Assembly (NCBI GenBank): GCA_018242665.1
Contig: JAFEBL010000013.1
Coordinates: 1 to 64,000 of the forward strand
Origin: Nitrospira sp.
Lineage (GTDB): Bacteria; Nitrospirota; Nitrospiria; Nitrospirales; Nitrospiraceae
Direction: 5' to 3'
Length of the DNA stretch: 64,000 bases
Shown piece after piece: positions 1 to 64,000 of the stretch. The position numbers were made by a program, and so were the translations under genes. Under the pieces are notes generated by a model that searched no databases, was not told the origin of the DNA, and saw only the letters and a list, made by a program, of their open reading frames with translations. Numbering within the stretch: the first letter of the stretch is position 1; the number at the start of each line of letters is the position of its first letter.

Positions 1-55
1 AACCACCGACCTGCGGTTTACGAAACCGCTGCTCTGCCAACTGAGCTACGCCGGC
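1..55 (-). tRNA. tRNA-Thr (CGT), 3' end cut by the window edge
   Basis: On the minus strand the sequence begins GCCGGCGTAGCTC at base 55, giving a 7-base acceptor strand, the TA at positions 8-9, a D arm and an anticodon stem GCGGT/ACCGC. The seven-base loop TTCGTAA carries anticodon CGT, which reads ACG (Thr). The T arm starts and then runs off the left edge, so the T-loop and acceptor 3' strand are not visible. A sigma70-like promoter lies just upstream. Confidence 0.95.
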
Positions 56-92
56 TTACAGAAACGGGCAGATTGCGCACATCGGAAGCGCG

Positions 93-122
93 ATCTTACT
101 CAGGAGAGGAAACACCTGTCAA
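93..122 (-). promoter_or_regulatory. sigma70-like promoter of tRNA-Thr
   Basis: Minus-strand TTGACA (117-122) is followed by an 18-base spacer and TAAGAT (93-98). This would start transcription near base 86, about 30 bases before the mature tRNA 5' end. The perfect -35 box and its position ahead of a stable RNA gene make it likely. Confidence 0.65.
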
Positions 123-143
123 TGCAGAGATGCGATCTCTGCA
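123..143 (-). terminator. perfect 9-bp hairpin after the caspase-like gene
   Basis: TGCAGAGAT (123-131) and ATCTCTGCA (135-143) form a perfect 9-bp stem with a 3-base loop, 93 bases beyond the stop of the pseudo-caspase gene and immediately before the tRNA-Thr promoter. There is no U-tract after it, so it may be a factor-dependent stop, an RNA-stabilising hairpin or a palindromic protein site. Confidence 0.4.
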
Positions 144-235
144 GAATTCTCATTTCACGAAGAACGAGCCCTCGCTGCTGTATGGCATCTGATCGGAAAC
201 TGATACGACCGGCAATCCCGGCGTGCGTTCACCGA

Positions 236-2182
236 CTATTGCGGCCGTGATACGGGGATGCCGCGCAGGAGCGACTTTTCTCCGGCAGCTGGAAGGCAGC
301 GTGTCTCCTGGGCTGCGCCGGAGGACGTCTGCGCGGCGCCCCTGACTTGTCCCTGCACATAGGCGCACAATTCTCCGGTCAACACCGTGCCGTTCTTATC
401 CAAATCGGCTTCCCCCCGCATGCCTTTTAACAGGAAGTACGTAAACAGTCCGTGTTGCCCAGGCTGATAGGCCTGGGCCTCCTGCACGGCGGCGTTCCCG
501 ACCATCACCATGATCCGATCCGCTTCGTGTCCCTCCTGTGCGAGCCAACGCGGCGTGGCGACTCGGCCGGGATCGGAGCCGGCCGACGGCTCCAAGGAGA
601 GTTCCAGCATCAGCACGGCTTGCTTGACGGGCGCGTTGACGAGGGCGCGCTGCAACCGCGCCAGGGAAAAGGTTCTGGCCTGCGTGGAGACCGTCCCATC
701 GTAGGGCAGCAGCGAGACCGCCCCGGTCTCCTGGTCCACCAGGGCCCGCCCGGCCACATACACATACGCCGTCGTGTTCGGCCCGGCCTGTTTCGGGAGC
801 CATTGTTCGAAGATTTCGATCCAATCATCTTTCAGTCCCTTGGCATCCACCGCCACTTTCACCTTTTGCGAGGGCAGCCCCAAGACCGACTTAAAATATC
901 CACCCATGACCTCGGCGTCGCGTGCGGCCAATGTCATGGCCGACACCGCCCGATCACGAAACGTCCCCACCCCGACGGCAATCCCCACGGCTTGCGGCTG
1001 TACCGCCTTCGCGTTCTTGCTCGGCAACTGGTCCACATCCACGGAGAGGACCTCCGTGTTCCCGCCGGAATCAGGCCTGATCGCGACGAAGAACTTCTTG
1101 GCCGAAGGCAGCGTCACGTTCGGAGCCGCCCGCAATGCGCAGATCAGTTCCGCCTGTTCCACATTCAACACGCTGCCGACCTTGCCGTCCACGGTCACTC
1201 GCTTGATTTCACCGGGCTGAAGCAGGCCCAGGGCGACGGGAGTCGCGACGCCACCCACGATAGCGGCATGGCCTTTCAGCTCCACGGCCACCCCTTCAGC
1301 CGCCGCATTCCCCTCGTTTTTGACTTCAAACTCGACGCTGAACGTCTCGTTCGGTTCCAACACATGATTCTGGTTATGATCCCGCAAGATCGTCCGGAAC
1401 GAAAGCTGTGTCGCCTTCGACGGCGCAGCAGGGGGAGTCGGTTGAACGGCTTCCGCACTGGCTGGGGCCGCGGAGGCAGTGGCAGGCGCGGGCTGCAACG
1501 GCGAGACGGGAAGGGGCGGCTGCCCCGCTACAGGGAGCGGGGCCTCACGTCTCCCCTTGCCTGATTGAGCCTGTTCACGAATCTTGGTGGCCGTGCCGAG
1601 TTGTTCGGCCATTCCCTCAACGGCCCGACTAATCGCTTCCTGAGAGACAGAGTCCAGCCCGCTGATGTCGCAAGTCTCCGCATGCGCTTCAACCTCGCCG
1701 GTGATCATGCTCTGCAATTTCTTGCTGTGGAGGACCGTTCCCTGCCGATCGGTGTAGGCGAAATCCAGTCCGATGGCCACGGATGCGGGATAGGCTTTAT
1801 TGCCCTTGCGTGGGATAAAGGCATCAACCCGGCGCAGCCCCAATGCCACATCGACCACGCCATCACTGGCCTCGGCTGGAGCGCTAGGCTCAAACACCAC
1901 GCGTTCGAAGACCTGGGCCATGCGCTGCTTCATTTGCTTTTCCAACGCATCGCGGATCGGCAGCGACTGGGCCTGACCGCAGGCGTCCCGATAGTCGAGG
2001 GCGGCATTGCGGATCGTCGGATCCACACGCACATAGACTGTCAGCGGCAGATTGTAGTTGGTAGGGACTTTATGACGCAGGGTGAAGTACTGGCATCCGG
2101 TCGAGAGCAGAAGCATCGCGGCGACCGCCACGAGAGGACCGCGGGAACACCACGAAAAACGACTTCCGATGCGAGCACGCAT
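236..2182 (-). CDS. lipoprotein with degenerate caspase-like (C14) domain
   Basis: 648 aa. The N-terminus has a basic region and hydrophobic stretch ending in a lipobox (LLSTGC), so the mature protein should be lipid-anchored. A Pro/Ala-rich linker (about 220-260) leads to an immunoglobulin-like CARDB-type segment (about 265-375, containing LEPNETFSVEFEVKNEG). The C-terminal 250 residues follow the caspase/metacaspase fold: an N-terminal strand, DAEVM helix, YVYVAGRA strand and a closing HGLFTYFLLKGMRGEADLD segment. The expected GHG is GRA and the expected D-x-C-x-G segment reads LELSLEPSAG, so both catalytic His and Cys are absent. The start at 2182 is chosen because a promoter (2204-2233) overlaps the longer frame. 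Possibly a peptide-binding or scaffold protein; role unknown. Confidence 0.8.
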   Translation of the reverse strand: MRARIGSRFSWCSRGPLVAVAAMLLLSTGCQYFTLRHKVPTNYNLPLTVYVRVDPTIRNAALDYRDACGQAQSLPIRDALEKQMKQRMAQVFERVVFEPSAPAEASDGVVDVALGLRRVDAFIPRKGNKAYPASVAIGLDFAYTDRQGTVLHSKKLQSMITGEVEAHAETCDISGLDSVSQEAISRAVEGMAEQLGTATKIREQAQSGKGRREAPLPVAGQPPLPVSPLQPAPATASAAPASAEAVQPTPPAAPSKATQLSFRTILRDHNQNHVLEPNETFSVEFEVKNEGNAAAEGVAVELKGHAAIVGGVATPVALGLLQPGEIKRVTVDGKVGSVLNVEQAELICALRAAPNVTLPSAKKFFVAIRPDSGGNTEVLSVDVDQLPSKNAKAVQPQAVGIAVGVGTFRDRAVSAMTLAARDAEVMGGYFKSVLGLPSQKVKVAVDAKGLKDDWIEIFEQWLPKQAGPNTTAYVYVAGRALVDQETGAVSLLPYDGTVSTQARTFSLARLQRALVNAPVKQAVLMLELSLEPSAGSDPGRVATPRWLAQEGHEADRIMVMVGNAAVQEAQAYQPGQHGLFTYFLLKGMRGEADLDKNGTVLTGELCAYVQGQVRGAAQTSSGAAQETRCLPAAGEKSLLRGIPVSRPQ

Positions 2183-2203
2183 GAATCGCTGCACAATAGA
2201 TTC

Positions 2204-2233
2204 GTTATACCCAATCTGGTGAAGACATAACAA
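2204..2233 (-). promoter_or_regulatory. sigma70-like promoter of the pseudo-caspase gene
   Basis: Minus-strand TTGTTA (2228-2233), an 18-base spacer and TATAAC (2204-2209). Predicted transcription start is near 2197, leaving a leader of about 15 bases before the ATG at 2182. This argues against the longer reading frame beginning at 2233. Confidence 0.5.
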
Positions 2234-2272
2234 CGGGGCCTCGCCGCGTTGACAGGTGCACCTCGCTCCGTT

Positions 2273-3190
2273 ATGGTCCAGCGCGTGGTTCCGACGAACG
2301 CATCGACCCGCTCTTCGCCACCGCCGTCATGGTCATGGGGCGCCGCTGCCGACTTGATTCGACTGCGCAACCAATCAGGCACCTGGCTGCTGATGTGGCC
2401 AAGCCTGTGGGCCCTAGTCCTCGCGAATCAGGGTCGTCCGCCTCTCTGGTTGATAGGCGTCTTCGTGCTGGGCTCGTTCCTGATGCGAAGTCTGGGCGTC
2501 GTCATCAACGACGTGGCTGATCGAAAATTCGACAAACACGTCGCACGCACCAGTCGTCGCCCATTAGCGTCGGGGAGATTAACCCTCGGACATGCCGTGA
2601 TCGTGGCTTCAAGCCTGACGGCGATGGCGGCGGTACTCGTCGGCATGCTCAATTGGGCAACCATCCGGCTCAGTCCGATTGCCCTTTTCTTGGCCGCCAT
2701 CTATCCATTTTGTAAACGGTGGATTCACGTGCCGCAGGCGGTCTTAGGCATCGCGTTCGGCTGGGGCGCCGTCATGGCCTGGGCCGCCTCGCGCGGGACC
2801 ATTGATCCGCAAGCCTGGTGGCTCTTTGGTGCAACCATCTGTTGGGCCATTGCCTACGACACGATTTATGCGCTGCAGGATCGTGAGGATGACCAGCGAA
2901 TCGGGGTGAAATCGTCGGCGCTGCTGTTTGGTTCTGCGGTTTCGCCCGCCGTGGGGATGTTCCTAACCGGGATGGTGGGCTGTCTGATTATGGCCGGACG
3001 CTTGTCCGGCCTCGGAATCGGCTACTATGCCATCCTCGCCCTGATCAGCGGGATCTTCCTCCGGCAGGTGCGGCGCTTACGGGTTCCGCTTGCGCCGCAC
3101 GAAGCCTTCGGTATGTTTTACGAACATGTGTATGTCGGAGCAGGCGTCCTGATGGCGCTCTGGATCGGCACAGTCGGAGGGACGCCCTAA
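2273..3190 (+). CDS. ubiA: UbiA-family prenyltransferase
   Basis: 305 aa integral membrane protein. It has both aspartate-rich prenyl-diphosphate motifs of the UbiA family: NDVADRKFDKHVARTSRRPL near residue 80 and YALQDREDDQRIGVKSSALL near residue 205, with about eight hydrophobic helices. The enzyme joins a polyprenyl tail to an aromatic quinone precursor. Family members closest to 4-hydroxybenzoate transferase (UbiA) and the futalosine-pathway enzyme MqnP share these motifs, so the substrate cannot be fixed from sequence; in a menaquinone-using Nitrospira the MqnP role is an attractive alternative. ATG at 2273 was preferred to an in-frame TTG at 2249. It converges with the dihaem cytochrome gene, stop to stop, one base apart. 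Confidence 0.88.
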   Translation: MVQRVVPTNASTRSSPPPSWSWGAAADLIRLRNQSGTWLLMWPSLWALVLANQGRPPLWLIGVFVLGSFLMRSLGVVINDVADRKFDKHVARTSRRPLASGRLTLGHAVIVASSLTAMAAVLVGMLNWATIRLSPIALFLAAIYPFCKRWIHVPQAVLGIAFGWGAVMAWAASRGTIDPQAWWLFGATICWAIAYDTIYALQDREDDQRIGVKSSALLFGSAVSPAVGMFLTGMVGCLIMAGRLSGLGIGYYAILALISGIFLRQVRRLRVPLAPHEAFGMFYEHVYVGAGVLMALWIGTVGGTP

Positions 3191-3191
3191 C

Positions 3192-4205
3192 CTATTCTTC
3201 GCTCACCTTGCCCAACGGCTTGTCCGGCTTCGGAGCCCGAAGGGTCTTCAGGTAGAGCGCCACCGCCTTGGCATCGGCGTCGTTCAGGCCCAAGCTCGGC
3301 ATACGAGTATCGGGCTTCATCGCTTGCGGGTTCCGCAGCCACCGATACACCCACGTCGGATTCAATCGATAGCCAGCCCGATCCAGGGCGGGGCCAACCT
3401 TTCCACCCTCTTCTCCGATCTTGTGGCAGCCATTGCACCCATACTTGGTCACATAGATTTGCTTGCCGACTTCGACGAGTTTCGCGGCAGCATCCGGCTT
3501 CATGTTCAAATCGGGCCGCGCAATGTTCACGCCCTTCCCTGGCCTGGTCGTAAAATTCGCAAGTGAGGCTGTGGCTTGGTCGAGCTCTTTTTTGGCCTGC
3601 CCCATCGCCTGCATTTCTTTGGCATAGGCATTGTCGTCGACTTCCACACCCTTTTTGTCGGCTTCGTCGCTGGCCTTCTTCTCGGCTTCCTGCTCCACAC
3701 GTTCCGCCTCTTTATACTTTTGCTCGGCGGATTGCTTGGCTTCTTGGAGTTCTTTCTTACGACCTTCGACGTTAAATTCCAATTTTTTGCCGTGCAAGGA
3801 GCGCACGTAGCCGACGATGCCCCAAACTTCTTCTTCGGAGAGCGTGTACTTAAACGTCGGCATGGTCGGGACGGCGAATTCATCATCCCCGATCTTGTCG
3901 CCATTCGGACTCGTGTCCTTCATATCGCGGGAGATCGTATTGAAGATGTCTTCGTCCTTGAACGTGCCCATTTCCGATTTGTTGGAGAGGTCTTTCGGCT
4001 TCGGGTCGGACATGGAGGACCAGTTAAAGCCCTCGTTCTGCTTGCCGGTTTCTCCGTGACAATGCATGCAATAGTGCGCATAGAGCTTCTTGCCCTTGGC
4101 GGCCTGTTCACTCTGCATCATCGAACAACCGGCACCGATGAGGCCCGAGAGGCCCACGACTCCGACGACCGCTCCAAAGACGCGTATTCTTCGCCACGCC
4201 CTCAT
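3192..4205 (-). CDS. dihaem c-type cytochrome lipoprotein with central coiled coil
   Basis: 337 aa, last gene of the respiratory operon. A hydrophobic signal ends in a lipobox (LIGAGC). The first haem site is YCMHCH near residue 45, with a methionine-bearing segment (VPTMPTF) as possible distal ligand; the second is GCNGCH near residue 265, with DTRMPSLGL as distal ligand. Between the two cytochrome domains is an 80-residue stretch very rich in Lys, Glu and Ala (about 120-200) predicted to be a coiled coil, which is unusual in a dihaem cytochrome. Start ATG at 4205 lies two bases after the stop of the NxrC-like gene, so the pair is tightly coupled. Probable membrane-tethered electron carrier facing the periplasm. 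Confidence 0.87.
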   Translation of the reverse strand: MRAWRRIRVFGAVVGVVGLSGLIGAGCSMMQSEQAAKGKKLYAHYCMHCHGETGKQNEGFNWSSMSDPKPKDLSNKSEMGTFKDEDIFNTISRDMKDTSPNGDKIGDDEFAVPTMPTFKYTLSEEEVWGIVGYVRSLHGKKLEFNVEGRKKELQEAKQSAEQKYKEAERVEQEAEKKASDEADKKGVEVDDNAYAKEMQAMGQAKKELDQATASLANFTTRPGKGVNIARPDLNMKPDAAAKLVEVGKQIYVTKYGCNGCHKIGEEGGKVGPALDRAGYRLNPTWVYRWLRNPQAMKPDTRMPSLGLNDADAKAVALYLKTLRAPKPDKPLGKVSEE

Positions 4206-4207
4206 GC

Positions 4208-5035
4208 TCACGACCCTTTCTTTAAACGTCTCACGAGGGCCATCTCGAATCCCAACGCGAGGCCTACCGCGAGTAATGCGTACATGTACGCCGAATAGTC
4301 CGCTGGCGCATCGGCACGGAAATACCACCAGGAGGAAATGGCTTTTTCAGAGCCCTTTTCTTTTGGCTGACCGCTGTCCATCTTTTTGCCGTCCCAGACC
4401 GCGAAGGCGATGCTGCCAAATTCGCCAAGCTTGAATTGGGTATCTTCCGCAACATGCTCCGTGTTCAATGGCCGCGAGAAGACGACCTTCCACACGCCGC
4501 CCTGGTAGACCCCCTTGGCCTTCACGTCCTGATGACTGTGTGGCTTGAGCGTGCCGAAACCCTTCGCGCCCAGGTCAGACCCTTTGCCGTCTTTATTTTT
4601 CCAGTACCAGATATTGACCGGCCCACCCTCGACCTGCGCCATGGGCTGACCGTGCGCGAAGTGCGCCTTGGTATCGCCGACCATGAACTCCAAGGCAGCC
4701 GCATCATCGGGATCCTCAGAGGGATCCGAATATTCCAGCATGATGGCGACGGTGGTTCCATCGTGGAGACCGCGGACCTTGACACTTTTCGCGGTCACCT
4801 CCGTGATTCGAACCGGCCAGTGGACCTGAGGAGACATGGGGAATTCAGACACGGAGGCAGTAGCCCATGCCGCTGCCGTGGGATCATCCGCCGGAAGGGA
4901 GCCCTTCACCAGTGCCGCGCGCACTGCGACGCTCTGCTGACTATAGGCGGGCTGTACTTCAGCAGCCATGCACAGCCCTAACAGGCCGACGGCTCCAACC
5001 CACCATCTCGTTCCTACGCTCCTCACTCGTGCCAT
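4208..5035 (-). CDS. NxrC-like / ethylbenzene dehydrogenase-type haem-binding subunit
   Basis: 275 aa with an N-terminal signal peptide (hydrophobic 14-30, AYSQQ cleavage region) and a C-terminal transmembrane helix (about 245-265). The body resembles the haem b-binding gamma subunit of type II DMSO-reductase-family enzymes (EbdC, ClrC, NxrC), with beta-rich segments and candidate Met/Lys ligands around HGQPMAQVEGG and WYWKNKDGKG. Nitrospira are known to encode several NxrC candidates, some away from nxrAB. Here no NxrA or NxrB is adjacent, so it may feed electrons into the neighbouring cytochromes instead of serving the nitrite oxidoreductase core. An AAGGGG ribosome site precedes the ATG. 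Family call good; partner uncertain. Confidence 0.75.
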   Translation of the reverse strand: MARVRSVGTRWWVGAVGLLGLCMAAEVQPAYSQQSVAVRAALVKGSLPADDPTAAAWATASVSEFPMSPQVHWPVRITEVTAKSVKVRGLHDGTTVAIMLEYSDPSEDPDDAAALEFMVGDTKAHFAHGQPMAQVEGGPVNIWYWKNKDGKGSDLGAKGFGTLKPHSHQDVKAKGVYQGGVWKVVFSRPLNTEHVAEDTQFKLGEFGSIAFAVWDGKKMDSGQPKEKGSEKAISSWWYFRADAPADYSAYMYALLAVGLALGFEMALVRRLKKGS

Positions 5036-5075
5036 ACGTTCCCCTTAATTGCTCAGCAGTCTCGGATCGGAGACA

Positions 5076-5801
5076 TTACTCGGACTCATCCCAGGTCCTC
5101 GGTTTCTGTCCAGCTCCGTCATATTCGCCCATGATCACTTTCCAGATGTCCTCATCAGACATTTCCATTTCCCATCGAGGCATGGCCGTTTTCCATGGCA
5201 TCCCTTCGACCGGAAGGCCGACGCCTCCCTTCTTGATCCGCCAGAACAGATAACTTTCCTGCAACATGGCGATCGTCGTCGGATCCTTAAAGTTGGCCGG
5301 CGGCGGCGTAAATCCAGCGGCCGCGAACCCTTTGCCATCAAAATTGCCGTGGCAGGGCGCGCAACGCGAGGCATATAAGCCTTTGCCGTACATAATATTC
5401 TCGGGCGTTTTCGGGACTGGGTTGGAGAGTCCAGTGTATTCGCCGGGAGGAGCAGGGTGGATCGTGCGATTTTCACCAGGGGGGGCGTCGCTCGAAGCCG
5501 TGCTGCCATAGGTCTGCCATCCCACGAGAATCGGGAACAGGGCCAACACGAGATACCGCGCGCTACTGAGCGCTCCGCCGCTCTCACCGGTCAGGAAGCG
5601 GAGGATCGGTTGAAAGAAAGCATCTTTCGATTCGCCGCTTAAAGTGGCAAACAGCACCGAACCTGACATCACCAGCATCAGGTACAGAAAGATCAAACTC
5701 GAAGGCAGCGGCGCACTGTGCGGCAAGATCGGGACAATAAATTTCAAGAACAGATAGATACAGACCGTCAGTATGATTGGTCTGATAAGTACGCCTCCCA
5801 T
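5076..5801 (-). CDS. membrane-anchored monohaem cytochrome c
   Basis: 241 aa. Three hydrophobic helices (about 5-25, 33-55 and 82-100) anchor a C-terminal cytochrome c domain with one haem site, RCAPCHGNFDGKG near residue 145, and a distal-ligand candidate in EGMPWKTAMP near residue 205. The domain resembles the class of caa3/cbb3-type membrane cytochromes. A strong ribosome site (GAGGAGGAAGG) directly precedes the ATG. Genes on both sides lie within 30-40 bases, so it belongs to the respiratory operon. Likely an electron carrier between the bc complex and its partners. Confidence 0.85.
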   Translation of the reverse strand: MGGVLIRPIILTVCIYLFLKFIVPILPHSAPLPSSLIFLYLMLVMSGSVLFATLSGESKDAFFQPILRFLTGESGGALSSARYLVLALFPILVGWQTYGSTASSDAPPGENRTIHPAPPGEYTGLSNPVPKTPENIMYGKGLYASRCAPCHGNFDGKGFAAAGFTPPPANFKDPTTIAMLQESYLFWRIKKGGVGLPVEGMPWKTAMPRWEMEMSDEDIWKVIMGEYDGAGQKPRTWDESE

Positions 5802-5831
5802 ACCTTCCTCCTCTGCTTCACCGACAATAAC

Positions 5832-6452
5832 TTATCGTGCCTGCGCCACCGCAACGGTGCCGGCATCCGCAGCCTTCACCGGAGCCGGGGTGGCACGGGG
5901 AATGTCTAGTTCCGAGGGGCTCACGCTGATGGGCTCGCCACTCATTTGTTGCAAGAACGCGATAACCGAAAGAATTTCGTTCTTCGACAGACCGATAGGA
6001 TTTCTATTGATGTACGGCATGCGGGCCGGATATTCCTTCGGGATCCCCTCATGTCGGTAGTCCAGATACAGATAGGCTTGCGGTTCCGTCAGGCTCTCAA
6101 AAATGAACTCGCGTGAGAGTTTCGCGCCGATACCTTTGAGGTCTGGACAGCGGGCCGATTCGCTCGGACCAATGGAATGGCAGAGGGCACATTGCCCCTT
6201 GCTGAAGAAGATCTTCTGTCCGATCGAAGCCATGTCCGTCGGGGTCTTGATGTCGGCGATATTGATGCTCTCTTCCGCCGGGGGCAACGACGCCATCTGA
6301 GGGACGGCCAGGGCAACCAGTGAGAATAAGCCGAGCACGATCGCCACAAAGCCGATGACCCGGAGAAACTGCCCCTTGATGAAGAGCAGAATCACGATTC
6401 CCAGGCCGACGACACAGAGACCGATTAGCTGCAATTTGACTACTTCACTCAT
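5832..6452 (-). CDS. membrane-anchored monohaem cytochrome c
   Basis: 206 aa. Two N-terminal hydrophobic helices (about 8-25 and 30-50) are followed by a single haem-c site, QCALCHSIG near residue 90, and an ARMPYINRNP segment near 143 that can supply the distal Met. The C-terminus is Ala/Pro-rich. The ribosome site GAGGACTT precedes the ATG. Embedded between the second bd-like gene and another cytochrome c gene in the operon. Confidence 0.85.
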   Translation of the reverse strand: MSEVVKLQLIGLCVVGLGIVILLFIKGQFLRVIGFVAIVLGLFSLVALAVPQMASLPPAEESINIADIKTPTDMASIGQKIFFSKGQCALCHSIGPSESARCPDLKGIGAKLSREFIFESLTEPQAYLYLDYRHEGIPKEYPARMPYINRNPIGLSKNEILSVIAFLQQMSGEPISVSPSELDIPRATPAPVKAADAGTVAVAQAR

Positions 6453-6517
6453 AAGTCCTCAACAAAGGATAATGATCACGGCTTCTTCTGTGTATCAGAA
6501 GAAGATCGTCTACCCGA

Positions 6518-8398
6518 TCAGACCGGACGCTGCCCCTCAGATGCTTCGGTCGCTGGGGCATCCAACGCAGGCGACCCGCCCGCCATGGCCGGAATCCGGC
6601 CTGGCTCGGCAGAGCCCTTTGCACTGGCTGCCGCCTTGGCCTTGTCTCCCATGGTGGCGACCCAGAAAATGAACGCCACAAGCATGCAGAACAGGAATGT
6701 GTTAAGCGCCATCAACGCGGCGGCGTAACCGAGCGCAGGAGAGAAGGCGTACTGAGAAGAATCACGCATGACGCCATAGACATGCCAATGAACACGCGAC
6801 GAGGAACGGGCATACCCCATCAAGGTCATCAGCAGAATGACCATGACCGCGTTCAAGACCAGCGAATAGCCGGCGCGAGGGGGCATCTTGCCCCAGACCA
6901 TTTCAGTGGTAGTCTTTGCACTTTTCAGCAGCAGCGCCGTCAGCGGGGTGATCGTCAACATAACGAAAATCACGATGCCGACTTGCGAGGTTGAGAAGTA
7001 GTTGATGCGGATGATGGCCGGGACAAAGTATCCCCAGACGCCGAGCACGATCACGGCGATTCCCGCCAGCACCAGTACGGCCCCCATCACGGACTTCGCC
7101 ACTTTCGCCCAGCCGGCCGTGTCTTCCTTGCCTGCACGCCAGTACATAATGAAGCTCATGAATGTCACGAGCACCATCAGATTCGAGACTGTCATCTTCG
7201 CCGACATGACACCAAATACACCCAAGAGTGGATGGTGCGTGCCGCCCATTTTCTGAGCTTCTTCGAGACTGGCAACCAGTGAATGCGGCGTCATCCAGAC
7301 GGCGAGACACAACAGCAGGATGATCAACATCGCCATGATCGGCTTTCGATACTGGCCCTCGGATCCCGGTATTCGATGAGTAATCCCCATCCAAAAATAA
7401 TAGTTGGATCCGAGGAATAACACTCCGATCAGCATGGCCTGCAGGATGAACAACCAGGAGAGGAATCCGCCCATGAGCGTGATGCCCATCTGTTGGTTGT
7501 ACTGGTAGATTTCCCGCATCAACCAATAGCCAGCGAAAGGCAGGGGCAACAAACCGAACACGCCGATAAAGTTCCCGACGTAGCCCATCCAGTCGTAGTG
7601 ATAACGTTCTTCAGCGCTTTTGGCCGACAGGTAGCGAATACCCGCATAGGCTCCGCAGATGTAGCCGCCAAGCACCACGTTGGCGATGATGCGATGGATG
7701 TTCACCGGCCACCAGGTGGGATTCCAGGTCGCGGCCCAGGCTCGTTCGAAATCTGTGCCTTCGGCGATAACCACCGGGCTCGCCTGGAAGGTGGCCCACG
7801 AGTTGGGAACGATCATGATGAAGAAGGCGAAGACGTTCAACAGGAAGCCCAAAAAGATATGGAATTTTTTCCCATTGCCCTCGGACATGGCGTCCCAACC
7901 GTACCAGTAGAGGTACAGCGTGGCGGTTTCCACGAGGAACAATCCGCAGTAGACGAGGAATGAGGGGAAAAAGATGTCGGTCAAATAGGCCATCAGTTTC
8001 GGATAGAAGCCGATCAAGAGGAACAGCAAGATTCCACCAAACAACGCGGTGGTGGCGTAGGACGAGGTGAGCAGCTTGGTGAACTCTTTGGCCAACTTAT
8101 CGTAGCGCTTGTCGCCGGACTTCCAACCGACGACTTCGCACAACCAGGCAAAAATCGGCACACCCAGCACGAAGCCGGCGAGAAGGAGATGCAGCTGCGC
8201 GATGATCCACACGAGATTGCGGCTTCCAACATAGGGGATGTCCCGATAGGCGGTGGGTGCTTGGGCAGCCGCATCTTGGGCCATGGCCAAGTCCGGTATG
8301 CCCATCCAGCCGAGCACTGCGGCACATCCGGCCAGCAAGGCCACAGGCCCTGCGGTGTGGCGCACCTGATTATCGATCGTCCGCCCTTGGTTCATCAT
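6518..8398 (-). CDS. cytochrome bd-like subunit I homologue (bd-like II)
   Basis: 626 aa, about 14 hydrophobic helices, with a signal-like N-terminal helix ending LAMAQDAAAQ. It is a distant CydA relative: AQLHLLLAGFVLGVPIF carries the position of CydA His19 and PVNIHRIIANVVLGG the position of His186, and an acidic residue (LFLVETATLYLYW) matches the CydA proton-path helix. The GWxxxExGRQPW quinol loop is missing and no cydB is nearby. This fits the Nitrospirota-type bd-superfamily branch thought to lack a quinol site. The C-terminus is longer than in its paralogue at 12371. Start chosen at 8398 because GAGGTG lies six bases upstream; 8395 or 8425 are alternatives. Catalytic role (oxygen reduction or electron transfer) unproven. 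Confidence 0.78.
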   Translation of the reverse strand: MMNQGRTIDNQVRHTAGPVALLAGCAAVLGWMGIPDLAMAQDAAAQAPTAYRDIPYVGSRNLVWIIAQLHLLLAGFVLGVPIFAWLCEVVGWKSGDKRYDKLAKEFTKLLTSSYATTALFGGILLFLLIGFYPKLMAYLTDIFFPSFLVYCGLFLVETATLYLYWYGWDAMSEGNGKKFHIFLGFLLNVFAFFIMIVPNSWATFQASPVVIAEGTDFERAWAATWNPTWWPVNIHRIIANVVLGGYICGAYAGIRYLSAKSAEERYHYDWMGYVGNFIGVFGLLPLPFAGYWLMREIYQYNQQMGITLMGGFLSWLFILQAMLIGVLFLGSNYYFWMGITHRIPGSEGQYRKPIMAMLIILLLCLAVWMTPHSLVASLEEAQKMGGTHHPLLGVFGVMSAKMTVSNLMVLVTFMSFIMYWRAGKEDTAGWAKVAKSVMGAVLVLAGIAVIVLGVWGYFVPAIIRINYFSTSQVGIVIFVMLTITPLTALLLKSAKTTTEMVWGKMPPRAGYSLVLNAVMVILLMTLMGYARSSSRVHWHVYGVMRDSSQYAFSPALGYAAALMALNTFLFCMLVAFIFWVATMGDKAKAAASAKGSAEPGRIPAMAGGSPALDAPATEASEGQRPV

Positions 8399-8426
8399 GC
8401 TTGTCACCTCGTCGTGCGCCATCATG

Positions 8427-9446
8427 TCACTTACTCCCCGCCGGTTTTCCGACTGCTGGTTGCGAAGCCTTGGCCTCGTTCTTTGCGGCTCCGTCTTTGA
8501 CAGTGGCTTTGTCTTTTCCGCCCTTTTGCTTTTCTTTTTCCTCTTCAGCCGTCTTCTGCTCAAGTGCGGCGATCTTGAGCTCTGCGTCTTTGAATGTCTT
8601 CTCGTCCTTCGACAGGGTTTTTTGAGGATCAAACGGTGGGGCCACGGTCACGGCCGCGGGCTTACAACATTCGTGCGGATGCGGCGTGGACACGGGCAAC
8701 ACCATCCAGAAGATCACACTCAACACTGCGCCGGCACCGGTGAACGCGGTCAGCATCAAACTCTGGTCGGTCGGCACACGAAACATGTCCCAGCGCCAGA
8801 TGAGCTCTTGATAGGTGTCCGATGCGGGCTGTGCTCCGCTCGTCCGGCCTTCAACCAGTTTTCCGAGAATGGTGAGACCGATATAGGTGAGCGCAATCAA
8901 GACCAGCAGCGACACACTCCCCCAAGCGGTAAACTCCAGGCCAATCCGTTCCGCAACCGGCATATGCTTCAACATGTCCAGGTCCAGAATGGATTTGGTG
9001 ATTGAGCGGGCCAGGTCTGTCGCACCACCTTCTATCACCCACAACAGCGGAAGATAGAGGGCGCCGGCGATGGCGAATCGCACCCACAAACCGACACCGA
9101 GCGAATCCGGTGGCTCCAGTCGCAGGCGTTCCAGAAACACCGTGCGAGCAACCAATCCAAGGGACCAGATATCGATCGGAATTGAGATCAAAAACAGGAG
9201 AGGAAGCCCCGTGCCTTCACCGAAATGAAAGCCGGTCGTGAGCGTAATCAGGAAGAATCCAAAGACGCTCACTGGACTCATCAGTAGCATCAGGAAGGTG
9301 ATCCCGAGCTTGGTTTCCAGATGGATCGTGCCCATCGCCATGAACAACATGGCAAATGCCATCTTGATCGGCAGAGCGGTCCAGCAGGCAGGCCAGAGAA
9401 TGCTAAGCCCCAACTTGAATGACGACATCGTCTCTCGACCAGTCAT
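8427..9446 (-). CDS. integral membrane protein of unknown family in the respiratory operon
   Basis: 339 aa. I do not recognise a family. It has about six hydrophobic helices in residues 10-250, a soluble loop (about 195-220), then a short HPHECC cluster near residue 256 that looks suited to metal binding, and finally a 70-residue Lys/Glu/Ala tail likely to form a helix or coiled coil. Its place between cytochrome b and the second CydA-like gene suggests it is a structural subunit, perhaps taking the place of CydB or of a small complex III subunit. A GGAGGG site ten bases upstream supports the ATG at 9446; an ATG at 9428 is possible. Confidence 0.7.
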   Translation of the reverse strand: MTGRETMSSFKLGLSILWPACWTALPIKMAFAMLFMAMGTIHLETKLGITFLMLLMSPVSVFGFFLITLTTGFHFGEGTGLPLLFLISIPIDIWSLGLVARTVFLERLRLEPPDSLGVGLWVRFAIAGALYLPLLWVIEGGATDLARSITKSILDLDMLKHMPVAERIGLEFTAWGSVSLLVLIALTYIGLTILGKLVEGRTSGAQPASDTYQELIWRWDMFRVPTDQSLMLTAFTGAGAVLSVIFWMVLPVSTPHPHECCKPAAVTVAPPFDPQKTLSKDEKTFKDAELKIAALEQKTAEEEKEKQKGGKDKATVKDGAAKNEAKASQPAVGKPAGSK

Positions 9447-9464
9447 GTGCCCAAGACCCTCCGC

Positions 9465-10580
9465 CTAATCCAAAAATTCGCGGTTGATGATTGCCGCCAC
9501 GGTAAAAATCAAAATACTCGCCATGACCACGATCCAGCTAATCAAGGCGATCGGCCGCTTGAAGATGTTCCGCTCAGGGTCGCGGTCGATGAACGGCAAT
9601 GCTGCCAGAAGCGCCATGAACGCACCCGGGAGGGCAATGGCCCCGAGGAACTGCCCGAACTCTCCGGCGAACACCTTTAGACGCAACAGCTGGAAGAGGA
9701 ACAGGAAATACCATTCCGGTTCAGGATGATAATCACCGGGATCCGGCGTCGCTTCCTCCAGGAGGACAATAGGCTCCCAAAACGCGAGGCTGCAAATGCA
9801 GAGGAATACCGCAACCATTCCGACAATGTCTTTCCAGATCTGGCGCGGAAAGAAATAATCCGTCTTGGCCTTGATCTCTTCCACACTTCCACGGAACGGA
9901 CCCGCTGGACCAGCCTTGCGGAACAAGAAGAGATGCAAACCGGCTAAGCCCATGAGTGCGGCTGGCAAGACCATGACGTGAATGACGAAGAAGCGACTCA
10001 GGGTCATTTGACCAGGTGTGGCACCGCCCTTGAGAAAGCGAGCCATGAAATCGCCGAGGAGCGGCGTCTTGTCCATGATTTCGACGCCGACCGTGGTGGC
10101 CCAGTAAGCCCGTTGGTCCCATGGAAGCAAGTAGCCCGTGAAGCCGAAGCCCATCACGATGCCAAACAATGCGAGTCCGACCAACCAGATGAGCTCTCGC
10201 GGTTTCTTGTAGGCTCCCCAGAGAAAGACTTGGGACATGTGCGCGAACACACAGACCACCATGGCTGTTGATCCCCAGAAGTGGTAACTCAACAGGAACC
10301 AGCCATAGTCCACCGTGTGAATGATGTACTGCGTGCTGGCATAGGCGTGGTCGGCAGTCGGCACGTAATAGAACATCAACAAAATGCCGGTCACCGCCTG
10401 CATGATGAAGATGAACAACAGGACAGAGCCAAAGACATAGGCCCACCGGGACCCGCCTGGGACGGGCTCATTGAGCATTTTGGCCTGCAAGGTCTTTAGC
10501 CCGACGCGTTCGTCGACAAAGGCAAAGACTTTTTCAATAGCTGATGGCTGCGTCGTTGTCGGCTGCGTAGTCGTATCCAT
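9465..10580 (-). CDS. cytochrome b of bc complex (b6/f-like haem spacing)
   Basis: 371 aa. Haem-ligating His pairs are in SYHFWGSTAMVVCVFAH (13 residues between) and FFVIHVMVLPAALMGLAGLH (14 between); the 14-residue gap in helix D is typical of the cytochrome b6 type. The Qo-site PEWY motif is present in DYHPEPEWYFLF. About eight helices, so it combines the b6 core with most of subunit IV. It oxidises quinol and passes electrons to the Rieske protein and to low-potential haems. The start codon overlaps the Rieske stop (TAATG), implying translational coupling. Confidence 0.93.
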   Translation of the reverse strand: MDTTTQPTTTQPSAIEKVFAFVDERVGLKTLQAKMLNEPVPGGSRWAYVFGSVLLFIFIMQAVTGILLMFYYVPTADHAYASTQYIIHTVDYGWFLLSYHFWGSTAMVVCVFAHMSQVFLWGAYKKPRELIWLVGLALFGIVMGFGFTGYLLPWDQRAYWATTVGVEIMDKTPLLGDFMARFLKGGATPGQMTLSRFFVIHVMVLPAALMGLAGLHLFLFRKAGPAGPFRGSVEEIKAKTDYFFPRQIWKDIVGMVAVFLCICSLAFWEPIVLLEEATPDPGDYHPEPEWYFLFLFQLLRLKVFAGEFGQFLGAIALPGAFMALLAALPFIDRDPERNIFKRPIALISWIVVMASILIFTVAAIINREFLD

Positions 10581-11527
10581 TAGACAATCCGAACCTGGGC
10601 CTTGGTGCCCGCCTTGAATTCCATATCAATAATGGTGATGTCACCGGTTGCCGTAACCTTGATCGGAAGGGGGTCCAACGGCCGTGGGGCTGGACCATCG
10701 AGCACCTTGCCGGCCGCGTCGTAAATGCTCAAGTGACACGGGCAAAGAAACACCTGCCCGAGCGTTTTATGCGTCCGCCACTTAAAGCCGCAGCCCAGAT
10801 GGGGGCATTTACCTGAATAGGCGATATAGGGAACGTCTTTCTTATTTGTCCAGATATGTTTTCCGACCGAATCGCGGAATTCCATGTCCTTCCCTTGATA
10901 GATCGACTCCAGCACCTTGGGAGTCGCTTTCAAGACCCAGACGTTCTTATCGATTTCCTGTTCCGGCATGTAGGCTTCTTTGATCTTGCGCTTGTACTTG
11001 TATTGCACGCCGACATCATCCTGCTTGATCTTCCCGGAATTCCCGATCTTGAGCCACTCATTGTCGAACGGCGAATACATCGGCTTCATGAGGTAGCGCA
11101 GCACGGGGAACGCCAGAGGGAATCCGATCAAAAACCCGATGGCATGCGTGAAGTTCGCGAAGAAGGTCCGGCGCTTGACGCTTCGTTCCAATTCAGGGAA
11201 CGGCACCAACACTTCGCCGGGTGTGACATGGATCCGATCTTCGAGGTGAGCGATCTCCACCTCGTGGGTCGTGACATATTCGTCGCGCTTAAAGGCAGGG
11301 AGGGTCGCGTAGTCTGCCACACTAAGCCGCAGCACCACCGCATCTTCTGTCACGGTCTGGACCTGCCCCATAGGGACCTGTCGCTCCGGCGCATCCCCGG
11401 GACCGCCGCCCACGACAATATGGCTGATTTCGTGGGAGAGCGGGTCCATGATGACCCGGCGGACTTCCCCGACTTCACCGTCCGTACATCGAACTTTTGA
11501 TTTGAGTTTCGGCTGCATCATACTCAC
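10580..11527 (-). CDS. Rieske iron-sulfur protein with N-terminal PRC-barrel domain
   Basis: 315 aa. The C-terminal Rieske fold has CPHLGC (241-246) and CPCHLS (262-267), giving ligands Cys241, His243, Cys262 and His265 and a disulfide Cys246-Cys264. A single membrane helix spans about 124-146 and is preceded by a KRR-T-F-F sequence resembling a Tat motif. Residues 1-115 form a separate beta-rich domain with the pattern of a PRC barrel (GEVGEVRRVIMDPLSHEISH, then RQVPMGQV), which would remain in the cytoplasm. Standard Rieske proteins lack this part. It overlaps the upstream cytochrome c gene by ATGA and the downstream cytochrome b gene by TAATG. Confidence 0.92.
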   Translation of the reverse strand: MSMMQPKLKSKVRCTDGEVGEVRRVIMDPLSHEISHIVVGGGPGDAPERQVPMGQVQTVTEDAVVLRLSVADYATLPAFKRDEYVTTHEVEIAHLEDRIHVTPGEVLVPFPELERSVKRRTFFANFTHAIGFLIGFPLAFPVLRYLMKPMYSPFDNEWLKIGNSGKIKQDDVGVQYKYKRKIKEAYMPEQEIDKNVWVLKATPKVLESIYQGKDMEFRDSVGKHIWTNKKDVPYIAYSGKCPHLGCGFKWRTHKTLGQVFLCPCHLSIYDAAGKVLDGPAPRPLDPLPIKVTATGDITIIDMEFKAGTKAQVRIV

Positions 11528-12330
11528 TTCATCTTGATCGGCTTCGGAGTATTCACCGAAGCGTTCTTATATCCAGCCAACCAGGCCGCCAATGCATCCA
11601 CGTCCTTGGGCTCCATCAGGTCCTTATACTTGTCGGGCATCTTGCCCTTCTCGTACTCCTGCTCGAACCCTTCTGCCTTGTAGCTCTTTGGATCGAGAAT
11701 CTTTCTGGCGATTTCTGCAGCCGGCAGAAGGTTGCCGATGTTATCGAGCTCAGGACCGCGCTTCTTGCCGCCTTCCCCGTTGAGCTTGTGGCAGTTGTAG
11801 CATTCCTGGAGCTGCCATTGCTCTTCACCGAGCTTGGCAATATCGCCACTCGCCGCACCCGTGGTCGCGGTCGGCGCGCTGTCGCCGCCGGCTTTCTGAT
11901 CGGCCGGTGCCTGGGCGGCACCCAACGCTTGCAACCGGGCGGTAAGCTCTTTCGCCTTTTCGTCGAGTGCCTTCGCACGCTGCATCAGCACTTCGACCTT
12001 ACCGGCTTCATAGTGCTCGCGCTTCGGCTTGAGGATTTTTTCGATCTTGCCCTTCTCATCCTCCGGATCATACTGCGGCCACATCGCTCCAACCGCTATA
12101 TAACTCGCCGAAAGAATGACGTAGAACACCAGCAAGGCTCCGACGGCCTTCACCCCTCCAAATGGCTTGAGCGCAGGAAGGTCGAGAATCATAAAGACAA
12201 TGGCGCCGAGCATGGCGTATCCGAAAAACAGCGCCTGAAAGACGAACGGAAAGCCCAGCGCATTGGTGGCGCCGAACAGGATTCCGCCGACGACGACTCC
12301 TACTACTAGCTTTTTAATAATGTTTCCCAT
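11524..12330 (-). CDS. membrane-bound monohaem cytochrome c of the bc complex
   Basis: 268 aa. Three N-terminal hydrophobic helices (about 5-25, 31-50 and 62-83) are followed by a charged helical stretch (KIEKILKPKREHYEAGKVEV and onward, about 93-140), an Ala/Thr linker and a cytochrome c domain with one haem site, ECYNCHKLNGEGG near residue 178, and distal Met in KGKMPDKYKD. Placed directly before the Rieske gene with a 4-base overlap, it is the best candidate for the cytochrome c1/f-equivalent subunit, though its sequence is unlike either. A GAGGGC ribosome site lies before the ATG. Confidence 0.87.
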   Translation of the reverse strand: MGNIIKKLVVGVVVGGILFGATNALGFPFVFQALFFGYAMLGAIVFMILDLPALKPFGGVKAVGALLVFYVILSASYIAVGAMWPQYDPEDEKGKIEKILKPKREHYEAGKVEVLMQRAKALDEKAKELTARLQALGAAQAPADQKAGGDSAPTATTGAASGDIAKLGEEQWQLQECYNCHKLNGEGGKKRGPELDNIGNLLPAAEIARKILDPKSYKAEGFEQEYEKGKMPDKYKDLMEPKDVDALAAWLAGYKNASVNTPKPIKMK

Positions 12331-12370
12331 GAATGCCCTCGTTTACCGCCCTTCCAGTATGGTGACCGCC

Positions 12371-14074
12371 CTACTTGGCCCCTGCCGGAACCGGGCTTCC
12401 CTCGTGCGCATGGCCCTTTGAATCAGATGGGCGCAAGGTGACGATGATCGCGAAGCTGACAACTGCATAAAAGACAATGGTAATGCCAGTAATCCACCAA
12501 GCTGAGTACGAGAGAGTCGGCGTGAAGGACTCGGCGGTGAAATCCGGCAACAGGTTGTACGTATGAAAGTACTTCCGCAAGAGCGATCGCACAGCGCCCA
12601 TCAGACCCATGGTCCAAATTGCGCTAAACGCGAGGAAGACCAGCACGAACTGCGAGGCGAAGTCGATCTTGCCCCATACGATCGTCCCTTGCGATACGGC
12701 TCGATTGTAGATCACATAGTTCACGACGGTGACAAACACAAGTGTGAACGCGGCAGAGTTCTTCGCCGGCATCAACGCAAGGAAGTTCCAATCCGACGGC
12801 AATTCCAGTTCAGCGACCAGCTTGGCGCCAGTCGGCACGAATCCATGCGGCGTCATCCAGATTGCATTCCCCACAACCACCATCAGGAAGCCGATCTTGA
12901 TGACCGTGCTGGATGACACCGTCAACGGGATAAAGCGGCCGAGAATCGCCGGCGCTAGCAGCAGGGGCAACAGGACCGCCAGGGACGTAGGATCCGGCAC
13001 TGGATAGTCTGTCAGCACCTTGGTCATGACGATCGGGAGCAGCACCATCACCATCGGCGCCACCACCGTCATGCGAACTCGCTCCACGCCTTCGATGCGC
13101 TTCATGCTCAACCAGATATAGTAATTGCTGGCCAAGAAGATCAGGCCGATCATAGCCCCCTGCATTTCAAAGAACATCGACAACTGGTCAGCCATCATGT
13201 ACGGACAGATAGAGGCGTCGTAATCGCACAATTCATAGGCGAGCAAGTAGCCCATGAACGGCAGGAACAGCAGCGCTCCCACGCCGATCATGTTGCCGAC
13301 AAATCCCATCCAGTCGTAATAGGCCCGATCTTCTTCCTTCTTCGAACCCATGAACATATAGGCCGCGATGAGTCCGGCCACGAAACCACCGAACGTCACG
13401 TTGCCGACTAAGCGGTGCAAATTGAGCGGCATCCAGCTGTAGTTGAAGACCTTATCCCAGAGAGAGGCCGTCGCCAGAAACTCCGCTGGCGAAATACCCT
13501 CGGCCCGCACCGGCGTGTTCATAAAGGAGGTCGGTGCATCGATCACAAACAGGGTGATCGACCCGATGAGATTGAGCAGCACACCCAACGCGATGTGGCG
13601 CGCCTTCTTCTCACCCTTCCACGCATCCCACGTGTAGAAATACATGTACAGGACGATCGTTTCCCCGATGAACAAGAGGGGATACACCACGGCGAAGATC
13701 AGGAAGAAGTGATTGATGAGCCAGGTCGTAAACTGCGGATAGGTGGCGAGCAGCACGAAAATAAAGAGACCACCGGTCAGTGCGGTCATACTGTACAGGA
13801 TGACCGTCACCTTCGTGACCTCTTTCGCCAATCGGTCGTAGCGAGGATCTTGCTTGCGATACCCCAACCATTCCGAAATCACCACGAAAATCGGGGCGCC
13901 CAGAATGAATCCCGCAAACAGAATGTGGAGCTGAGCGACGATCCATACCGCCGTGCGATTCCCCGTATAGGGGAATTCCACAGGGGGCGCACTGGGAGCT
14001 TGGGCGTAGGCCACCCCTCCCAATACCGCCACTAGCGCGAACATGACCAACAAACAGCGCTGCCAGATTTTCAT
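12371..14074 (-). CDS. cytochrome bd-like subunit I homologue (bd-like I)
   Basis: 567 aa, about 14 hydrophobic helices and a signal-like N-terminus ending VAYAQAPSAP. It shares blocks with the paralogue at 6518: VWIVAQLHILFAGFILGAP, PLNLHRLVGNVTFGG, YYDWMGFVGN, ASNYYIWLSM and IWMTPHGFV. CydA His19 and His186 equivalents and a helix glutamate (LLFIGETIVLYMYF) are present, but the GWxxxExGRQPW quinol loop is absent and no CydB follows. It is therefore probably not a standard quinol oxidase. The gene lies second in the operon, next to the bc complex genes. GGAGGAGCGG upstream supports translation. Confidence 0.78.
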   Translation of the reverse strand: MKIWQRCLLVMFALVAVLGGVAYAQAPSAPPVEFPYTGNRTAVWIVAQLHILFAGFILGAPIFVVISEWLGYRKQDPRYDRLAKEVTKVTVILYSMTALTGGLFIFVLLATYPQFTTWLINHFFLIFAVVYPLLFIGETIVLYMYFYTWDAWKGEKKARHIALGVLLNLIGSITLFVIDAPTSFMNTPVRAEGISPAEFLATASLWDKVFNYSWMPLNLHRLVGNVTFGGFVAGLIAAYMFMGSKKEEDRAYYDWMGFVGNMIGVGALLFLPFMGYLLAYELCDYDASICPYMMADQLSMFFEMQGAMIGLIFLASNYYIWLSMKRIEGVERVRMTVVAPMVMVLLPIVMTKVLTDYPVPDPTSLAVLLPLLLAPAILGRFIPLTVSSSTVIKIGFLMVVVGNAIWMTPHGFVPTGAKLVAELELPSDWNFLALMPAKNSAAFTLVFVTVVNYVIYNRAVSQGTIVWGKIDFASQFVLVFLAFSAIWTMGLMGAVRSLLRKYFHTYNLLPDFTAESFTPTLSYSAWWITGITIVFYAVVSFAIIVTLRPSDSKGHAHEGSPVPAGAK

Positions 14075-14141
14075 GATGTCTCGCCGCTCCTCCTCATTCC
14101 AACCGATTGACCCGTGACTCGAACCGCACCGCAGGCGCGAG

Positions 14142-14645
14142 TTACTTCACCTGATCCGCGGGCACCCAATCCTTCTTGTTGACATCCCAGCCCTTGCCGG
14201 CCAAGCCGAAGGAGCGTTCGAACGCCAGGATCTTCCATCGATCTTCTTCGGACAACTTGCTCTTCCACGGCTTCATCTTGGTGTTCGGCACCCCCTCGGA
14301 AATGCGCCAGAACCAGACGGAGTCCGAATACATCTTCATGCGGTCGCCGACACGGAAATCACGTGCACCAGCCTTCACCGGCTTCCCATCCTTGCCATGG
14401 CAGCTCGCGCAGTTCACATCGGGATTCTTTCCACCGATGTACAGCTCTTTGCCTTCCTCGAGGATCTTCGGGTCCGTCCACCATCCGGCAGGCATATGCT
14501 TGTCGGCATATTCGGCAGGAGCAGGAGGTGGCGGAACAACCGGCCCCTCGCCGCCGCCTTCACCACCACCGCATCCGACCACCCCGAAGCCGAACCCCAG
14601 AATGCCGACCATCAGAGCCACTCTCTTCATGCCTGCCTGTTTCAT
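14142..14645 (-). CDS. monohaem cytochrome c lipoprotein, first gene of respiratory operon
   Basis: 167 aa. The N-terminal hydrophobic segment ends in GVVGCGGGEGGGEG, a lipobox followed by a Gly-rich spacer, so it should be tethered to a membrane on the periplasmic side. The haem-c site is NCASCHGKDGKPVKAGARD near residue 88, and NTKMKPWKSKLSEED near 127 supplies a distal Met. The start at 14645 sits 13 bases after an AGGAG; ATG at 14630 is an alternative. It opens the eleven-gene run and is preceded by a hairpin and by the terminator of the upstream gene. Confidence 0.85.
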   Translation of the reverse strand: MKQAGMKRVALMVGILGFGFGVVGCGGGEGGGEGPVVPPPPAPAEYADKHMPAGWWTDPKILEEGKELYIGGKNPDVNCASCHGKDGKPVKAGARDFRVGDRMKMYSDSVWFWRISEGVPNTKMKPWKSKLSEEDRWKILAFERSFGLAGKGWDVNKKDWVPADQVK

Positions 14646-14670
14646 AAAAAAATTCCCGCTCCTTTCTTCA

Positions 14671-14696
14671 TGCCCGCATTCTTTGACACGCGGGCA
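14671..14696 (-). promoter_or_regulatory. leader hairpin before the respiratory operon
   Basis: TGCCCGC (14690-14696 read on the minus strand) pairs perfectly with GCGGGCA (14671-14677) around a 12-base loop, ending about ten bases before the AGGAG of the first cytochrome gene. It may control translation or protect the message; no T-run follows, so it is not an intrinsic terminator. No convincing -35/-10 pair was found between it and the terminator. Confidence 0.35.
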
Positions 14697-14713
14697 CCCA
14701 TTGCCATCGACAG

Positions 14714-14764
14714 AAAAAAAAGACGCTCCCCTGAGGCGCACACCGCAGCCTCAGCAAAAGCGTC
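14714..14764 (-). terminator. intrinsic (rho-independent) terminator
   Basis: On the minus strand an outer stem GACGCT/AGCGTC (14759-14764 with 14722-14727) encloses an inner stem CTGAGGC/GCCTCAG (14748-14754 with 14731-14737), followed at once by eight T (14714-14721). It ends the transcript of the gene at 14857-15390 and separates it from the respiratory operon. Confidence 0.85.
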
Positions 14765-14856
14765 AAGACTCACAATACAACGAGGTCACGTTTGGACTTC
14801 CCCGCCTACTTCCTGCTATTCGATCCGGCGAGGAACAATGCCCCACGGACCGTGCC

Positions 14857-15390
14857 CTATTTCTGCCGCTTGCCCTGTCCCTTCCTTCGCCGCTGCTCTT
14901 CACGCATCCGCTTGCGGGAGATCTTTAGCCCAATCCATCCCACAATAGCAACAGCCGCAATCCCCAGCCCATACAACAACCACTGCGGAGGACCGAGATC
15001 GCGTTCGCACCCACTACCGAAATCAACCCGAAGCTTCCGCTCGGTCTCCAGATCGTTTGGATCGAACTGGATTTTTAGATTTTGCTGCTCCCCGCCGGTC
15101 TCAACGAGCAGCGGGTCGCCGACATTGTCATTATGAAGATGCAGGGTGACTTTATAGTACCCGTCACCATCGGTCTCCACGGTTTGACCGACCGTGATTC
15201 GAGTGTCCTTGACCAGCACCTCAACCTTGGTGCTGGGGCGGCCGTCTTTGCCGCAGACAAATCCCTCGACGGTAAACCGATGGTCGGCTGCATGGCTCGC
15301 CAACAACACCGAAGGAACGAGCAACGCGCCGATGACTCCCCAACAGGCATGCCGGACGGAACGACGCTCGATTCTCTTCCGTCCTTCCAT
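14857..15390 (-). CDS. exported/membrane protein with carboxypeptidase-regulatory-like domain
   Basis: 177 aa. A basic N-terminus and hydrophobic stretch (about 17-32) form a signal peptide or anchor. The middle (about 38-125) is a small beta-sandwich like the carboxypeptidase regulatory domain: FTVEGFVCGKDGRPSTKVEV, then TDGDGYYKVTLHLH. A transmembrane helix (about 138-157) and a very basic cytoplasmic tail (RKRMREEQRRRKGQ) end the protein. The start is placed at 15390 because the promoter at 15498-15526 rules out the longer frame to 15507; ATG 15432 is also possible. It has its own promoter and terminator, so it is likely monocistronic. Function unknown. Confidence 0.7.
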   Translation of the reverse strand: MEGRKRIERRSVRHACWGVIGALLVPSVLLASHAADHRFTVEGFVCGKDGRPSTKVEVLVKDTRITVGQTVETDGDGYYKVTLHLHNDNVGDPLLVETGGEQQNLKIQFDPNDLETERKLRVDFGSGCERDLGPPQWLLYGLGIAAVAIVGWIGLKISRKRMREEQRRRKGQGKRQK

Positions 15391-15497
15391 GTAGAACGCC
15401 CGCGCCGGACTCGTTATTGGCCTCACCCACATCTCAAGAAACGCTATGCTCCGAGAGGCCGCTTCGACACGGACTCGCGCCAATTTTGAGGCGGACT

Positions 15498-15526
15498 CTT
15501 CTAGCATAGCCCCCCCTCTTTGTCAA
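15498..15526 (-). promoter_or_regulatory. strong sigma70-like promoter with extended -10
   Basis: Minus-strand TTGACA (15521-15526), a 17-base spacer and TAGAAG (15498-15503) preceded by TG, an extended -10. Predicted start near 15491. It drives the gene at 14857-15390 and shows that the in-frame ATG at 15507 lies upstream of the transcript. Confidence 0.7.
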
Positions 15527-15672
15527 CAAATGGATGGAGTCAAACGGCTGGAGAACTGATGAAAGAAGCGGGCAAAAGTGATCGTGCCGGACGGGAAAAC
15601 TGCGGGTGGAACGGAACAGGAAATCCACGGCGACGAGCGGGATATTCTCGTACGTACTCTCCGCAAAGGCGA

Positions 15673-16074
15673 CTACAAATGTCCTCGCGCTTTCGCTTCG
15701 GCCGCGACGCGATCCACCTCGAGGCGCCGCTCTGAATCTTTCTTCGCAATCCACGTTTCCCAAGATTTTCCGGTCGCCGTATCTTCACCGGTGAAGGCGA
15801 TTGCAGCGATCTCGGAGTAGGGAATGGTCATGGTCCCGCTGCTGGTCGAAGGAAAGAGCTCAATCGTCGGTTGAGCCCCCGTCGCGGTTCGATTGAAGAG
15901 ATAGCCCATCACCCGATCGCCCGACTTCAACTCAACGGTGATATCGCCACGGTAATCGAACGCCAGCTCGATCGCCTCGCTCAATTCGCCTGCATTCGCG
16001 GGGCGAAACACGCGCCCCTCTAAACTTCCGGCCTCCGGCGCATGGTATTTCGCGTCAGTCATGGTGTTGCTCAC
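15673..16074 (-). CDS. conserved-looking hypothetical protein downstream of hpnH
   Basis: 133 aa, soluble, no signal peptide or membrane helix. I do not recognise a family with certainty. It contains a beta-rich core (GDITVELKSGDRVMGYLFNR, then GTMTIPYSEIAAIAFTGED), reminiscent of small SH3/Sm-like barrels, and a charged C-terminal helix. The first codon is GTG at 16074 with AGGA close upstream; ATG 16062 is an alternative. It follows hpnH by 91 bases on the same strand and could be cotranscribed with it. Confidence 0.65.
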   Translation of the reverse strand: MSNTMTDAKYHAPEAGSLEGRVFRPANAGELSEAIELAFDYRGDITVELKSGDRVMGYLFNRTATGAQPTIELFPSTSSGTMTIPYSEIAAIAFTGEDTATGKSWETWIAKKDSERRLEVDRVAAEAKARGHL

Positions 16075-16165
16075 TCGTCCTGGACAATGAAGTGATGATG
16101 ACGCGTCCGGCCGCCGGAGCAGCCGAACGACGTCAGCGTGGCAGTCATTTGAACCCGCCGCCCGG

Positions 16166-17182
16166 CTATCGCGCGTTGGGCAGCAGGGTAATCTTCACGG
16201 TTTTCGTGAAGCCCGACAAGGAACCGAAGGTATCCTCCACGGCGGAGGCCTCATAGCCGCAGTGCACCATGCAATCGGCGCACTTTTCATTCCGGCCGGT
16301 ACCATAGGCATCCCAATCGGTCTTCTCCATCAGTTCTCGAAAGCTTGGCGCGTACCCCTCCTGCAACAAATAGCAGGGCCGCTGCCACCCGAAGACGTTG
16401 TACGTGGGGTTGCCCCAGGGTGTGCACTGATACTGGCGCCGTCCCATCAGAAACTCCAGGAACAGGGGGGACTGGTTGAATTGCCAGTCGCGCTTGCGAT
16501 TGCTCAAAATCTTCGAGAACAGTTCCGTCGTGCGGCTGCGCTTGAGAAAGTGTTGTTGATCCGGGGCTTTTTGATAGCTATAGCCCGGCGAGATCATCAT
16601 GCCTTCGACGCCGAGCCCCATCATTTCATCGAAGAACTTCCGCACGCGTTCCGGGTTGGCGTCGTCGAACAACGTCGTGTTCGTCGTGACGCGATGGCCC
16701 CGCTTCAGCGCCGCCTTGATGGCCTTCACAGCCACGTCGTACACCCCGTCGCGACAGACCGCCAGATCGTGCTCATCCCGCAGACCATCCATATGGACGC
16801 TGAACGTCAAAAACTTCGACGGCGGATAGTCGTCGAGCTTGCGCTCCATCAAGATGGCGTTCGTGCAGAGATATACGTACTTCTTGCGCTCTACGAGGCC
16901 GCGCACGATCTCGGGCATTTCCGGATGGATCAGCGGTTCGCCGCCCGGAATACTGATAATCGGGGCCGCGCACTCGTCTGCGGCCGCCCAACATTGCGCC
17001 GGGGTCAACCGCTTATCCAGCACATGATCCGGATACTGAATCTTGCCGCACCCCGCGCAGGCGAGATTGCAGCGAAATAACGGCTCGAGCATCAGCACGA
17101 GCGGATACCGCTTGACCCCCCGGAGCTTCTGGGTCAACACGTACTTCGTCACTGTATACATCTGGGAGACTGGAACAGCCAT
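16166..17182 (-). CDS. hpnH: adenosyl-hopene transferase, radical SAM (HpnH)
   Basis: 338 aa. Radical SAM cluster motif CNLACAGC near residue 38, GGEPL near residue 80, and a C-terminal Cys group (NEKCADCMVHCGYEA near 300) as in HpnH. HpnH adds an adenosyl group to diploptene, the first step in making extended C35 hopanoids. Length and the PHLMLEP-like start (PLVLMLEPLFRCNLAC) agree with the family. AGGAG lies six bases before the ATG, and a promoter is visible upstream. The squalene-hopene cyclase and hpnG lie 32 kb away in this window, so the pathway is split over at least two loci. Confidence 0.95.
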   Translation of the reverse strand: MAVPVSQMYTVTKYVLTQKLRGVKRYPLVLMLEPLFRCNLACAGCGKIQYPDHVLDKRLTPAQCWAAADECAAPIISIPGGEPLIHPEMPEIVRGLVERKKYVYLCTNAILMERKLDDYPPSKFLTFSVHMDGLRDEHDLAVCRDGVYDVAVKAIKAALKRGHRVTTNTTLFDDANPERVRKFFDEMMGLGVEGMMISPGYSYQKAPDQQHFLKRSRTTELFSKILSNRKRDWQFNQSPLFLEFLMGRRQYQCTPWGNPTYNVFGWQRPCYLLQEGYAPSFRELMEKTDWDAYGTGRNEKCADCMVHCGYEASAVEDTFGSLSGFTKTVKITLLPNAR

Positions 17183-17259
17183 CCCGTTCTCCTATTCTGA
17201 TAAATGTGAATGTGAGTAACGACTGAGACTTCCGGCCTTCTAGCAGAGAAATCGCGCGG

Positions 17260-17289
17260 ATTCTACCATTGCGATTGAAAAATCGTCAA
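17260..17289 (-). promoter_or_regulatory. sigma70-like promoter of hpnH
   Basis: Minus-strand TTGACG (17284-17289), an 18-base spacer and TAGAAT (17260-17265). Predicted start near 17253 gives a leader of about 70 bases. It separates hpnH transcription from the polysaccharide operon upstream. Confidence 0.65.
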
Positions 17290-17306
17290 TTTCAGGTTGG
17301 GGGGGG

Positions 17307-18584
17307 TCAGCCCTGTCGAACTCGGGCCCGATAGTCGAGAAAGAAGGCCAGAAAGACGCCGAGAACGAGTGCCAGCACCCCGGCAACCGCCAAATTGAGC
17401 AGCACTCGTGGACGAGACCGCTTGTCCGCGGGGACACCAGGATCGAGCACTTGGACGGTGGGCGTATCCCGCGCCTCAGCGATCTTGGCCTGTTCATATT
17501 GCGAAGTCAGCAGAGTAAAGAGCGTCTCTTGCACCTTCACCTGCCGGAACAACCGGGCATATTGCAGGGCGAGTTCAGGCACTGAAATCATGGCCGGGTG
17601 AAGCCGGTCCTGGCCGGGCAACATGCCCTTGCCATTCTTACCGGACTCCATCATGGCCAGTTGTTTTTTCAATTCGTCGATATTGGAATGGATACGGGCC
17701 AGATCCGGATTGTCGCTCGACAAATACGTCCCCATCACCTGGGACTGCACTTCCTGCGCGGTGATCTGGGCCTGGATCATCGCCGCCGCTTCGATCATGA
17801 CCTTGGACTGGGCCTCCACGGCCACAGTCCGGTTTTTCGTCTGGAAGTCGCGCAGGGCTTCTTCCGCCTTGCTCATCGTCTCCTGCGTCTCTGCTAAACG
17901 TCGCTCGATAAAGACCCGGTTTTGTCCCGCCTTGCTGACATTCACCGTCCGGTTCAACCGATCGAGATTCGCCACATAGAAGTTCGCGATGTCCGCGGCC
18001 ACCTGCGGATCGATGTCCTCGACGGCGACCTTGATCACCTTTTCCTTGGTGACCGTGATCCGCACCCGGTCGGTCAACTCTTCCCGCGTATCGACCATGG
18101 TCTTCTCGCGATACCGTTCCATCAACCCAAACTTGGTGATGACGTCGTCAGCCATGACGCGAGACTTGAGAATCGACACAAAGACATCTGTCGGCGTCGT
18201 GGGCAACCCAGGCAAATTGACACCGAGATTCTGCGCCATATTGCCGGCGGCGCCCGTGGCCATGAGCAATGCCCCGAGCGCGCCAGTCTCCTTGGACTCC
18301 AATTGAGGCAGGACCGCCGCAGTCGACTCATAGATCTTCGGCAGCAGCAGGCTGATGGCTGCCGCAAGGACCATGGCCCCAAGGCAGAGGCCACCGATCA
18401 TTCTGCGACGCGCAACGACGACGTCCCAGTAGTCAAACAGGCTCACACTATCCTGGAGCGCCGGGTCCTCCACGCGAGGCCGCGGAGGGTCCATCAAGGC
18501 TTGGGGTGTCTCGGAGGGCCAATCCATGGAGTTCAGTCGTCTTTCGCTATGTGAAGAACGCCTGTTGTCGCTCGCGACGAGCAT
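17307..18584 (-). CDS. polysaccharide chain-length determinant (Wzz/GNVR type)
   Basis: 425 aa. Two membrane helices (about 62-83 and 398-418) frame a long periplasmic region with a coiled coil (about 205-330) and the pre-helix-2 GNVR-like segment, the layout of polysaccharide co-polymerases. An Arg-rich Pro-containing start precedes helix 1. There is no C-terminal tyrosine-kinase domain, so it resembles O-antigen/EPS Wzz proteins lacking the BY-kinase part. The gene follows the export protein by 27 bases. Neither possible start (18584 or 18527) has a clear ribosome site. Confidence 0.85.
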   Translation of the reverse strand: MLVASDNRRSSHSERRLNSMDWPSETPQALMDPPRPRVEDPALQDSVSLFDYWDVVVARRRMIGGLCLGAMVLAAAISLLLPKIYESTAAVLPQLESKETGALGALLMATGAAGNMAQNLGVNLPGLPTTPTDVFVSILKSRVMADDVITKFGLMERYREKTMVDTREELTDRVRITVTKEKVIKVAVEDIDPQVAADIANFYVANLDRLNRTVNVSKAGQNRVFIERRLAETQETMSKAEEALRDFQTKNRTVAVEAQSKVMIEAAAMIQAQITAQEVQSQVMGTYLSSDNPDLARIHSNIDELKKQLAMMESGKNGKGMLPGQDRLHPAMISVPELALQYARLFRQVKVQETLFTLLTSQYEQAKIAEARDTPTVQVLDPGVPADKRSRPRVLLNLAVAGVLALVLGVFLAFFLDYRARVRQG

Positions 18585-18611
18585 GTCGCGTAGAATCGTT
18601 CTTCATAAGCC

Positions 18612-21206
18612 TTACCGACCGACAACCGCGATGCCGGCCGCCGTGAGAGCCAAGCTGCCGATGATGCTGGCCACGGTCTGCCAGAGCGCCAACTGCGGAG
18701 TCCGGGTTTCGATCTTCTGCGGGATCACGATGGTATCCCCCGGTCGTACGTCCTTGACCGACAAGTATGTCGCTGCGGTCGTTCCGTTTGCCCGCATGAT
18801 GTACGATTCCTTCTTGTTGGCGTCTTCCGTCATGCCGCCCGCTTGCCGCAGGTAGTCTTCGAACTCAAGGTTCGGCCGGTGCACCACCGTGCTCGGATTC
18901 CGCACGGAGCCGATAATACTCACGGTCTGCGGCGGGGTTGGGATGCGGATCATGTCCCGCGCCTCCAAAATGATATCGTCCTCGGACCCCTCGAGCTTTT
19001 CGAGAGCATCCATCTTGACGACAATGCGCCCCAATTCCACGCGCGACGTGATAGCCTCCAATTGCTGGAGCCGCAGGATTAGAACCTGCTGCTCGGCAAT
19101 CGCGCCACCAGTCGAAAGAGCCGCAGGCCCGCTCAACCCAGCCGTGCCAGCTGCGACTCCTGCCGCCTGCGCCGTCAAGCGCTGCCGTTCCGAGGCGATG
19201 TATCGTTCTAACTCACTTTGCTGCTTGATCTTGACCGACTCCCGCACCAACACCACGCCACTCGGAAAGGCATTTGGCGTGAAGCCCCCGGACCGCTTGA
19301 GCACCGAACTCAACCGTTCACCGGTTTCGATCGTGAGATACCCAGGCCGTTTCACTTCGCCCTCCACGAGGACCAAGCTCGGCGCCCGCACCTGCGTTGA
19401 CACCACGACCTGATCCAACCGAGACAGGGGAAGGTTCTCAGCGTCGTTTCCTTCGAACAGCGCGGAGGGATTGAACGGAATGACCTTCGTTTGGTAGGTG
19501 AGGGGATCGGTCCGCACGATTTCCGCACGATCCTGGTGGGCATCAATGGTCAGCTTGTCTTTGGTCAAGAGATCACGCAGGTGCATCCCGGCCCGGAATT
19601 CGTACGGACCCGGCGTCTTGACCGCACCGACTAAACTCACCACGTTGACGGCCTGCGTGGGCAAGGTCCCGATGCGGATGTAATCCCCGTCCATCAGAAT
19701 GGGGTCACCACCGGCCACACCGATCCGGCTCTTCTCTTCACCACGCGCCCGCATCGCCAGCACAAGGTCCACGTCGATGAGCTGCCGTCCCTCCACATTG
19801 GGATCGAGCCGGAACATGTGGCAGCGCTGGCGATCCGACAACGGGGTCAACCCTCCCGCCAGGGACAACAGGTCCGTCAATCTCGTTCCAGGTTTGGCTT
19901 CATAGATGGCCGGCCGCTTCACCGCCCCGCTGATGGCCACGACGGGACCAACCGGCGGCACCATGACGACATCCCCGCCCTGAAGGCGCAGATCACCCCG
20001 CCGGTCCCCCTGCATGAGAAACTCGTAGAGGTCCAATTCGGCGACAGACTTCCCATCACGCATGACTTTGACCTGGCGGAGGGAACCGGAATGCGCAGGT
20101 CCGCAAGCAGCATAGAGCGCATTGGAGGCGGTCGCCAACGCGCTTAACTCGTAGGCACCAGGCCTGACCACCTCACCGACCACGAAGACCTTCATGGTGC
20201 GGATGCGTGCCATGGAGACATGTAGCTCAAATCGTTTGAGTAATGTCGCCAGTCTGGCGCGGATCGTCTTCTCTGCCTCGGCAAAGGTTTGGCCGCCGAC
20301 AGGAATCGCTCCCACTTGCGGCAGTACCAGCATGCCATCCCGTTCCACCGGCGCAATGTAGCTTCGATTGAAGCTTTGGTCGGGCACGTTCCAAATATGA
20401 ACCCCGAGCGAATCCTGCGGGCCGATCACATAGTCCGGCCCGACCGGCACGTCCTGAACCGGCGAGAAGGTATTGGCGTTGATATCGAAAAATTCATATC
20501 CGAATTGTTTCAGGCGGCTCTTGACCCCCTGCAAAATGGAGAACTGCGCAAAAGCTTCTTCGATCGAGAAGTCTTGAGCGCGTAACAACTCGCCGGTGAA
20601 GGGCTTCTTCTCAACAGCCTGCGAACCGAGAACGCCATGTTGATCGACGGCCGCAGGTTGTTGCTGCCCCGGAAAAGATGGCACCATCACGCCGGGAAGT
20701 CCTGGCGCTCCAGGCCGGCGGGCCAAGGTCTGTTTCTCACGTTCAACTTGGGACTGATATTCCAGCTCCCGCCGTTCTTTTTGGACGCGCAACGTCTCCT
20801 GCTTCCGGTCCAATTCTTCCTGCTCCTGCCTCAGTCGCTGCTCAACGGAGCCTGGGAGCAAGCTCCGCGGCTCAAGCGGCCAATAGTCATTCAAATTGGG
20901 AATCGTGGATTCAGGAGACAGGTCGGCGGTCGGCCGGATCGGACAGGGAGCCTGGGTTGGAGTCAGGGGTTGTAATGCCGTGGGATTGGTGACGATGGGC
21001 TGCCCTGGCACCGTTGACAATCCATAGGGCCCAAAGGCTCCAGTTCCAAATGGAATCAACGGTGCGACAGGGGCATTCGCTTGTGAGCCTTGCGAACCGG
21101 ATCCAGGCAATGGCAGTGGCAACGTCTGGGCGAATACGGTCGGGGGCAGGATCATCATGCCGCACATCGCCCAAACCAGTACGCGTGTTCCAAGACTGAT
21201 CAACAT
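18612..21206 (-). CDS. polysaccharide export protein with several SLBB domains (Wza-like)
   Basis: 864 aa, about twice the length of Wza. Signal peptide (residues 1-26, ending TVFAQ), a Pro/Gln-rich low-complexity region with a charged coiled coil (about 120-160), then the poly-export domain (YVIGPQDSLGVHIWNVPDQS near 250) and at least four SLBB-type units beginning VFVVGEVVRPGAYEL, VAISGAVKRPAIYEA, VSLVGAVKTPGPYEF, VLVEGEVKRPGYLTI and VSIIGSVRNPSTVVH. A C-terminal hydrophobic helix could be the outer-membrane anchor. It would form the periplasmic/outer-membrane channel for the polysaccharide together with Wzz. The site AAGGCAGGG precedes the ATG. Confidence 0.9.
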   Translation of the reverse strand: MLISLGTRVLVWAMCGMMILPPTVFAQTLPLPLPGSGSQGSQANAPVAPLIPFGTGAFGPYGLSTVPGQPIVTNPTALQPLTPTQAPCPIRPTADLSPESTIPNLNDYWPLEPRSLLPGSVEQRLRQEQEELDRKQETLRVQKERRELEYQSQVEREKQTLARRPGAPGLPGVMVPSFPGQQQPAAVDQHGVLGSQAVEKKPFTGELLRAQDFSIEEAFAQFSILQGVKSRLKQFGYEFFDINANTFSPVQDVPVGPDYVIGPQDSLGVHIWNVPDQSFNRSYIAPVERDGMLVLPQVGAIPVGGQTFAEAEKTIRARLATLLKRFELHVSMARIRTMKVFVVGEVVRPGAYELSALATASNALYAACGPAHSGSLRQVKVMRDGKSVAELDLYEFLMQGDRRGDLRLQGGDVVMVPPVGPVVAISGAVKRPAIYEAKPGTRLTDLLSLAGGLTPLSDRQRCHMFRLDPNVEGRQLIDVDLVLAMRARGEEKSRIGVAGGDPILMDGDYIRIGTLPTQAVNVVSLVGAVKTPGPYEFRAGMHLRDLLTKDKLTIDAHQDRAEIVRTDPLTYQTKVIPFNPSALFEGNDAENLPLSRLDQVVVSTQVRAPSLVLVEGEVKRPGYLTIETGERLSSVLKRSGGFTPNAFPSGVVLVRESVKIKQQSELERYIASERQRLTAQAAGVAAGTAGLSGPAALSTGGAIAEQQVLILRLQQLEAITSRVELGRIVVKMDALEKLEGSEDDIILEARDMIRIPTPPQTVSIIGSVRNPSTVVHRPNLEFEDYLRQAGGMTEDANKKESYIMRANGTTAATYLSVKDVRPGDTIVIPQKIETRTPQLALWQTVASIIGSLALTAAGIAVVGR

Positions 21207-21248
21207 CGCCCTGCCTTTACGAGTGGGAATCCCCCTTTTCGCTTCGCC

Positions 21249-21278
21249 ACACTAGCCAATCATGCTTCCTGGCGTCAA
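21249..21278 (-). promoter_or_regulatory. possible promoter of the export protein gene
   Basis: Minus-strand TTGACG (21273-21278), an 18-base spacer and a weak TAGTGT (21249-21254), about 43 bases before the ATG at 21206. The -10 box matches only three consensus positions. Confidence 0.35.
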
Positions 21279-21302
21279 CTATGGGCCCCTGACTGTAATT
21301 GA

Positions 21303-22937
21303 TCAAAACTGCACGGCCACCGCGGTCCAAAGCAAATGGTTGTGGGCCGTGACTCCGGCGGCAAAGGTTTCAGCAAATGGCGTAATGGCCGACACCTGGC
21401 CGGGGTTGGTCAGACGCTGAAACGTGTATCCGCCCATGACCTGAATGTCTTTGGAATACCACCAGGTGAGATCGACGGCAGCTTCTCGCTTTTTCTCATG
21501 AACCGGTTGGCCCCGCTCCCGTTCCTGGATGTTGAAATTCGCGCCGAGTTGGAGACTGTCCATCAGATATCGGGTCGTGCGGATGAAGAAATCCGTACCA
21601 TCGGTTCCCATATGATGGCCTAACGGAAACCCTCGATAGCGCATGCCGCTGGTATAGGTTCCGTTGTTGTACCAAACCTCCGTCAGCTCAGGATGTCGTC
21701 GCCGGCCGTAGTCCGTATCAGCATACTCAATGCGCAGGTCCATGGTATCGCCTTCAAACACCTGCGGGACATAGATGCCGCCCAAAAACGCCGCGCGGCT
21801 TGGAATGGGCAGTTGCGACCATTTGTCCTCCGTTCCGATCTCCCCATACAATTGCAGGCCGGCTGGAAAGGGAATCAGGTACGGAACGGAAGGCAGCCTG
21901 AGCCGGAAATCGGCCATGCCCTGTTCGTTGACCTCCTTGCCGGCGCCCTGATTGGCCGGATGGAGATAGGTGTCCACAATCGTTTCCGGAAAGGATTGAT
22001 CGCGCCCGCGGCCGCCGAACTGGGTCAAGCGCGTGAGGCCCAACTCCAACCAGGGCGCGGGAAGATAGCTGATGCGCAATCCGAAGACACGAGCGCGGGA
22101 GAAATCGCGATTGCGCTCTAACTGCGCAAGAAAGCTATTCACCTTCCAGTCGCCGAGCCCGCGTAACACCCCCGGCAATTGAAAGGGACGCTCTGTCCCC
22201 AGCTTGATCATGTCCATGGGAAAGGCATGGTCGGTCAGCAACAGCGAGCCATGATAGCCCTGCCCCCACCACTGCGTTCCTCGCCCGACCTCGAGCGCAA
22301 TGTTGGCATAACTCAATTTGAGGCTGAATTCGCGCAGGTAAAAGTTGTCGCTGTTGTTGGTGGCGCCGATCCCCAGCAGGTGGCGATTGCTGATGAATTT
22401 CGGCTGGACCATGACGGCGGCCCATTCGTTCAGCTCTGCCCAGGCGCGCACATCCGTTTGGTTTTGCACACCATTGACGTAATATTCCCCACCACGGTTT
22501 TCACGGAAACGTACCGTTTGTCCACCGCCGATCGACGATGCATCGACCTCAGAGGTCACCCGGGCGCCGAACCGGAGCGATCCGGTTTTGTCGTCAGGAC
22601 GTGCGCGGATGGCGCCGAGGCGAATCAGCTCGGGACGGAACTCTCCAAGTAGTCGTTCCAGAAGCGGCTCGGCAATGGCCTCACGACCGTCGATGGCGAT
22701 CTCGTCGGCGCGCACCCGTTCGATTGCTCGCGCCACATATTCCGCCGCATGCAGACGAGTGAATGGCTTCGCTCCCACCAAGGCCCGATCGATCACCCCC
22801 AACGCAATCAGGCGCTCGATGGCGTCGTACGCCCAGTGGTGCAATGGGAGATTGCTGGACGCCAGGGCAACGCCCCCGGAGATCAGCCACAGCACGAGAA
22901 GCAGCGTGAGCGAGCGTAAGAGGCGCGGGACTTTCAC
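21303..22937 (-). CDS. Wzi-like capsule assembly outer-membrane protein
   Basis: 544 aa. Signal peptide (LLRSLTLLLVLWLISGGVALAS) followed by an SLH-like helical segment (LPLHHWAYDAIERLIALGVI, about 32-75) and a beta-barrel region with Wzi signatures such as GRGTQWWGQGYHGSLLLTDH, IEYADTD and HHMGTDG. It ends in aromatic QF, typical of outer-membrane barrels. Wzi proteins help tether or assemble capsule at the surface. The longer frame would overlap the upstream gene; the start is inferred as GTG at 22937 because it directly precedes the signal peptide. Lies between the dehydratase and the export gene. Confidence 0.82.
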   Translation of the reverse strand: MKVPRLLRSLTLLLVLWLISGGVALASSNLPLHHWAYDAIERLIALGVIDRALVGAKPFTRLHAAEYVARAIERVRADEIAIDGREAIAEPLLERLLGEFRPELIRLGAIRARPDDKTGSLRFGARVTSEVDASSIGGGQTVRFRENRGGEYYVNGVQNQTDVRAWAELNEWAAVMVQPKFISNRHLLGIGATNNSDNFYLREFSLKLSYANIALEVGRGTQWWGQGYHGSLLLTDHAFPMDMIKLGTERPFQLPGVLRGLGDWKVNSFLAQLERNRDFSRARVFGLRISYLPAPWLELGLTRLTQFGGRGRDQSFPETIVDTYLHPANQGAGKEVNEQGMADFRLRLPSVPYLIPFPAGLQLYGEIGTEDKWSQLPIPSRAAFLGGIYVPQVFEGDTMDLRIEYADTDYGRRRHPELTEVWYNNGTYTSGMRYRGFPLGHHMGTDGTDFFIRTTRYLMDSLQLGANFNIQERERGQPVHEKKREAAVDLTWWYSKDIQVMGGYTFQRLTNPGQVSAITPFAETFAAGVTAHNHLLWTAVAVQF

Positions 22938-23025
22938 GGGGCAGGCCGAACCTCGAGTAGGACGAACCGTGGACGCGACACCGAGACAGTCCCGTCGAGG
23001 ATCGGGATGGTCCCGCACACCGACA

Positions 23026-24996
23026 TCATGACGGCCTGTGGAGGACTGTGGGCAATGGGTCGGACACTGTGGCACTAGGAGCCGTACCGACGGGCATCTC
23101 CTCCGGCACCCCGCCCTCGGCATCGTGTACGCCATCCAATGCCATGTGCCCCGAGGCCGGGCGGTAGCTCGGAAGAATCGTGCGAAGGAGCGCCAGGACC
23201 ATAGCAACATTCCCCTCAGCGGCTGACTCCTCCAACTGCGCCACGAGAGCTGGAAGGCGGCTGGCATCACGCCCCGAGTCAGTCACCACGGCGAGCACTT
23301 TGGACATCGTCGTCAGCTCCACTCGTTCATAGGGGGCGATCAATTCCTCCACGAGTTTCTCTCCGGGTCTGCAGCCCACATAGGTCAAGGCGATATCCTG
23401 GTCCGGCACAAAACCCGCCAGACGGATGAGATTGCGCGCCATCTCCACCACGCTGATCTGCTCGCCCATCTCGAGGACAAAGAGCTCCCCTCCCTTGGCC
23501 AGATAGGCCGCATGGAGTACGAGATGCACCGCCTCGGCCACCAGCATGAAATAGCGTCGCATCTGGGGATCGGTAATGGTGACGGGACCTCCCGCTTTGA
23601 TCTGCTCGACAAACAGCGGCACGACGCTGCCGTTACTGCCCAGGACGTTACCGAATCGCACGGTCGCAAACCTAGTCCGCGACGCACGTCCGAGTTGTTG
23701 CAGGAGCAGTTCCGCCACGCCTTTGCTGGCGCCCATGACACTGACGGGATTCACGGCCTTGTCGGTGGAGATGAGGATGAACCGCTCGACTTCATGGCGA
23801 TGCGCAGCCTCCGCCACGATGCGGGTCCCCCCGACATTGTTCAATACCGCTTCGCAGGGATTGCCCTCCATAAGCGGCACATGTTTATGCGCGGCGGCGT
23901 GAAACACCAGCGTCGGGCGATACTCCGCAAACAGTCGGTTCATCTGACCGACCTGAGTGACATCGCCGATCACTGATGCAATCGAGACATGCCCGGCGGC
24001 CGTGAGTTCATTCACGACGGCAAATAGGCCGTTCTCATACCGATCGAGCAACACCAGCATCGCCGGCGACAATCGCGCGATTTGCCGACATAATTCCGAA
24101 CCGATTGATCCACCGGCACCGGTCACCAGCACGCGCGCGCCTTCCACCAGCGCCCGCAGGGGTTCTGGGTCCAGATCGACTGGAACCCGGTCAAGCAGGT
24201 CCTCAACCGACAGGTTGCGGATCTGGCTGACCTCCACCCGGCACTGCAGAAGATCACGCAAGTTTGGAAGGGTTTGCAGAGGAAGATGAAACGGTTCCAG
24301 CGCCCTGACCACTTCCCGAATCGTCGCGGGCGGCGCGCTCGGCATCGCGACCAACACCACGTCGGGCGCGTCCTCGGCGATGATACCAGACAGATAGGCC
24401 CGGCTCCCCAACACCCGAACCCCGTGAATGCGGTGGCCGACTTTGGCCGGATCATCATCCACGAAGCCGATCGGCCGATAGCCGAAGGAGGGATTGTTTC
24501 GCATCTCGCGGACGATCATGGCGCCGGCATCACCTGCTCCGACGATCAGCACGCGCTTCAGACCGGCTCCGCGCCATCTCGATCCATGGAAGAGCCTGGG
24601 CGCCAATCGAAGACCGGTCGACAGGCACAGCAGGACAAGCGCATCGATCACGAACACAGAAGATGGATAGGACCAGAGCCCCATCCCCCATCGAACTGTC
24701 CCGGCAAACAGCAGCGTACTCACGCCGATGCTCATGGCCAGATCGCGTACATCCCACAGGCTCGTGTAGCGCCACAGGCCGTCATACAGCCGAAAGGAAT
24801 AAAACGTGAGGGACCGAATACCGAGGAGGAGCGGAAGTAGGGCCGCATACAGCTCCCACTGCCCCGCAGGAATGTCTTCGTCGAAGCGGAGCAGGAAAGC
24901 CACCCAGTTTGAAAGGGCGGCCAAGGCCAAGTGGGCGAAGAACAACGTCCATCGCTGGCGGACGATCGTAAAGCGTGCGGAAAATGAACGAGCCAT
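23026..24996 (-). CDS. membrane nucleotide-sugar 4,6-dehydratase (CapD/PglF/WbpM type)
   Basis: 656 aa. Four N-terminal membrane helices (about 15-125), a first Rossmann domain (VLIVGAGDAGAMIVREM near 148) and a catalytic extended-SDR domain (VTGAGGSIGSELCRQIA near 290). The active-site region STDKAVNPVSVMGASKGVAE has the TDK triad and the Met-for-Tyr MGASK typical of large 4,6-dehydratases. It makes UDP-4-keto-6-deoxy sugars, usually from UDP-GlcNAc, which the nearby DegT aminotransferase could use. Separated from the methyltransferase by a 144-base gap with two hairpins. Confidence 0.92.
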   Translation of the reverse strand: MARSFSARFTIVRQRWTLFFAHLALAALSNWVAFLLRFDEDIPAGQWELYAALLPLLLGIRSLTFYSFRLYDGLWRYTSLWDVRDLAMSIGVSTLLFAGTVRWGMGLWSYPSSVFVIDALVLLCLSTGLRLAPRLFHGSRWRGAGLKRVLIVGAGDAGAMIVREMRNNPSFGYRPIGFVDDDPAKVGHRIHGVRVLGSRAYLSGIIAEDAPDVVLVAMPSAPPATIREVVRALEPFHLPLQTLPNLRDLLQCRVEVSQIRNLSVEDLLDRVPVDLDPEPLRALVEGARVLVTGAGGSIGSELCRQIARLSPAMLVLLDRYENGLFAVVNELTAAGHVSIASVIGDVTQVGQMNRLFAEYRPTLVFHAAAHKHVPLMEGNPCEAVLNNVGGTRIVAEAAHRHEVERFILISTDKAVNPVSVMGASKGVAELLLQQLGRASRTRFATVRFGNVLGSNGSVVPLFVEQIKAGGPVTITDPQMRRYFMLVAEAVHLVLHAAYLAKGGELFVLEMGEQISVVEMARNLIRLAGFVPDQDIALTYVGCRPGEKLVEELIAPYERVELTTMSKVLAVVTDSGRDASRLPALVAQLEESAAEGNVAMVLALLRTILPSYRPASGHMALDGVHDAEGGVPEEMPVGTAPSATVSDPLPTVLHRPS

Positions 24997-25021
24997 CGGC
25001 TACCCCGCCTGAACAACCCTG

Positions 25022-25084
25022 CGGAGTCGGCTTCTGACTCCGGCGTGAGAGAATACATTGTCTTTGAGGGCTGAATCCAGCCCT
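25022..25084. repeat. two perfect 7-bp hairpins in the leader of the dehydratase gene
   Basis: CGGAGTC/GACTCCG (25022-25028 with 25036-25042, 7-base loop) and AGGGCTG/CAGCCCT (25067-25073 with 25078-25084, 4-base loop) lie in the 144-base gap between the methyltransferase stop and the dehydratase start. Neither has a T-run on the minus strand. They may be processing or attenuation structures. Confidence 0.4.
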
Positions 25085-25140
25085 AGACGATACCTCAGCG
25101 CCGCCGCGCTGTCTCGATGGAGCGGACAGTCGCGCGAATG

Positions 25141-25917
25141 TCAGGCAGGTCGGCACACAGCAAAGAGAATTTTATAGCCCGTCGCCGGTTGTTCGGAGGA
25201 GACCGAAACAGGAGGAACGTATCCGGCCATCTCCTCACGCACCTCAGCGGGAAAGGGGACCAGTTTCCCGAGAAACAGCCGCTTCAGCGCACGCTTCCCC
25301 GCCATGCTCGATGGGATCAGATGCAGCCTGACAGCCGCGCGCTTGATCCATGACAGACAGCGGGCAGCACTCGAAGCCGGCGCAACAGGAAAGGCGCCAA
25401 AGAGGTCCGGCTGAAATCCGGACTCCCGCAGCAACGCCCACAATTCCCGGGCGGAATAGTACCGGTGACCATGAGCGTTCGGATTAAATTCCGGCCATTC
25501 CGGATTGACCGAGCAGAGCAGCAGATACCCCTGAGGAGCGAGCACCCGCCGGCACTCCGCGAAAAATTTTCCGGCGTCTGCAAAAAAATACAACGCTTCA
25601 TAACAGACAATCACGTCTCGGGATGCCGAGCGCAGCGGCAAGGCTTCGGCCTGGAGCTGCACCAATGGGGCCGTGCGTGGCAGATGCTTCCTGGCCTGAC
25701 GAAGCAACGCATCCGTCAGATCACCTCCCACGATTGTCTCGGCATGCCGTCCCAGATAGCCGAGCCCGACGCCCGGGCCGCAGGCGACTTCCAACACCCG
25801 ACGGCCTCGACAGAAGTCCGCTGCGAACCGGTAGCGCGTATAGACCATGGACAACGCTTCGGGCGTCACCCAATCGCCTGCCTTTTCTGTGACGGGGCTG
25901 TAGTCGGAGAGGGTCAC
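25141..25917 (-). CDS. class I SAM-dependent methyltransferase
   Basis: 258 aa soluble protein. The SAM-binding motif I is VLEVACGPGVGLGYLG near residue 41, followed by DLTDALLRQA (motif II region) and an acidic DVIVCYEALYFF (motif III region), the methyltransf_11 layout. The start overlaps the stop of the DegT aminotransferase by four bases (ATGA). In this locus it most likely methylates a sugar or a sugar amine in the exopolysaccharide pathway, but the acceptor is unknown. Confidence 0.85.
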   Translation of the reverse strand: MTLSDYSPVTEKAGDWVTPEALSMVYTRYRFAADFCRGRRVLEVACGPGVGLGYLGRHAETIVGGDLTDALLRQARKHLPRTAPLVQLQAEALPLRSASRDVIVCYEALYFFADAGKFFAECRRVLAPQGYLLLCSVNPEWPEFNPNAHGHRYYSARELWALLRESGFQPDLFGAFPVAPASSAARCLSWIKRAAVRLHLIPSSMAGKRALKRLFLGKLVPFPAEVREEMAGYVPPVSVSSEQPATGYKILFAVCRPA

Positions 25918-27026
25918 GGCTGCGTGGAGAAAAATTCCCGGAGTGCGGCGACGACCTGCTCGACCTGCGCCTCCGTGGTTTCAGCGCTCATCGGCAGGGA
26001 GACGACGTCCCGGCAAATCGAGAGCGTTTCGGGAACATCCGGAACCGCTAATCCCAACCCTTTGTGTTCCCACATGGGTTTGTGCCAATGGACCAGCGTC
26101 TCGATCCCCTGTTCCTTCAGATAGGCGCGCAGTGGCTCTCGGACCGTGGTGCGGATGACATAGTTCTGAAAGATGTCCTGGCGCCGCGACTCGTCGAATT
26201 GCGGAATGCGGAGTTGTGTGATGCCTGATAGCCCCCGATGATAGGCGGCGGCAATCCGTCGACGGTGAGTCATCCAGTCCGGCAGATGACGGAGCTTCAC
26301 ATCGAGCACCGCCGCCTGCACATTGTCCAAGAGGGCCGTCTGCCCATGATAGTGATATTCACCGGTCGCGCGGTCCTCGCCGTTATAGCGAAGGAGTGTT
26401 GCCATGCGGGCGAGCTCGGGATCATTCGTCGTAATGGCTCCGCCATCCCCGAACCCGCCGAGCACCTTAAAGGGATAGAAGCTGAAACAGCCGGCGCGCC
26501 CCTGACTGCCCGCACATTTGCCGTCGAACGTGGCCCCGAGCGCTTGCGCCGCATCCTCGATGACCGCCAGCCCGTGTTTGTCGGCCAGCGCCAGGATACG
26601 GTCCATCTCACAAACCCGTCCGTTCAGGTGCACGGGAAGGAGTGCTTTCGTTTTCGGTGTGATGGCGCGTTCGATCAGATCGACATCCATATTGAAGTCA
26701 GACCCGACGTCGATCAATACCGGCTGTGCGCCACAGTGCACGATGGCAGATACCGTCGCGACAAAGGTGTGAGCCACGGTAATGACTTCATGGCCAGGTC
26801 CGACGCCGGCTCCTAGCAGCGCAAACAGCAGGGCATGATATCCGCTGTTGACCCCAACGGCATACTTCACCCCGACAAACTCGGCCAGGTGCTGCTCGAA
26901 ATCCTTGAGCTGGTGCCGGTTGACGAGATCGCCATTGGCCAGACAATCGATGATCGCCCGATCGATCTCAGGCTTGAGTTTCGCATAATGACTGCGGGGG
27001 TCGATGAAAGGGACCTGATAGGCCAT
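25914..27026 (-). CDS. DegT/DnrJ/EryC1/StrS-type sugar aminotransferase
   Basis: 370 aa, usual length for the family. The PLP-binding Asp is in AVIEDAAQALGATFDG and the Schiff-base Lys in FSFYPFKVLGGFGDGGAI near residue 190; GVNSGYHALLFALLGAG near 58 binds the phosphate. Such enzymes transfer an amino group to 3- or 4-keto nucleotide sugars. Its substrate may come from the 4,6-dehydratase in the same run. Two bases separate it from the E1 beta gene upstream. Confidence 0.93.
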   Translation of the reverse strand: MAYQVPFIDPRSHYAKLKPEIDRAIIDCLANGDLVNRHQLKDFEQHLAEFVGVKYAVGVNSGYHALLFALLGAGVGPGHEVITVAHTFVATVSAIVHCGAQPVLIDVGSDFNMDVDLIERAITPKTKALLPVHLNGRVCEMDRILALADKHGLAVIEDAAQALGATFDGKCAGSQGRAGCFSFYPFKVLGGFGDGGAITTNDPELARMATLLRYNGEDRATGEYHYHGQTALLDNVQAAVLDVKLRHLPDWMTHRRRIAAAYHRGLSGITQLRIPQFDESRRQDIFQNYVIRTTVREPLRAYLKEQGIETLVHWHKPMWEHKGLGLAVPDVPETLSICRDVVSLPMSAETTEAQVEQVVAALREFFSTQP

Positions 27027-27028
27027 CG

Positions 27029-28018
27029 CTACGATCTGGTACTCGACACAAGCACTTTTTCCACTGCCGACACAATCGCTTCCGCGCCGATATAGTACGC
27101 CTGCTCAAGCACGGCAGAGGTCGGCGCCGGCGCATCCGGCAAACAGACTCGTACGATCGGGGCTTTCAGCGCGTGAAAGATTTCTCCCGCCACCGACGCG
27201 GCGATTTCCGCAGCGGTGCCGCCGCTTATCCAGGCAGCATCGGCAATGACCAAGCGCCCAGTCTTTCCGACTGACGAATACACCAGATTGCGATCCCAGG
27301 GCTTGACTGAACGCACATCGATCAACTCTACATCGATGCCACGTTGAGTCAGCATCTCAACCGCCTTGCTGGCTTCACTTGCCATGTAGGACGTGGCGAG
27401 CAGCGTGACATCCCTGCCGCTCCGTCGAATCACCGCCGCGCCTATCGGCACCTCATACAGACCTTCAGGCACCTCCCCCTGCAGATCATAGAGCCATCGA
27501 TCATCGATGTAGAGCACAGGGTTCCCGTCTCGAACGGCAGCCACGAGCAGGCCCTTCGCATCATAGGGCGTTGCCGGCATAACGACCTTCAACCCGGGGA
27601 CATGCGCAAAAAGCGCCTGCAGGGCCTGAGAATGTTGTGCGCCCTGTTCGCCGCCTCGATTGATCACCGCACGTATCACCACCGGCACGGACACCCGTCC
27701 GGCAAAGAGGTAAGACCAATTGGCCGCCTGGTTCATGATGGGGTCCATCGCCAACAACATAAAATCCATGCGCGGATGGAACACAATGGGACGCATCCCG
27801 GTGATGGCCGCGCCGATGGCCGTCCCGGTGGTCGCATTCTCCGAAACGGGCGAATCAATCACGCGATGCGCACCGAACTCCTTATCCAGGTCCTGCAGGC
27901 TGGTTCCCGCATACCAAGGATTCCGGACGCCCTGGCCGATCAAGAACACTCGCGGATCTTCCGCAAGGAGCTGCGCATGGGCCTCCCGAATGGCCTGCGC
28001 ATAACTGAGTGTGCGCAT
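27029..28018 (-). CDS. TPP-dependent 2-oxoacid dehydrogenase-like E1 beta subunit
   Basis: 329 aa. It matches the E1 beta chain of pyruvate/branched-chain/acetoin dehydrogenases: RTLSYAQAIREAHAQLL start, SENATTGTAIGAAITGMRP (Glu that activates the thiazolium, near 58), and a C-terminal transketolase domain. The start at 28018 leaves four bases after the E1 alpha stop; the longer frame is rejected because it overlaps alpha. No E2 (lipoyl) or E3 gene follows, and the pair sits inside a polysaccharide locus, so it may act on a sugar intermediate. Confidence 0.85.
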   Translation of the reverse strand: MRTLSYAQAIREAHAQLLAEDPRVFLIGQGVRNPWYAGTSLQDLDKEFGAHRVIDSPVSENATTGTAIGAAITGMRPIVFHPRMDFMLLAMDPIMNQAANWSYLFAGRVSVPVVIRAVINRGGEQGAQHSQALQALFAHVPGLKVVMPATPYDAKGLLVAAVRDGNPVLYIDDRWLYDLQGEVPEGLYEVPIGAAVIRRSGRDVTLLATSYMASEASKAVEMLTQRGIDVELIDVRSVKPWDRNLVYSSVGKTGRLVIADAAWISGGTAAEIAASVAGEIFHALKAPIVRVCLPDAPAPTSAVLEQAYYIGAEAIVSAVEKVLVSSTRS

Positions 28019-28022
28019 ACGC

Positions 28023-29024
28023 CTAGCCCTCTCCCCGCACGTACACATACTGCAGCAATTCACTCTCATCCGGGGCTGGCGATTGGCGTGCAAAGCTCAC
28101 AGCCTCGTCAATTTCTCTGCGGATCTCAGTCTCTAGCCGTTCGAAGACTTCGGACGACAGGCCTTGCGCATTGAGCAGGCCACGACAATGCGCGATGGGA
28201 TCGCGGCGCTGCCAGTCGTCGAGTTCGCGTCGTCGGTCCGTACCAACTTCGAGATCAGCCGCAGGACCGACATGCCCGCGCCACCGATACGTGCGACACT
28301 CCAGCAGCGTGGGGCCCTCGCCAGCTCTTGCGCGATCCACGGCCTGTTGCGCCGCCTGATAGACGGCCGTCACATCGTTCCCGTCTACCACCACGCCGGG
28401 CAATCCATGCAGCGCCGCGCTCTCCACGATATTGTCCTTCACCCGTCGATCTTTCAGCGTCAGATGCGTGGAGTACAGATTATTTTCACACACAAACAAG
28501 ACCGGAAGGCGGTACAAAGCCGCCAGATTCAGCGACTCGTGGAAGTGCCCCTCGTCGGTCGCGCCATCTCCGAAAAACGCCACGGCAACGTGATCCGTGC
28601 CTCGAAGCGTTGCGGAAAGACCGGCGCCGACGGCCAATGGAATGGTCGCCCCCACCAACGGAACCGTGCCGAAGATGCCCTGCGCCGGATCGACCAGATG
28701 CATGGAGCCCCCGCGCCCGCGCGCGCACCCCGTGACCTTGCCAAAAATCTCCGCCATCATGGCGCGCAGGTCGCCGCCCTTCGCAAGATAGTGCCCATGC
28801 GAGCGATGCCCGCCCCAGACAGTATCATCCTGACGCAGCACCGTACAAACACCGACGGGAATGGCTTCTTGCCCGATGGACAGATGGCACGGCGTCCGCA
28901 CCTCGCGAGTCGCGACGAGTTCCCCGATGCGTTCCTCAGCAACACGAATACGCTGCATCGCCCAAAGCAACGACATCAGTTGGTCGTGCGACAACGGGGT
29001 CACATGCGTATCTTGAAGATTCAT
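28023..29024 (-). CDS. TPP-dependent 2-oxoacid dehydrogenase-like E1 alpha subunit
   Basis: 333 aa. The thiamine diphosphate/Mg motif is complete: GDGATDEGHFHESLNLA through CENNLY near residue 155-185. HRSHGHYLAKGG and GRGGSMHL are the usual E1 alpha blocks. It should form an alpha2-beta2 enzyme with the next gene and create a TPP-bound two-carbon or acyl carbanion. It overlaps the sugar transferase stop by four bases (ATGA). Without E2 the product might be transferred directly to an acceptor sugar; this is inference. Confidence 0.87.
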   Translation of the reverse strand: MNLQDTHVTPLSHDQLMSLLWAMQRIRVAEERIGELVATREVRTPCHLSIGQEAIPVGVCTVLRQDDTVWGGHRSHGHYLAKGGDLRAMMAEIFGKVTGCARGRGGSMHLVDPAQGIFGTVPLVGATIPLAVGAGLSATLRGTDHVAVAFFGDGATDEGHFHESLNLAALYRLPVLFVCENNLYSTHLTLKDRRVKDNIVESAALHGLPGVVVDGNDVTAVYQAAQQAVDRARAGEGPTLLECRTYRWRGHVGPAADLEVGTDRRRELDDWQRRDPIAHCRGLLNAQGLSSEVFERLETEIRREIDEAVSFARQSPAPDESELLQYVYVRGEG

Positions 29025-29650
29025 GCACCCAGCTCCAGTACCTGTGGCTCACGGAATTTTACGCGGAACAGAACCGCCCCAATGGTCCGACACAGAATCC
29101 CGAGGTCGGTCCGAAAACCGGCCTGACGCACATAGGCAAGTTGTAGACGGATTTTCTTCGGTCTGATCAGTTCGCAGTAGGCTCGATCCGGATCGGCACT
29201 TCCCTCCAGAATGGCGCCTTCATCGATGTTCCATAAACTGGCCCAATCGGTGAGACCAGGCCGCACTGTGAGAATGGCTTTTTCTTCGTCTGTATACAAA
29301 TCTACAAATCGCTGCACTTCCGGCCTCGGTCCGACGAGGCTCATTTCGCCGCAGAGCACATTCCAGAGTTGCGGGAGTTCGTCCAATTTATACCGTCTCA
29401 GCACCGCCCCAATCCGCGTCAGTCGAGGATCGTCGTTGGCTGTTGAGGTGACGCCGGACCGCTCCGAATCCGGTCTCATCGTGCGAAATTTCAGAATACG
29501 AAATGGCCTGCCGTATCTCCCCACCCGGAATCCACGGTAAAAAGGCGAGCCGCCGTCGCCCAATGTGATCACCAGCGCGATCGACAGCAGCATGGGAGAC
29601 AACAGCATTACCCCCAGGACAGCACAAAGAACATCAAATGCTCGTTTCAT
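29021..29650 (-). CDS. initiating phosphoglycosyl transferase (bacterial sugar transferase)
   Basis: 209 aa, short monotopic PglC-like form with a single N-terminal hydrophobic segment (KRAFDVLCAVLGVMLLSPM). Family motifs are KFRTM, DELPQLWNVLCGEMSLVGPR and RPGLTDWASLWN. It moves a sugar-1-phosphate onto undecaprenyl phosphate to start the repeat unit. ATG 29650 (MKRAFD) fits the family start better than 29698. It is first of a tightly overlapped five-gene block. Confidence 0.92.
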   Translation of the reverse strand: MKRAFDVLCAVLGVMLLSPMLLSIALVITLGDGGSPFYRGFRVGRYGRPFRILKFRTMRPDSERSGVTSTANDDPRLTRIGAVLRRYKLDELPQLWNVLCGEMSLVGPRPEVQRFVDLYTDEEKAILTVRPGLTDWASLWNIDEGAILEGSADPDRAYCELIRPKKIRLQLAYVRQAGFRTDLGILCRTIGAVLFRVKFREPQVLELGA

Positions 29651-30025
29651 AAAAAGGAAAGACGCCGCTATCGCGCGCCGCCCCAATGCTGCCGTCAATG
29701 AGAATCCGATGCCCGCCCCTTCTGAACGCCTACCACCGTAACATGCCAGTATGGCGGTTGAGATGGTATCGCTTCAAGAGCGTTTTTTCAGGCCAGGAGC
29801 TTGCTCTTCGTGATTTGCCCCGCACAAACCGAACCATCCATGATCTCCACCTGTACCAAGAAAAGCCGAGCAGAATTGCATTCAGGGCCTGTAGTGCCCC
29901 CAGGACGGAACGATCACCGAGAGATGTTAAAAGGGAAGCGCTACCAGTATGGCAAGGTACAAGAATTGATCAACCCGTGTCTCTGAACCATGAGGGTATC
30001 CAGAGAAACTTCCTCCAGGCCTGTT
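29651..30025. other. 375-base gap in the polysaccharide locus, no gene recognised
   Basis: This is the longest gap in the locus and lies where the A+T-richer segment begins. Reading both strands I see only short frames without recognisable motifs or ribosome sites, a weak AGGAG-CTTG-CTCTT hairpin near 29798, and no clear promoter. It may be decayed coding sequence at the junction of two joined gene blocks. Confidence 0.5.
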
Positions 30026-31198
30026 CTATCTGGCCGGGGCTGCACGGTTTGTCTCCACATTGAATACTTTTTGCCAAAATTCACGGATTGTAAGAAGCCT
30101 GAACGCCCCCCAGAGGGAACCGAGCCCGTATCCGACATGCAGCATGGCAAAAATCATCGGCATCAGCAGTAGATACTTCGGTTGCTTCGCCTCCCAGGCA
30201 ACGTGGAGTGATGCAATCACATTCGCGAGCACATAGGCGCCGAGAATACCCCCTCCAATCCATCCGAACGCTCCCTGCCAGGCGGTTAAGACGAGCATGG
30301 CTACCAGACTACCGACAAAGCACAGTGGAACAAGATGACGCGGGCTGACTGGAATCACATTGCTATACGCAAAGGGCACTATGGCCCATACACCATTGAT
30401 CCAATTGTGACACCAGAACGACTTGATGTCCGACCGAGCATAGTAGTAGCTGACGATATCAGGGATCAGGAGTGTGCGGCCTCCAGCCTTCCGCAAACGA
30501 AGACTGAATTCCATATCCTGTCCTCGCGTCAACCGCTCATTAAAAACGACCGGCTGATTCAGCCGAAGGCTGAATTCCATGTCTTCGCCCCGGACCAGGC
30601 TTTCATTAAATCCACCGAGTTCCTGAAACACCCATCGCCGCACGCAAAAGAACGGAACCGTATCGACAAACTTCGGCTCGCTGCCCTGGGGCAGCCGAAA
30701 ATGCGAGTTGCCCACCCCGAATGGATGGGACAAAGCTTTAACAATGCACCATCCCACCAATGTCTCCGTTCGAGGCAGGGTTTTCCAGATCCCCCCGACA
30801 TTGTCGACCTTGTACTTTCCCAGAGCGTCCACACAACGGGAAATGTAGTGGCTGTCATATCGGGCATGGGCGTCCATCCGCATCACAATGGGGCCACGGG
30901 TGTGCTTGATCCCCAGGTTCATCGCAGTGGGAGTCACACGTTTGGGGTTATCTAACACCGAAAGAAACGCATGGTTGCGAGAAAAGCTGTCAAGAATTGC
31001 ACGGGTCCCATCATCGCTCATGCCGTCAACCACGAGTATTTCCAGGCGATCTTTGGGAAAATCATTTGCGAGCACGGATTCGAGACAGTCGGCAATAAAC
31101 CCTCGCTCGTTCCGGCAGGGAATGATGATCGAGACGATGGGGTAATTGTGAGCATTTGTATTCTGCAAAGGCTTTGCTGTCCCGTATCCAGTACTCAT
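30026..31198 (-). CDS. family 2 glycosyltransferase with internal in-frame duplication
   Basis: 390 aa. N-terminal GT-A domain (VSIIIPCRNERGFIADCLES, then VVDGMSDDGT and MRMDAHARYD as the DxD-type motif) and C-terminal membrane helices (about 285-370), as in SLBB-independent EPS glycosyltransferases such as ExoA-like proteins. The acceptor region GGFNESLVRGEDMEFSLRL is followed by NQPVV and then a second, diverged copy FNERLTRGQDMEFSLRL before RKAGGR, so 22 residues are inserted in the active-site region. The start at 31198 (MSTGYG) avoids the overlap with the preceding gene. The duplication may impair or alter activity. Confidence 0.85.
   Translation of the reverse strand: MSTGYGTAKPLQNTNAHNYPIVSIIIPCRNERGFIADCLESVLANDFPKDRLEILVVDGMSDDGTRAILDSFSRNHAFLSVLDNPKRVTPTAMNLGIKHTRGPIVMRMDAHARYDSHYISRCVDALGKYKVDNVGGIWKTLPRTETLVGWCIVKALSHPFGVGNSHFRLPQGSEPKFVDTVPFFCVRRWVFQELGGFNESLVRGEDMEFSLRLNQPVVFNERLTRGQDMEFSLRLRKAGGRTLLIPDIVSYYYARSDIKSFWCHNWINGVWAIVPFAYSNVIPVSPRHLVPLCFVGSLVAMLVLTAWQGAFGWIGGGILGAYVLANVIASLHVAWEAKQPKYLLLMPMIFAMLHVGYGLGSLWGAFRLLTIREFWQKVFNVETNRAAPAR
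30494..30610 (-). repeat. imperfect direct repeat inside glycosyltransferase gene (66-base offset)
   Basis: Two copies encoding FNE-L-RG-DMEFSLRL start at 30610 and 30544, 66 bases apart and in frame. The 17-residue units differ at Ser/Arg, Val/Thr and Glu/Gln and also at many silent sites, so this is not a recent slip. One copy corresponds to the usual family sequence; the other appears inserted. Confidence 0.85.
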
Positions 31199-31224
31199 AT
31201 CGAGATTCAGATCCGTTCTATGGC

Positions 31225-32112
31225 TCAGAAAAACGTGTCTGCACAATACGTGGCCGCTTCTTTCATTCGCGTCGCCATCAGTTTCGTGGGCCACACCCCT
31301 ATCGTTTTATGCTCTTCATGATGAACACGCAGCCGCGGGTCATAGGCAACGCTTGAGCCGATACGCCTGGCGGTCTCGGCTACGAATACCTCTTCCCCGA
31401 ATAAGAAGGCACCATGGTGCAGCGAACCGCCAGATTCAAAATAGCTTTTTCGAAAGGCGAGAAACGCACCATGACCTGCATAAATGGGCAACGGTTCAAC
31501 GTAGGAACTGGGCTCCATGGTTTCAGTTCCTAACGGCTTCCGCAACCTCCGTAACCGTTCTTTCATCACATGCATTGCAGAGTATAGCCAAAGCATAGGG
31601 TACCACTGGAAGATGGCCTTATAACAATTCATTCGTAGGCTAGTTGGACGTGCCGTCATGAACGGGTTTTGGTCCCTGCCTGACACACCTGAAATAATAG
31701 CCGGAGCGATGACGGCATGCGCATGACTTTCTCCGTACCGCATCAGCCGCACAAAAAACCTCTCTCCGTCCAAAAACACATCCACATTACAAACGATGAC
31801 CCACTCGGGCCATTCATGAGTCAGCAGGAATTCCTCCAGCGCCGAAGCCGCCCCTCCGAAATAACCGAGATTGTCTCCTGGGCTGTGAATAGCGATGTCC
31901 GCCTGTTGACCATCTAGATTAGATAGCACAGGGGCAAGATCAGAAACTTCGCTATTGTCCACAAGGACTAGAAACGGTCTTTCTTCAACCTTCTCTCGAA
32001 TGATCTGTTGCGCCAGACGTAGCGCATCAAAGTTACTCTTATAGGTCACACCAATTACCACCATGGGTAAATGAAGAGAAGCACGGCGATGCAATCCGTT
32101 GTTACCGTTCAT
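31225..32112 (-). CDS. family 2 glycosyltransferase (rhamnosyltransferase-like)
   Basis: 295 aa soluble GT-A protein. VVIGVTYKSNFDALRLAQQI at the start, NLGYFGGAASALEEF near 84 and VIVCNVDVFLDGERF near 108 (DxD-type metal site) match the GT2 group related to rhamnosyl/galactosyl transferases. The YAGHGAFLAFRKSYFESGG segment is the usual acceptor loop. It lies three bases after the Wzy gene stop and just before the other glycosyltransferase. Sugar specificity cannot be read. Confidence 0.82.
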   Translation of the reverse strand: MNGNNGLHRRASLHLPMVVIGVTYKSNFDALRLAQQIIREKVEERPFLVLVDNSEVSDLAPVLSNLDGQQADIAIHSPGDNLGYFGGAASALEEFLLTHEWPEWVIVCNVDVFLDGERFFVRLMRYGESHAHAVIAPAIISGVSGRDQNPFMTARPTSLRMNCYKAIFQWYPMLWLYSAMHVMKERLRRLRKPLGTETMEPSSYVEPLPIYAGHGAFLAFRKSYFESGGSLHHGAFLFGEEVFVAETARRIGSSVAYDPRLRVHHEEHKTIGVWPTKLMATRMKEAATYCADTFF

Positions 32113-32115
32113 TGA

Positions 32116-33456
32116 CTATGACCGCAGCACATGAGGCAGCTTCACCCAGAACATGACATACATGGCAAACATGAGGAATGCGACGATCAGCGTATTATAC
32201 GTTGTTACTGCCGCGATAGGACTCCAGAGCGCAAACCAGTAAAACGATATCAGGAGAGGAAGTCCCGCGACAGCTCGCCCTGCTACCATTCTGTACCCAG
32301 TTCCACCCACAAGTCCGACACAGAAGAGGATTGCAAGGCTGCCTGGAAGGGTGAAGTCTTCAATAAGGCCTCTGAAAACGGTGTAGATGTTCGTATCGGT
32401 CGAAAATTCTCCCCCCAGATCTATGTCGATGACATCTTCATGGATACCTAACACTCGATTCTTGATGCCCAGAGCTTCGAAAATTCCTCCGAAGGTGATT
32501 GCACCAAACGAAGGAGCGATATCCATGTACTTTTCCGACTTAAGCCATTCTCCGAATGCAACCAGATATCCGACCACATCTCCTCTAATAAAACGCGGCC
32601 ATACGACCGGAAGAAGCGAATCGAGCGCGAGGTCGTAACGTGTAAGCAGAACCATTGAAAATCCCACAAGCAGCGCACATCCGACAATTGGGACAAAAAA
32701 AATGGCTTTTTTAGTGAACAGCGGTCTCCCCGTTCCGTCCTTGAATATTTTCATTCCCCAATACGCCGAAAGCCAAAAAACCATCTGAAACAACATCGGG
32801 GCCCGGGTTGTTTGTACGACAGTAATAAGAATTGCCGGAACAAAAGGGAAGAAGGCGAGCATGCGCAAATAAGTCCCGGTTGAACAAGCGAACCAAGCCC
32901 CGCCCAATAGCGCACTTGCATACATAAACACCAAAAAAAGTTGCACAATTGCCGGAGGGCGATACACCTCGGCATACCGAGCCGTTGAAAAAAATTGAGC
33001 CATCGCCGCAACGGCATCCGTCGACAATAGATCTCCAATGCTGTATCCCCCTGACTGAACAAGCATGACCACCGCTACGCATCCGAGAGTGCCGCAAAAG
33101 ATCATGGCGTTTCTGAGAGAAGCGCCTACTTTGTTAAACGTTTCCACAGTCGGCCAATTGTTCCGGCTTACCGCTTTCACATGATGGCTCGCCGATCCGA
33201 ACTGCCCTAATCCCGTCACAGTCCCTACATACACGATCAACGTTATGATCCATATCATGACAAGTGCCCCTGGCCACACTGCCAGATCTGGGGCCAACAT
33301 AAGGGGTCCAACTGAATACCCAACCCAGAGAAGAGAAAAAAAGGCTCCCGGCGCAAACCAGCTGCCTTGCTCGATCCTGGCCCACCCCGCTAACAGAATG
33401 AGAGGGAGTGCGAGCAATATGCAGACCCACCACGTATTATTGAGGGCCATGTCCAT
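32116..33456 (-). CDS. O-antigen/EPS polymerase-like membrane protein (Wzy)
   Basis: 446 aa, about eleven to twelve hydrophobic helices throughout and one larger periplasmic loop (about 275-330), the usual layout of repeat-unit polymerases. There is no strong sequence motif, as is normal for Wzy. Placement between a flippase-like gene and glycosyltransferases, inside a locus with Wzz and a Wza-like exporter, supports the role. Codon use and base composition are more A+T-rich than in the neighbouring core genes. Confidence 0.75.
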   Translation of the reverse strand: MDMALNNTWWVCILLALPLILLAGWARIEQGSWFAPGAFFSLLWVGYSVGPLMLAPDLAVWPGALVMIWIITLIVYVGTVTGLGQFGSASHHVKAVSRNNWPTVETFNKVGASLRNAMIFCGTLGCVAVVMLVQSGGYSIGDLLSTDAVAAMAQFFSTARYAEVYRPPAIVQLFLVFMYASALLGGAWFACSTGTYLRMLAFFPFVPAILITVVQTTRAPMLFQMVFWLSAYWGMKIFKDGTGRPLFTKKAIFFVPIVGCALLVGFSMVLLTRYDLALDSLLPVVWPRFIRGDVVGYLVAFGEWLKSEKYMDIAPSFGAITFGGIFEALGIKNRVLGIHEDVIDIDLGGEFSTDTNIYTVFRGLIEDFTLPGSLAILFCVGLVGGTGYRMVAGRAVAGLPLLISFYWFALWSPIAAVTTYNTLIVAFLMFAMYVMFWVKLPHVLRS

Positions 33457-33512
33457 TTCTCGTCTGTCTCTGCACTATTTTCTGATAGACAACAGCGTCC
33501 TAGCCCCAAGAA

Positions 33513-35060
33513 TCATCGGGGCCGCATCTCGACTCCGAGTCTCGCGAACTTCCACACAAGCGGTCGAATTGATCCCTCTAAGAAAAACCATCCGCAAAAC
33601 AGGTAGGTGACGGCAAAAACCAAAATCCAACCCATGAGCCCAAGAGGAGTGTCGCGAGGAATACCAATGCTGGCGGCACATGCCAAGCCTGTACATACGA
33701 GTGCCCCTACGCTGCTTGCTGCCAACCTTCTGAGGTCAAAATACTCTAATGTGTTACTCAACACAAAGGCCATGGCGAAGGCACGGAAAGCAATCGAGAG
33801 ATTTATGACGAATGCGATCCCGACAAGCCCCCAAATTGGAATGAGCAAATATGTGCCGATAGCAGCGAAAACGGCACTGAGAGCCGTCGAGACAAGCGGA
33901 GTCCTAGTGTCTCCAAAGGCATAACACGCCTTGATAAACACCGGCTCAAGGACCGCAGCTACAAGGCCTCCGCAATAGAAGATGAACACCGCTTCTGTCA
34001 TCTCTAGTGCGTTGCGGTCAAACGCGCCTCGCAGATAGAGCAGACCTAAGATTTGATCGCGCAATGCCATGCAGCAGACTGCAGCCGGCACGAAGAGGAT
34101 GATGACCGTGTTGCTAATTCGCATCAAAATCTCCGCTGCCTCCTGACGCTTTCCTTCACGCCAAAGCAGGGAAAATGTTGGGAACACCCCGCGAGATACG
34201 TTAAGAGCAACCAGTGCGACCATCATGATGTTCACTCGCCGCGCATAATTGAGGGTCGCAATGCTACCTTCAGCCAGGCCCGAGGCGAAGTAATTCTCTA
34301 CTGCGGTAATAATCTGGCACGAGAACTCCAATAATAGTATCGGCACACACAGATGTATGAAGGGCCATATCGCTGCTCCCGACTGATGCATGCCAAACCT
34401 AGCCAAATGGTGTCGCCAAAGTAGAAAGAACAGGATCCCTCCGCAGGCTGCCAGGCCAAGCACACTACCAGCCACAAGAGCGCCAACACCTAATACAGTA
34501 GAAAACATCACCAATATGGCAATGGCAACCACGTTAAAGCCAAGATCACTGAATGCAGGAACAGAAAAGTGCCCTTGAGTGTTGAACGCAGCGGATAAGA
34601 CAAACACAAGATTGAGCAATAGCGCATAGAGTGCGAGCCATGGAGCGAAGCTTGCGGCCATATTGATCGCCCGCCAGGATAGCGAGGGAGCAAGCACTCG
34701 GATAATTGATTCGGGTACCAAAATGAGAGGGGCGAGCGCAATCGCGGACAAGCCAAGTGTGGCAACTATTACCTTCCCAACAAAACTCGCAGCGTTCTCC
34801 TTGCCCACTTCTGCTTGAAGATCGTGGAGAACAGGGATCAGCATCGTCGATAGCGCAATCCCTATCCCGCTGCCGGCAAGAAGCGCCGCTGAAAGAGCGA
34901 TGATAAAAGCATCCACCTCGCCACTGACGCCGAAATATTTGGCGATGAGCAGTTCACGAAAAAACCCAAGGCCCTTGCTGAGGAAAGCAACTGTGATCAA
35001 TAGCAAAGATGCTGAGGTCCAACTCTGAACCGATAGACCCCTACTGCCTTTCCTACTCAT
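33513..35060 (-). CDS. MurJ/MviN-family lipid-linked oligosaccharide flippase
   Basis: 515 aa, about 14 hydrophobic helices. The N-terminal FFRELLIAKYFGVSGEVDAF and the later RRVNIMMVALVALNVSRGVFP and GDTRTPLVSTALSAVFAAIG are typical of the MurJ (MVF) family. In this locus no other Wzx is seen, so the protein likely flips the undecaprenyl-linked repeat unit, not lipid II. First gene of the minus-strand polysaccharide run and divergent from the outer-membrane protein at 35182. No clear ribosome site or promoter seen. Confidence 0.85.
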   Translation of the reverse strand: MSRKGSRGLSVQSWTSASLLLITVAFLSKGLGFFRELLIAKYFGVSGEVDAFIIALSAALLAGSGIGIALSTMLIPVLHDLQAEVGKENAASFVGKVIVATLGLSAIALAPLILVPESIIRVLAPSLSWRAINMAASFAPWLALYALLLNLVFVLSAAFNTQGHFSVPAFSDLGFNVVAIAILVMFSTVLGVGALVAGSVLGLAACGGILFFLLWRHHLARFGMHQSGAAIWPFIHLCVPILLLEFSCQIITAVENYFASGLAEGSIATLNYARRVNIMMVALVALNVSRGVFPTFSLLWREGKRQEAAEILMRISNTVIILFVPAAVCCMALRDQILGLLYLRGAFDRNALEMTEAVFIFYCGGLVAAVLEPVFIKACYAFGDTRTPLVSTALSAVFAAIGTYLLIPIWGLVGIAFVINLSIAFRAFAMAFVLSNTLEYFDLRRLAASSVGALVCTGLACAASIGIPRDTPLGLMGWILVFAVTYLFCGWFFLEGSIRPLVWKFARLGVEMRPR

Positions 35061-35181
35061 ATCGTTCAGATGGCCTCTTGGTCGATTTGTGATTACAATG
35101 CCGCATTCCGGTCGAACCCCTCGATCTCCGGCAAAGTGATTGACGCCACACCTGCCTACTTCTTATCATCGCCCCCCACAC

Positions 35182-37452
35182 GTGAAACCACAGCTTATTC
35201 ATCAAATCGGTGGCGGTCTGCTCTGGGCAAGCGTACTCACGCTCGCCTGGCTATTCCCAACAAATGCCCTATTCGCAGGAGAAGCCGCTCAGCCCGCAGA
35301 TTCCCATCTCCTCGACGCTCGTTTCTCCGTGACTACCTTTCTGCTCAATCTGGAGAAACAAGGGTTGGAGGACAATACCTTCACGAACGGCCTTGGGCGC
35401 GACACGACGCTGATCGGGAATCTGGTCAATGCCACGCTCTACAAACAGCTGCTTCCTTCGCTCGAAGCTGAAGTCGGCCTCTTCGCCAACATGCCATTCG
35501 GCCACGACCATGAAATCTCGCAGGTCCGCCCCATTCTACGGTTGACGTACACACCGACAGAACAGGTGACGGGAATCGTGGGCACCCTTCGAACCGGCCA
35601 CCGGGATTTTCACGACGCGGTCTTCGACAACGGCAACCGCTTCCTCCGGCCGCTTGAGCAAGGGGCTCAAATGCTAGTGGATTCCGAGCACTATCGGCAA
35701 GACCTGTTCATCAACTGGCAGCAGGCCTTCCGGGGCTCGGCCCCGAACCGCTTCGATGTGGGATACGCCGGTCAGCTGAAGTTCGGACCGCTTCGATTCA
35801 ACGGCCAGGCGCATTGGGTGCGTAATGGACAAGCGCTGTTCAAACTGGATCGTTCCTTCGATACCCGCGACAATCTCGTCGTTGCCGCCGGCCCGGAGTT
35901 GGTCATGGAACCGTCCCACTATTTCTCAGCACTCTCCTGGTGGCATCAAGTTGGTGTCAGTTTCACGTACCTGACCAGCTACAACCAGGCCGACAATGGC
36001 TCAGACGCCACTCGTGGGCGCGGCTATGAACTACGGACCTGGCTCGACTTGGCCGGATGGCGCCCCTATCTCGCCTTTTGGAAAGGTCGCAATTTTTTGA
36101 GCCAGCAAGGCGACCCCGAGTTTCGGGCCAGCAATTTCCCGGAGATCGGTCTCTCCAAAATGATTCGCCTGGGCCCTCGCGCTTCACTGGAATTCGGCGT
36201 GCAGGCCCGGCGCATCCGGTCCTTCTTTACCGAGGACGGACTCACCTACATGAACCGGGATACGTTCAAATGGGTGAACCAAGAATACCTGGTCTTTAAT
36301 TGGGATTGGGATACCAACCACGCAGACTTGGCCAGTGATGTATGGGCTTCGCTGTCCCGGCCGTTCGACGTTCGACAGGACGCGCCGGCGGAACGCCGGT
36401 TCACGGCCAAACTGGATGCACTGACCTATGTCTACAGTCTCTCCTATGCCGGTGTACGGCAGATCGGTGGGGTCCCGGTCTCGAATCACACATTTGCCGG
36501 ACAATATCTCTCGCCGGTGCTTCAGTACCGAGTCAGCCCGCAACTCACACTCGACGCCGGCCTGTTCGCCGGGTTCCCGGTTGGAGACACACAGTCCTTT
36601 CACACCGTACAACCGATTCTTTCTGCGCAATACGAAATGGCTCCGGACGTGCGTCTGATAGCCGGTACCCTGCACCGCAACCATCCATTCGTGGATGCGT
36701 TATTCAACGATGCCACGCTGTTCAGCCGTCCCGTCGAGCAGGGCTTCCAACTGCTGGTCGACCGTAAACATTACCAGCAGGACCTCTTCATCAATTGGAA
36801 TCAGATCGAGACGTTTCAGAAGGCAGAGCGGTTCGATGTCGGGTATGCGGGCCGTGCTTCTGCCGGTCACTTCTCGCTCAATGGCCAAATCTATTGGGCC
36901 CATTCCGGCGGGACTCAATATTCAGAATCCAGGACGTTTTTTGGTCCGGGCATTCCCCGCGATCGCCCGGCCGGCAATAATTTCCTGACGGCGTTTGGCC
37001 CCCAGTTTACCCTTCAACCCCGACAATACTGGTCCGCTGTGCCCTGGTTTCGAGAAATCGACATCATGGCCCTGTACCTGACGAGCCAGAATGAACCGAC
37101 GCAAAGCGGGTCTCCGATTGTGCGTGGCCGGGGCTATCAGTTGACCGCCGGGGTGAATCTCGACGGGTGGCGCCCCTATGTCACGATGTGGCGTGGTGAG
37201 CACTTTGTGACAGAGCGTGGCGATCCGGCCTACTATGCGGGCGACTTTACCGAATTCGGGCTGCTGAGGGACTTCATGCTGCCTGCAGGATTCTCCCTGC
37301 GCATCGGCGGTTTCGGACGAATCATCGAACACCATCTCACCCATACCGAATACGCCCTGCTCAACTGGTCATGGGATCAGTCGCCCTGGCGAGGATTCTG
37401 CCTGCGCCCAACCCTGTTACACCGGAGCGAGTCCTCCTGCGGCCAATTCTGA
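35182..37452 (+). CDS. double-barrel outer-membrane protein (two tandem homologous halves)
   Basis: 756 aa. A signal peptide (GGLLWASVLTLAWLFPTNAL) precedes two homologous parts of about 360 residues. Matching blocks include RPLEQGAQMLVDSEHYRQDL with RPVEQGFQLLVDRKHYQQDL, FDVGYAG with FDVGYAG, TRGRGYEL with VRGRGYQL and GWRPYLAFWKG with GWRPYVTMWRG. Both halves are rich in alternating aromatic strands and have no soluble domain. The final residues are QF. The start is uncertain: GTG 35182 precedes the signal peptide, TTG 35140 is in frame, and neither has a clear ribosome site. Its place beside the polysaccharide genes suggests a role in export or surface attachment of the polymer; function is not established. 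Confidence 0.8.
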   Translation: MKPQLIHQIGGGLLWASVLTLAWLFPTNALFAGEAAQPADSHLLDARFSVTTFLLNLEKQGLEDNTFTNGLGRDTTLIGNLVNATLYKQLLPSLEAEVGLFANMPFGHDHEISQVRPILRLTYTPTEQVTGIVGTLRTGHRDFHDAVFDNGNRFLRPLEQGAQMLVDSEHYRQDLFINWQQAFRGSAPNRFDVGYAGQLKFGPLRFNGQAHWVRNGQALFKLDRSFDTRDNLVVAAGPELVMEPSHYFSALSWWHQVGVSFTYLTSYNQADNGSDATRGRGYELRTWLDLAGWRPYLAFWKGRNFLSQQGDPEFRASNFPEIGLSKMIRLGPRASLEFGVQARRIRSFFTEDGLTYMNRDTFKWVNQEYLVFNWDWDTNHADLASDVWASLSRPFDVRQDAPAERRFTAKLDALTYVYSLSYAGVRQIGGVPVSNHTFAGQYLSPVLQYRVSPQLTLDAGLFAGFPVGDTQSFHTVQPILSAQYEMAPDVRLIAGTLHRNHPFVDALFNDATLFSRPVEQGFQLLVDRKHYQQDLFINWNQIETFQKAERFDVGYAGRASAGHFSLNGQIYWAHSGGTQYSESRTFFGPGIPRDRPAGNNFLTAFGPQFTLQPRQYWSAVPWFREIDIMALYLTSQNEPTQSGSPIVRGRGYQLTAGVNLDGWRPYVTMWRGEHFVTERGDPAYYAGDFTEFGLLRDFMLPAGFSLRIGGFGRIIEHHLTHTEYALLNWSWDQSPWRGFCLRPTLLHRSESSCGQF
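35302..37390 (+). repeat. tandem intragenic duplication of a barrel-coding unit
   Basis: The coding halves, about 35302-36340 and 36397-37390, are homologous at the protein level (roughly 360-370 residue offset) and diverged in DNA. The duplication is therefore old. Each unit alone is long enough for a 12-16 stranded barrel. Confidence 0.75.
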
Positions 37453-37466
37453 GATACACTTCTCTC

Positions 37467-37495
37467 TTGCCACCTCAGGGCAAGCCCGTTAGAGT
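37467..37495 (+). promoter_or_regulatory. sigma70-like promoter of the small barrel gene
   Basis: TTGCCA (37467-37472), a 17-base spacer and TAGAGT (37490-37495), with predicted start near 37502 and a leader of about 43 bases ending in AGGAGG four bases before ATG 37545. Confidence 0.55.
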
Positions 37496-37544
37496 AGCAA
37501 CCTAAGCGTCTTGTGAGTATATGTTGTCTATTGCAGGAGGGGTA

Positions 37545-38168
37545 ATGCGCCGTTGGTCGATCGGTTTGTCGGTTCTGGTCCTGCTGTGCGTGCCAGCCCT
37601 TACGTGTGCCGAAACCTATATCGCCGCGGGTATGGGCATGAATGCCCCCACATTCGATACCACTGACGTCGGCAAAGTGTCTCTGCAAAAGGACCTGTTT
37701 TACGGCGGGAAAATCGGCCATTACTTCAACGACCGCGGGTACAATTGGTTTGGCCTCGAACTCGACGCCTACCGCTCCACCCCCGGCATCAAACAACAAA
37801 CAGTGCACACTTCCACCAATCCTCACTTGTCAGGACATATCCCCGGTGCAGACTTGATGGTGCACTCATTGGCGTTCAACGCATTGGTGCGAGTGACCGG
37901 CTACCAATACAAGGTGGAACCCTATGCCGGCCTGGGTATTGGCCTGAATGTCGGCAATATATCGAGTGGGAATTTCAGACCGGAAGCGTCTTTTGCCCCG
38001 AGCTTTAATGTGTTGGCCGGCATACGCTATTACATGACCGACTCGATCGCCCCCTTTTTGGAGTACAAGTACAACTTCGCCCAGTTCAAGTTCGACCGCA
38101 GCAATGTCACGGCTGACTACCGTGCCAACCTCTTCATGTTCGGCATCGCCTTCCATTTCGGCCGCTAA
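37545..38168 (+). CDS. small outer-membrane beta-barrel protein
   Basis: 207 aa. Signal peptide (RRWSIGLSVLVLLCVPALTCA, with ATG 37545 after a near-perfect AGGAGG), then an eight-strand OmpA/OmpW-type barrel: repeated alternating patterns such as TYIAAGMGMNAPTF, WFGLELDAYR, YAGLGIGLNVG, APFLEYKYNFAQFKF, ending NLFMFGIAFHFGR with a terminal aromatic-rich strand. No periplasmic domain. It has its own promoter. Likely a structural or passive surface protein; ligand unknown. Confidence 0.82.
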   Translation: MRRWSIGLSVLVLLCVPALTCAETYIAAGMGMNAPTFDTTDVGKVSLQKDLFYGGKIGHYFNDRGYNWFGLELDAYRSTPGIKQQTVHTSTNPHLSGHIPGADLMVHSLAFNALVRVTGYQYKVEPYAGLGIGLNVGNISSGNFRPEASFAPSFNVLAGIRYYMTDSIAPFLEYKYNFAQFKFDRSNVTADYRANLFMFGIAFHFGR

Positions 38169-38190
38169 CGATCAGGGGCCAGGCGTCTGC

Positions 38191-39900
38191 CTAGGTCTGT
38201 GAGTGTGTCTCGGCGCTGGACGGTCGAAAATCCTGGCAGGATTTCAGGTACGAGAGAATGCTGGATTTCGGGATGTTCAGCGCCTGAAATGCATGCCGGA
38301 TCAGAGTATGGGCTCCTTCGACTTCAGGGAGAATAATTTCCGTCGCGCCCACATCTTTCAAGTCTTCTGCTTCCCGAAATCCATGCGCCCTGACCAGCAC
38401 GGGGAGTTGTTCATTCAACCCCCGCAACCGCCGAAGCGTCAACGAAGCCTCGTGGATCACCGGTAGCGCAACAATCGCCAATGCGGCTCGCTGAGCCCCG
38501 GCGGCGTTCAGCAGCTCGGTTTGCGAGGCATCCCCATAGACGCACGAAATGCCGCGGCGACGCAGCTGCCGCACAAGGTCCGGGTCGCGCTCGATCACGG
38601 TATACGGAAGCCCAAAATGATCGAGCGCCAGGCCTACCGTGCTCCCCATGCGACCGAATCCGCAGACCACCACATGCCCTGCTTGCTCATCGTGCACTCC
38701 TCCTTGGATCGGCACGGCAGCCCGCCCCATGCGGAAATGCAGCGCGGCGATCCACTTTGGCGCATACCGCACCAACGGCGCATTGAGGAGAATGCTCAGC
38801 AACGACGCGGTCAGAGTGGCATTGTACACATCCTCGCCCACATGGCCCGCCGTTTTGGCCACCTGTACCAACACGAAAGAAAATTCACCGATCTGGGTGA
38901 GGCCAGCGCCCACCAACAACGCCGTTCCCCAGGCATAGCGAAAGAGCCGTACGACCAGGGTCCAAATGACGAACTTTCCCGCGATGATCAATCCGAGCAT
39001 GATACCCAACAGCGGAAGGTTCGACCAAACGACCCGTGGATCGATCAGAATGCCGATGGTCACAAAAAAGAGGGCGACAAACGCATCCCGCAATGAGAGC
39101 AGTCGCGCAAGCGTTTCATGACCATACTCCGACCCGCTGATAATCAATCCGGCCAGAAAGGCCCCAAGGGCGAGGGATAGTCCTGCCATCTGCGTCACGG
39201 CCGCCGTCCCGATACCCAGAGACAGCGACACCAGCAGAAACAATTCCGCGTTTTGCGTCTTCGCAATCCGTGTCAACAGCGGCGGGATCGCTTTGGCCGC
39301 GAGATACGCGAACGGAACCAGAATCAGAACGGCCAGCCATAGCGCCTTTCCGATAGTGGCGAAACGCCCCGGTTCCAGCGCGCCCAGCGCCGGAAGCAGG
39401 ACGGTGAGCACGACCACCGCCAGATCCTCCACCAGCGTGATCCCGATCATCACCCGGCCGTGCTTGGCACGCAGGTCTCCGCTGTCCAACAGCAAGCGCG
39501 CCAGCACCATCGTGCTCGCCACAGACACCACGGCGCCAATCACCACGCTTTGAATGAAATTCCACCCTACCACATGGCCGACACCCACACCGAGCAGAAT
39601 GGAGAGCACAATCCCGACTGGCCCTCCCAGCAGGGCGACCCAGCGCACGCGCAACAAATCGTTCAGCGAAAATTCAATGCCGATGCAAAACATGAGAAGA
39701 ATCACACCGATCTCGGCGAATAATTCGAAACTGTGGACGTCCGACACGGAGGGACCGGGCGTCAAGGGGCTGATCAGAATGCCCCCGAACACATATCCCA
39801 GAATCAATGGCTGGCGAAGCAGATAGGCGGACGTCCCGCCGACCACCGCGGCGATAAACACATAGGCGAGATCTCTGAAAAAAATCGGATCAGGGGTCAT
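38191..39900 (-). CDS. Kef-type potassium/proton antiporter with TrkA-N domain
   Basis: 569 aa. Residues 1-390 hold about 12 helices of the CPA2 cation/proton antiporter family (FELFAEIGVILLMFCIGIEF near 55, LALGAFLAGLIISGSE near 246). Residues 405-530 form an NAD-binding TrkA-N domain (VVCGFGRMGSTVGLALDHFG, ERDPDL, GDASQTELL), and a short tail follows without a TrkA-C domain. It would exchange K+ or Na+ for protons under nucleotide control. AAAGGATGC precedes the ATG. A TAGAAT box at 39959-39964 may be part of its promoter. Confidence 0.9.
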   Translation of the reverse strand: MTPDPIFFRDLAYVFIAAVVGGTSAYLLRQPLILGYVFGGILISPLTPGPSVSDVHSFELFAEIGVILLMFCIGIEFSLNDLLRVRWVALLGGPVGIVLSILLGVGVGHVVGWNFIQSVVIGAVVSVASTMVLARLLLDSGDLRAKHGRVMIGITLVEDLAVVVLTVLLPALGALEPGRFATIGKALWLAVLILVPFAYLAAKAIPPLLTRIAKTQNAELFLLVSLSLGIGTAAVTQMAGLSLALGAFLAGLIISGSEYGHETLARLLSLRDAFVALFFVTIGILIDPRVVWSNLPLLGIMLGLIIAGKFVIWTLVVRLFRYAWGTALLVGAGLTQIGEFSFVLVQVAKTAGHVGEDVYNATLTASLLSILLNAPLVRYAPKWIAALHFRMGRAAVPIQGGVHDEQAGHVVVCGFGRMGSTVGLALDHFGLPYTVIERDPDLVRQLRRRGISCVYGDASQTELLNAAGAQRAALAIVALPVIHEASLTLRRLRGLNEQLPVLVRAHGFREAEDLKDVGATEIILPEVEGAHTLIRHAFQALNIPKSSILSYLKSCQDFRPSSAETHSQT

Positions 39901-40207
39901 GCATCCTTTCAGACAATAAGATCGTGTTTGGCCGACTCACAGGCGCCGGGCCTTCCGTATTCTACCCATTTCCCGAGTAACTGCGTAAGGCTCTTTGAGC
40001 TCGATCGAATAGCCGTCGCTACGCACGACGTGTGAGTCCAAGAAGATCGCCGGGGGAGTCTAATCGCGTGCCTCTATCACGAGAGAACGATACACGGGCT
40101 CGCGAATGGATCACGCATAGGAGGATGAACACTTGAGGGGGCTCTCCGGCGGCGGCAATGAGAAGAGGCTTCGCCAGAATAGCCGCCGGCATGCGCGACG
40201 TACGGTT
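39901..40207. other. 307-base intergenic region between antiporter and tRNA-Cys
   Basis: No coding frame with a ribosome site was found. It holds a possible -10 TAGAAT (minus, 39959-39964) for the antiporter gene with a poor -35. An inverted repeat CCGGCGGC/GCCGCCGG (40146-40153 with 40182-40189) lies 19 bases past the tRNA-Cys CCA end and may help stop tRNA transcription. Confidence 0.5.
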
Positions 40208-40283
40208 TGGAGGCGCCGGGCGGGTTCGAACCGCCGCATCGCAGTTTTGCAGACTGCTCCCTTAGCCACTTGGGTACGGCGCC
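40208..40283 (-). tRNA. tRNA-Cys (GCA), CCA encoded
   Basis: 76 bases on the minus strand. Acceptor stem GGCGCCG/CGGCGCC, discriminator T typical of tRNA-Cys, and the encoded CCA at 40208-40210. The anticodon stem GCAGT/ACTGC surrounds loop CTGCAAA with anticodon GCA. The T arm GGCGG-TTCGAAC-CCGCC is intact. Confidence 0.97.
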
Positions 40284-40292
40284 ACGGGTCGG

Positions 40293-40322
40293 ATTATAGA
40301 AGGGGGAGCGTCAGGAACTCAA
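40293..40322 (-). promoter_or_regulatory. sigma70 promoter of tRNA-Cys
   Basis: Minus-strand TTGAGT (40317-40322), an 18-base spacer and a perfect TATAAT (40293-40298), ten bases before the mature tRNA 5' end. Confidence 0.75.
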
Positions 40323-40385
40323 CCGCGAAGAGCAGAGAAACAGAGGAAACTTCTCCCAACAGCGCTGCTGATCGGATGCCGCTGA

Positions 40386-41588
40386 CTAGGGTTTGCTCGG
40401 AAGCACGGGAATGTCGCGGACGATGGTGGACTGTTCATCCGGCGCGTGGCCCATCAATTCCCAGCCTGCTTCCGTCTGTCCGTCCGACGAGGATCCGTTG
40501 GGCGCAGCGCCTGAAGCCTCAGCGTCTTTTTCCTTGGCCAGCTGCTCGACTTCGTAGATGAGCGTGTCCATGAGTTCGTCCATGGGCACCTTGCGCATCA
40601 GTTTTCCCTTTTTGAAGAGAATGCCTTTGCCTTCGCCGCCGGCAATGCCGATATCCGCTTCCTTGCCTTCGCCGATGCCATTGACCACGCAACCGAGCAC
40701 GGACACATTCAACGGGGTCTTGATATGGCCGAGTTTCTTTTCCAGCTCGTTCGCCATGCGCACCACATCGATTTCAACACGGCCGCAGGTCGGGCAGGCG
40801 ATGACATTGATGCCGCGATGACGCAATTCAAGCGACTTTAGGATTTCGAAACCGACTTTGACTTCTTCCACCGGATCGGCGGCGAGCGAGACACGCAACG
40901 TGTCGCCAATACCTTGCGAGAGCAGCCAACCAAGTCCGATCGCAGACTTCACCGCGCCGGTCATGGCCGTGCCGGCTTCGGTAATGCCGATATGCAGCGG
41001 ATAGTTGGACTGTGTGGAGAAGAGATAGTAGGCGTCGATCGCATGGTGCACATCGGAGGCCTTGAGCGACACCTTCATGTTGGTGAAGCCTTCGTCTTCG
41101 AGCGCGTGCACGGCGTTCAAGGCCGATTCAGACAGGGCTTCCGGTGAAGGCCAGCCATATTTATCGAGCAGCGGCCGTTCGAGCGAGCCTCCGTTCACGC
41201 CGATGCGCAGGGGAATACTCCGCTCGTTGACGGCTTTGATCACCTCCTGCACTTTCCACCAGGCCCCGATGTTGCCGGGGTTGATACGGACACAATCGAC
41301 GACTTCGGCCGCCTTGAGGGCCAGGCGATGATCGAAGTGAATGTCGGCGATCAGCGGCACCGTCATCGCCGCTTTAATCTTCGGCAGCGCGTCCGCGGCC
41401 GCCTCGTCCGGAACGGCGACACGAATGAGCTCGCAACCGGCGGTTTCCAATTGCCGGATCTGATCCACCGTCGCTTTCACGTCGCGCGTGTCGGTCGAGC
41501 ACATCGACTGAACCGAAATCGGCGCATCCCCGCCGATCTTGACCGATCCTGCCTGAATCTGCCGCGTCTTTTTTCTGGTGATATGCAT
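40386..41588 (-). CDS. ispG: 4-hydroxy-3-methylbut-2-enyl diphosphate synthase (IspG/GcpE)
   Basis: 400 aa. MEP-pathway enzyme converting MEcPP to HMBPP. The N-terminal TIM-barrel part starts TRQIQAGSVKIGGDAPISVQ and contains IADIHFDHRLALKA and RINPGNIG; the C-terminal part has the [4Fe-4S] cysteines in IACPTCGRVEID and SVLGCVVNGIGEG. The last 40 residues (Ala/Ser/Asp-rich, after AKEKDAEASG) are an extra tail beyond the usual about 370 aa. It follows dxs by 14 bases on the same strand, so the two steps are likely cotranscribed. Confidence 0.96.
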   Translation of the reverse strand: MHITRKKTRQIQAGSVKIGGDAPISVQSMCSTDTRDVKATVDQIRQLETAGCELIRVAVPDEAAADALPKIKAAMTVPLIADIHFDHRLALKAAEVVDCVRINPGNIGAWWKVQEVIKAVNERSIPLRIGVNGGSLERPLLDKYGWPSPEALSESALNAVHALEDEGFTNMKVSLKASDVHHAIDAYYLFSTQSNYPLHIGITEAGTAMTGAVKSAIGLGWLLSQGIGDTLRVSLAADPVEEVKVGFEILKSLELRHRGINVIACPTCGRVEIDVVRMANELEKKLGHIKTPLNVSVLGCVVNGIGEGKEADIGIAGGEGKGILFKKGKLMRKVPMDELMDTLIYEVEQLAKEKDAEASGAAPNGSSSDGQTEAGWELMGHAPDEQSTIVRDIPVLPSKP

Positions 41589-41602
41589 GAGTATGTCAGG
41601 CC

Positions 41603-43546
41603 TTAGCTGCCCTGCTCATCACCGTGCGGCAAACTGCCGACCAGTGACGCCAACCGAGCGGCATCGTCCGCCACCACGCCGGTTCCGAACAATTGTTTGA
41701 CGCTGTTATAAATGCCGTCGGCGGTCAGACCATACCGCTCACGCAACAGGTCCTGCGGCCCTTGCTCGATATACCAATCCGGTAACCCGAGGATCTTGGT
41801 GCGCAACATGAGTCCGGCTTCCGACAAAGTTTCCAAGACTGCGGAACCGAAACCGCCCATCTTGCAGCCTTCTTCCACTGTCACCAGGCAACGGACGTTC
41901 TTCGCCGTCTTAAGAATAAGTTCGGTGTCCAGCGGCTTCGCAAACCGCGCGTTGACCACAGCGGCGGAGATGCCTTCCTGTGCCAACCGTTCGGCGGCCT
42001 TCATGGCCGGCCAGACCGTCACGCCGATCGCCACGATGGCCACATCCGTTCCTTCACGCAACAACTCACCCTTGCCGATCGGCAGGGTGGTCGGCTCAGG
42101 ATCCATCGGCACACCGAGGCTGACGCCACGCGCGTATCGCACGGAGGCAGGTCCATCAAAACTCACACAGGTCTTGATCATGTGCTGCAATTCGTTCTCG
42201 TCCTTAGGCGCGGCCACAACCATGTTCGGTACATGCCGCAGGAACGCGAAATCGAAGGCGCCATGGTGCGTCGTGCCGTCTTCGGCCACGAGGCCCCCAC
42301 GGTCAATGCAGAACGTCACGGGGAGGTTTTGAGTCGCCACATCATGCACAACCTGATCGTAGGCCCGTTGCAGGAAGGTGGAATACAAGGCGACCACCGG
42401 CTTCATGCCCTGCGCTGCCATACCGGCTGCGAAGGTCACCGCATGTTGCTCGGCAATCCCCACGTCATAGATCCGCTCGGGGAACTCTTTTTCAAAGGCA
42501 TTCAACCCGGTGCCTTCACACATCGCGGCTGTGATCGCGACCACCCGCTTGTCCTGGCGCGCAACCTTGATCAGGGCATCGACGGCCATGCTGGTATAAC
42601 TGGGGCGGACGGCTTTTTTCGCCGGCACACCAGTTTCACGCACAAACGCCGGACAGGCATGGAACCAGACGGGATTGTCCATGGCCGCCTGATAGCCCAA
42701 GCCTTTTTTCGTAATGACGTGCAACAGGACCGGGCCCTTCATCTTGAGCACGTTCTCTAAGGTCGGCAGCAGGTGTTCAAAGTTATGGCCGTCGATCGGG
42801 CCGGCATATTGGAAGCCCAATTCTTCGAATAAGAGCCCGGGAAGAATCGCGCCTTTGGCCAACTCTTCGGCGCGGCGAGCGATTTTTTGCATTTCGGCCC
42901 CGATGTGGGGAATCTTTCGCAGGAGCTGGCCGGTTTCCTCGCGCATCCGAGCGTAGAATTCACCGGTGAAGGTCCGGTTCAGATAGGCAGAAATCGCGCC
43001 GACGTTTCGAGAAATCGACATCTGATTGTCGTTCAGGACGACGATAAAATCCTTATTCGTCCCGCCCGCGTGGTGCAAACCCTCTAGCGTCATACCTGCG
43101 GTCATCGCCCCGTCGCCGACGACACAGACGACCTTATGTTTCTCGCCCCGTTGCTCGCGCGCTTCCACCATGCCGAAGGCAGCGGAGACGCCAGTACCGG
43201 CATGCCCGGCATTGAAGGTGTCGTACACGCTTTCTTCGCGCTTACAGAACCCGCTCAATCCACCGTATTGGCGCAGCGTATGAAATTGTTCGCGTCGCCC
43301 GGTGAGAAGTTTATGCGTATAGGCCTGATTGCTGGTGTCCCAGACAATCTTATCTTTTGGCGTATCCAGGAGATATTGCAATGCGACCGTCAACTCCACG
43401 ACACCCAGATTGGAGGCCAGATGCCCCCCGACATTCGAAACCACCGCGAGGATTTGCTCCCGGATCTCCTGGCATAGTTCCGGAAACTGTTCAGGGGACA
43501 GTCGCTTCAAATCAGCGGGACTGTGGATATTTTTTAACAGAGACAT
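41603..43546 (-). CDS. dxs: 1-deoxy-D-xylulose-5-phosphate synthase
   Basis: 647 aa. First enzyme of the MEP pathway. TPP motif GDGAMTAGMTLEGLHHAG through LNDNQMSISRNVGA, and the transketolase half with DVGIAEQHAVTFAAGMA and YSTFLQRAYDQVVHD are all present. An unusual point: the block normally reading WDVGHQAYPHK is WDTSNQAYTHK, placing Asn73 where the catalytic His (His49 of the E. coli enzyme) is expected. AAGGAG lies shortly before the ATG. A perfect TTGACA at 43686-43691 on the minus strand may mark the promoter, but its -10 is poor. Downstream is ispG. Confidence 0.93.
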   Translation of the reverse strand: MSLLKNIHSPADLKRLSPEQFPELCQEIREQILAVVSNVGGHLASNLGVVELTVALQYLLDTPKDKIVWDTSNQAYTHKLLTGRREQFHTLRQYGGLSGFCKREESVYDTFNAGHAGTGVSAAFGMVEAREQRGEKHKVVCVVGDGAMTAGMTLEGLHHAGGTNKDFIVVLNDNQMSISRNVGAISAYLNRTFTGEFYARMREETGQLLRKIPHIGAEMQKIARRAEELAKGAILPGLLFEELGFQYAGPIDGHNFEHLLPTLENVLKMKGPVLLHVITKKGLGYQAAMDNPVWFHACPAFVRETGVPAKKAVRPSYTSMAVDALIKVARQDKRVVAITAAMCEGTGLNAFEKEFPERIYDVGIAEQHAVTFAAGMAAQGMKPVVALYSTFLQRAYDQVVHDVATQNLPVTFCIDRGGLVAEDGTTHHGAFDFAFLRHVPNMVVAAPKDENELQHMIKTCVSFDGPASVRYARGVSLGVPMDPEPTTLPIGKGELLREGTDVAIVAIGVTVWPAMKAAERLAQEGISAAVVNARFAKPLDTELILKTAKNVRCLVTVEEGCKMGGFGSAVLETLSEAGLMLRTKILGLPDWYIEQGPQDLLRERYGLTADGIYNSVKQLFGTGVVADDAARLASLVGSLPHGDEQGS

Positions 43547-43728
43547 TGCACAATCTCCTTGTCAAAGCATGACAATTGGACGCAGGTATACATATCGATG
43601 GAATGTAGTCGTGTTGAGAAGGTCTGGCGAAGCAGCGAAAGAAGTTTCGTACAAGTCGCCTCATCCTCACATATGCCACCGCGCATGTCAAGATTCCGGA
43701 GGCCTTCTTTCAGATTTCGTACGCTCCG

Positions 43729-44727
43729 TTACGAACGCATCCGATACGTCAGGACGGTCGAAAGTGTAAAGTCGGCCGCACTCCCAGTGATGAAGTCCAA
43801 ATTTTCCACCCCGTACAGCTGCCACAGAAAACCGGGGAGGATTCGATAACTAATGCCGAGCGCCGATTCGGTAACGCCCTTGTCCAACACTCTCGTTCCG
43901 GTGCCATGAAAGGGCGGTGAGTAATAGTCGAACTGGGCGGTGATGGAAAAATTGTCTGTCCAGAGATATTCGACCGCCATCAACCCGCTCATCACCGGCT
44001 GGAGATCGAGCCCGGCAATCTGCCCCGTGGGAAACACCCCGTTCAAGTTGGCATACAGGATCCAATTGGTCGCAAAGGTCTTATCCAGCGCGAGGCCGAT
44101 GCCGACATCCGGATGCCCGCTCCCGAAGACTTGCGAGGTATCTCCGGTGGGCGCCTTGACGGCGAGACGGACCGACAGTGCCGGAAGGCTGGACGTCTCG
44201 CGAAGGACTTGATACTTACCGAACAGCGACAAGTCCCCCAATCCAACGGCACCGTCCGATCCCTGAAAGAGGGTTCGTCCGCCGTTGGAGATGTTGAATG
44301 CATAGCCGGTATGCTCTAAGGCTTTCCGCGCCGGCGAAATCCCGGTCGTCGCACTTTCCACTCCCTTGATCGCACCGTCCATAAAGCCGCGATAGCGATG
44401 TAACACCGGAATTTCTGCACCGAGTTCAAGCCGGTCGGTCAGACCATAGCGGAGAAACAGACCGGAACGAATCGTTTCGAACTTCATCGTGACGTCGGCC
44501 TGCTCTTGCTGGTCGCGGGCAATCGAGGCCGTATTGGCGACTTCGAGGCGCACATCGAAATCACCTTTCTTCAGTACCGCCGCGCGGTCCCCCGGCATCG
44601 CCAGCACCAACTGGTCCAACGCCTGAAAATTTCTGACTGGAAACGGACCGAAGCCTTCCGCGCCCACCGTCAGCGGGAGACTGAGACACGATATGAGAAG
44701 CCCGCAGAGATAGCGGATGTACCGCAT
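43729..44727 (-). CDS. DUF3187-type outer-membrane protein
   Basis: 332 aa. Signal peptide (YIRYLCGLLISCLSLPLTVGA) and then the PFPVRNFQALDQLVLAMP start characteristic of DUF3187 proteins, followed by beta strands that alternate in hydrophobicity and end LSTVLTYRMRS. It is predicted to be an outer-membrane barrel of unknown function. The ATG at 44727 is preferred; an in-frame GTG at 44751 also exists. Last gene of the shc-mla run, 29 bases after the Omp85-like gene, which suggests a link with lipid or envelope transport. Confidence 0.78.
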   Translation of the reverse strand: MRYIRYLCGLLISCLSLPLTVGAEGFGPFPVRNFQALDQLVLAMPGDRAAVLKKGDFDVRLEVANTASIARDQQEQADVTMKFETIRSGLFLRYGLTDRLELGAEIPVLHRYRGFMDGAIKGVESATTGISPARKALEHTGYAFNISNGGRTLFQGSDGAVGLGDLSLFGKYQVLRETSSLPALSVRLAVKAPTGDTSQVFGSGHPDVGIGLALDKTFATNWILYANLNGVFPTGQIAGLDLQPVMSGLMAVEYLWTDNFSITAQFDYYSPPFHGTGTRVLDKGVTESALGISYRILPGFLWQLYGVENLDFITGSAADFTLSTVLTYRMRS

Positions 44728-44756
44728 GAGCAACCCCGGCCGTTCACTCACTGCGT

Positions 44757-45962
44757 CTAATAGGGAAAATCCAGGCCCGCAAAAATCGCTCCGCCTTCGC
44801 GGCTATACCCGTAATCCAGACGACCAACGACGTTCGGGCGCACGATGGCTCGAAACCCGACCCCCGGCGTCATCCGGTAATCTTGGAAGCTCACGTCTTT
44901 GAACGAGTTGAACACCTGGCCGGTGTCCAAAAAAGGCGCCAGCTCAAAATCCGCCGTCACGCCCGCCAGTTTCGTTCGCAAGACGTGAATGCGCTCCTCG
45001 ATACTGAACGCGATCAAATGTTTGTCGATATAACGGTCCATGCCGAACCCGCGCAGATTGTTCTGGCCACCGAGCGACGATTGCTCAAAGAACGGCACCT
45101 GGGAGCCGATCGTGGCCTGGAGATCGGCCCGGACAACCAGGATGGCACGCTTGGACTCGCTGGGAAACAACTTTTTCACTTCGATTTCATATCGTGAATA
45201 CACGGGATGGTCGCCGTTTTTCACATTCTGGTTCAGTTCGGCATAGGCGGTCACGGCCATGCCGTCGGTGGGTGTCACAAGGCTGTCGCGCGTGTCGTAG
45301 TGGAAGGTCACCCGATGCCCCACGATGATGGATTCGCCTTGAATACCATCCACCGTGGGGAATTGCTCGACGGAAAAAGGCAGGTCGGTGGCGCCACGCT
45401 GAAGCATGACCTGCCTCACCCGCTGCCCGACCGAAATCTGCGTCACCTCGTTTGCATAGAGGCCGAGCCGCCAGTATGCACGCGCTTCTCGGGCCGTATA
45501 ATTCGTCTGGTCGTCCAGCACAGTTGTCTGTCCGAGTCCAAAAAAGCGCGACGTCGCGTTTTTGAAAAACGTTCCGCCGAAGTTGAGGAAATATTGCCCG
45601 TTGCCGAAGGCCGGATCGACATAGTCAAACAGTACTTTCCGTTCGATCTTTTCGGTCAGCGAGGCGATGAACCGCATCTGCCGCCCGCCCGGGTCATATT
45701 TGAAGAGATTGAACACCGCCCGGCTGCCGACGATCGAGTTCCGAATCAGCATCGGCGCCATGAGGTACTTCAATTCGCCGTCGGGGTCTGAGATCAAAAT
45801 CGGCGCGATCAAGCCCGCGTCGTTGCCGTCATTTTTGCTGGTGGAGACCGACGGGACCGGGAAAATTTGCGTATCGGCCCGCAACGAATCCGGCAAGCTG
45901 AAGAGGATCAGTCCAGCGAGCGCCAGGAAAAGACGGATCGACGAAAAATAATGTCGCTGCAT
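44757..45962 (-). CDS. Omp85/BamA-type barrel without POTRA domains
   Basis: 401 aa. Signal peptide (LFLALAGLILFSLPDSLRA) then a C-terminal-type Omp85 barrel only: strands such as GHRVTFHYDTRDSLVTPTDG, the conserved GGQNNLRGFGMDRYID (family VRGF loop) and terminal FAGLDFPY. Canonical BamA proteins carry POTRA repeats before the barrel; here only about 30 residues intervene. It follows mlaC by 33 bases, so it may serve as the outer-membrane partner for the Mla-type transporter. It is not BamA itself. Confidence 0.82.
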   Translation of the reverse strand: MQRHYFSSIRLFLALAGLILFSLPDSLRADTQIFPVPSVSTSKNDGNDAGLIAPILISDPDGELKYLMAPMLIRNSIVGSRAVFNLFKYDPGGRQMRFIASLTEKIERKVLFDYVDPAFGNGQYFLNFGGTFFKNATSRFFGLGQTTVLDDQTNYTAREARAYWRLGLYANEVTQISVGQRVRQVMLQRGATDLPFSVEQFPTVDGIQGESIIVGHRVTFHYDTRDSLVTPTDGMAVTAYAELNQNVKNGDHPVYSRYEIEVKKLFPSESKRAILVVRADLQATIGSQVPFFEQSSLGGQNNLRGFGMDRYIDKHLIAFSIEERIHVLRTKLAGVTADFELAPFLDTGQVFNSFKDVSFQDYRMTPGVGFRAIVRPNVVGRLDYGYSREGGAIFAGLDFPY

Positions 45963-45995
45963 CGCGCTCGTCGGAACGATCGTCCCTTACGGGAA

Positions 45996-46610
45996 CTACG
46001 GAGCTTTGATCTTTTCGGATTTCTTGCGGAGTTGGTCGACGAGGTCGGGGTACGAGGACGTGTGCAGGATTTTCGAGAATTGTCCGCGATAGTTGTTCAC
46101 CAGGCTGACGCCATCGACCACGACGTCGTAGACGTGCCAGTCGTTGCTCTTGTTCATCAACCGGTAGTCCATGGGAATTTCGGCTTTCCCGGACAACACC
46201 TTGGTGCGCACTTCCGCATAGTCCTTTTCCGTCCGCTCGTTGAGGTATTGCACGCCTTCGCCGGAATAGGTTTCGACCCGGTCGGCGTACGTATTGGTCA
46301 ACAACGTGCGGAACAGATCCACGAACTCCTGTTTGTCCTTGTCCGACAACTGATTCCATTGCGCGCCCAGCGAACGCCGCGACATCTCGGAATAGTCGAA
46401 CCGCGCCGCCACAACCTTTTCCAGCCGCTGCCGGCGGTCTTCGTGTTTGGCGGGCGCCTTCAGTTCTTTGTCGTTCAGAATCTTGAGCACCTCGTCGATC
46501 GTGCCTCGGATGGACTCTGTCGCCGGACCGGCCATCGCCGGTGAGGACCAACCCAGGCAAAGGGACAACGCCACCAGACCCGTCATCATCATCCATCGCC
46601 GTACCTGCAT
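45996..46610 (-). CDS. mlaC: MlaC/Ttg2D-family periplasmic lipid-binding protein
   Basis: 204 aa. Signal peptide (RRWMMMTGLVALSLCLGWSSPAMAG) followed by the MlaC fold: ATESIRGTIDEVLKILNDKE, FDYSEMSRRSLGAQWNQLSD, FRTLLTNTYADRVETY and WHVYDVVVDGVSLVNNYRGQ. It carries a lipid between the inner-membrane MlaFED complex and the outer membrane. Hopanoid-associated HpnM belongs to the same family, so with shc nearby a hopanoid cargo is possible. The start at 46610 has AGAGG seven bases upstream; 46616 is an alternative. Confidence 0.88.
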   Translation of the reverse strand: MQVRRWMMMTGLVALSLCLGWSSPAMAGPATESIRGTIDEVLKILNDKELKAPAKHEDRRQRLEKVVAARFDYSEMSRRSLGAQWNQLSDKDKQEFVDLFRTLLTNTYADRVETYSGEGVQYLNERTEKDYAEVRTKVLSGKAEIPMDYRLMNKSNDWHVYDVVVDGVSLVNNYRGQFSKILHTSSYPDLVDQLRKKSEKIKAP

Positions 46611-46695
46611 CCCCATACCTCTTCTGTGCGTGATGAATCCTACGCCCCACCGGCTGGAACCGTGCCTGAGCGCAGGCTCCCCTGAACCGGCCGGA

Positions 46696-47139
46696 CTAGT
46701 TGACCTTGCCATGTACATACTGGCTAACCAATTCTTCCAGATCAAGCCCGGACTCCGTGTCACGAATTTTCTCTCCGGGCTTCAGGACATCGCCGCCGCC
46801 GCCGATTGAAAGCGAGAGATACTTGTCGCCGATAATCCCGCGAGTTTTGATCGATGCGATCGTATCCGAATAGAGTTTCACGCCGTCTTGAATGGCCAAC
46901 GCCACCAGTGCGCGGTCGCTATTCAGCCCGATCTGCCGTACGCGGCCGACTTCGACTCCAGCGATTTCCACCGACGCGCCGGGCTTCAGTCCCGACGCGG
47001 AGGTAAACTCCGCCTCGACCGAATAATTGTGCCCGCCGATCACTTCGAGTTTGCCCAGCTTGATGGAGAGATAGCCCAGGCAGGCGATTCCGACGAGCAC
47101 AAAGATGCCGACCATCACTTCGAGCTTTGCACGTTCCAT
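46696..47139 (-). CDS. mlaD: MlaD, MCE-domain lipid-binding subunit
   Basis: 147 aa. One N-terminal membrane helix (VMVGIFVLVGIACLGYLSI) and a single MCE domain (SVEAEFTSASGLKPGASVEI, then GVEVGRVRQIGL and IKTRGIIGDKYLSLSIGGGG). It forms the hexameric lipid passage in the periplasm next to MlaE. Length is close to that of the Proteobacterial MlaD family minimum. Gaps of about 60-85 bases to mlaF and mlaC. Confidence 0.92.
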   Translation of the reverse strand: MERAKLEVMVGIFVLVGIACLGYLSIKLGKLEVIGGHNYSVEAEFTSASGLKPGASVEIAGVEVGRVRQIGLNSDRALVALAIQDGVKLYSDTIASIKTRGIIGDKYLSLSIGGGGDVLKPGEKIRDTESGLDLEELVSQYVHGKVN

Positions 47140-47202
47140 ATCGTCTCCTCTCAGCCCCTCGCCTTGCTCGCTGTTGCGGGACAGGCCTGTGTGGCAGCCG
47201 GG

Positions 47203-47967
47203 TCAAGACCGGGATGTCGCCGGCAATTCCTTTGCGGTGACCGTTCCACCGACAAAAATAAACTCCCGAATCTCCTCATCCGTCGTCTTCACGAATTCGC
47301 TTGAGGGCGCCATTTCGGCAATACGCCCGTGCTTCAGCATGGCGACGTAATCGGAGATGCCGAAGATCTCGGGAATTTCGTGGCTGACCATCACCGCCGT
47401 GAATCCGAATTGTTGCTGCATGGCCACGATGAGATCGTGAATGGCCTTCGCCATCAGCGGATCGAGTCCAGTAGTGGGCTCATCGAACAAAATGATTTCG
47501 GGCTCCATCACCAGCGCGCGGGCCAAGCCGGCGCGTTTGCGCATGCCTCCGCTCAGCTCCGCGGGGAATTTGTGCCCCATGCCGTTCAGCCCGACTTGCT
47601 CCAGCTTCTCCTCAACCCGCCTGGTGACCGTGTCGCCTTTCAACCGCAATTTTTCCCGCAGCGGGAACGCCACGTTTTCAAAGACCGTCAACGAATCGAA
47701 GAGCGCCGCACCCTGGAACAACATGGCGAATTTCTTCCGGACTTCGTTGAGGGCCTGCCCCTTCAGGCGCGCGATGTCCGTTCCGTCGATCCAGACCTCG
47801 CCGCGATCAGGCTGCATCAAGCCGATAATGTGTTTCAGCAGGACGCTTTTGCCCTCGCCGCTCCGTCCGATAATCGTCGTCAGCTTGCCCGTAGGAATGG
47901 TCAGGTCCACGCCACGCAAGACCGGCTGCTTCCCCAACGTTTTTTCCACGCCGACCAGTTTAATCAT
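47203..47967 (-). CDS. mlaF: MlaF, ABC transporter ATP-binding protein
   Basis: 254 aa. Walker A GRSGEGKSVLLKH near 36, signature LSGGMRKRAGLARAL near 139 and Walker B EIILFDEPTTGLDPL near 160. The unusual GMRKR form of the signature is typical of MlaF/Ttg2A proteins. It powers lipid transport through MlaE. The order mlaE, mlaF, mlaD, mlaC is kept. Confidence 0.93.
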   Translation of the reverse strand: MIKLVGVEKTLGKQPVLRGVDLTIPTGKLTTIIGRSGEGKSVLLKHIIGLMQPDRGEVWIDGTDIARLKGQALNEVRKKFAMLFQGAALFDSLTVFENVAFPLREKLRLKGDTVTRRVEEKLEQVGLNGMGHKFPAELSGGMRKRAGLARALVMEPEIILFDEPTTGLDPLMAKAIHDLIVAMQQQFGFTAVMVSHEIPEIFGISDYVAMLKHGRIAEMAPSSEFVKTTDEEIREFIFVGGTVTAKELPATSRS

Positions 47968-48043
47968 GTGAATCCAGCAACGATGCCATCCGGAGTCAAC
48001 TCGCAGTCACACGCTGCATGCTGAAGGCTGATGACTGACAGCC

Positions 48044-48811
48044 CTATAACAACACCGACGTCAGGAAGTAGTCCCACACCAGAATCAGGACCGCCGACAA
48101 CACCACGGCTTCCGTGGTCGCAGTACCCAACCCCTCGGCACTGTGTTTGGTATGAAACCCCTTATAACAGCAGACCCAGCTGATCAAGAGCCCGAAGCTG
48201 AGGGATTTCAGAATGCCGCCATAGACATCTTTCCATTCCACCGCCGATTCAATTGAGCTCCAATAGGCGCCCTCATTGCCGTTCAGCAGTTGCACCCCGA
48301 CGACATACCCACCGTAGATGCCGACGACATCGAACAAGGCGACCAGCAGCGGCACGGCAATCAGGCTCGCCACGAGCTTGGGCGCGATCAGATATTGCAG
48401 CGGGTTGATCGCCATCGTATCCAGCGCATCGATCTGTTCCGTGATCCGCATGATTCCGATTTCGGCCGTCATGGCGGACCCTGCGCGGGCCGTGACCATC
48501 AGCGCGGCCAGCACCGGACCCAACTCCCGAATGATGCTGAGGGCCACGGCAGAGCCGAGCACCGCTTCCGAACCGAATTTTCGTAAGGTGTAATAGCCTT
48601 GGAGGGCGAGGACCATGCCGGTAAAGACGGCGGTCAGGACAACCACGAACGTAGACTTGTAGCCGATAAAATTCAGTTGCTTGACGATTTGGTACAACCG
48701 GAACGGCGGGCGGGTCAACCAGGCGAAGGACGATAGCACGAACAGCATCATCCGTCCCATCTGCTCCGTCAGCTCGATGGTGAATCGTCCGATACGCGCA
48801 ATGCCTTCCAC
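48044..48811 (-). CDS. mlaE: MlaE, ABC lipid transport permease
   Basis: 255 aa. Permease of the MlaE family with about five hydrophobic helices and the conserved ELGPVLAALMVTARAGSAMTAEIGIM and MRITEQIDALDTMAINPLQYL segments. GTG 48811 is chosen because AGGAGGG lies eight bases upstream; an ATG at 48829 is in frame but lies before that site. It follows hpnG by about 50 bases. Confidence 0.92.
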   Translation of the reverse strand: MEGIARIGRFTIELTEQMGRMMLFVLSSFAWLTRPPFRLYQIVKQLNFIGYKSTFVVVLTAVFTGMVLALQGYYTLRKFGSEAVLGSAVALSIIRELGPVLAALMVTARAGSAMTAEIGIMRITEQIDALDTMAINPLQYLIAPKLVASLIAVPLLVALFDVVGIYGGYVVGVQLLNGNEGAYWSSIESAVEWKDVYGGILKSLSFGLLISWVCCYKGFHTKHSAEGLGTATTEAVVLSAVLILVWDYFLTSVLL

Positions 48812-48864
48812 GCCACGCCCTCCTCTCATCTCCGGACCGGAGCAGAACCTCGAACCCGCCGTGA

Positions 48865-49668
48865 TCAGGCGACCCCATCACGCGATGCCCGCTCAGCGCA
48901 GGCTCGGTACAGGGCCGTCAGTTGTCGCCCCGCAATTCGACTCTGGACTCGCAAGCGATTGAGTCCGATCAGACTCGATGGATGTACTAGACAGGACACG
49001 ACACCTTTCGCCCATCCAGATGGCCTGAGAAAGAGATTGAAGTCAAGCGGCAGACTCTCATCGACCAAATCTGACACAGTGCGCACAATCGCGAAGGGAA
49101 TCCCCTGCTCCACTGCCACCAGCCCGAGCGCGGCACTCTCCATGTCGAGTCCCACCCCTCCTATGCGATCAGCCACTGTCCGCTTCTCGTCGGCCCGGCA
49201 GAGTACCCGTGGAACCGTCACGAACCCGCCGCACTGCACCTGCATCCCTTTAGCATGGATGGCCTGGTGCACCCACTCGACCATTGACGGCGCGCAGGCG
49301 ACTTGTTGGCCTGCCGTCACACCGTCGACCCTTGTCACGCCGGTTCCGATCAGCACGTCACCGATCCCAGCCGGCCCCAATGCGCCCGCAAACCCCGTCG
49401 ACCAGAGCGCGTCCAACCGCTTCGCCGACAACACAGTAATAGCCGTGGCAGCGGCGCGTTCCGACCCCACGCCCATGGGAATCATCCACCACTCGGTCTG
49501 TCCCTGGCGCGCGACATGGCACGTGACGCCACCGGCGACCTGCAGGTCGGTGGACGCGAACGCTTGGCGTACCGCGCTCAATTCCCATCGGGTCGCCACG
49601 AAGACTCCGATTGCGGTCACAGCTACTCCCGGGGGACGATGACAAGAGGAAGTGGATTCGATGGACAC
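48865..49668 (-). CDS. hpnG: hopanoid-associated phosphorylase (HpnG-like)
   Basis: 267 aa. Nucleoside-phosphorylase fold: IGVFVATRWELSAVRQAF start, GVGSERAAATAITVLSAKRL near 67, and GVGLDMESAALGLVAVEQGI with FAIVRTVSDLVDESL as the MTA/SAH-nucleosidase-like substrate motifs. HpnG removes adenine from adenosylhopane during bacteriohopanetetrol synthesis. It begins six bases after the shc stop (start GTG 49668) and completes, with hpnH, the extended-hopanoid route. Confidence 0.88.
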   Translation of the reverse strand: MSIESTSSCHRPPGVAVTAIGVFVATRWELSAVRQAFASTDLQVAGGVTCHVARQGQTEWWMIPMGVGSERAAATAITVLSAKRLDALWSTGFAGALGPAGIGDVLIGTGVTRVDGVTAGQQVACAPSMVEWVHQAIHAKGMQVQCGGFVTVPRVLCRADEKRTVADRIGGVGLDMESAALGLVAVEQGIPFAIVRTVSDLVDESLPLDFNLFLRPSGWAKGVVSCLVHPSSLIGLNRLRVQSRIAGRQLTALYRACAERASRDGVA

Positions 49669-49674
49669 TCACGG

Positions 49675-51906
49675 TCAGCGAGGCGAGCGGAACTGTCCTG
49701 ATTGATAGGCCAGTTGCCGCAACTCATCGGCTCGCGTCATGCCACGAGTCTTGAGGTTGCGATACATAGCCAGCGCCCAGAGGGGGAAGTATTGGCAATA
49801 CCAATGGTAACGAAGATAGAACACGCGTGGGAACCCGGTGCCGGTATGGCGGACCTCCTCCCATGAGCCGTCCTTCCGCTGATTTCGAATGAGGTAGTGG
49901 ATGCCCCTGGCCAGACTGAACGAGTCAGTCACGCCACCAGCCATCAGGGCCAACAGCGCCCAGGCGGTTTGTGACGGCGTACTCTCGCCTCGCCCGCTTT
50001 CCGCGACCTCCGCATACGAGAGACAGGACTCGCCCCAGCCGCCGTCGGGATTCTGCTTCGACTCGACCCAACTGACGGCTCGACGGATATAGGGGGACGA
50101 GAGATCTTCGCCAATGGCGCGCAGACCGGACAACACCGACCAGGTCCCATAGATGTAGTTCACACCCCAGCGACCATACCAACTGCCATCCTGTTCCTGA
50201 TCGTTTTTCACGAAGGTGAGCGCGGATGCCACCGAGGGATGGGTCCAATCATATCCCAAGGTCGCAAGCATTTCGAGGCAACGACCGGCCAAGTCAGCAG
50301 TGCTGGGATCCAGCAGCGCACGGTGGTCGGCGAAGGGAATGTAGTTGAAGACGATTCGGTTGTTGTCGACGTCGTAGGCGCCCCAGCCGCCATCCGACCC
50401 CTGCATGGCGGTCACCCACCGGCAGCCACGGCGAATGGCCAACCGCTGCTGCTCTTCATCGGATAGGCGCACTTTGGCCAAAGCCATCAACACGACCGCT
50501 GAGTCGTCGACATCCGGAAACAGCTCGTTCTCAAATTGGAAATACCATCCTCCAGGCTCCGCACCGGGAGAGGAGATGATCCAGTCACCGACCGTGGTCG
50601 TTTGTTTCGACAACAGCCAGCTTGAGGCCTTCTGCAGCGCCGGATGGTCCTGCGGCATTCCCGCTTCGACCAACGCATTGATGAGCAGCGAGGTATCCCA
50701 GACGGGAGAATGGCAGGGTTGTAGATGCATGGCATCCACACATTGCCCGTTCTCCATCACCGTGTCGTGAATTTCGAGTTCTTCAATCTCCCGCATCGCC
50801 TTCACGACCAACGGGTCATCATGTTTATACCCGAGGCAATGCAGGGCCATGACGGAATTGGCCATGGCGGGATAGATCGCGCCGAGACCGCCGCTGCCCT
50901 TCATGTGATCCAACATCCAGTCGGCGGCGAATTTGAGCGACTTCTGTCGGACCCACTCCACCGGCGACCGGTCGTAGATCTTGAGGAGCGCGTCGAGATT
51001 GATGAAAAAGTTTCTCGCGGTAAACCAGGTCCGGTCCTTCTTGAAAGGCGGCACCGTGCTGTAGTCGATCTCAGCCGGGGGCTGCGTATACAGCTCGTCG
51101 ATCCCCTGTTCGGGCGGCACATAATACTGCGGCCGCTTCGCGAAGATGATCAGCAGCGGAATGAGCACCGCGCGCGACCAATAGGAAATCGCGTAGATGC
51201 TGAAATAGAACCGCTTCGGCAACAGCATGATTTCCGGCGGCATACTGGGCACGCCGCGCCAATCGTACTGGCCGAATAAGGCGAGGGCGATTTTCGTGAA
51301 GACGTTGGCCGCCGGCACACCGCCCTTGTCGAGGATGCACGTTCTCGCATGCTGCATGAAGGGCTCGTCCGCCGACACGCCAGAGAGCTTCAGCGCGAAG
51401 TAGGCCTTCACCGAGGCGCTGATCTCGGCCGGTCCCCCGTGATAAATCGGCCAGCCACCGCAGGGCAGCTGCGCGGACTTCAAATATCGAATGGCTTTGC
51501 GCTCACGTTCGGGATCCACACAGTCCATGAACCGGCGCAACATCAGATACTCGGAAGTGAGCGTGGTATCCGCTTCGAGTTCTGCAACCCAATACCCTTC
51601 GGCTGCATGCTGTCGGGCAAGAAACCAGGCCTGGCTCTTCCGGAGCGCTTCTTCCAACGCTTCCAACTGACCGGTCGAATGGGACGGAGCCCGCTTGGTG
51701 GCACTCTCGCCTGCCGTCGTGTCGGGCTTGTTGGAGACCAGTCGCAACACCGGAGCGGAGGCAAAATCACGCGCGGCCCTGATCCGGCTCGGAACTGACA
51801 CCAGCAGGCTATCGGACAAACGATTGAATAGATTTTTCAGAAGTTGCATAGCGTGCTGCCGTGAATCAGAAAACGACGGCGGGATCGATAGTCGAGATGG
51901 TTCCAT
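49675..51906 (-). CDS. shc: squalene-hopene cyclase
   Basis: 743 aa, longer than most cyclases (about 650-720) due to a roughly 80-residue N-terminal extension. The catalytic DXDD motif is in FPDVDDSAVVLMALAK and several QW repeats are visible (QDGSWYGRWGVNYIYG, QNPDGGWGESCLSYAE, QRKDGSWEE). It converts squalene to hopene/hopanol at the membrane. A clear promoter lies 58 bases upstream. The ATG at 51906 has no Shine-Dalgarno site; ATG 51849 is an alternative. It leads the shc-hpnG-mla-Omp85-DUF3187 run. Confidence 0.95.
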   Translation of the reverse strand: MEPSRLSIPPSFSDSRQHAMQLLKNLFNRLSDSLLVSVPSRIRAARDFASAPVLRLVSNKPDTTAGESATKRAPSHSTGQLEALEEALRKSQAWFLARQHAAEGYWVAELEADTTLTSEYLMLRRFMDCVDPERERKAIRYLKSAQLPCGGWPIYHGGPAEISASVKAYFALKLSGVSADEPFMQHARTCILDKGGVPAANVFTKIALALFGQYDWRGVPSMPPEIMLLPKRFYFSIYAISYWSRAVLIPLLIIFAKRPQYYVPPEQGIDELYTQPPAEIDYSTVPPFKKDRTWFTARNFFINLDALLKIYDRSPVEWVRQKSLKFAADWMLDHMKGSGGLGAIYPAMANSVMALHCLGYKHDDPLVVKAMREIEELEIHDTVMENGQCVDAMHLQPCHSPVWDTSLLINALVEAGMPQDHPALQKASSWLLSKQTTTVGDWIISSPGAEPGGWYFQFENELFPDVDDSAVVLMALAKVRLSDEEQQRLAIRRGCRWVTAMQGSDGGWGAYDVDNNRIVFNYIPFADHRALLDPSTADLAGRCLEMLATLGYDWTHPSVASALTFVKNDQEQDGSWYGRWGVNYIYGTWSVLSGLRAIGEDLSSPYIRRAVSWVESKQNPDGGWGESCLSYAEVAESGRGESTPSQTAWALLALMAGGVTDSFSLARGIHYLIRNQRKDGSWEEVRHTGTGFPRVFYLRYHWYCQYFPLWALAMYRNLKTRGMTRADELRQLAYQSGQFRSPR

Positions 51907-51963
51907 CAATCAAGCAGAGGTCACATGAAACCGCACAATATCAGCTTTAACCATTAGCAAGAC

Positions 51964-51992
51964 TGTATAACAAACTGCTCTAGACCAGTCAA
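51964..51992 (-). promoter_or_regulatory. sigma70-like promoter of the shc-hpnG-mla run
   Basis: Minus-strand TTGACT (51987-51992), a 17-base spacer and TATACA (51964-51969). Predicted start near 51957, with a leader of about 50 bases before shc. Confidence 0.65.
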
Positions 51993-52015
51993 GGGAAGTG
52001 GCCGCACCGTGGCTT

Positions 52016-55000
52016 CTAGGCCGGTTGAAGATCGCCGAGCTTGACCGAGATCAACGTCGACACACCCGGCTCTTCCATCGTCACACCGAACAGCGAATCC
52101 GCCATGGCCATCGTCCGCTTGTTGTGCGTGATGACGAGAAATTGCGCGGTCGCCGACAAGCTGCGCAACACCGCCGTAAATCGGCCGATGTTTTCTTCGT
52201 CCAAGGGCGCATCGATTTCGTCCAGGATACAAAACGGCGTCGGACGAATCAGGAAGCTCGCGATCAGCAGCGCCATCGCGGTCAACGTTTTCTCTCCGCC
52301 GGACAACATGGTGATGCTCTTCAGGCGTTTCCCCGGCGGCTGCGCCACAATTTCCACCCCCGGCTCTCGCGCCCCGTTGTCCTCCGCACCTTCCTCCAGC
52401 GGCTCTTCCACCAACTGCAATTCCGCACGCCCGCCGGGAAAGAACTGCGCAAAGACGTCACGGAATTTCTGCTGCAGTTCGTTGAAGGTCTCCACGAACA
52501 TGTCCTTGGTCGTGCGGTTGATCCGCTGGATAATTTCCTTGAGCGACGCAATGGAGGTCGACAAGTCCTGCTCTTGCGTCGTGAGGAATTGGTACCGTGC
52601 CTCCAATTCGCGATGTTCTTCAATCGCCGCCAGATTGATCGCGCCCATACGATCCAGGCGCTCGCGGATTTTCTGAATCTGTTCCCGCAATTGGGGCGTG
52701 TCGAGCAGGGAGACCGGCGCAGCCGGGGCTTCCCCTTCCGGTGCCTCTTGCCCCTCCGCCGGTATGAGCAGGGCGGCTGGATCAATCTGATACGTGCCGA
52801 CCAGGGTGCTTTCAATCGTCGAGAGATGCGCCTTCACTTCCGCCTTGTGCACCTCCGCAGTCATGCGTCGTTCGTGCAAGGCCGACAATCCCTGCCGGAC
52901 CGTGGTCAACGCTTCTTCGACGGCATGCAAGCCGCTCATCTCCTGCGCCTGCTGCTCTTGCGCTGCAACCAACTCCGCCTTGATGCCGTCCACTTCGGCT
53001 CCCAACTCACGGCACAGCGCTTCCTGCCTGGTCTGCTCTTCGCGACTGTTCTCTGTCGCTTCCGCCAGCCCAGCCAATTGTTCTTCAAGGTCGGTCACCC
53101 GCCGCTGTGCGGCATCGAGCCGTTGCGTGAACCGCGCAACATCGTTGGTAGCATGCTCCCGCCTGCCGCGCATACTTTCTACCGACAGCCGGACCTCGGT
53201 CAGTCGCTGCTGGATCGCCAGACTTTGGCCTTCGATGACCACCAATCGTTCCCGCACTTGGAGCAGGCCGGTTTCCTGGCCGGCCTTTTCGCCCACCCAC
53301 TGTGCCAGCTGCGACTGGCTCGACTGAAATTCTTCTTGGAGCCGCGCCTGCTCGGCTAGTCCACGCTGCAGTTCGTCGCCCAACACCTCCATGCGCCGGT
53401 GCAATTCTCCACGCTGACGCTCCACACCCGCGTCGTCTTTCTGCAGCGACAATTCCAACATTTCCGCTTCCCGGATTGCCCGGCCCAGGCGCTGTTCGTC
53501 TTCACGTCCCAACCCTAACGCAGCCGCAGCCTCGTCTCGGGCCACCCTGGCGAGATCCAACGCCTGCGCCGCTTCGGTCCGTTTCGCCTCCAACTCCAAC
53601 ACTTCGCGCCGACGCTGGAGCAAGCCGCCGCCGGCGCTGGTGCCGCCACCGGTCATCACCCCGGCGGCATCGAGCGTCTCACCGGTAAGCGTCACATAGG
53701 TGGGCCCGGTTGGAGCCGTCCACTGATGTTGATTCCAGAGCGCCAGGGCCACCGCAACGGACTCCACGATGACGATGCCGTCAAACAGGTAACTCAGGGT
53801 AGATGACGCCGCGCCTTGCGCACGGACCACATCCACCGCGCGACCGACGACTCCCGGTTGCCCGTTCAGCGTCGGCCACCAGGTCGCCGAAGGATCACCG
53901 GCCGACTGATCCATTCCCCATCGAATCTGCTGCGGGATAAACGCCCCGCGGCCAAGCTCCTTGCCTTTCAGAAATTCTATGGCGCGATTGGCAGCGGCAG
54001 GCTCATCGACCAACCAGCCGCGTACCCGCTCACCGAGAATCGTCTCGACGGCACGGTCCAGGCCGGGCGGAATCACCAGCCACTCAGCCAGCGCCTCCTT
54101 GACCCCTTCGCATGTCTTCAGCGCCGTGCCTTCCTCTTCCCCTTCGCGGCCATACCCCATTTCCTCTCGCACGACACCTTGGAGTGCGCCGAGGCGCGAT
54201 TCCACTCCGGCCACATCTTCGGACAACCGAACGATATCGCGATCGAGTCCGGAGATTTGCCCCCCCAGCCCTTCAATGCGCTCAATGGCCGCCTGGCGTT
54301 CGGCCATGAGGCCCTCGATGCGCTGCGAGGCCTCTTCGCGCTGCGCCGCAAGCAGGTCGCGCTGCTCGTCGAGCCCGGCCACCTGAGCCACCAGCTGTTC
54401 CCGTTCGCGCGAGACACGCTCGGCTCGGGCGACGGTTTCCTGTTGGCGCGCTGTCACCTGCGTGAGGCTCTGCTCGGTGTTGGCAACAAGCACGGCCAGA
54501 TTCAGGACGTCTTTTCGCGCACGTTCTTCTTCAGCGACTGTTGCGGCGCGATGCCCGGCCAGTGTTTTCGCCTCACTGTCGGCCTGCTGGAATTGCGCCT
54601 CCTGCTCGACGATATCCCCATCGAGTTGAAGAAGCGTCGCCCGTAATTCTTCAATCTCACCCTGCGCCTGCTCCTGATCCGCCGCCAGCCGTTGCATTTC
54701 CTGCGCAGCTTGGACCCGTTGCCGCTCGAAGAGTTCTGTCCGGTTTCGCTCAACTTCCGCCGCCGTCAAGGCTTGTGACTGGCGCTGTTCGGTGCCGGCT
54801 AACGTCTCCCGTACTCGCCCAATCGCTTCCGCTGCATCGTTCATCCGCAGTCGAATGGCTTCTTGCTCAGAATCCAGCCGAGCCTGCTCGGCGACCTGTT
54901 CGGCCTCCAGCGTTTCCACTTCACGGGCTTCGCGGTCCACCGCCTCCAAATCGGCATGCATCGTGCGATAATCACGGGACAACAGTTCGATCTCCAGCCC

Positions 55001-55696
55001 CTTGGCTTCCTGCTGTAACGTCTGATAGGTCCTGGCCTGGCGAGCCTGCCGCTCCAACGAGTTCAGTTGCTTCTTCACTTCCGCCACAATGTCGCGCACC
55101 CGCAGCAGGTTTTGCTGGGTGGATTCTAATTTGCGCAGCGCTTCAGCCTTTTGCTTTTTGTACCGGACGATGCCGGCGGTTTCCTCGATCAGTTCCCGTC
55201 GGTCTTGTGGCGAGGCCTGAAGAATCTGCTCGATCCGTCCCTGCTCGATAACCGTATGGCCCTTGGAGCCGGCTCTCGTCTCGATCAATACATTGCGGAT
55301 GTCTTTGAGCCGGCATGGCGTCTTATTGATGAGATATTCGCTGTCGCCGTTCCGATAGAGGCGCCGCGTAATCATGAGTTCTTGGTATTCGCTCAATTCG
55401 CTCGGCAGGCCGGAAATCGCATCCAGCCGCAACTCGCCCAGGCCGCCGATCACCAGCGACACCTCCACCAACCCCAACGGCTTGCGTAGTTCCGTGCCGT
55501 TGAAGATGACGTCTTCCATCTTCTCGCTCCGAAGCGTTTTGGTGCTTTGCTCGCCCAAGACCCAGAGGATGGAATCCACCACGTTGCTCTTACCACTCCC
55601 GTTCGGACCCACGATGGCCGTGATGCCTTTCGGAAATTGGATTTTCGCCTCCGCGAATGACTTGAAGCCGAGCATTTCCAGGGTCTTCAGATACAC
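52016..55696 (-). CDS. smc: chromosome segregation ATPase SMC
   Basis: 1226 aa. Head domain halves at both ends: Walker [21 protein letters not shown] near 34 and C-terminal signature [14 protein letters not shown] with Walker [16 protein letters not shown]. Two long coiled-coil arms (about 170-500 and 690-1040) flank the hinge (about 520-680, with [10 protein letters not shown] and GGGTSAGGG). It organises and segregates the chromosome with ScpA/B. GTG 55696 is chosen: GGAGG lies six bases before it and it begins [15 protein letters not shown], the usual SMC start. Confidence 0.96.
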
Positions 55697-55744
55697 CGGC
55701 GACCTCCAGAGCAAGAAGGTTGAGATGGGATACTGTGCGAGGAC

Positions 55745-55833
55745 TAAAAAACGAAAAAACTTTCTATCACAGCGATAGGATCAATGCAAAGAAAAAGCCC
55801 TGGATATGGGGGAAGAAAGAAGCCACTCCCCCA
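55745..55833 (-). terminator. tandem hairpins after ispH
   Basis: In minus-strand order, a perfect 7-bp stem TGGGGGA/TCCCCCA (55827-55833 with 55807-55813) is followed by CTTTTTC, then a weak 5-bp stem CTATC/GATAG (55764-55768 with 55774-55778) followed by two runs of six T. Together they probably end ispH transcripts before smc. Confidence 0.5.
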
Positions 55834-55887
55834 ACATATGGAGGAGAGGCTGATTTTGCGTAGGAGAATCGGAAGCTGAGCGAACGG

Positions 55888-56850
55888 CTAATTGACCGAT
55901 GCGGTTTTACGCGAAGCGGACTCGATCGTCACCAGCTCTTTCGGCAGGAGAAACTCCACATCCTCTTCGATGACGGTCAGTTCTTCGACCTCTTCAGACG
56001 AGCCCAGGCGCTTCAGATAGGCCACCACTTCCGTCACCAACACTTCAGGGGCCGAGGCGCCGGCTGACAAACCGACACTCTTCGCGTCCCTGAGCCAGTC
56101 AGGGTTGATGTCCGAGGCGGCGTCGATGAGATAGGAGGGAATGCCACAGTGCTCACCCAACTCCCGCAGACGGTTGGAATTCGAACTATTCGGCGATCCG
56201 ATCACAAGAATCACATCGACCAACTTCGACAAGGACTTGACCGCATTCTGGCGATTCTGGGTGGCGTAACAAATATCTTCCTGATGTGGCCCCTTGATGT
56301 TGGGGAACCGATGGTGCAGCGCTTCAACAATGTCGCGGCATTCATCCACGCTCAGCGTCGTCTGGGTGACGTATGACAGATTCTGCGTTTTTTCCACCTG
56401 CAACGTCTCGACATCTTGTACGGAAGATACGAGGTGGAACTTATCCGGAATCTGCCCCAGGGTGCCGATGACTTCCGGATGGCCAGCATGGCCGATCAGA
56501 ATCAATTCATACCCCTGCGTGTAGTCGCGATTCACTTCGTTATGGACTTTGATCACCAACGGGCAGGTGGCGTCGATCACGTGCAGACGGCGGCTCTGCG
56601 CCTCTTCCCACACGGACTTCGCCACACCGTGGGCGCTGAAAATCACGACTGAGCCTTCGGGAACCTCGTTCAACTCCTCCACGAACACGGCGCCCTTCTG
56701 CCTCAGCGAGTTCACCACATGCCGGCTATGCACGATCTCGTGGCGCACATAAATCGGCGCGCCATATTTCTTGAGCGACAAATCGACGATATCAATCGCG
56801 CGATCGACGCCCGCGCAAAATCCCCGAGGATTGGCCAAATATATCTTCAT
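55888..56850 (-). CDS. ispH: HMB-PP reductase (IspH/LytB)
   Basis: 320 aa. Last MEP-pathway enzyme, giving IPP and DMAPP. Begins [18 protein letters not shown] as in the E. coli protein. The three iron-sulfur cysteines are in [17 protein letters not shown] and [25 protein letters not shown] binds the substrate. The start at 56850 matches the family; upstream in-frame codons are not used. It is divergent from the phoB-like gene. Confidence 0.96.
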
Positions 56851-56923
56851 CTTCTGTATCCCCTTCACGCTCATGATGGCGTGCTCGGCATTCCACGACG
56901 ACGGGCGGCACACAACACGAGTC

Positions 56924-56953
56924 ACCTTACGTCAGACCCGCCCTTGCCGTCAA
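56924..56953 (-). promoter_or_regulatory. possible promoter of ispH
   Basis: Minus-strand TTGACG (56948-56953), an 18-base spacer and TAAGGT (56924-56929), about 70 bases before the ispH start. Good -35, weak -10. Confidence 0.4.
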
Positions 56954-57002
56954 ATGGAAGATCCTGTTGAGGCGTCCATGGGATTGTGGGAGAATCCCGC
57001 AC

Positions 57003-57719
57003 ATGCCCTCCCCGACCACGGCGCACAAAAAAATCCTGATCGTCGAAGACGAAAAAGACATTCTTCAGCTCGTGAAGTTGTACCTGGAGAAAGAGGGATA
57101 CCGGACGGTGTCCGCCATGACCGGCATGGAAGGACTGCGCCAGGTGACCGCCGAACATCCGGACCTGGTCATCCTGGATCTCATGCTCCCCGAACTGGAC
57201 GGTTTGGAAGTGTGCACACGCATCCGCCTGAATCGAGAAACCGCACTCCTGCCCATCCTCATGCTGACCGCCAAGGCGGAGGAATCCGACACGGTGATCG
57301 GGCTGGAACTGGGAGCCGACGACTACGTCACCAAACCCTTCAGCCCCAAGGCGCTGGTGGCGCGGGTGAAGGCCCTGCTCCGGCGATTGGATCGCCATGC
57401 GAACAGCCCGCAGACGCAGTATCAATATGGCTCGCTGACGGTGGATCTTTCCCGGCATGAGGTCCGGCTGAATGGCGAAGAAATCACCCTCACGGCCAAA
57501 GAGTTCGGCCTGTTGGAGCACCTGCTGCGCAACGTGGGACGGGTGCTGACCCGCGACGTGTTACTCAGCGCAGTCTGGGGGTATGACTATTACGGAACAA
57601 CACGCACCGTGGACGTGCATGTGCGGCGCTTGAAACAGAAACTCCCGATCCTGGAGGACGCCATCGTGTCGATCAAGTCACTCGGCTATAAATTGCGCGA
57701 AGCCGACGTCCCTGCATGA
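57003..57719 (+). CDS. OmpR/PhoB-family response regulator
   Basis: 238 aa. Receiver domain (KKILIVEDEKDILQLVKLYL; phosphoacceptor Asp in VILDLMLPELDG; Lys in YVTKPFSPKAL) and a winged-helix DNA-binding domain (ALLRR linker, LTAKEFGLLEHLL, TTRTVDVHVRRLKQKL). The length and pattern match PhoB. ATG 57003 gives the usual start. It overlaps the kinase gene by four bases and neighbours a phosphate transporter, so a phosphate-starvation role is likely. Confidence 0.92.
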   Translation: MPSPTTAHKKILIVEDEKDILQLVKLYLEKEGYRTVSAMTGMEGLRQVTAEHPDLVILDLMLPELDGLEVCTRIRLNRETALLPILMLTAKAEESDTVIGLELGADDYVTKPFSPKALVARVKALLRRLDRHANSPQTQYQYGSLTVDLSRHEVRLNGEEITLTAKEFGLLEHLLRNVGRVLTRDVLLSAVWGYDYYGTTRTVDVHVRRLKQKLPILEDAIVSIKSLGYKLREADVPA

Positions 57720-59572
57720 ACCTCGGCATCCGCTGGAAAGTCGCCCTGGGCACGCTCGCCGCCGTGCTCGTCGGCCTCGTGGTCGCGGGATGGCTGGTCA
57801 TCCGCTCTGTGGAGCAGACCGAACTCGGGCGGATGGCCGAGATGTTAGACACTCGCAGCGGTTTGGCCGCAATGACCCTCAGGCCGCTGTTCGATCAATC
57901 GGGCCCGACCACTCCTCCACCCCAGCTCCATGCCACCATCCGTGAATTGAGCCAACAGGCCCATCTCCGCATCACTGTGATCCGGGAGGATGGAACGGTC
58001 CTCTCCGACAGCGCCGTTCCCGCCGATGGCCTCTCGCAGGTCGACAACCACCTCTCCCGCCCTGAAGTGGCGCAGGCATTGGCCTCAGGGCGCGGGATGG
58101 ACATCAGAGCCAGCCAGACCACCGGCGAACGCACCTACTACGTCGCTCGCCTGCTGACCGAGCCAGCGCAACGGCACCCGGGCACGCCGGTCATCCGGCT
58201 CGGCCTGCCGCTGACCTCGATCGACGAACGGGTCCGCCACATCCAGCAAGATCTGTTAATGGCCTTCGGTGCAGCCTTTCTGCTGGCCATGGTGCTGGGC
58301 CTCTGGGTTTCCCGCAATCTGACCAAACCGCTCTCCGAAATGGCCGCGGCGGCCCGGCAATTAGCAGAAGGGACGCCGGGAGTCCGGTTGGTCGTGACCT
58401 CCACCGACGAGGTGGGATTGTTGGCCCGCACGCTGAATCACATGACCGACCAATTAGAAACAAAGATCAAGGAAATCTCCGACGATCGCGCACAACTCCT
58501 GGCGATGCTGATCGCCATGGTGGAAGGCGTGATGGTGCTGGACTATCGAGGGACTGTCGTTCAGGTGAACCCCGCCCTGGAACGCATGTTCGCCCTGGAA
58601 CTGACGGACTCGCGAGGCCGTCATTACGCCGACGTGATCCGGCACGAGAGCCTGACCGCGCTCGTGTCGGCAGTGCTCCAGACCCGTTCCGGGCAGGGCG
58701 GGGAAATGACCCTCTCCCCCAGCGGGCGTTGCCTGCGGGTGGAGGCGTCGATCGCGGGCGGCAATCGCGAACAAGAGGCGTATGCCGTATTCGTGTTTCA
58801 CGACATTACGGAACTGCGCCGGTTGGAAAAAATCCGCAAGGATTTTGTCGCGAACGTGTCGCACGAGCTGCGCACGCCGCTCACGTCTATCAAAGGCTAC
58901 GTCGAAGCGCTGCTGGACGGGGGGAAGGATGACCCAAGCACGGCCACGGCGTTCCTGGAAATCATCATGCGGCAAAGTAACCGCCTCAATTTGATCCTGG
59001 ACGACCTGCTGCAGTTGTCACAAATCGAGTCCGGGCAAGTCCTGTTTCGCCGAGAGCCGGTTGAACTGCGTGCCCTGCTGGAGCGAACGGTCGCGGTGAT
59101 CAAGCCGCTGGCCGACAAAAAACACCATACCCTCGAGCTGGTTCTGCCTGAGCAGTACATGGTGGTGGAGGGTGATGAGGAACGCCTGGTACAGGTCTTC
59201 CTCAATCTGCTGGAAAACGCCGTGAAGTACACCCCGGATCACGGCCGGATTTCGATGTCCCTACGCTGGGCGTCAGGGCGACCGGGAACCGCGCGGGCCA
59301 TGATTGAGGTCGCCGTAGCCGATTCAGGCATCGGCATTCCCGACGCAGATCGCCCCCGGGTGTTTGAGCGATTCTACCGGGTCGACAAGGCTCGCTCGCG
59401 CGAACTCGGCGGGACCGGGTTAGGACTCGCCATCGTGAAGCATATTGTGGAGGCCCATAGCGGCTTGGTCTGGGTGGAGGGCAATGTGCCCAGGGGCAGC
59501 CGGTTCGTGGTGCACCTCCCTGCGACCGATAAACTCGCTACGACAGTTTCGACAGAAGCAGATAGCAAATAG
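57716..59572 (+). CDS. PhoR-like sensor histidine kinase
   Basis: 618 aa. N-terminal helix (VALGTLAAVLVGLVVAGWLV), a periplasmic sensor (about 35-170), second helix (LLMAFGAAFLLAMVLGLWVS), HAMP (TKPLSEMAAAARQLAEG), a PAS domain (about 250-370), the phosphoacceptor His in NVSHELRTPLTSIKGYVE, and the ATP-binding N, G1 and G2 boxes (NLLENAVKYTP, DSGIGIPD, GGTGLGLAIVKHIVE). It is expected to phosphorylate the regulator just upstream. The last 35 bases overlap the 3' end of pit on the opposite strand. Confidence 0.93.
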   Translation: MNLGIRWKVALGTLAAVLVGLVVAGWLVIRSVEQTELGRMAEMLDTRSGLAAMTLRPLFDQSGPTTPPPQLHATIRELSQQAHLRITVIREDGTVLSDSAVPADGLSQVDNHLSRPEVAQALASGRGMDIRASQTTGERTYYVARLLTEPAQRHPGTPVIRLGLPLTSIDERVRHIQQDLLMAFGAAFLLAMVLGLWVSRNLTKPLSEMAAAARQLAEGTPGVRLVVTSTDEVGLLARTLNHMTDQLETKIKEISDDRAQLLAMLIAMVEGVMVLDYRGTVVQVNPALERMFALELTDSRGRHYADVIRHESLTALVSAVLQTRSGQGGEMTLSPSGRCLRVEASIAGGNREQEAYAVFVFHDITELRRLEKIRKDFVANVSHELRTPLTSIKGYVEALLDGGKDDPSTATAFLEIIMRQSNRLNLILDDLLQLSQIESGQVLFRREPVELRALLERTVAVIKPLADKKHHTLELVLPEQYMVVEGDEERLVQVFLNLLENAVKYTPDHGRISMSLRWASGRPGTARAMIEVAVADSGIGIPDADRPRVFERFYRVDKARSRELGGTGLGLAIVKHIVEAHSGLVWVEGNVPRGSRFVVHLPATDKLATTVSTEADSK

Positions 59573-60530
59573 TCGAGAGTAGCGCCGCCCCAGGCAATGT
59601 AAAGAGCCAGGCGGACAGAATCCGTCTCGTCACCCCCCACCGCACCGCCGACAACCGTTTCACCGCCCCGACACCCATGACGGTGGACGTGATCGTGTGC
59701 GTCGTACTCACCGGAAGCCCGATATGGGCCGTCGCCATCAACACGATCGCCGCGCCCGTTTCGGCCGCGAATCCATGTACCGGTTCCAGCTTGACGATCC
59801 GCATGCCCAGGGTGCGGACAATCCGCCATCCGCCCACTGCCGTGCCAAGTCCCATCGCAATAGCGCAGGACCCGATCACCCAGGTCGGCACCTCTGCGGT
59901 CGGGATAGCCCCGGCTGACACGAGGGCCAGCGTGATGATCCCCATGGCCTTCTGTGCATCGTTTGCTCCATGGCTGAACGCCATGAAACTCGCGGAGATC
60001 AACTGCATGCGGGAGAACAACCGCAGCGCGACGGCTCGCTGCACGCGGAAAAACACCCAACTCAAGATCACCATCAACACCAGCCCGATGGCAAACCCGA
60101 AAAACGGTGAGAGAATCATGGCCTCCAGCACCGACCGCAAGCCTGAAAATTTGACGGCCGCCATGCCGCCATGCGTGAGCGCCGCGCCGACCAGGCCGCC
60201 AATGAGCGCATGCGAGGAGCTGGTCGGCAAGCCCAATAACAACGTCAAAAAATTCCAGACAATGGCACCAGCCAGCGCCGATGCCACCACGGTTTGCGTC
60301 ACCGACTGAGGGTCGACGATGCCGGTCCCCACCATCTTGGCCACCGCCGTGGACATGAATGCGCCGGCCACATTGAGCCCACCGGCCACGAGGACGGCGG
60401 TGGAGGGACTCACAACCCGAGTCGATACCACCGTCGCGATAGCGTTGGCGCTGTCGTGCCACCCATTGGAAAAGTCGAACAGCAATGCCAGGACCACAAC
60501 CACCAACAAGAGTCCACTCAGTTCAGCCAT
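59538..60530 (-). CDS. pit: inorganic phosphate transporter, PiT family
   Basis: 330 aa, about ten helices. Both family signatures are present: DFSNGWHDSANAIATVV near 20 and AFSHGANDAQKAMGIITLAL near 185. The short loop between halves is typical of bacterial low-affinity PiT carriers. It follows the DUF47 gene by 64 bases on the same strand, a common pairing in which the PhoU-like protein controls PiT. Confidence 0.92.
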   Translation of the reverse strand: MAELSGLLLVVVVLALLFDFSNGWHDSANAIATVVSTRVVSPSTAVLVAGGLNVAGAFMSTAVAKMVGTGIVDPQSVTQTVVASALAGAIVWNFLTLLLGLPTSSSHALIGGLVGAALTHGGMAAVKFSGLRSVLEAMILSPFFGFAIGLVLMVILSWVFFRVQRAVALRLFSRMQLISASFMAFSHGANDAQKAMGIITLALVSAGAIPTAEVPTWVIGSCAIAMGLGTAVGGWRIVRTLGMRIVKLEPVHGFAAETGAAIVLMATAHIGLPVSTTHTITSTVMGVGAVKRLSAVRWGVTRRILSAWLFTLPGAALLSTICYLLLSKLS

Positions 60531-60594
60531 GACCGCCGCTTTCCACCCTGTGCCGATTGATGTAAGTGAGTACCGAAGACGGCCCGAGATGGGC

Positions 60595-61212
60595 TCATGT
60601 GTGCTTTAACGCGATCCGCTCCAGGATGTTGGCGACATCTTCACAGCGATCGGTGCCCGCTTCGAAATTCTCGTAAATCTCTTTCCATTTGATGACGGCG
60701 ATCGGATCCGTTTCCTTGTCGAACAACGCCGAGATCGCCTCGCGCGAGATCCGGTCGGCTTCATTTTCCAGGCTATTGACCCGTACACTGCACTCCGTGA
60801 CTGCCTGGTGCGATTTGCCGAGCACATCGACCGTGGCGCCGACCTCGACCGCCGCCTGGTAGAGCACGTTCGCCAACCGAATCGCTGCCTCTGTCGGCAC
60901 CACGACCTTATACAGCACGAATCGATCGGCAATGGCTTCGACGACATCGAGAATATCGTCCAGGGCGCTGGCCAAATCATGGATGTCTTCACGGTCGATG
61001 GGCGTAATGAAGGTCTGGTTCAGTTTCCTGGCGATCTCGTGCGTGATACCGTCTCCGACATGTTCCACATCCTTGATCCGCTTCGCTTTCTCGACCGGAT
61101 TGCGAAAATCCTCCGTCATGTCCTTCAGCAGGCGGCTGCCTTCGATCATGTTATGGGCGGCATTCTTAAACAAATCGAAAAATGCTTCTTCCCGAGGTAT
61201 GAGCCCAAACAT
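60595..61212 (-). CDS. DUF47/PhoU-like protein, partner of PiT
   Basis: 205 aa, all helical, with typical start FGLIPREEAFFDLFKNAAHN, the EHVGDGITHEI metal-cluster-like helix near 49, and DREDIHDLASALDDILDVVE near 75. DUF47 proteins resemble PhoU and are thought to regulate adjacent PiT transporters. AAAGGACC lies upstream of the ATG. No signal peptide. Confidence 0.92.
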   Translation of the reverse strand: MFGLIPREEAFFDLFKNAAHNMIEGSRLLKDMTEDFRNPVEKAKRIKDVEHVGDGITHEIARKLNQTFITPIDREDIHDLASALDDILDVVEAIADRFVLYKVVVPTEAAIRLANVLYQAAVEVGATVDVLGKSHQAVTECSVRVNSLENEADRISREAISALFDKETDPIAVIKWKEIYENFEAGTDRCEDVANILERIALKHT

Positions 61213-61312
61213 AAGGTCCTTTCTCGCGAGCCGGACTGCCGGCCCTATTCCACACCCACTATGCCGCGCCCGCCCCTAATCTGATCCATCACCAGCGCTG
61301 TGACCTCACGGC

Positions 61313-62305
61313 TTACCATCGGACCAGCCCTGTGGCCCAGGTGAAGCCCCCGCCGAACGCACCGAGCAACACCAGATCTCCCGCGGCCACCCGGCGAGCC
61401 CGCACTGCCTGATCCAACGCGATCGGGAGGGAGGCCGATGAAGTATTGCCGTACCGTTCGATCACCGAATACATCATGTCGTGCGACAACCCCAGACGGC
61501 GGCGGAGTTGTTCCAAAATGCGGGCATTCGCCTGATGAACAATGACGCGGTTCAACGCTCCGGCCGTCAGTCCGACCTCTTTCAGCAATTCGACCACGGC
61601 TCGTTCCAAGTGGCGCACCGCCGCGCGAAAAACGGCACGGCCCCGCATTCGCAGCACATGCTCGTTCGCACGAACGGATTCGATTCCCCCCGGCCGCCGC
61701 GAGCCTCCGGCAGGGATCGTGATGAGTCCGTGCCCCGCCCCTTCGGCATAGAGCCGCAAACCCAGGACTCCAGATGCGTCGGCTACCTGCGATTCTTCTC
61801 CCACGACCACCACGGCACCGGCCCCATCGCCAAACAAGATGGCGGTCTCACGATCCGTCGGATCGAGTGACGTCGACTTGACCTCGGCAGCCACCACCAG
61901 GCAGGAGCGAATCTGGCCGCTTCGAATCAGCACATCCGCCATCGACAGCCCATAGAGAAAACCCGAACAGGACGCCGACACGTCCACCGCCATCACCGGC
62001 CCCGCCCCTAACAGGCGCTGCACATGACAGGCCGTGGAGGGAAAGGCGCTGTCGGGAGACGTAGTCGACACCAAAATGGCATCCAGCGAGGCGGGAGCCA
62101 AACCCGCTGCCTCACAGGCTTGTTGGCATGCAACCACCGCCAAATCCGAGGAGGCCTGTCCCGGGTCCGCCCAATGCCTGGTCCGGATTCCGGTCAGGGC
62201 GAGGATCTGTTCAGCACTCAACCCAAGCGGCTCCCCGACCTCCTCGTTGCCGACCTTTCGAGAGGGCACGAACGAACCGGTTCCGACTATGCGACTGCGC
62301 TTCAC
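61313..62305 (-). CDS. fabH: beta-ketoacyl-ACP synthase III
   Basis: 330 aa. Condenses acyl-CoA with malonyl-ACP to start fatty acid synthesis. The Cys-His-Asn triad is visible: VDVSASCSGFLYGLS, VIVHQANARI and ERYGNTSSASLP; GAFGGGFTWATGLVRW ends the protein. GTG 62305 has AGGA six bases upstream and gives the family start SRIVGTGSFVPSR; the promoter at 62375-62403 excludes the longer frame from 62422. Confidence 0.95.
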   Translation of the reverse strand: MKRSRIVGTGSFVPSRKVGNEEVGEPLGLSAEQILALTGIRTRHWADPGQASSDLAVVACQQACEAAGLAPASLDAILVSTTSPDSAFPSTACHVQRLLGAGPVMAVDVSASCSGFLYGLSMADVLIRSGQIRSCLVVAAEVKSTSLDPTDRETAILFGDGAGAVVVVGEESQVADASGVLGLRLYAEGAGHGLITIPAGGSRRPGGIESVRANEHVLRMRGRAVFRAAVRHLERAVVELLKEVGLTAGALNRVIVHQANARILEQLRRRLGLSHDMMYSVIERYGNTSSASLPIALDQAVRARRVAAGDLVLLGAFGGGFTWATGLVRW

Positions 62306-62374
62306 GGAGTTCCTACCGAAGTATCTTTGAGGATCGTCGACAACTCTCTCCCACTCCTCTGGAGACGCGGCGCG

Positions 62375-62403
62375 ATTATAGGACCCGGCTCGGGGAGGGT
62401 CAA
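62375..62403 (-). promoter_or_regulatory. strong sigma70 promoter of fabH
   Basis: Minus-strand TTGACC (62398-62403), a 17-base spacer and perfect TATAAT (62375-62380). Predicted start near 62368. Its -35 box is only 18 bases from the -35 of the divergent bamD promoter. Confidence 0.8.
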
Positions 62404-62421
62404 CCTCCATGCAGAGATTCA

Positions 62422-62450
62422 TTGCATTTCGCCCGATGATCTGCTAGAAA
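62422..62450 (+). promoter_or_regulatory. probable promoter of bamD
   Basis: TTGCAT (62422-62427), a 17-base spacer and TAGAAA (62445-62450), predicted start near 62457, leaving a leader of about 50 bases with AAGGAG seven bases before ATG 62508. Confidence 0.5.
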
Positions 62451-62507
62451 AATTCTGTAGTTACGATTGATCTCGCCTTTGGGTCTTGAGCTGCAAGGAG
62501 TTGCTGG

Positions 62508-63428
62508 ATGCGCTGGCATTCAAGGGAATTGTGTGTGCAGTTGGTCTTGGTTGTTGGTTTACTCTGCGCGGTGGATGGCTGTTCCAGTAAACCGAAACCC
62601 ACGGCCGATGCCAAAGCGGTCAGCGGCACCGACGAGCAAATCTTCCTGGGCGATACGATCGAGAAGAACTACGATCCCAACGTCATTATGAAGCGCGGCG
62701 AGGCCTTTTTTGACAAGGAAGAATTCGCCGAGGCGATCATCGAATACCAGCATTTTCTGGAGCTGCATCGTGCCCACCCGCTGGCCGTATATGCACAATT
62801 CCGGTTAGCCGAAAGCCATCTCCGGATGGGAAAATCGATCGACCGGGACCCGGACCCCATCCAAAAGTCGATTGCCGCCTTCGAGAAGTTGCGCAAGGAC
62901 TTCCCCAACAGCAAATACGAAACCCAGGCTCTTCAACGATTGGCTGATTGCCACGATTGGCTCGCGCAGACCCACTTGTTTGTCGGCCAATTCTACTACC
63001 GCCGTTCCTCCTACCTCGCGGCGGCGCATCGCTTCGACCTGATTATGAAAGACTATCCTGACAAGAAGGTGGCCCCGGAAGCCCTGTACTATCTGGCGAT
63101 GACCTATCAGGAACTTGGCGCGAAGGACTGGGCCGTGGAAAAACTTCAGCTCCTCGCCGAAAAATATCCGCAGAGCGAGGTGGCGGACAGCGGCCGTCGC
63201 CTACTGTCCAAATTGGAGAAACAGGTTGCCTCGCCGCCGCCAGTGGTCGCCGCGAACACCCCGCCTCAACGTGAGCCGAGCGAGCCTGCCAACCGGCTCC
63301 TGGCGGCTTCTGTCCCGGAAGCGAGTCTTGCCGCTCCCATGTCGCCGGCCATTCCTGACCTGAAACCGACTCCGAGTGCATCCCTGCGCCAGCCATTTGT
63401 CGCCTGCCGGCTCGGCGCCTGGTGTTGA
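62508..63428 (+). CDS. bamD: outer-membrane assembly lipoprotein BamD
   Basis: 306 aa. Signal peptide with lipobox (LLCAVDGCSSK). Then TPR-like helical repeats of the YfiO/BamD type: FFDKEEFAEAIIEYQHFLEL, YAQFRLAESHLRMGKS, FEKLRKDFPNSKYETQALQR, FYYRRSSYLAAAHRFDLIMK and ALYYLAMTYQELGAKDWAVE. The last about 70 residues are Pro/Ala-rich and extend past the E. coli protein (245 aa). BamD works with BamA to fold outer-membrane proteins. Convergent with the next gene. Confidence 0.93.
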   Translation: MRWHSRELCVQLVLVVGLLCAVDGCSSKPKPTADAKAVSGTDEQIFLGDTIEKNYDPNVIMKRGEAFFDKEEFAEAIIEYQHFLELHRAHPLAVYAQFRLAESHLRMGKSIDRDPDPIQKSIAAFEKLRKDFPNSKYETQALQRLADCHDWLAQTHLFVGQFYYRRSSYLAAAHRFDLIMKDYPDKKVAPEALYYLAMTYQELGAKDWAVEKLQLLAEKYPQSEVADSGRRLLSKLEKQVASPPPVVAANTPPQREPSEPANRLLAASVPEASLAAPMSPAIPDLKPTPSASLRQPFVACRLGAWC

Positions 63429-63454
63429 GTCTCGGCTGCTGACCGATCCCTCGT

Positions 63455-64000
63455 TCACCGCATCTGCAACGCTTCGAGAAGGAGGTCATTGACCGACGCC
63501 TTCAGCCGCTGTTTCGCTTCAGGCAGAAACTGCGCGGCGGTCGTGTGCCCCTGCAATACCTTGAAATAGGCCTGCACCACCTCCTGATAGCGACGCAGCA
63601 ATGTAAAGGCGAGACGGGGAAAGGTGTAGACAACTCTCGCAATACGACCTGTCACACGAAAGTCCGGAAGAATCTCTCGCTCCAACGCCGCCTCATAGGC
63701 AAGCAGTGATTCCGCACCGATCCGCTTCTCTTCCAGAATCGCTCGAGCGACCATCTGCCCGGACCGGACCGCGTAGTAGATGCCCTCCCCGAACAACGGA
63801 TCGACCAAATGCCCCGCATCACCGATCAACGCCGCACGTCCGCGGACAAAGAGGGAGTGGCCATTCTTTGCGTCCCACCCTTCTGGTTCTGAGTAGGCGG
63901 GAATCGGGTGCCCAAGCGGGCGTGGAACGTCCCACCCCCTCAGGTTCGCCCCTTCCTGCACGAACCGATCGAAGGTTGCGCGAAGACTCGTCGCTTTCCG
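63455..64000 (-). CDS. geranylgeranyl reductase-family flavoprotein, partial (5' end outside window)
   Basis: The frame stays open to base 64000, so 181 C-terminal residues are visible. ALIGDAGHLVDPLFGEGIYY is the C-terminal FAD-binding motif of geranylgeranyl-reductase-like enzymes (GDAAG..P..GEGI). A basic helical tail follows. Members reduce prenyl chains or act as related FAD oxidoreductases; substrate undetermined. In a window rich in isoprenoid genes, a role in reducing a quinone or lipid prenyl chain is plausible. Confidence 0.82.
   Translation of the reverse strand, partial: RKATSLRATFDRFVQEGANLRGWDVPRPLGHPIPAYSEPEGWDAKNGHSLFVRGRAALIGDAGHLVDPLFGEGIYYAVRSGQMVARAILEEKRIGAESLLAYEAALEREILPDFRVTGRIARVVYTFPRLAFTLLRRYQEVVQAYFKVLQGHTTAAQFLPEAKQRLKASVNDLLLEALQMR

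What the first reader, a model, noticed from the sequence alone, without database searches (positions are those of the whole stretch)
3192..14645. Eleven-gene respiratory operon joining a bc complex, two CydA-like proteins, five cytochromes c and an NxrC-like subunit
Seen: all genes run on the minus strand with short gaps or overlaps (ATGA at 11524-11527, TAATG at 10580), after a clear terminator at 14714. Known: complex III genes normally stand alone or with one cytochrome c. Inference: the products may form a supercomplex that moves electrons between quinone and periplasmic cytochromes, including uphill electron flow for a nitrite oxidiser. No heme-copper oxidase or CydB is present, so it is not a plain terminal-oxidase operon. 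This is my main candidate for an undescribed system.
Basis: partly seen in the sequence, partly recalled or inferred. Interest (0 to 1): 0.8.

Follow-up and report, generated by a model that had tools for sequence, protein, structure and literature searches.

The report
Nitrospira complex III and oxidase operon
This is the conserved gene cluster in which nitrite-oxidising Nitrospira keep a quinone/cytochrome bc complex together with their unusual oxygen-reducing enzyme; it was described in 2019, so it is not a new system, although its enzymes have apparently never been purified and relatives carry gene fusions that sharpen the proposed mechanism.

Summary
Eleven minus-strand genes (3192-14645) encode a Rieske/cytochrome b pair, two CydA-like proteins (A and B), five cytochromes c, an NxrC-like protein and one membrane protein without known relatives. 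The system is not undescribed. Mundinger et al. 2019 (PMC6606698) reported the same cluster in N. moscoviensis (CIII_1, bd-like_1, bd-like_2 as putative complex IV, alt_nxrC_1, several cytochromes c) and proposed a complex III-IV supercomplex contacting nitrite oxidoreductase. The argument that it holds no terminal oxidase fails: A and B resemble the OR-N bd-type proteins thought to be cytochrome c:O2 reductases. They keep key heme ligands, lack quinol-site residues, and this genome has no heme-copper oxidase, CydB or canonical CydA.

What I add: gene order is collinear in 80/80 named loci, including the N. defluvii chromosome. The cluster joins two separable modules (A plus bc; B plus cytochromes c plus NxrC-like). 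B is fused to the neighbouring cytochrome c in nine relatives from about five families. The Rieske carries an N-terminal PRC-like extension. The ubiA gene lies convergently next door in 56/57 loci. Related lineages carry the cluster without a detectable Nitrospira-type nxrA. Supercomplex formation and O2 reduction remain untested.

The parts
14142..14645 (-). c1: monoheme cytochrome c with an N-terminal lipobox (C25), 167 aa
   Evidence: PF13442 1.8e-8; CXXCH at 79; C25 and heme motif conserved in 51 sequences
12371..14074 (-). CydA-like A (bd-like_1 by elimination), 567 aa, about 13 TM helices; OR-N-like
   Evidence: PF01654 3.1e-23; H50, H220, E138 match E. coli H19, H186, E107; quinol-site K252/E257 absent; M435 aligns with M393, tentative
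11524..12330 (-). c2: three TM helices plus monoheme cytochrome c; candidate c1/f-type subunit of the bc complex (inference)
   Evidence: PF00034 1.6e-10; CXXCH at 177, TM scan
10580..11521 (-). Rieske [2Fe-2S] subunit with an N-terminal PRC-barrel-like extension before its TM helix, 313 aa
   Evidence: PF00355 1.2e-8; invariant C239, H241, C244, C260, C262, H263; PRC E 3.5e-4, 21.0 bits, just under cut-off, 14 of 36 orthologues at E<=0.01
9465..10580 (-). cytochrome b, b6-type, 371 aa
   Evidence: PF00033 1.1e-47, PF00032 3.3e-9; invariant H100/H114 and H201/H216, P288-E289-W290-Y291
8427..9446 (-). U339: unannotated membrane protein (about 6 TM) with conserved TPHPH motif
   Evidence: no Pfam or NCBIfam hit; 43 positions at >=95% conservation in 40 orthologues; no PDB sequence or fold match
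6518..8425 (-). CydA-like B (corresponds to bd-like_2, the published putative complex IV), 635 aa; OR-N-like
   Evidence: PF01654 3.4e-12; H79, H244, E166 conserved, quinol residues absent; fused to c3 in nine relatives
5832..6452 (-). c3: two TM helices plus monoheme cytochrome c; part of the same polypeptide as B in several relatives
   Evidence: PF00034 1.7e-7; fusions
5076..5801 (-). c4: about three TM helices plus monoheme cytochrome c
   Evidence: PF13442 5.5e-9; CXXCH at 147
4208..5035 (-). alt_NxrC_1-like: EB_dh / type II DMSO reductase gamma-like protein with C-terminal TM helix
   Evidence: PF09459 8.7e-20; TIGR03477 104 bits, below its 169.85 cut-off
3192..4205 (-). c5: diheme cytochrome c with lipobox (C27)
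   Evidence: PF00034 2.7e-19, two stretches; CXXCH at 46 and 257
14714..14764 (-). intrinsic terminator that separates the operon from the upstream genes
   Evidence: sequence
2249..3190 (+). ubiA (4-hydroxybenzoate polyprenyltransferase), convergent conserved neighbour, not in the operon
   Evidence: TIGR01474 284.7 bits over 275.45; same place in 56/57 loci
14857..15507 (-). conserved upstream neighbour: secreted protein with weak CarboxypepD_reg similarity, not in the operon
   Evidence: beside c1 in most loci

Best explanation
This is the complex III / complex IV cluster of Nitrospirales. Shown here: a bc-type pair (Rieske plus b6-type cytochrome b with intact ligand motifs) and two OR-N-like CydA homologues lie in one strictly conserved gene order with five cytochromes c and a membrane-anchored NxrC-like protein. 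Inferred: periplasmic electrons from nitrite oxidoreductase (directly, or via the NxrC-like protein and c5/c4/c3) reach B, which reduces O2 as a cytochrome c oxidase. A minor share is driven backwards by proton motive force through the bc complex to the methyl-plastoquinone pool to make low-potential reductant. With low-potential donors the bc complex runs forward and passes electrons to the same cytochromes and oxidase. A is either the partner CydA' of B or a dedicated subunit of the bc module; the data do not decide. Physical assembly into one supercomplex is unproven.
For: The cluster and the III-IV supercomplex proposal are in PMC6606698, with high transcription in N. moscoviensis. OR-N1/OR-N2 CydAA' as proposed cytochrome c-oxidising O2 reductase: PMC12342949, PMC10839748. 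Heme ligands kept and quinol residues lost in 45 A and 52 B sequences. This genome: four CydA-like proteins, no COX1, no CydB, no canonical CydA; in the order, 33 of 110 sampled genomes have neither COX1 nor CydB matches, including closed G040 and G082, which both carry nxrA. B fused to c3 in nine loci. Order collinear in 80/80 named loci. PEWY motif, Rieske S265/Y267, the measured methyl-plastoquinone at +57/+59 mV (PMC12324825) and ubiA next door fit a high-potential quinone.
Against: No OR-N enzyme was found to have been purified or assayed in the papers read. E. coli E445 (heme b595 ligand) is not conserved in A or B, so the third heme site must differ. A second complex III (cytochrome b at G000:C17) exists, so this bc complex is not the only candidate for either direction. 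No direct evidence of physical association. nxrA and nxrB were not found in this draft assembly, so electron donation from nitrite here rests on relatives.
Confidence: 0.7

Rival explanations
1. One reading: no terminal oxidase; the complex only moves electrons between quinone and periplasmic cytochromes, mainly uphill.
For: Both CydA-like proteins are divergent and keep only part of the canonical ligand set. Related bd-like proteins are reported in anammox bacteria and Nitrospina, where an ACIII-like quinone role was discussed (PMC3578206).
Against: Without O2 reduction by these proteins, genomes lacking COX1 and CydB (33 of 110), including this one, have no recognised terminal oxidase. Quinol-site residues are absent. 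B is fused to cytochrome c, not to a quinone-reactive domain.
Confidence: 0.12
2. A and B form one heterodimeric CydAA' oxidase (OR-N1/OR-N2), and the bc genes are only co-regulated neighbours.
For: Proposed in PMC12342949 and PMC10839748. A and B are separate clades that always share the cluster in the named loci.
Against: B and its c3/c4/NxrC-like module occur without A in several families (L073-L077, L203, L204, L207). A is embedded with c2, Rieske and cytochrome b and occurs with them without B in G139; in G007 the two modules lie on different contigs.
Confidence: 0.35
3. A is a structural or electron-transfer subunit of the bc module, and B alone with c3 is the oxidase.
For: Module distribution and B-c3 fusions.
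Against: A keeps the same aligned heme-ligand residues as B, so it is not visibly degenerate. A without B rests on one 90%-complete MAG.
Confidence: 0.35
4. The cluster is only an operon for coordinated expression; bc complex, oxidase and cytochromes act separately through diffusible cytochrome c.
For: Modules can be unlinked (G007) and no interaction data were found.
Against: Strict order over the whole order and recurrence of a different Rieske/cytochrome b pair beside the B module in other families (L203, L204, L207) suggest more than co-expression, but do not prove contact.
Confidence: 0.35

Closest known systems
CIII_1 / bd-like_1 / bd-like_2 / alt_nxrC_1 region of Nitrospira moscoviensis (Mundinger et al. 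2019, PMC6606698)
   Same: Same set: Rieske, cytochrome b, two bd-like proteins, NxrC-like protein and several cytochromes c, with two cytochrome c genes between bd-like_2 and alt_nxrC_1 exactly as B, c3, c4, NxrC-like here.
   Different: Nothing essential; the N. moscoviensis sequence itself was not examined here. The N. defluvii chromosome has the same order (L129).
OR-N cytochrome bd-type oxygen reductases (CydAA')
   Same: CydA fold family, no CydB, no quinol-site residues, cytochromes c alongside.
   Different: Clade placement against the published tree could not be checked; function untested. B fused to a cytochrome c is documented here in relatives, not in the window.
Cytochrome bc1/b6f complexes and III-IV supercomplexes of Corynebacterium, Mycobacterium and Pseudomonas
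   Same: Rieske, b6-type cytochrome b and cytochrome c with an oxidase (works-like comparison).
   Different: The oxidase is bd-type, not heme-copper; Rieske has an N-terminal PRC-like extension; extra membrane subunit U339; no structural or biochemical evidence.
TO_1-TO_4 clusters of Candidatus Manganitrophus (PMC9040806)
   Same: bd-like proteins with cytochrome b/c or complex III components.
   Different: Different gene sets; identity of my f11/f12 loci with these named clusters was not verified.

Membership tests
OR-N type (CydA-like) bd oxygen reductase | Homology to CydA (PF01654) | tested here: met
   A 82.5 bits, B 46.1 bits against a cut-off of 26.2
OR-N type (CydA-like) bd oxygen reductase | Conserved heme ligands H19, H186, M393 (E. 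coli numbering) | tested here: met
   H50/H79 and H220/H244 in all aligned sequences; M435/M407 by a weaker C-terminal alignment
OR-N type (CydA-like) bd oxygen reductase | Loss of quinol-binding residues (K252, E257) | tested here: met
   Replaced by I/M and M in A and B
OR-N type (CydA-like) bd oxygen reductase | No CydB partner | tested here: met
   No PF02322 match in the genome
OR-N type (CydA-like) bd oxygen reductase | Placement in OR-N1/OR-N2 clades of the reference tree | not testable with these tools
   Murali et al. 2021 not held; A and B form two clades here
OR-N type (CydA-like) bd oxygen reductase | O2 reduction with cytochrome c as donor | not testable with these tools
   Needs biochemistry; B-c3 fusion is indirect support
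Canonical quinol-oxidising cytochrome bd (CydAB) | CydB partner, quinol-binding residues and heme b595 ligand E445 | tested here: not met
   No CydB; K252, E257 and E445 not conserved; an invariant His (A H504, B H548) lies four residues after the R448-equivalent
bc1/b6f complex (complex III) | Rieske cluster ligands | tested here: met
   C239, H241, C260, H263 plus C244 and C262 invariant
bc1/b6f complex (complex III) | Four heme-ligand His and the Qo PEWY motif in cytochrome b | tested here: met
   H100/H114, H201/H216, PEWY 288-291 invariant
bc1/b6f complex (complex III) | Dedicated c-type subunit | tested here: inconclusive
   c1 and c2 are adjacent candidates; assignment is inference
NxrC / type II DMSO reductase gamma subunit | Match to the curated gamma-subunit model | tested here: inconclusive
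   EB_dh over cut-off, TIGR03477 104 bits under 169.85
Respiratory III-IV supercomplex | Physical association | not testable with these tools
   Only gene order and fusions available

The most novel reading that the evidence does not exclude
A bd-type, not heme-copper, III-IV respiratory supercomplex: CydA-like A is a built-in subunit of a PRC-Rieske bc complex, and B with its tethered cytochrome c3 is the oxidase, so that electrons entering from the periplasm are split within one assembly between O2 and uphill quinone reduction.
Probability: 0.25. Interest if true: 0.75.

Novelty: already known. Interest (0 to 1): 0.33.

Why it matters
Nitrospira drive much of the world's nitrite oxidation, yet how they reduce O2 and push electrons uphill is unproven. 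The cluster and the supercomplex idea are published. The module split and the B-cytochrome c fusions found here turn the question of which CydA-like protein is the oxidase, and what feeds it, into a direct test with defined proteins.

Tried and rejected
Considered chance or local gene order: rejected, collinear in 80/80 named loci. Considered a nitrite-specific cluster: class-level genomes with the cluster gave no nxrA match; TIGR03479 alone was a poor proxy because only five candidates per genome were scored. U339: AlphaFold model of middling confidence (pLDDT 73) with no fold match; it is not recognisably CydB. Profile alignment of B to canonical CydA failed (one column) and that of A was weak, so C-terminal ligand mapping is tentative. 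PRC assignment of the Rieske N-terminus is marginal, and the Foldseek rows shown were Rieske-type hits. Lucker 2010 and Murali 2021 were not held, and no complexome data on Nitrospira turned up. Counting G023 as B without A: withdrawn, because the contig starts at c2.

Full report
OBSERVATION. The eleven genes are present as described on the minus strand. In transcription order: c1 (lipoprotein-like monoheme cytochrome c), CydA-like A, c2 (three TM helices plus monoheme c), Rieske, cytochrome b, U339 (unannotated membrane protein), CydA-like B, c3, c4, an NxrC-like protein with C-terminal TM helix, c5 (diheme). Gaps run from -1 to 67 bp. A strong terminator hairpin lies between the operon and its upstream neighbours. 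One detail is off: 11527-11524 reads GTGA, and the conserved Rieske start is the ATG at 11521.

ALREADY DESCRIBED. Mundinger et al. 2019 (PMC6606698) report that N. moscoviensis encodes complex III copy CIII_1 (Rieske and cytochrome b) in one highly expressed region with bd-like_1, bd-like_2 (putative complex IV), alt_nxrC_1 and several cytochromes c, with two cytochrome c genes between bd-like_2 and alt_nxrC_1. They proposed a III-IV supercomplex that might contact nitrite oxidoreductase. That gene set and the B-c3-c4-NxrC arrangement match the window, so B corresponds to bd-like_2 and A, by elimination, to bd-like_1. Later papers assign such proteins to the OR-N branch of the bd superfamily and propose an OR-N1/OR-N2 CydAA' cytochrome c:O2 reductase (PMC12342949, PMC10839748); PMC3578206 notes conserved heme ligands and missing quinol-binding residues in bd-like proteins. 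I could not read Lucker 2010 or Murali 2021.

OXIDASE OR NOT. In 45 A and 52 B sequences the E. coli ligands H19 and H186 are matched by invariant His (A H50, H220; B H79, H244), E107 by near-invariant Glu, and M393 tentatively by M435/M407, while quinol-site K252 and E257 are absent. E445 is not conserved; an invariant His lies nearby. The genome (99.9% complete) has four CydA-like proteins, two here and two on contig C49 beside a diheme NxrC-like gene, and no COX1, CydB or canonical CydA. Across 110 sampled genomes of the order, 33 have neither a COX1 nor a CydB match, among them closed genomes G040 and G082, which carry nxrA. Alternative oxidase and other classes were not searched.

CONSERVATION AND MODULES. 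All 80 named loci keep the order: 56 complete, 24 cut by contig ends, none rearranged; they include the N. defluvii chromosome FP929003.1 (L129). The full set, with U339 weak or missing, also occurs outside the order in families f5 and f8 (L041, L067, L070, L071). Two modules can separate. G007 has c1-A-c2-Rieske-cytb-c5 and B-c3-c4-NxrC on different contigs; G139 (90% complete) has the A/bc module and no B orthologue; several families have the B module with no A orthologue. In nine loci from about five families B is fused to c3 in one polypeptide (L067, L074, L076, L203-L208), which supports cytochrome c as its electron donor. In L203, L204 and L207 a different Rieske/cytochrome b pair stands beside the B module. 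In a tree A is one clade (support 0.996) and B with the C49-type paralogues another (1.0).

BC MODULE. Cytochrome b keeps H100/H114 and H201/H216 and a PEWY motif; the Rieske keeps all cluster ligands and S265/Y267. By general knowledge S/Y and PEWY accompany higher-potential quinones; Nitrospira have methyl-plastoquinones with measured potentials of 57 and 59 mV (PMC12324825). The Rieske has an N-terminal extension that weakly matches the PRC barrel (21.0 bits against 21.2; 14 of 36 orthologues at E<=0.01). U339 has no sequence or fold relatives found. A second cytochrome b exists on contig C17.

NEIGHBOURS. ubiA (TIGR01474 over cut-off) is convergent with c5 in 56 of 57 loci long enough to show it, and in class-level L041, where ubiD follows. 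An hpnH gene and two small conserved genes lie upstream of the terminator.

MECHANISM. Most likely B is a cytochrome c oxidase fed by c3 and the other periplasmic cytochromes, with the bc complex exchanging electrons between the same cytochromes and methyl-plastoquinone, in reverse during growth on nitrite. The role of A is open between CydA' partner of B and bc-module subunit. The NxrC-like protein may dock nitrite oxidoreductase, but relatives with the cluster and no detected Nitrospira-type nxrA suggest a more general role. Assembly into a supercomplex is unproven.

VERDICT. New here are the order-wide synteny count, the module split, the B-c3 fusions, the PRC-like Rieske extension and the ubiA linkage; I did not find these in the papers read, but did not search for each.

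Noticed in passing
2249-3190 (+): ubiA (4-hydroxybenzoate polyprenyltransferase) is convergent with c5, 1 bp apart, and holds this place in 56/57 Nitrospirales loci; possible link to methyl-plastoquinone synthesis.
   Followed up: partly
L067, L074, L076, L203, L204, L205, L206, L207, L208: CydA-like B and cytochrome c3 are one fused polypeptide (784-836 aa, stop to stop) in relatives of about five families.
   Followed up: yes
10580-11521: Rieske protein with N-terminal PRC-barrel-like domain ahead of its TM helix, conserved across the order and class.
   Followed up: partly
8427-9446: Membrane protein without any family hit; conserved TPHPH motif that could bind metal; C-terminus variable.
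   Followed up: partly
16166-17182: hpnH (adenosyl-hopene transferase, TIGR03470) conserved upstream of the operon.
   Followed up: no
L031 (G000:C49): Second cluster with two more CydA-like proteins, cytochromes c, a diheme NxrC-like protein and two FGE-sulfatase-domain proteins; corresponds to the published bd-like_3/bd-like_4 cluster.
   Followed up: partly
genome G000: nxrA and nxrB of the N. defluvii type were not found in this assembly; probably a draft gap or withheld stretch.
   Followed up: partly
G055:C1:1449709-1450182 and similar places in about 15-30 genomes: Weak COX1 matches (E about 1e-4 to 1e-12) in frames of about 430-460 aa, perhaps a divergent heme-copper superfamily member in some Nitrospirales.
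   Followed up: no
236-2233 (-): Conserved protein with weak caspase-like match (NF047832, 26 bits against 140).
   Followed up: no

Follow-up and report, generated by a model that had tools for sequence, protein, structure and literature searches.

A predicted twin-barrel outer-membrane protein of Nitrospira built from two LpxZ-like units

A gene on the plus strand of a Nitrospira contig (positions 35182–37452 of the 64,000-nucleotide stretch analysed here, referred to as the window) was proposed in a preliminary description to encode an outer-membrane protein made of two fused homologous barrels, perhaps for polysaccharide passage. The locus raises the questions of whether the two halves form two barrels or one, when they were joined, and what such a pair might do.

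Internal duplication and predicted fold

The open reading frame encodes 756 amino acids from a GTG start; an alternative TTG start further upstream would give 770 amino acids, and a Val start recurs at the equivalent site in relatives. Residues 1–32 (35182–35277; all coordinates within this gene refer to the plus strand) were read from the sequence as a putative signal peptide, a hydrophobic stretch ending in ALFA before GE. In a self-comparison, residues 76–377 align with residues 437–732 with 114 of 286 positions identical, at offsets of 360–370 residues (355 for the last block). The paired blocks include RPLEQG at 156 with RPVEQG at 516, and GWRPY at 292 with GWRPY at 662, as had been noticed in the preliminary description. 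The alignment score of the two halves was 545, compared to 37.4 ± 5.9 (maximum 60) for 200 shuffles of one half, ruling out a chance repeat, and BLASTP of one half against the other extended over 345 columns (34% identity, E = 8e-67). Almost the whole of the mature protein is taken up by the repeat, confirming that the 756-residue protein is an internal tandem duplication.

AlphaFold2 predicted 16 plus 16 strands for the full mature protein with low confidence (mean pLDDT 62, pTM 0.44). The N-terminal unit (residues 41–382; 35302–36327) and the C-terminal unit (residues 404–734; 36391–37383) are each predicted to be a 16-strand barrel, and are joined by a 21-residue linker (36328–36390) that is weakly conserved, with 36% mean identity and dN/dS of about 0.5. 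The C unit modelled alone, from an input of 50 sequences taken from both halves and from single-unit homologues, also gave 16 strands (pLDDT 85.8, pTM 0.82). Past the last strand, a C-terminal tail (37384–37449) carries C740 and C753, which are invariant in 23 aligned proteins; they are the sole cysteines of the protein and possibly form a disulfide.

The models were compared with solved structures using VIA-align. Residues 365–689 of the full-length model aligned with OmpT (Z = 18.9, rmsd 3.7 over 272 residues) and with residues 1–289 of the Rhodopseudomonas blastica porin (Z = 17.8, rmsd 4.1 over 258 residues), and model residues 4–339 aligned with BpsOmp38 (Z = 17.4, rmsd 4.2 over 280 residues). 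The C-unit model aligned with OmpT over 272 residues (Z = 19.1, rmsd 4.4) and is porin-like over its whole length, while comparison with viral structures returned porin-like matches only. Since closed 16-strand porins match each half over its full length and the C unit folds alone, the predictions favour two separate 16-strand barrels, which is probably the correct architecture. A single 32-strand barrel would agree with the capacity of duplication in principle to enlarge a barrel, as in an engineered OmpX variant reportedly made by end-to-end duplication, and with the only moderate confidence of the full-length model, but it was not predicted and was rejected as highly improbable on the per-half porin alignments and the C-unit fold, with the existence of single-unit proteins and the poor conservation of the linker also against it.

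Relationship to LpxZ and origin of the fusion

No Pfam family matched the protein up to E = 1, including the exporter, porin, LpxR, PagL, GfcD and Wzi families, and membership of the LpxR, PagL, GfcD, porin and Wzi families was rejected accordingly; a search of PDB sequences with the protein also gave no match. Exactly one NCBIfam model matched, the LpxZ family NF052651 (E = 4.8e-19, 68.5 bits), in two stretches. The separate halves matched the same model with E = 1.2e-8 (N, 34 bits) and 3.3e-11 (C, 43 bits), as did three single-unit homologues from Nitrospirota (E = 3.5e-14, 3e-10 and 6.5e-4), and BLASTP of the C half against the Parabacteroides distasonis LpxZ gave E = 2e-9. Homology is thus significant along the unit, but the 68.5 bits lie below the curated equivalog cut-off of 460 bits (the P. 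distasonis protein, used as a yardstick, scored 567 bits), and the members of this genus that have the gene carry two units per chain in place of one unit of about 371 positions. By these sequence comparisons both halves are distant homologues of LpxZ, and the protein is not an LpxZ equivalog; with a score so far below the cut-off, its function may have shifted.

LpxZ is needed by some gut and mouth bacteria for removing fatty acids from the lipid on their surface. To our knowledge, no active site has been mapped for it, and the evidence connecting it to deacylation is a gene deletion in a single organism. In the account of PMC11784228, LpxZ is the lipid A deacylase PGN_1123 of P. gingivalis, whose deletion yields penta-acylated instead of tetra-acylated lipid A. 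The P. gingivalis deacylase, named LpxZ (PGN_1123) there, is apparently LpxR (PG1333) in the account of PMC12704123, in which another group, citing the PGN_1123 paper, refers to a 3′-O-deacylase as LpxR/PG1333. The Pfam LpxR model, PF09982, does not recognise the Parabacteroides LpxZ, and it matched neither the twin-barrel protein nor anything else in this genome, with a control genome positive. LpxR was also not among the matches listed in the structure searches, an absence that speaks neither for nor against a shared fold. Viral contigs searched with the Parabacteroides LpxZ yielded nothing.

Named relatives, including those of Ca. Nitrospira defluvii (FP929003) and Nitrospira UBC2, are 68–84% identical over the whole length. 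The two halves lie in one frame in 23/23 distinct mature Nitrospira proteins aligned; the stop between halves named in the preliminary description as a refuting result is absent from all of them, and a pseudogene or frameshifted pair in relatives was rejected on the same count. In a non-exhaustive sample of 395 Nitrospirota genomes, both units were found in 20 of the 22 same-genus genomes listed, and the rest of the phylum gave matches in only four genomes (G288, G313, G178 and G311), all as single units. Single-unit homologues, which the preliminary description had suggested looking for, occur in other families of Nitrospirota and in Bacteroidota; the G288 homologue comes from another genus of the same family as Nitrospira. 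The G178 homologue (contig L070, about 3067–3994, minus strand) is split between frames, being either broken or affected by a sequencing error. G311 carries two adjacent single-unit genes (L068:1935–3059 and 3056–4219) that overlap by four bases. A match in G010 was dropped, as it lay on the wrong strand inside another gene. In G018, the 223 contig bases before the kept downstream barrel gene (see below) encode no twin-barrel end.

In a maximum-likelihood tree, which was midpoint-rooted and in which long branches leave the deeper order unsure, the N units form one group (support 100/100) and the C units another (100/99), the two being joined at 93/84, with the G288 single unit branching just outside them (92/87). 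The simplest reading of this tree would be one duplication and fusion in the ancestor of this Nitrospira genus, after the G288 lineage had split off. The suggestion of an old duplication behind the double barrel is borne out to this extent: the halves are homologous, and a single duplication precedes the radiation of the genus in the tree. The G311 pair groups together (100/100), pointing to an independent tandem duplication, and these adjacent genes may be the unfused equivalent of the Nitrospira protein.

Conserved residues, neighbourhood and proposed function

The C unit has a long segment between strands 5 and 6, at the place of the inward loop L3 of porins, which contains H501-x3-D505 followed by E519-x3-Q523 in the motif RNHPFVDA...RPVEQGFQ (36676–36750). 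N538-W539 ends strand 7, and H574-x-G-G (H574–G577; 36901–36912), common to most single-unit homologues and the Parabacteroides LpxZ, ends strand 9. All of these residues are kept in C units. The corresponding N-barrel motif is GHRDFHDA...RPLEQGAQ (H140, D145, E159, Q163; 35596–35670). In N units the His, Glu, Gln and Asn-Trp are retained, but several have Asn in place of the Asp, and HxGG has become (R/H)xGQ in 23/23, here RNGQ (R214–Q217; 35821–35832). When N units, C units and single units are aligned together with LpxZ, the L3 His is invariant; its apparent loss from the G311 pair in a different alignment was thus a gap shift. One of the single-unit homologues (G311a) lacks HxGG as well, so it may not be catalytic. 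N units additionally carry a first-loop signature, LNLEKQGLEDNTFTNGLGRDTT (residues 55–76; 35344–35409), which hardly varies across 23 relatives and has no counterpart in the C barrel; its consensus opens with LNxEKQGLED and continues directly with NTFTNGLGRDTT.

The barrels were oriented by their loop lengths and the usual periplasmic N-terminus, and lineages were weighted equally in the column statistics. Strongly conserved columns fall mostly in the extracellular third or the loops (24/31, P = 0.002). The bias is also seen for polar columns within strands (9/14, P = 0.02) and is weak for all polar columns (14/20, P = 0.08). Estimates of dN/dS, which are rough with dS near saturation, were about 0.09 for the N unit and 0.06 for the C unit, compared to 0.5 for the linker, and the C barrel is the more conserved (83% identity versus 76% for the N barrel). 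Both units are thus under purifying selection, with neither half decaying. As C units keep all of the family residues, while N units have lost some and carry a loop of their own, we propose that the C barrel is catalytic and the N barrel specialised.

Our best guess, tentatively held, is that the protein modifies lipid A, with the unit doubled and its labour divided. The genome encodes LpxC, and lipid A is therefore expected. The product, which derives from duplication of one LpxZ-like unit in an ancestor of the genus, is predicted to be secreted to the outer membrane and to form two tandem 16-strand β-barrels there. By homology it would most likely act on outer-leaflet lipid A, whether by cleaving acyl esters itself or by binding lipid A as a component that deacylation requires. 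Catalysis would fall to the C barrel, with His501, Asp505, Glu519, Gln523, Asn538 and His574-x-Gly-Gly placed mostly near its extracellular end and loop L3, and the N barrel might position the substrate, recognise another part of the LPS or regulate the C barrel. The full combination, a two-barrel lipid A modifier in a free-living nitrifier with one barrel an enzyme and its duplicate a dedicated recognition or regulatory barrel, is a more doubtful proposition than lipid A modification itself.

One argument against a lipid A role is that the closest folds are those of porins, which would suit a channel as well. A channel of two barrels, resembling GfcD/YjbH or a fused porin pair and passing polysaccharide or another solute, might serve the polysaccharide locus that lies to the left of the gene on the minus strand. 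This locus encodes Wzz (17307), an OPX exporter (18612), Wzi (21303) and sugar-modifying genes, followed by a sugar transferase (29021), a glycosyltransferase (30026) and, as the divergent neighbour of the twin-barrel gene, a MurJ-family flippase (33513–35060, minus strand; PF03023, E = 1.2e-52). Across 17307–35060 of the window, gene content differs strongly between close relatives, and the OPX protein is an 864-residue multi-SLBB exporter. The flippase neighbour invoked in the preliminary description is present in 8/11 loci examined, this one included, but another gene takes its place in the remaining three: among ten sampled relatives, a Pfam scan of the nearest long minus-strand gene identified seven as MurJ-type, two as aldo/keto reductases and one as a sugar oxidoreductase-type gene. 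The MurJ-type genes were too divergent to be detected by tblastn, and locus L018 has a further possible plus-strand open reading frame between the twin-barrel gene and its minus-strand neighbour. The twin-barrel gene thus sits at the edge of a surface-polysaccharide locus of variable content, an association that is real, and the flippase is not proposed as part of the device.

A channel would be in keeping with the closest solved folds among the matches listed, which are 16-strand porins and the alginate exporter AlgE, and with GfcD, described as a two-barrel exporter candidate (PMC11494523). However, by sequence the protein is homologous to a lipid A deacylase and not to any exporter, with no exporter or porin family matching as described above; an OPX exporter, Wzz and Wzi are already encoded within the Wzx/Wzy-type locus next to it; and the immediate neighbours of the G313 and G311 single-unit genes, read by eye, are not sugar genes. 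The sequence evidence thus makes a lipid-trimming role more likely than a sugar channel, and we consider the polysaccharide passage first suggested for this protein unlikely.

The next gene downstream (37521–38168, plus strand) encodes a small outer-membrane barrel of 215 residues (PF13505, E = 3.9e-11), found at the same place in 16/16 named relatives, and is likely an operon partner of the twin barrel. G018 keeps a downstream barrel of this type with no adjoining twin-barrel end, and several distant paralogues occur elsewhere in Nitrospira genomes. This strictly conserved neighbour and the invariant loop signature of the N barrel would fit a non-catalytic scaffold that organises the envelope, its barrels binding LPS or tethering the small barrel, as would the porin-like fold, with the attachment porin OmpM1 among the best matches. 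LpxZ itself may act indirectly, being known in the literature examined (PMC11784228) through deletion phenotypes only. The family-wide set of His, Asp, Glu and Asn is, however, typical of a chemistry site, though compatible with binding too, and a pure scaffold is as unlikely as a channel. Less probable again is a covalently fused dimer in which each barrel is an active deacylase, so that two ester positions, or two LPS molecules, would be cut: the His, Glu, Gln and Asn-Trp shared by the halves and the purifying selection on both would allow it, but the N barrel has lost HxGG in every relative aligned, has Asn for the Asp in several, and is the less conserved half.

Elsewhere in the window, positions 4208–14074 hold clustered genes for cytochrome bd-like subunits, cytochrome b, a Rieske protein and several c-type cytochromes, among which 8427–9446 encodes a 339-residue protein with no Pfam match.

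Significance and comparison with known systems

A duplicated barrel is in itself ordinary, as multi-barrel proteins are already known; what is new is the combination of a fused LpxZ-like barrel pair with asymmetric conservation in a nitrifier. The LpxZ homologous family is extended from Bacteroidota to Nitrospirota and gains a predicted fold, a 16-strand porin-like barrel, and the internal duplication giving the asymmetrically conserved twin barrels is placed on a tree. Comparison of twin barrels, single units and true LpxZ yields candidate active-site residues, so that the mechanism of LpxZ becomes testable. Nitrospira is free-living and has no host immune system to evade; if the protein acts on lipid A, an environmental nitrite oxidiser would be remodelling this lipid, implying a role beyond immune evasion.

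The preliminary description was right that most outer-membrane barrels are single, though those with several barrels form a recognised class of their own (PMC11494523, citing Solan et al. 2021). The twin-barrel protein resembles members such as GfcD/YjbH in having more than one barrel in one polypeptide (Solan et al. 2021, via PMC11494523 and PMC9603273), and by prediction its two barrels are complete. GfcD combines 12 and 13 strands in unlike halves with a periplasmic domain between, whereas the protein studied here has a predicted 16 plus 16 strands, homologous halves and a short linker, and neither the GfcD family nor, by prediction, the 12 + 13 architecture applies to it. With the LpxZ family it shares a homologous unit of about 330–370 amino acids and the motifs G(T/N)...H-x3-D/E, E-x-G-x-Q, N-W, HxGG (in the C half) and late G motifs; it differs in having two units per chain, an N unit lacking HxGG, and an origin in another phylum. 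The lipid A deacylases LpxR and PagL are smaller barrels, of 12 and 8 strands. If the LpxZ function holds here, the likeness to these two would be that of outer-membrane barrels acting on lipid A acyl esters with a conserved His, and the difference lies in the lack of a sequence match and in the predicted 16 strands of each barrel. The 16-strand porins (OmpT, OmpF, PorB, OmpM1) are similar in predicted fold and in the long loop between strands 5 and 6, but identity to them is only about 8–13%, with no porin family match.
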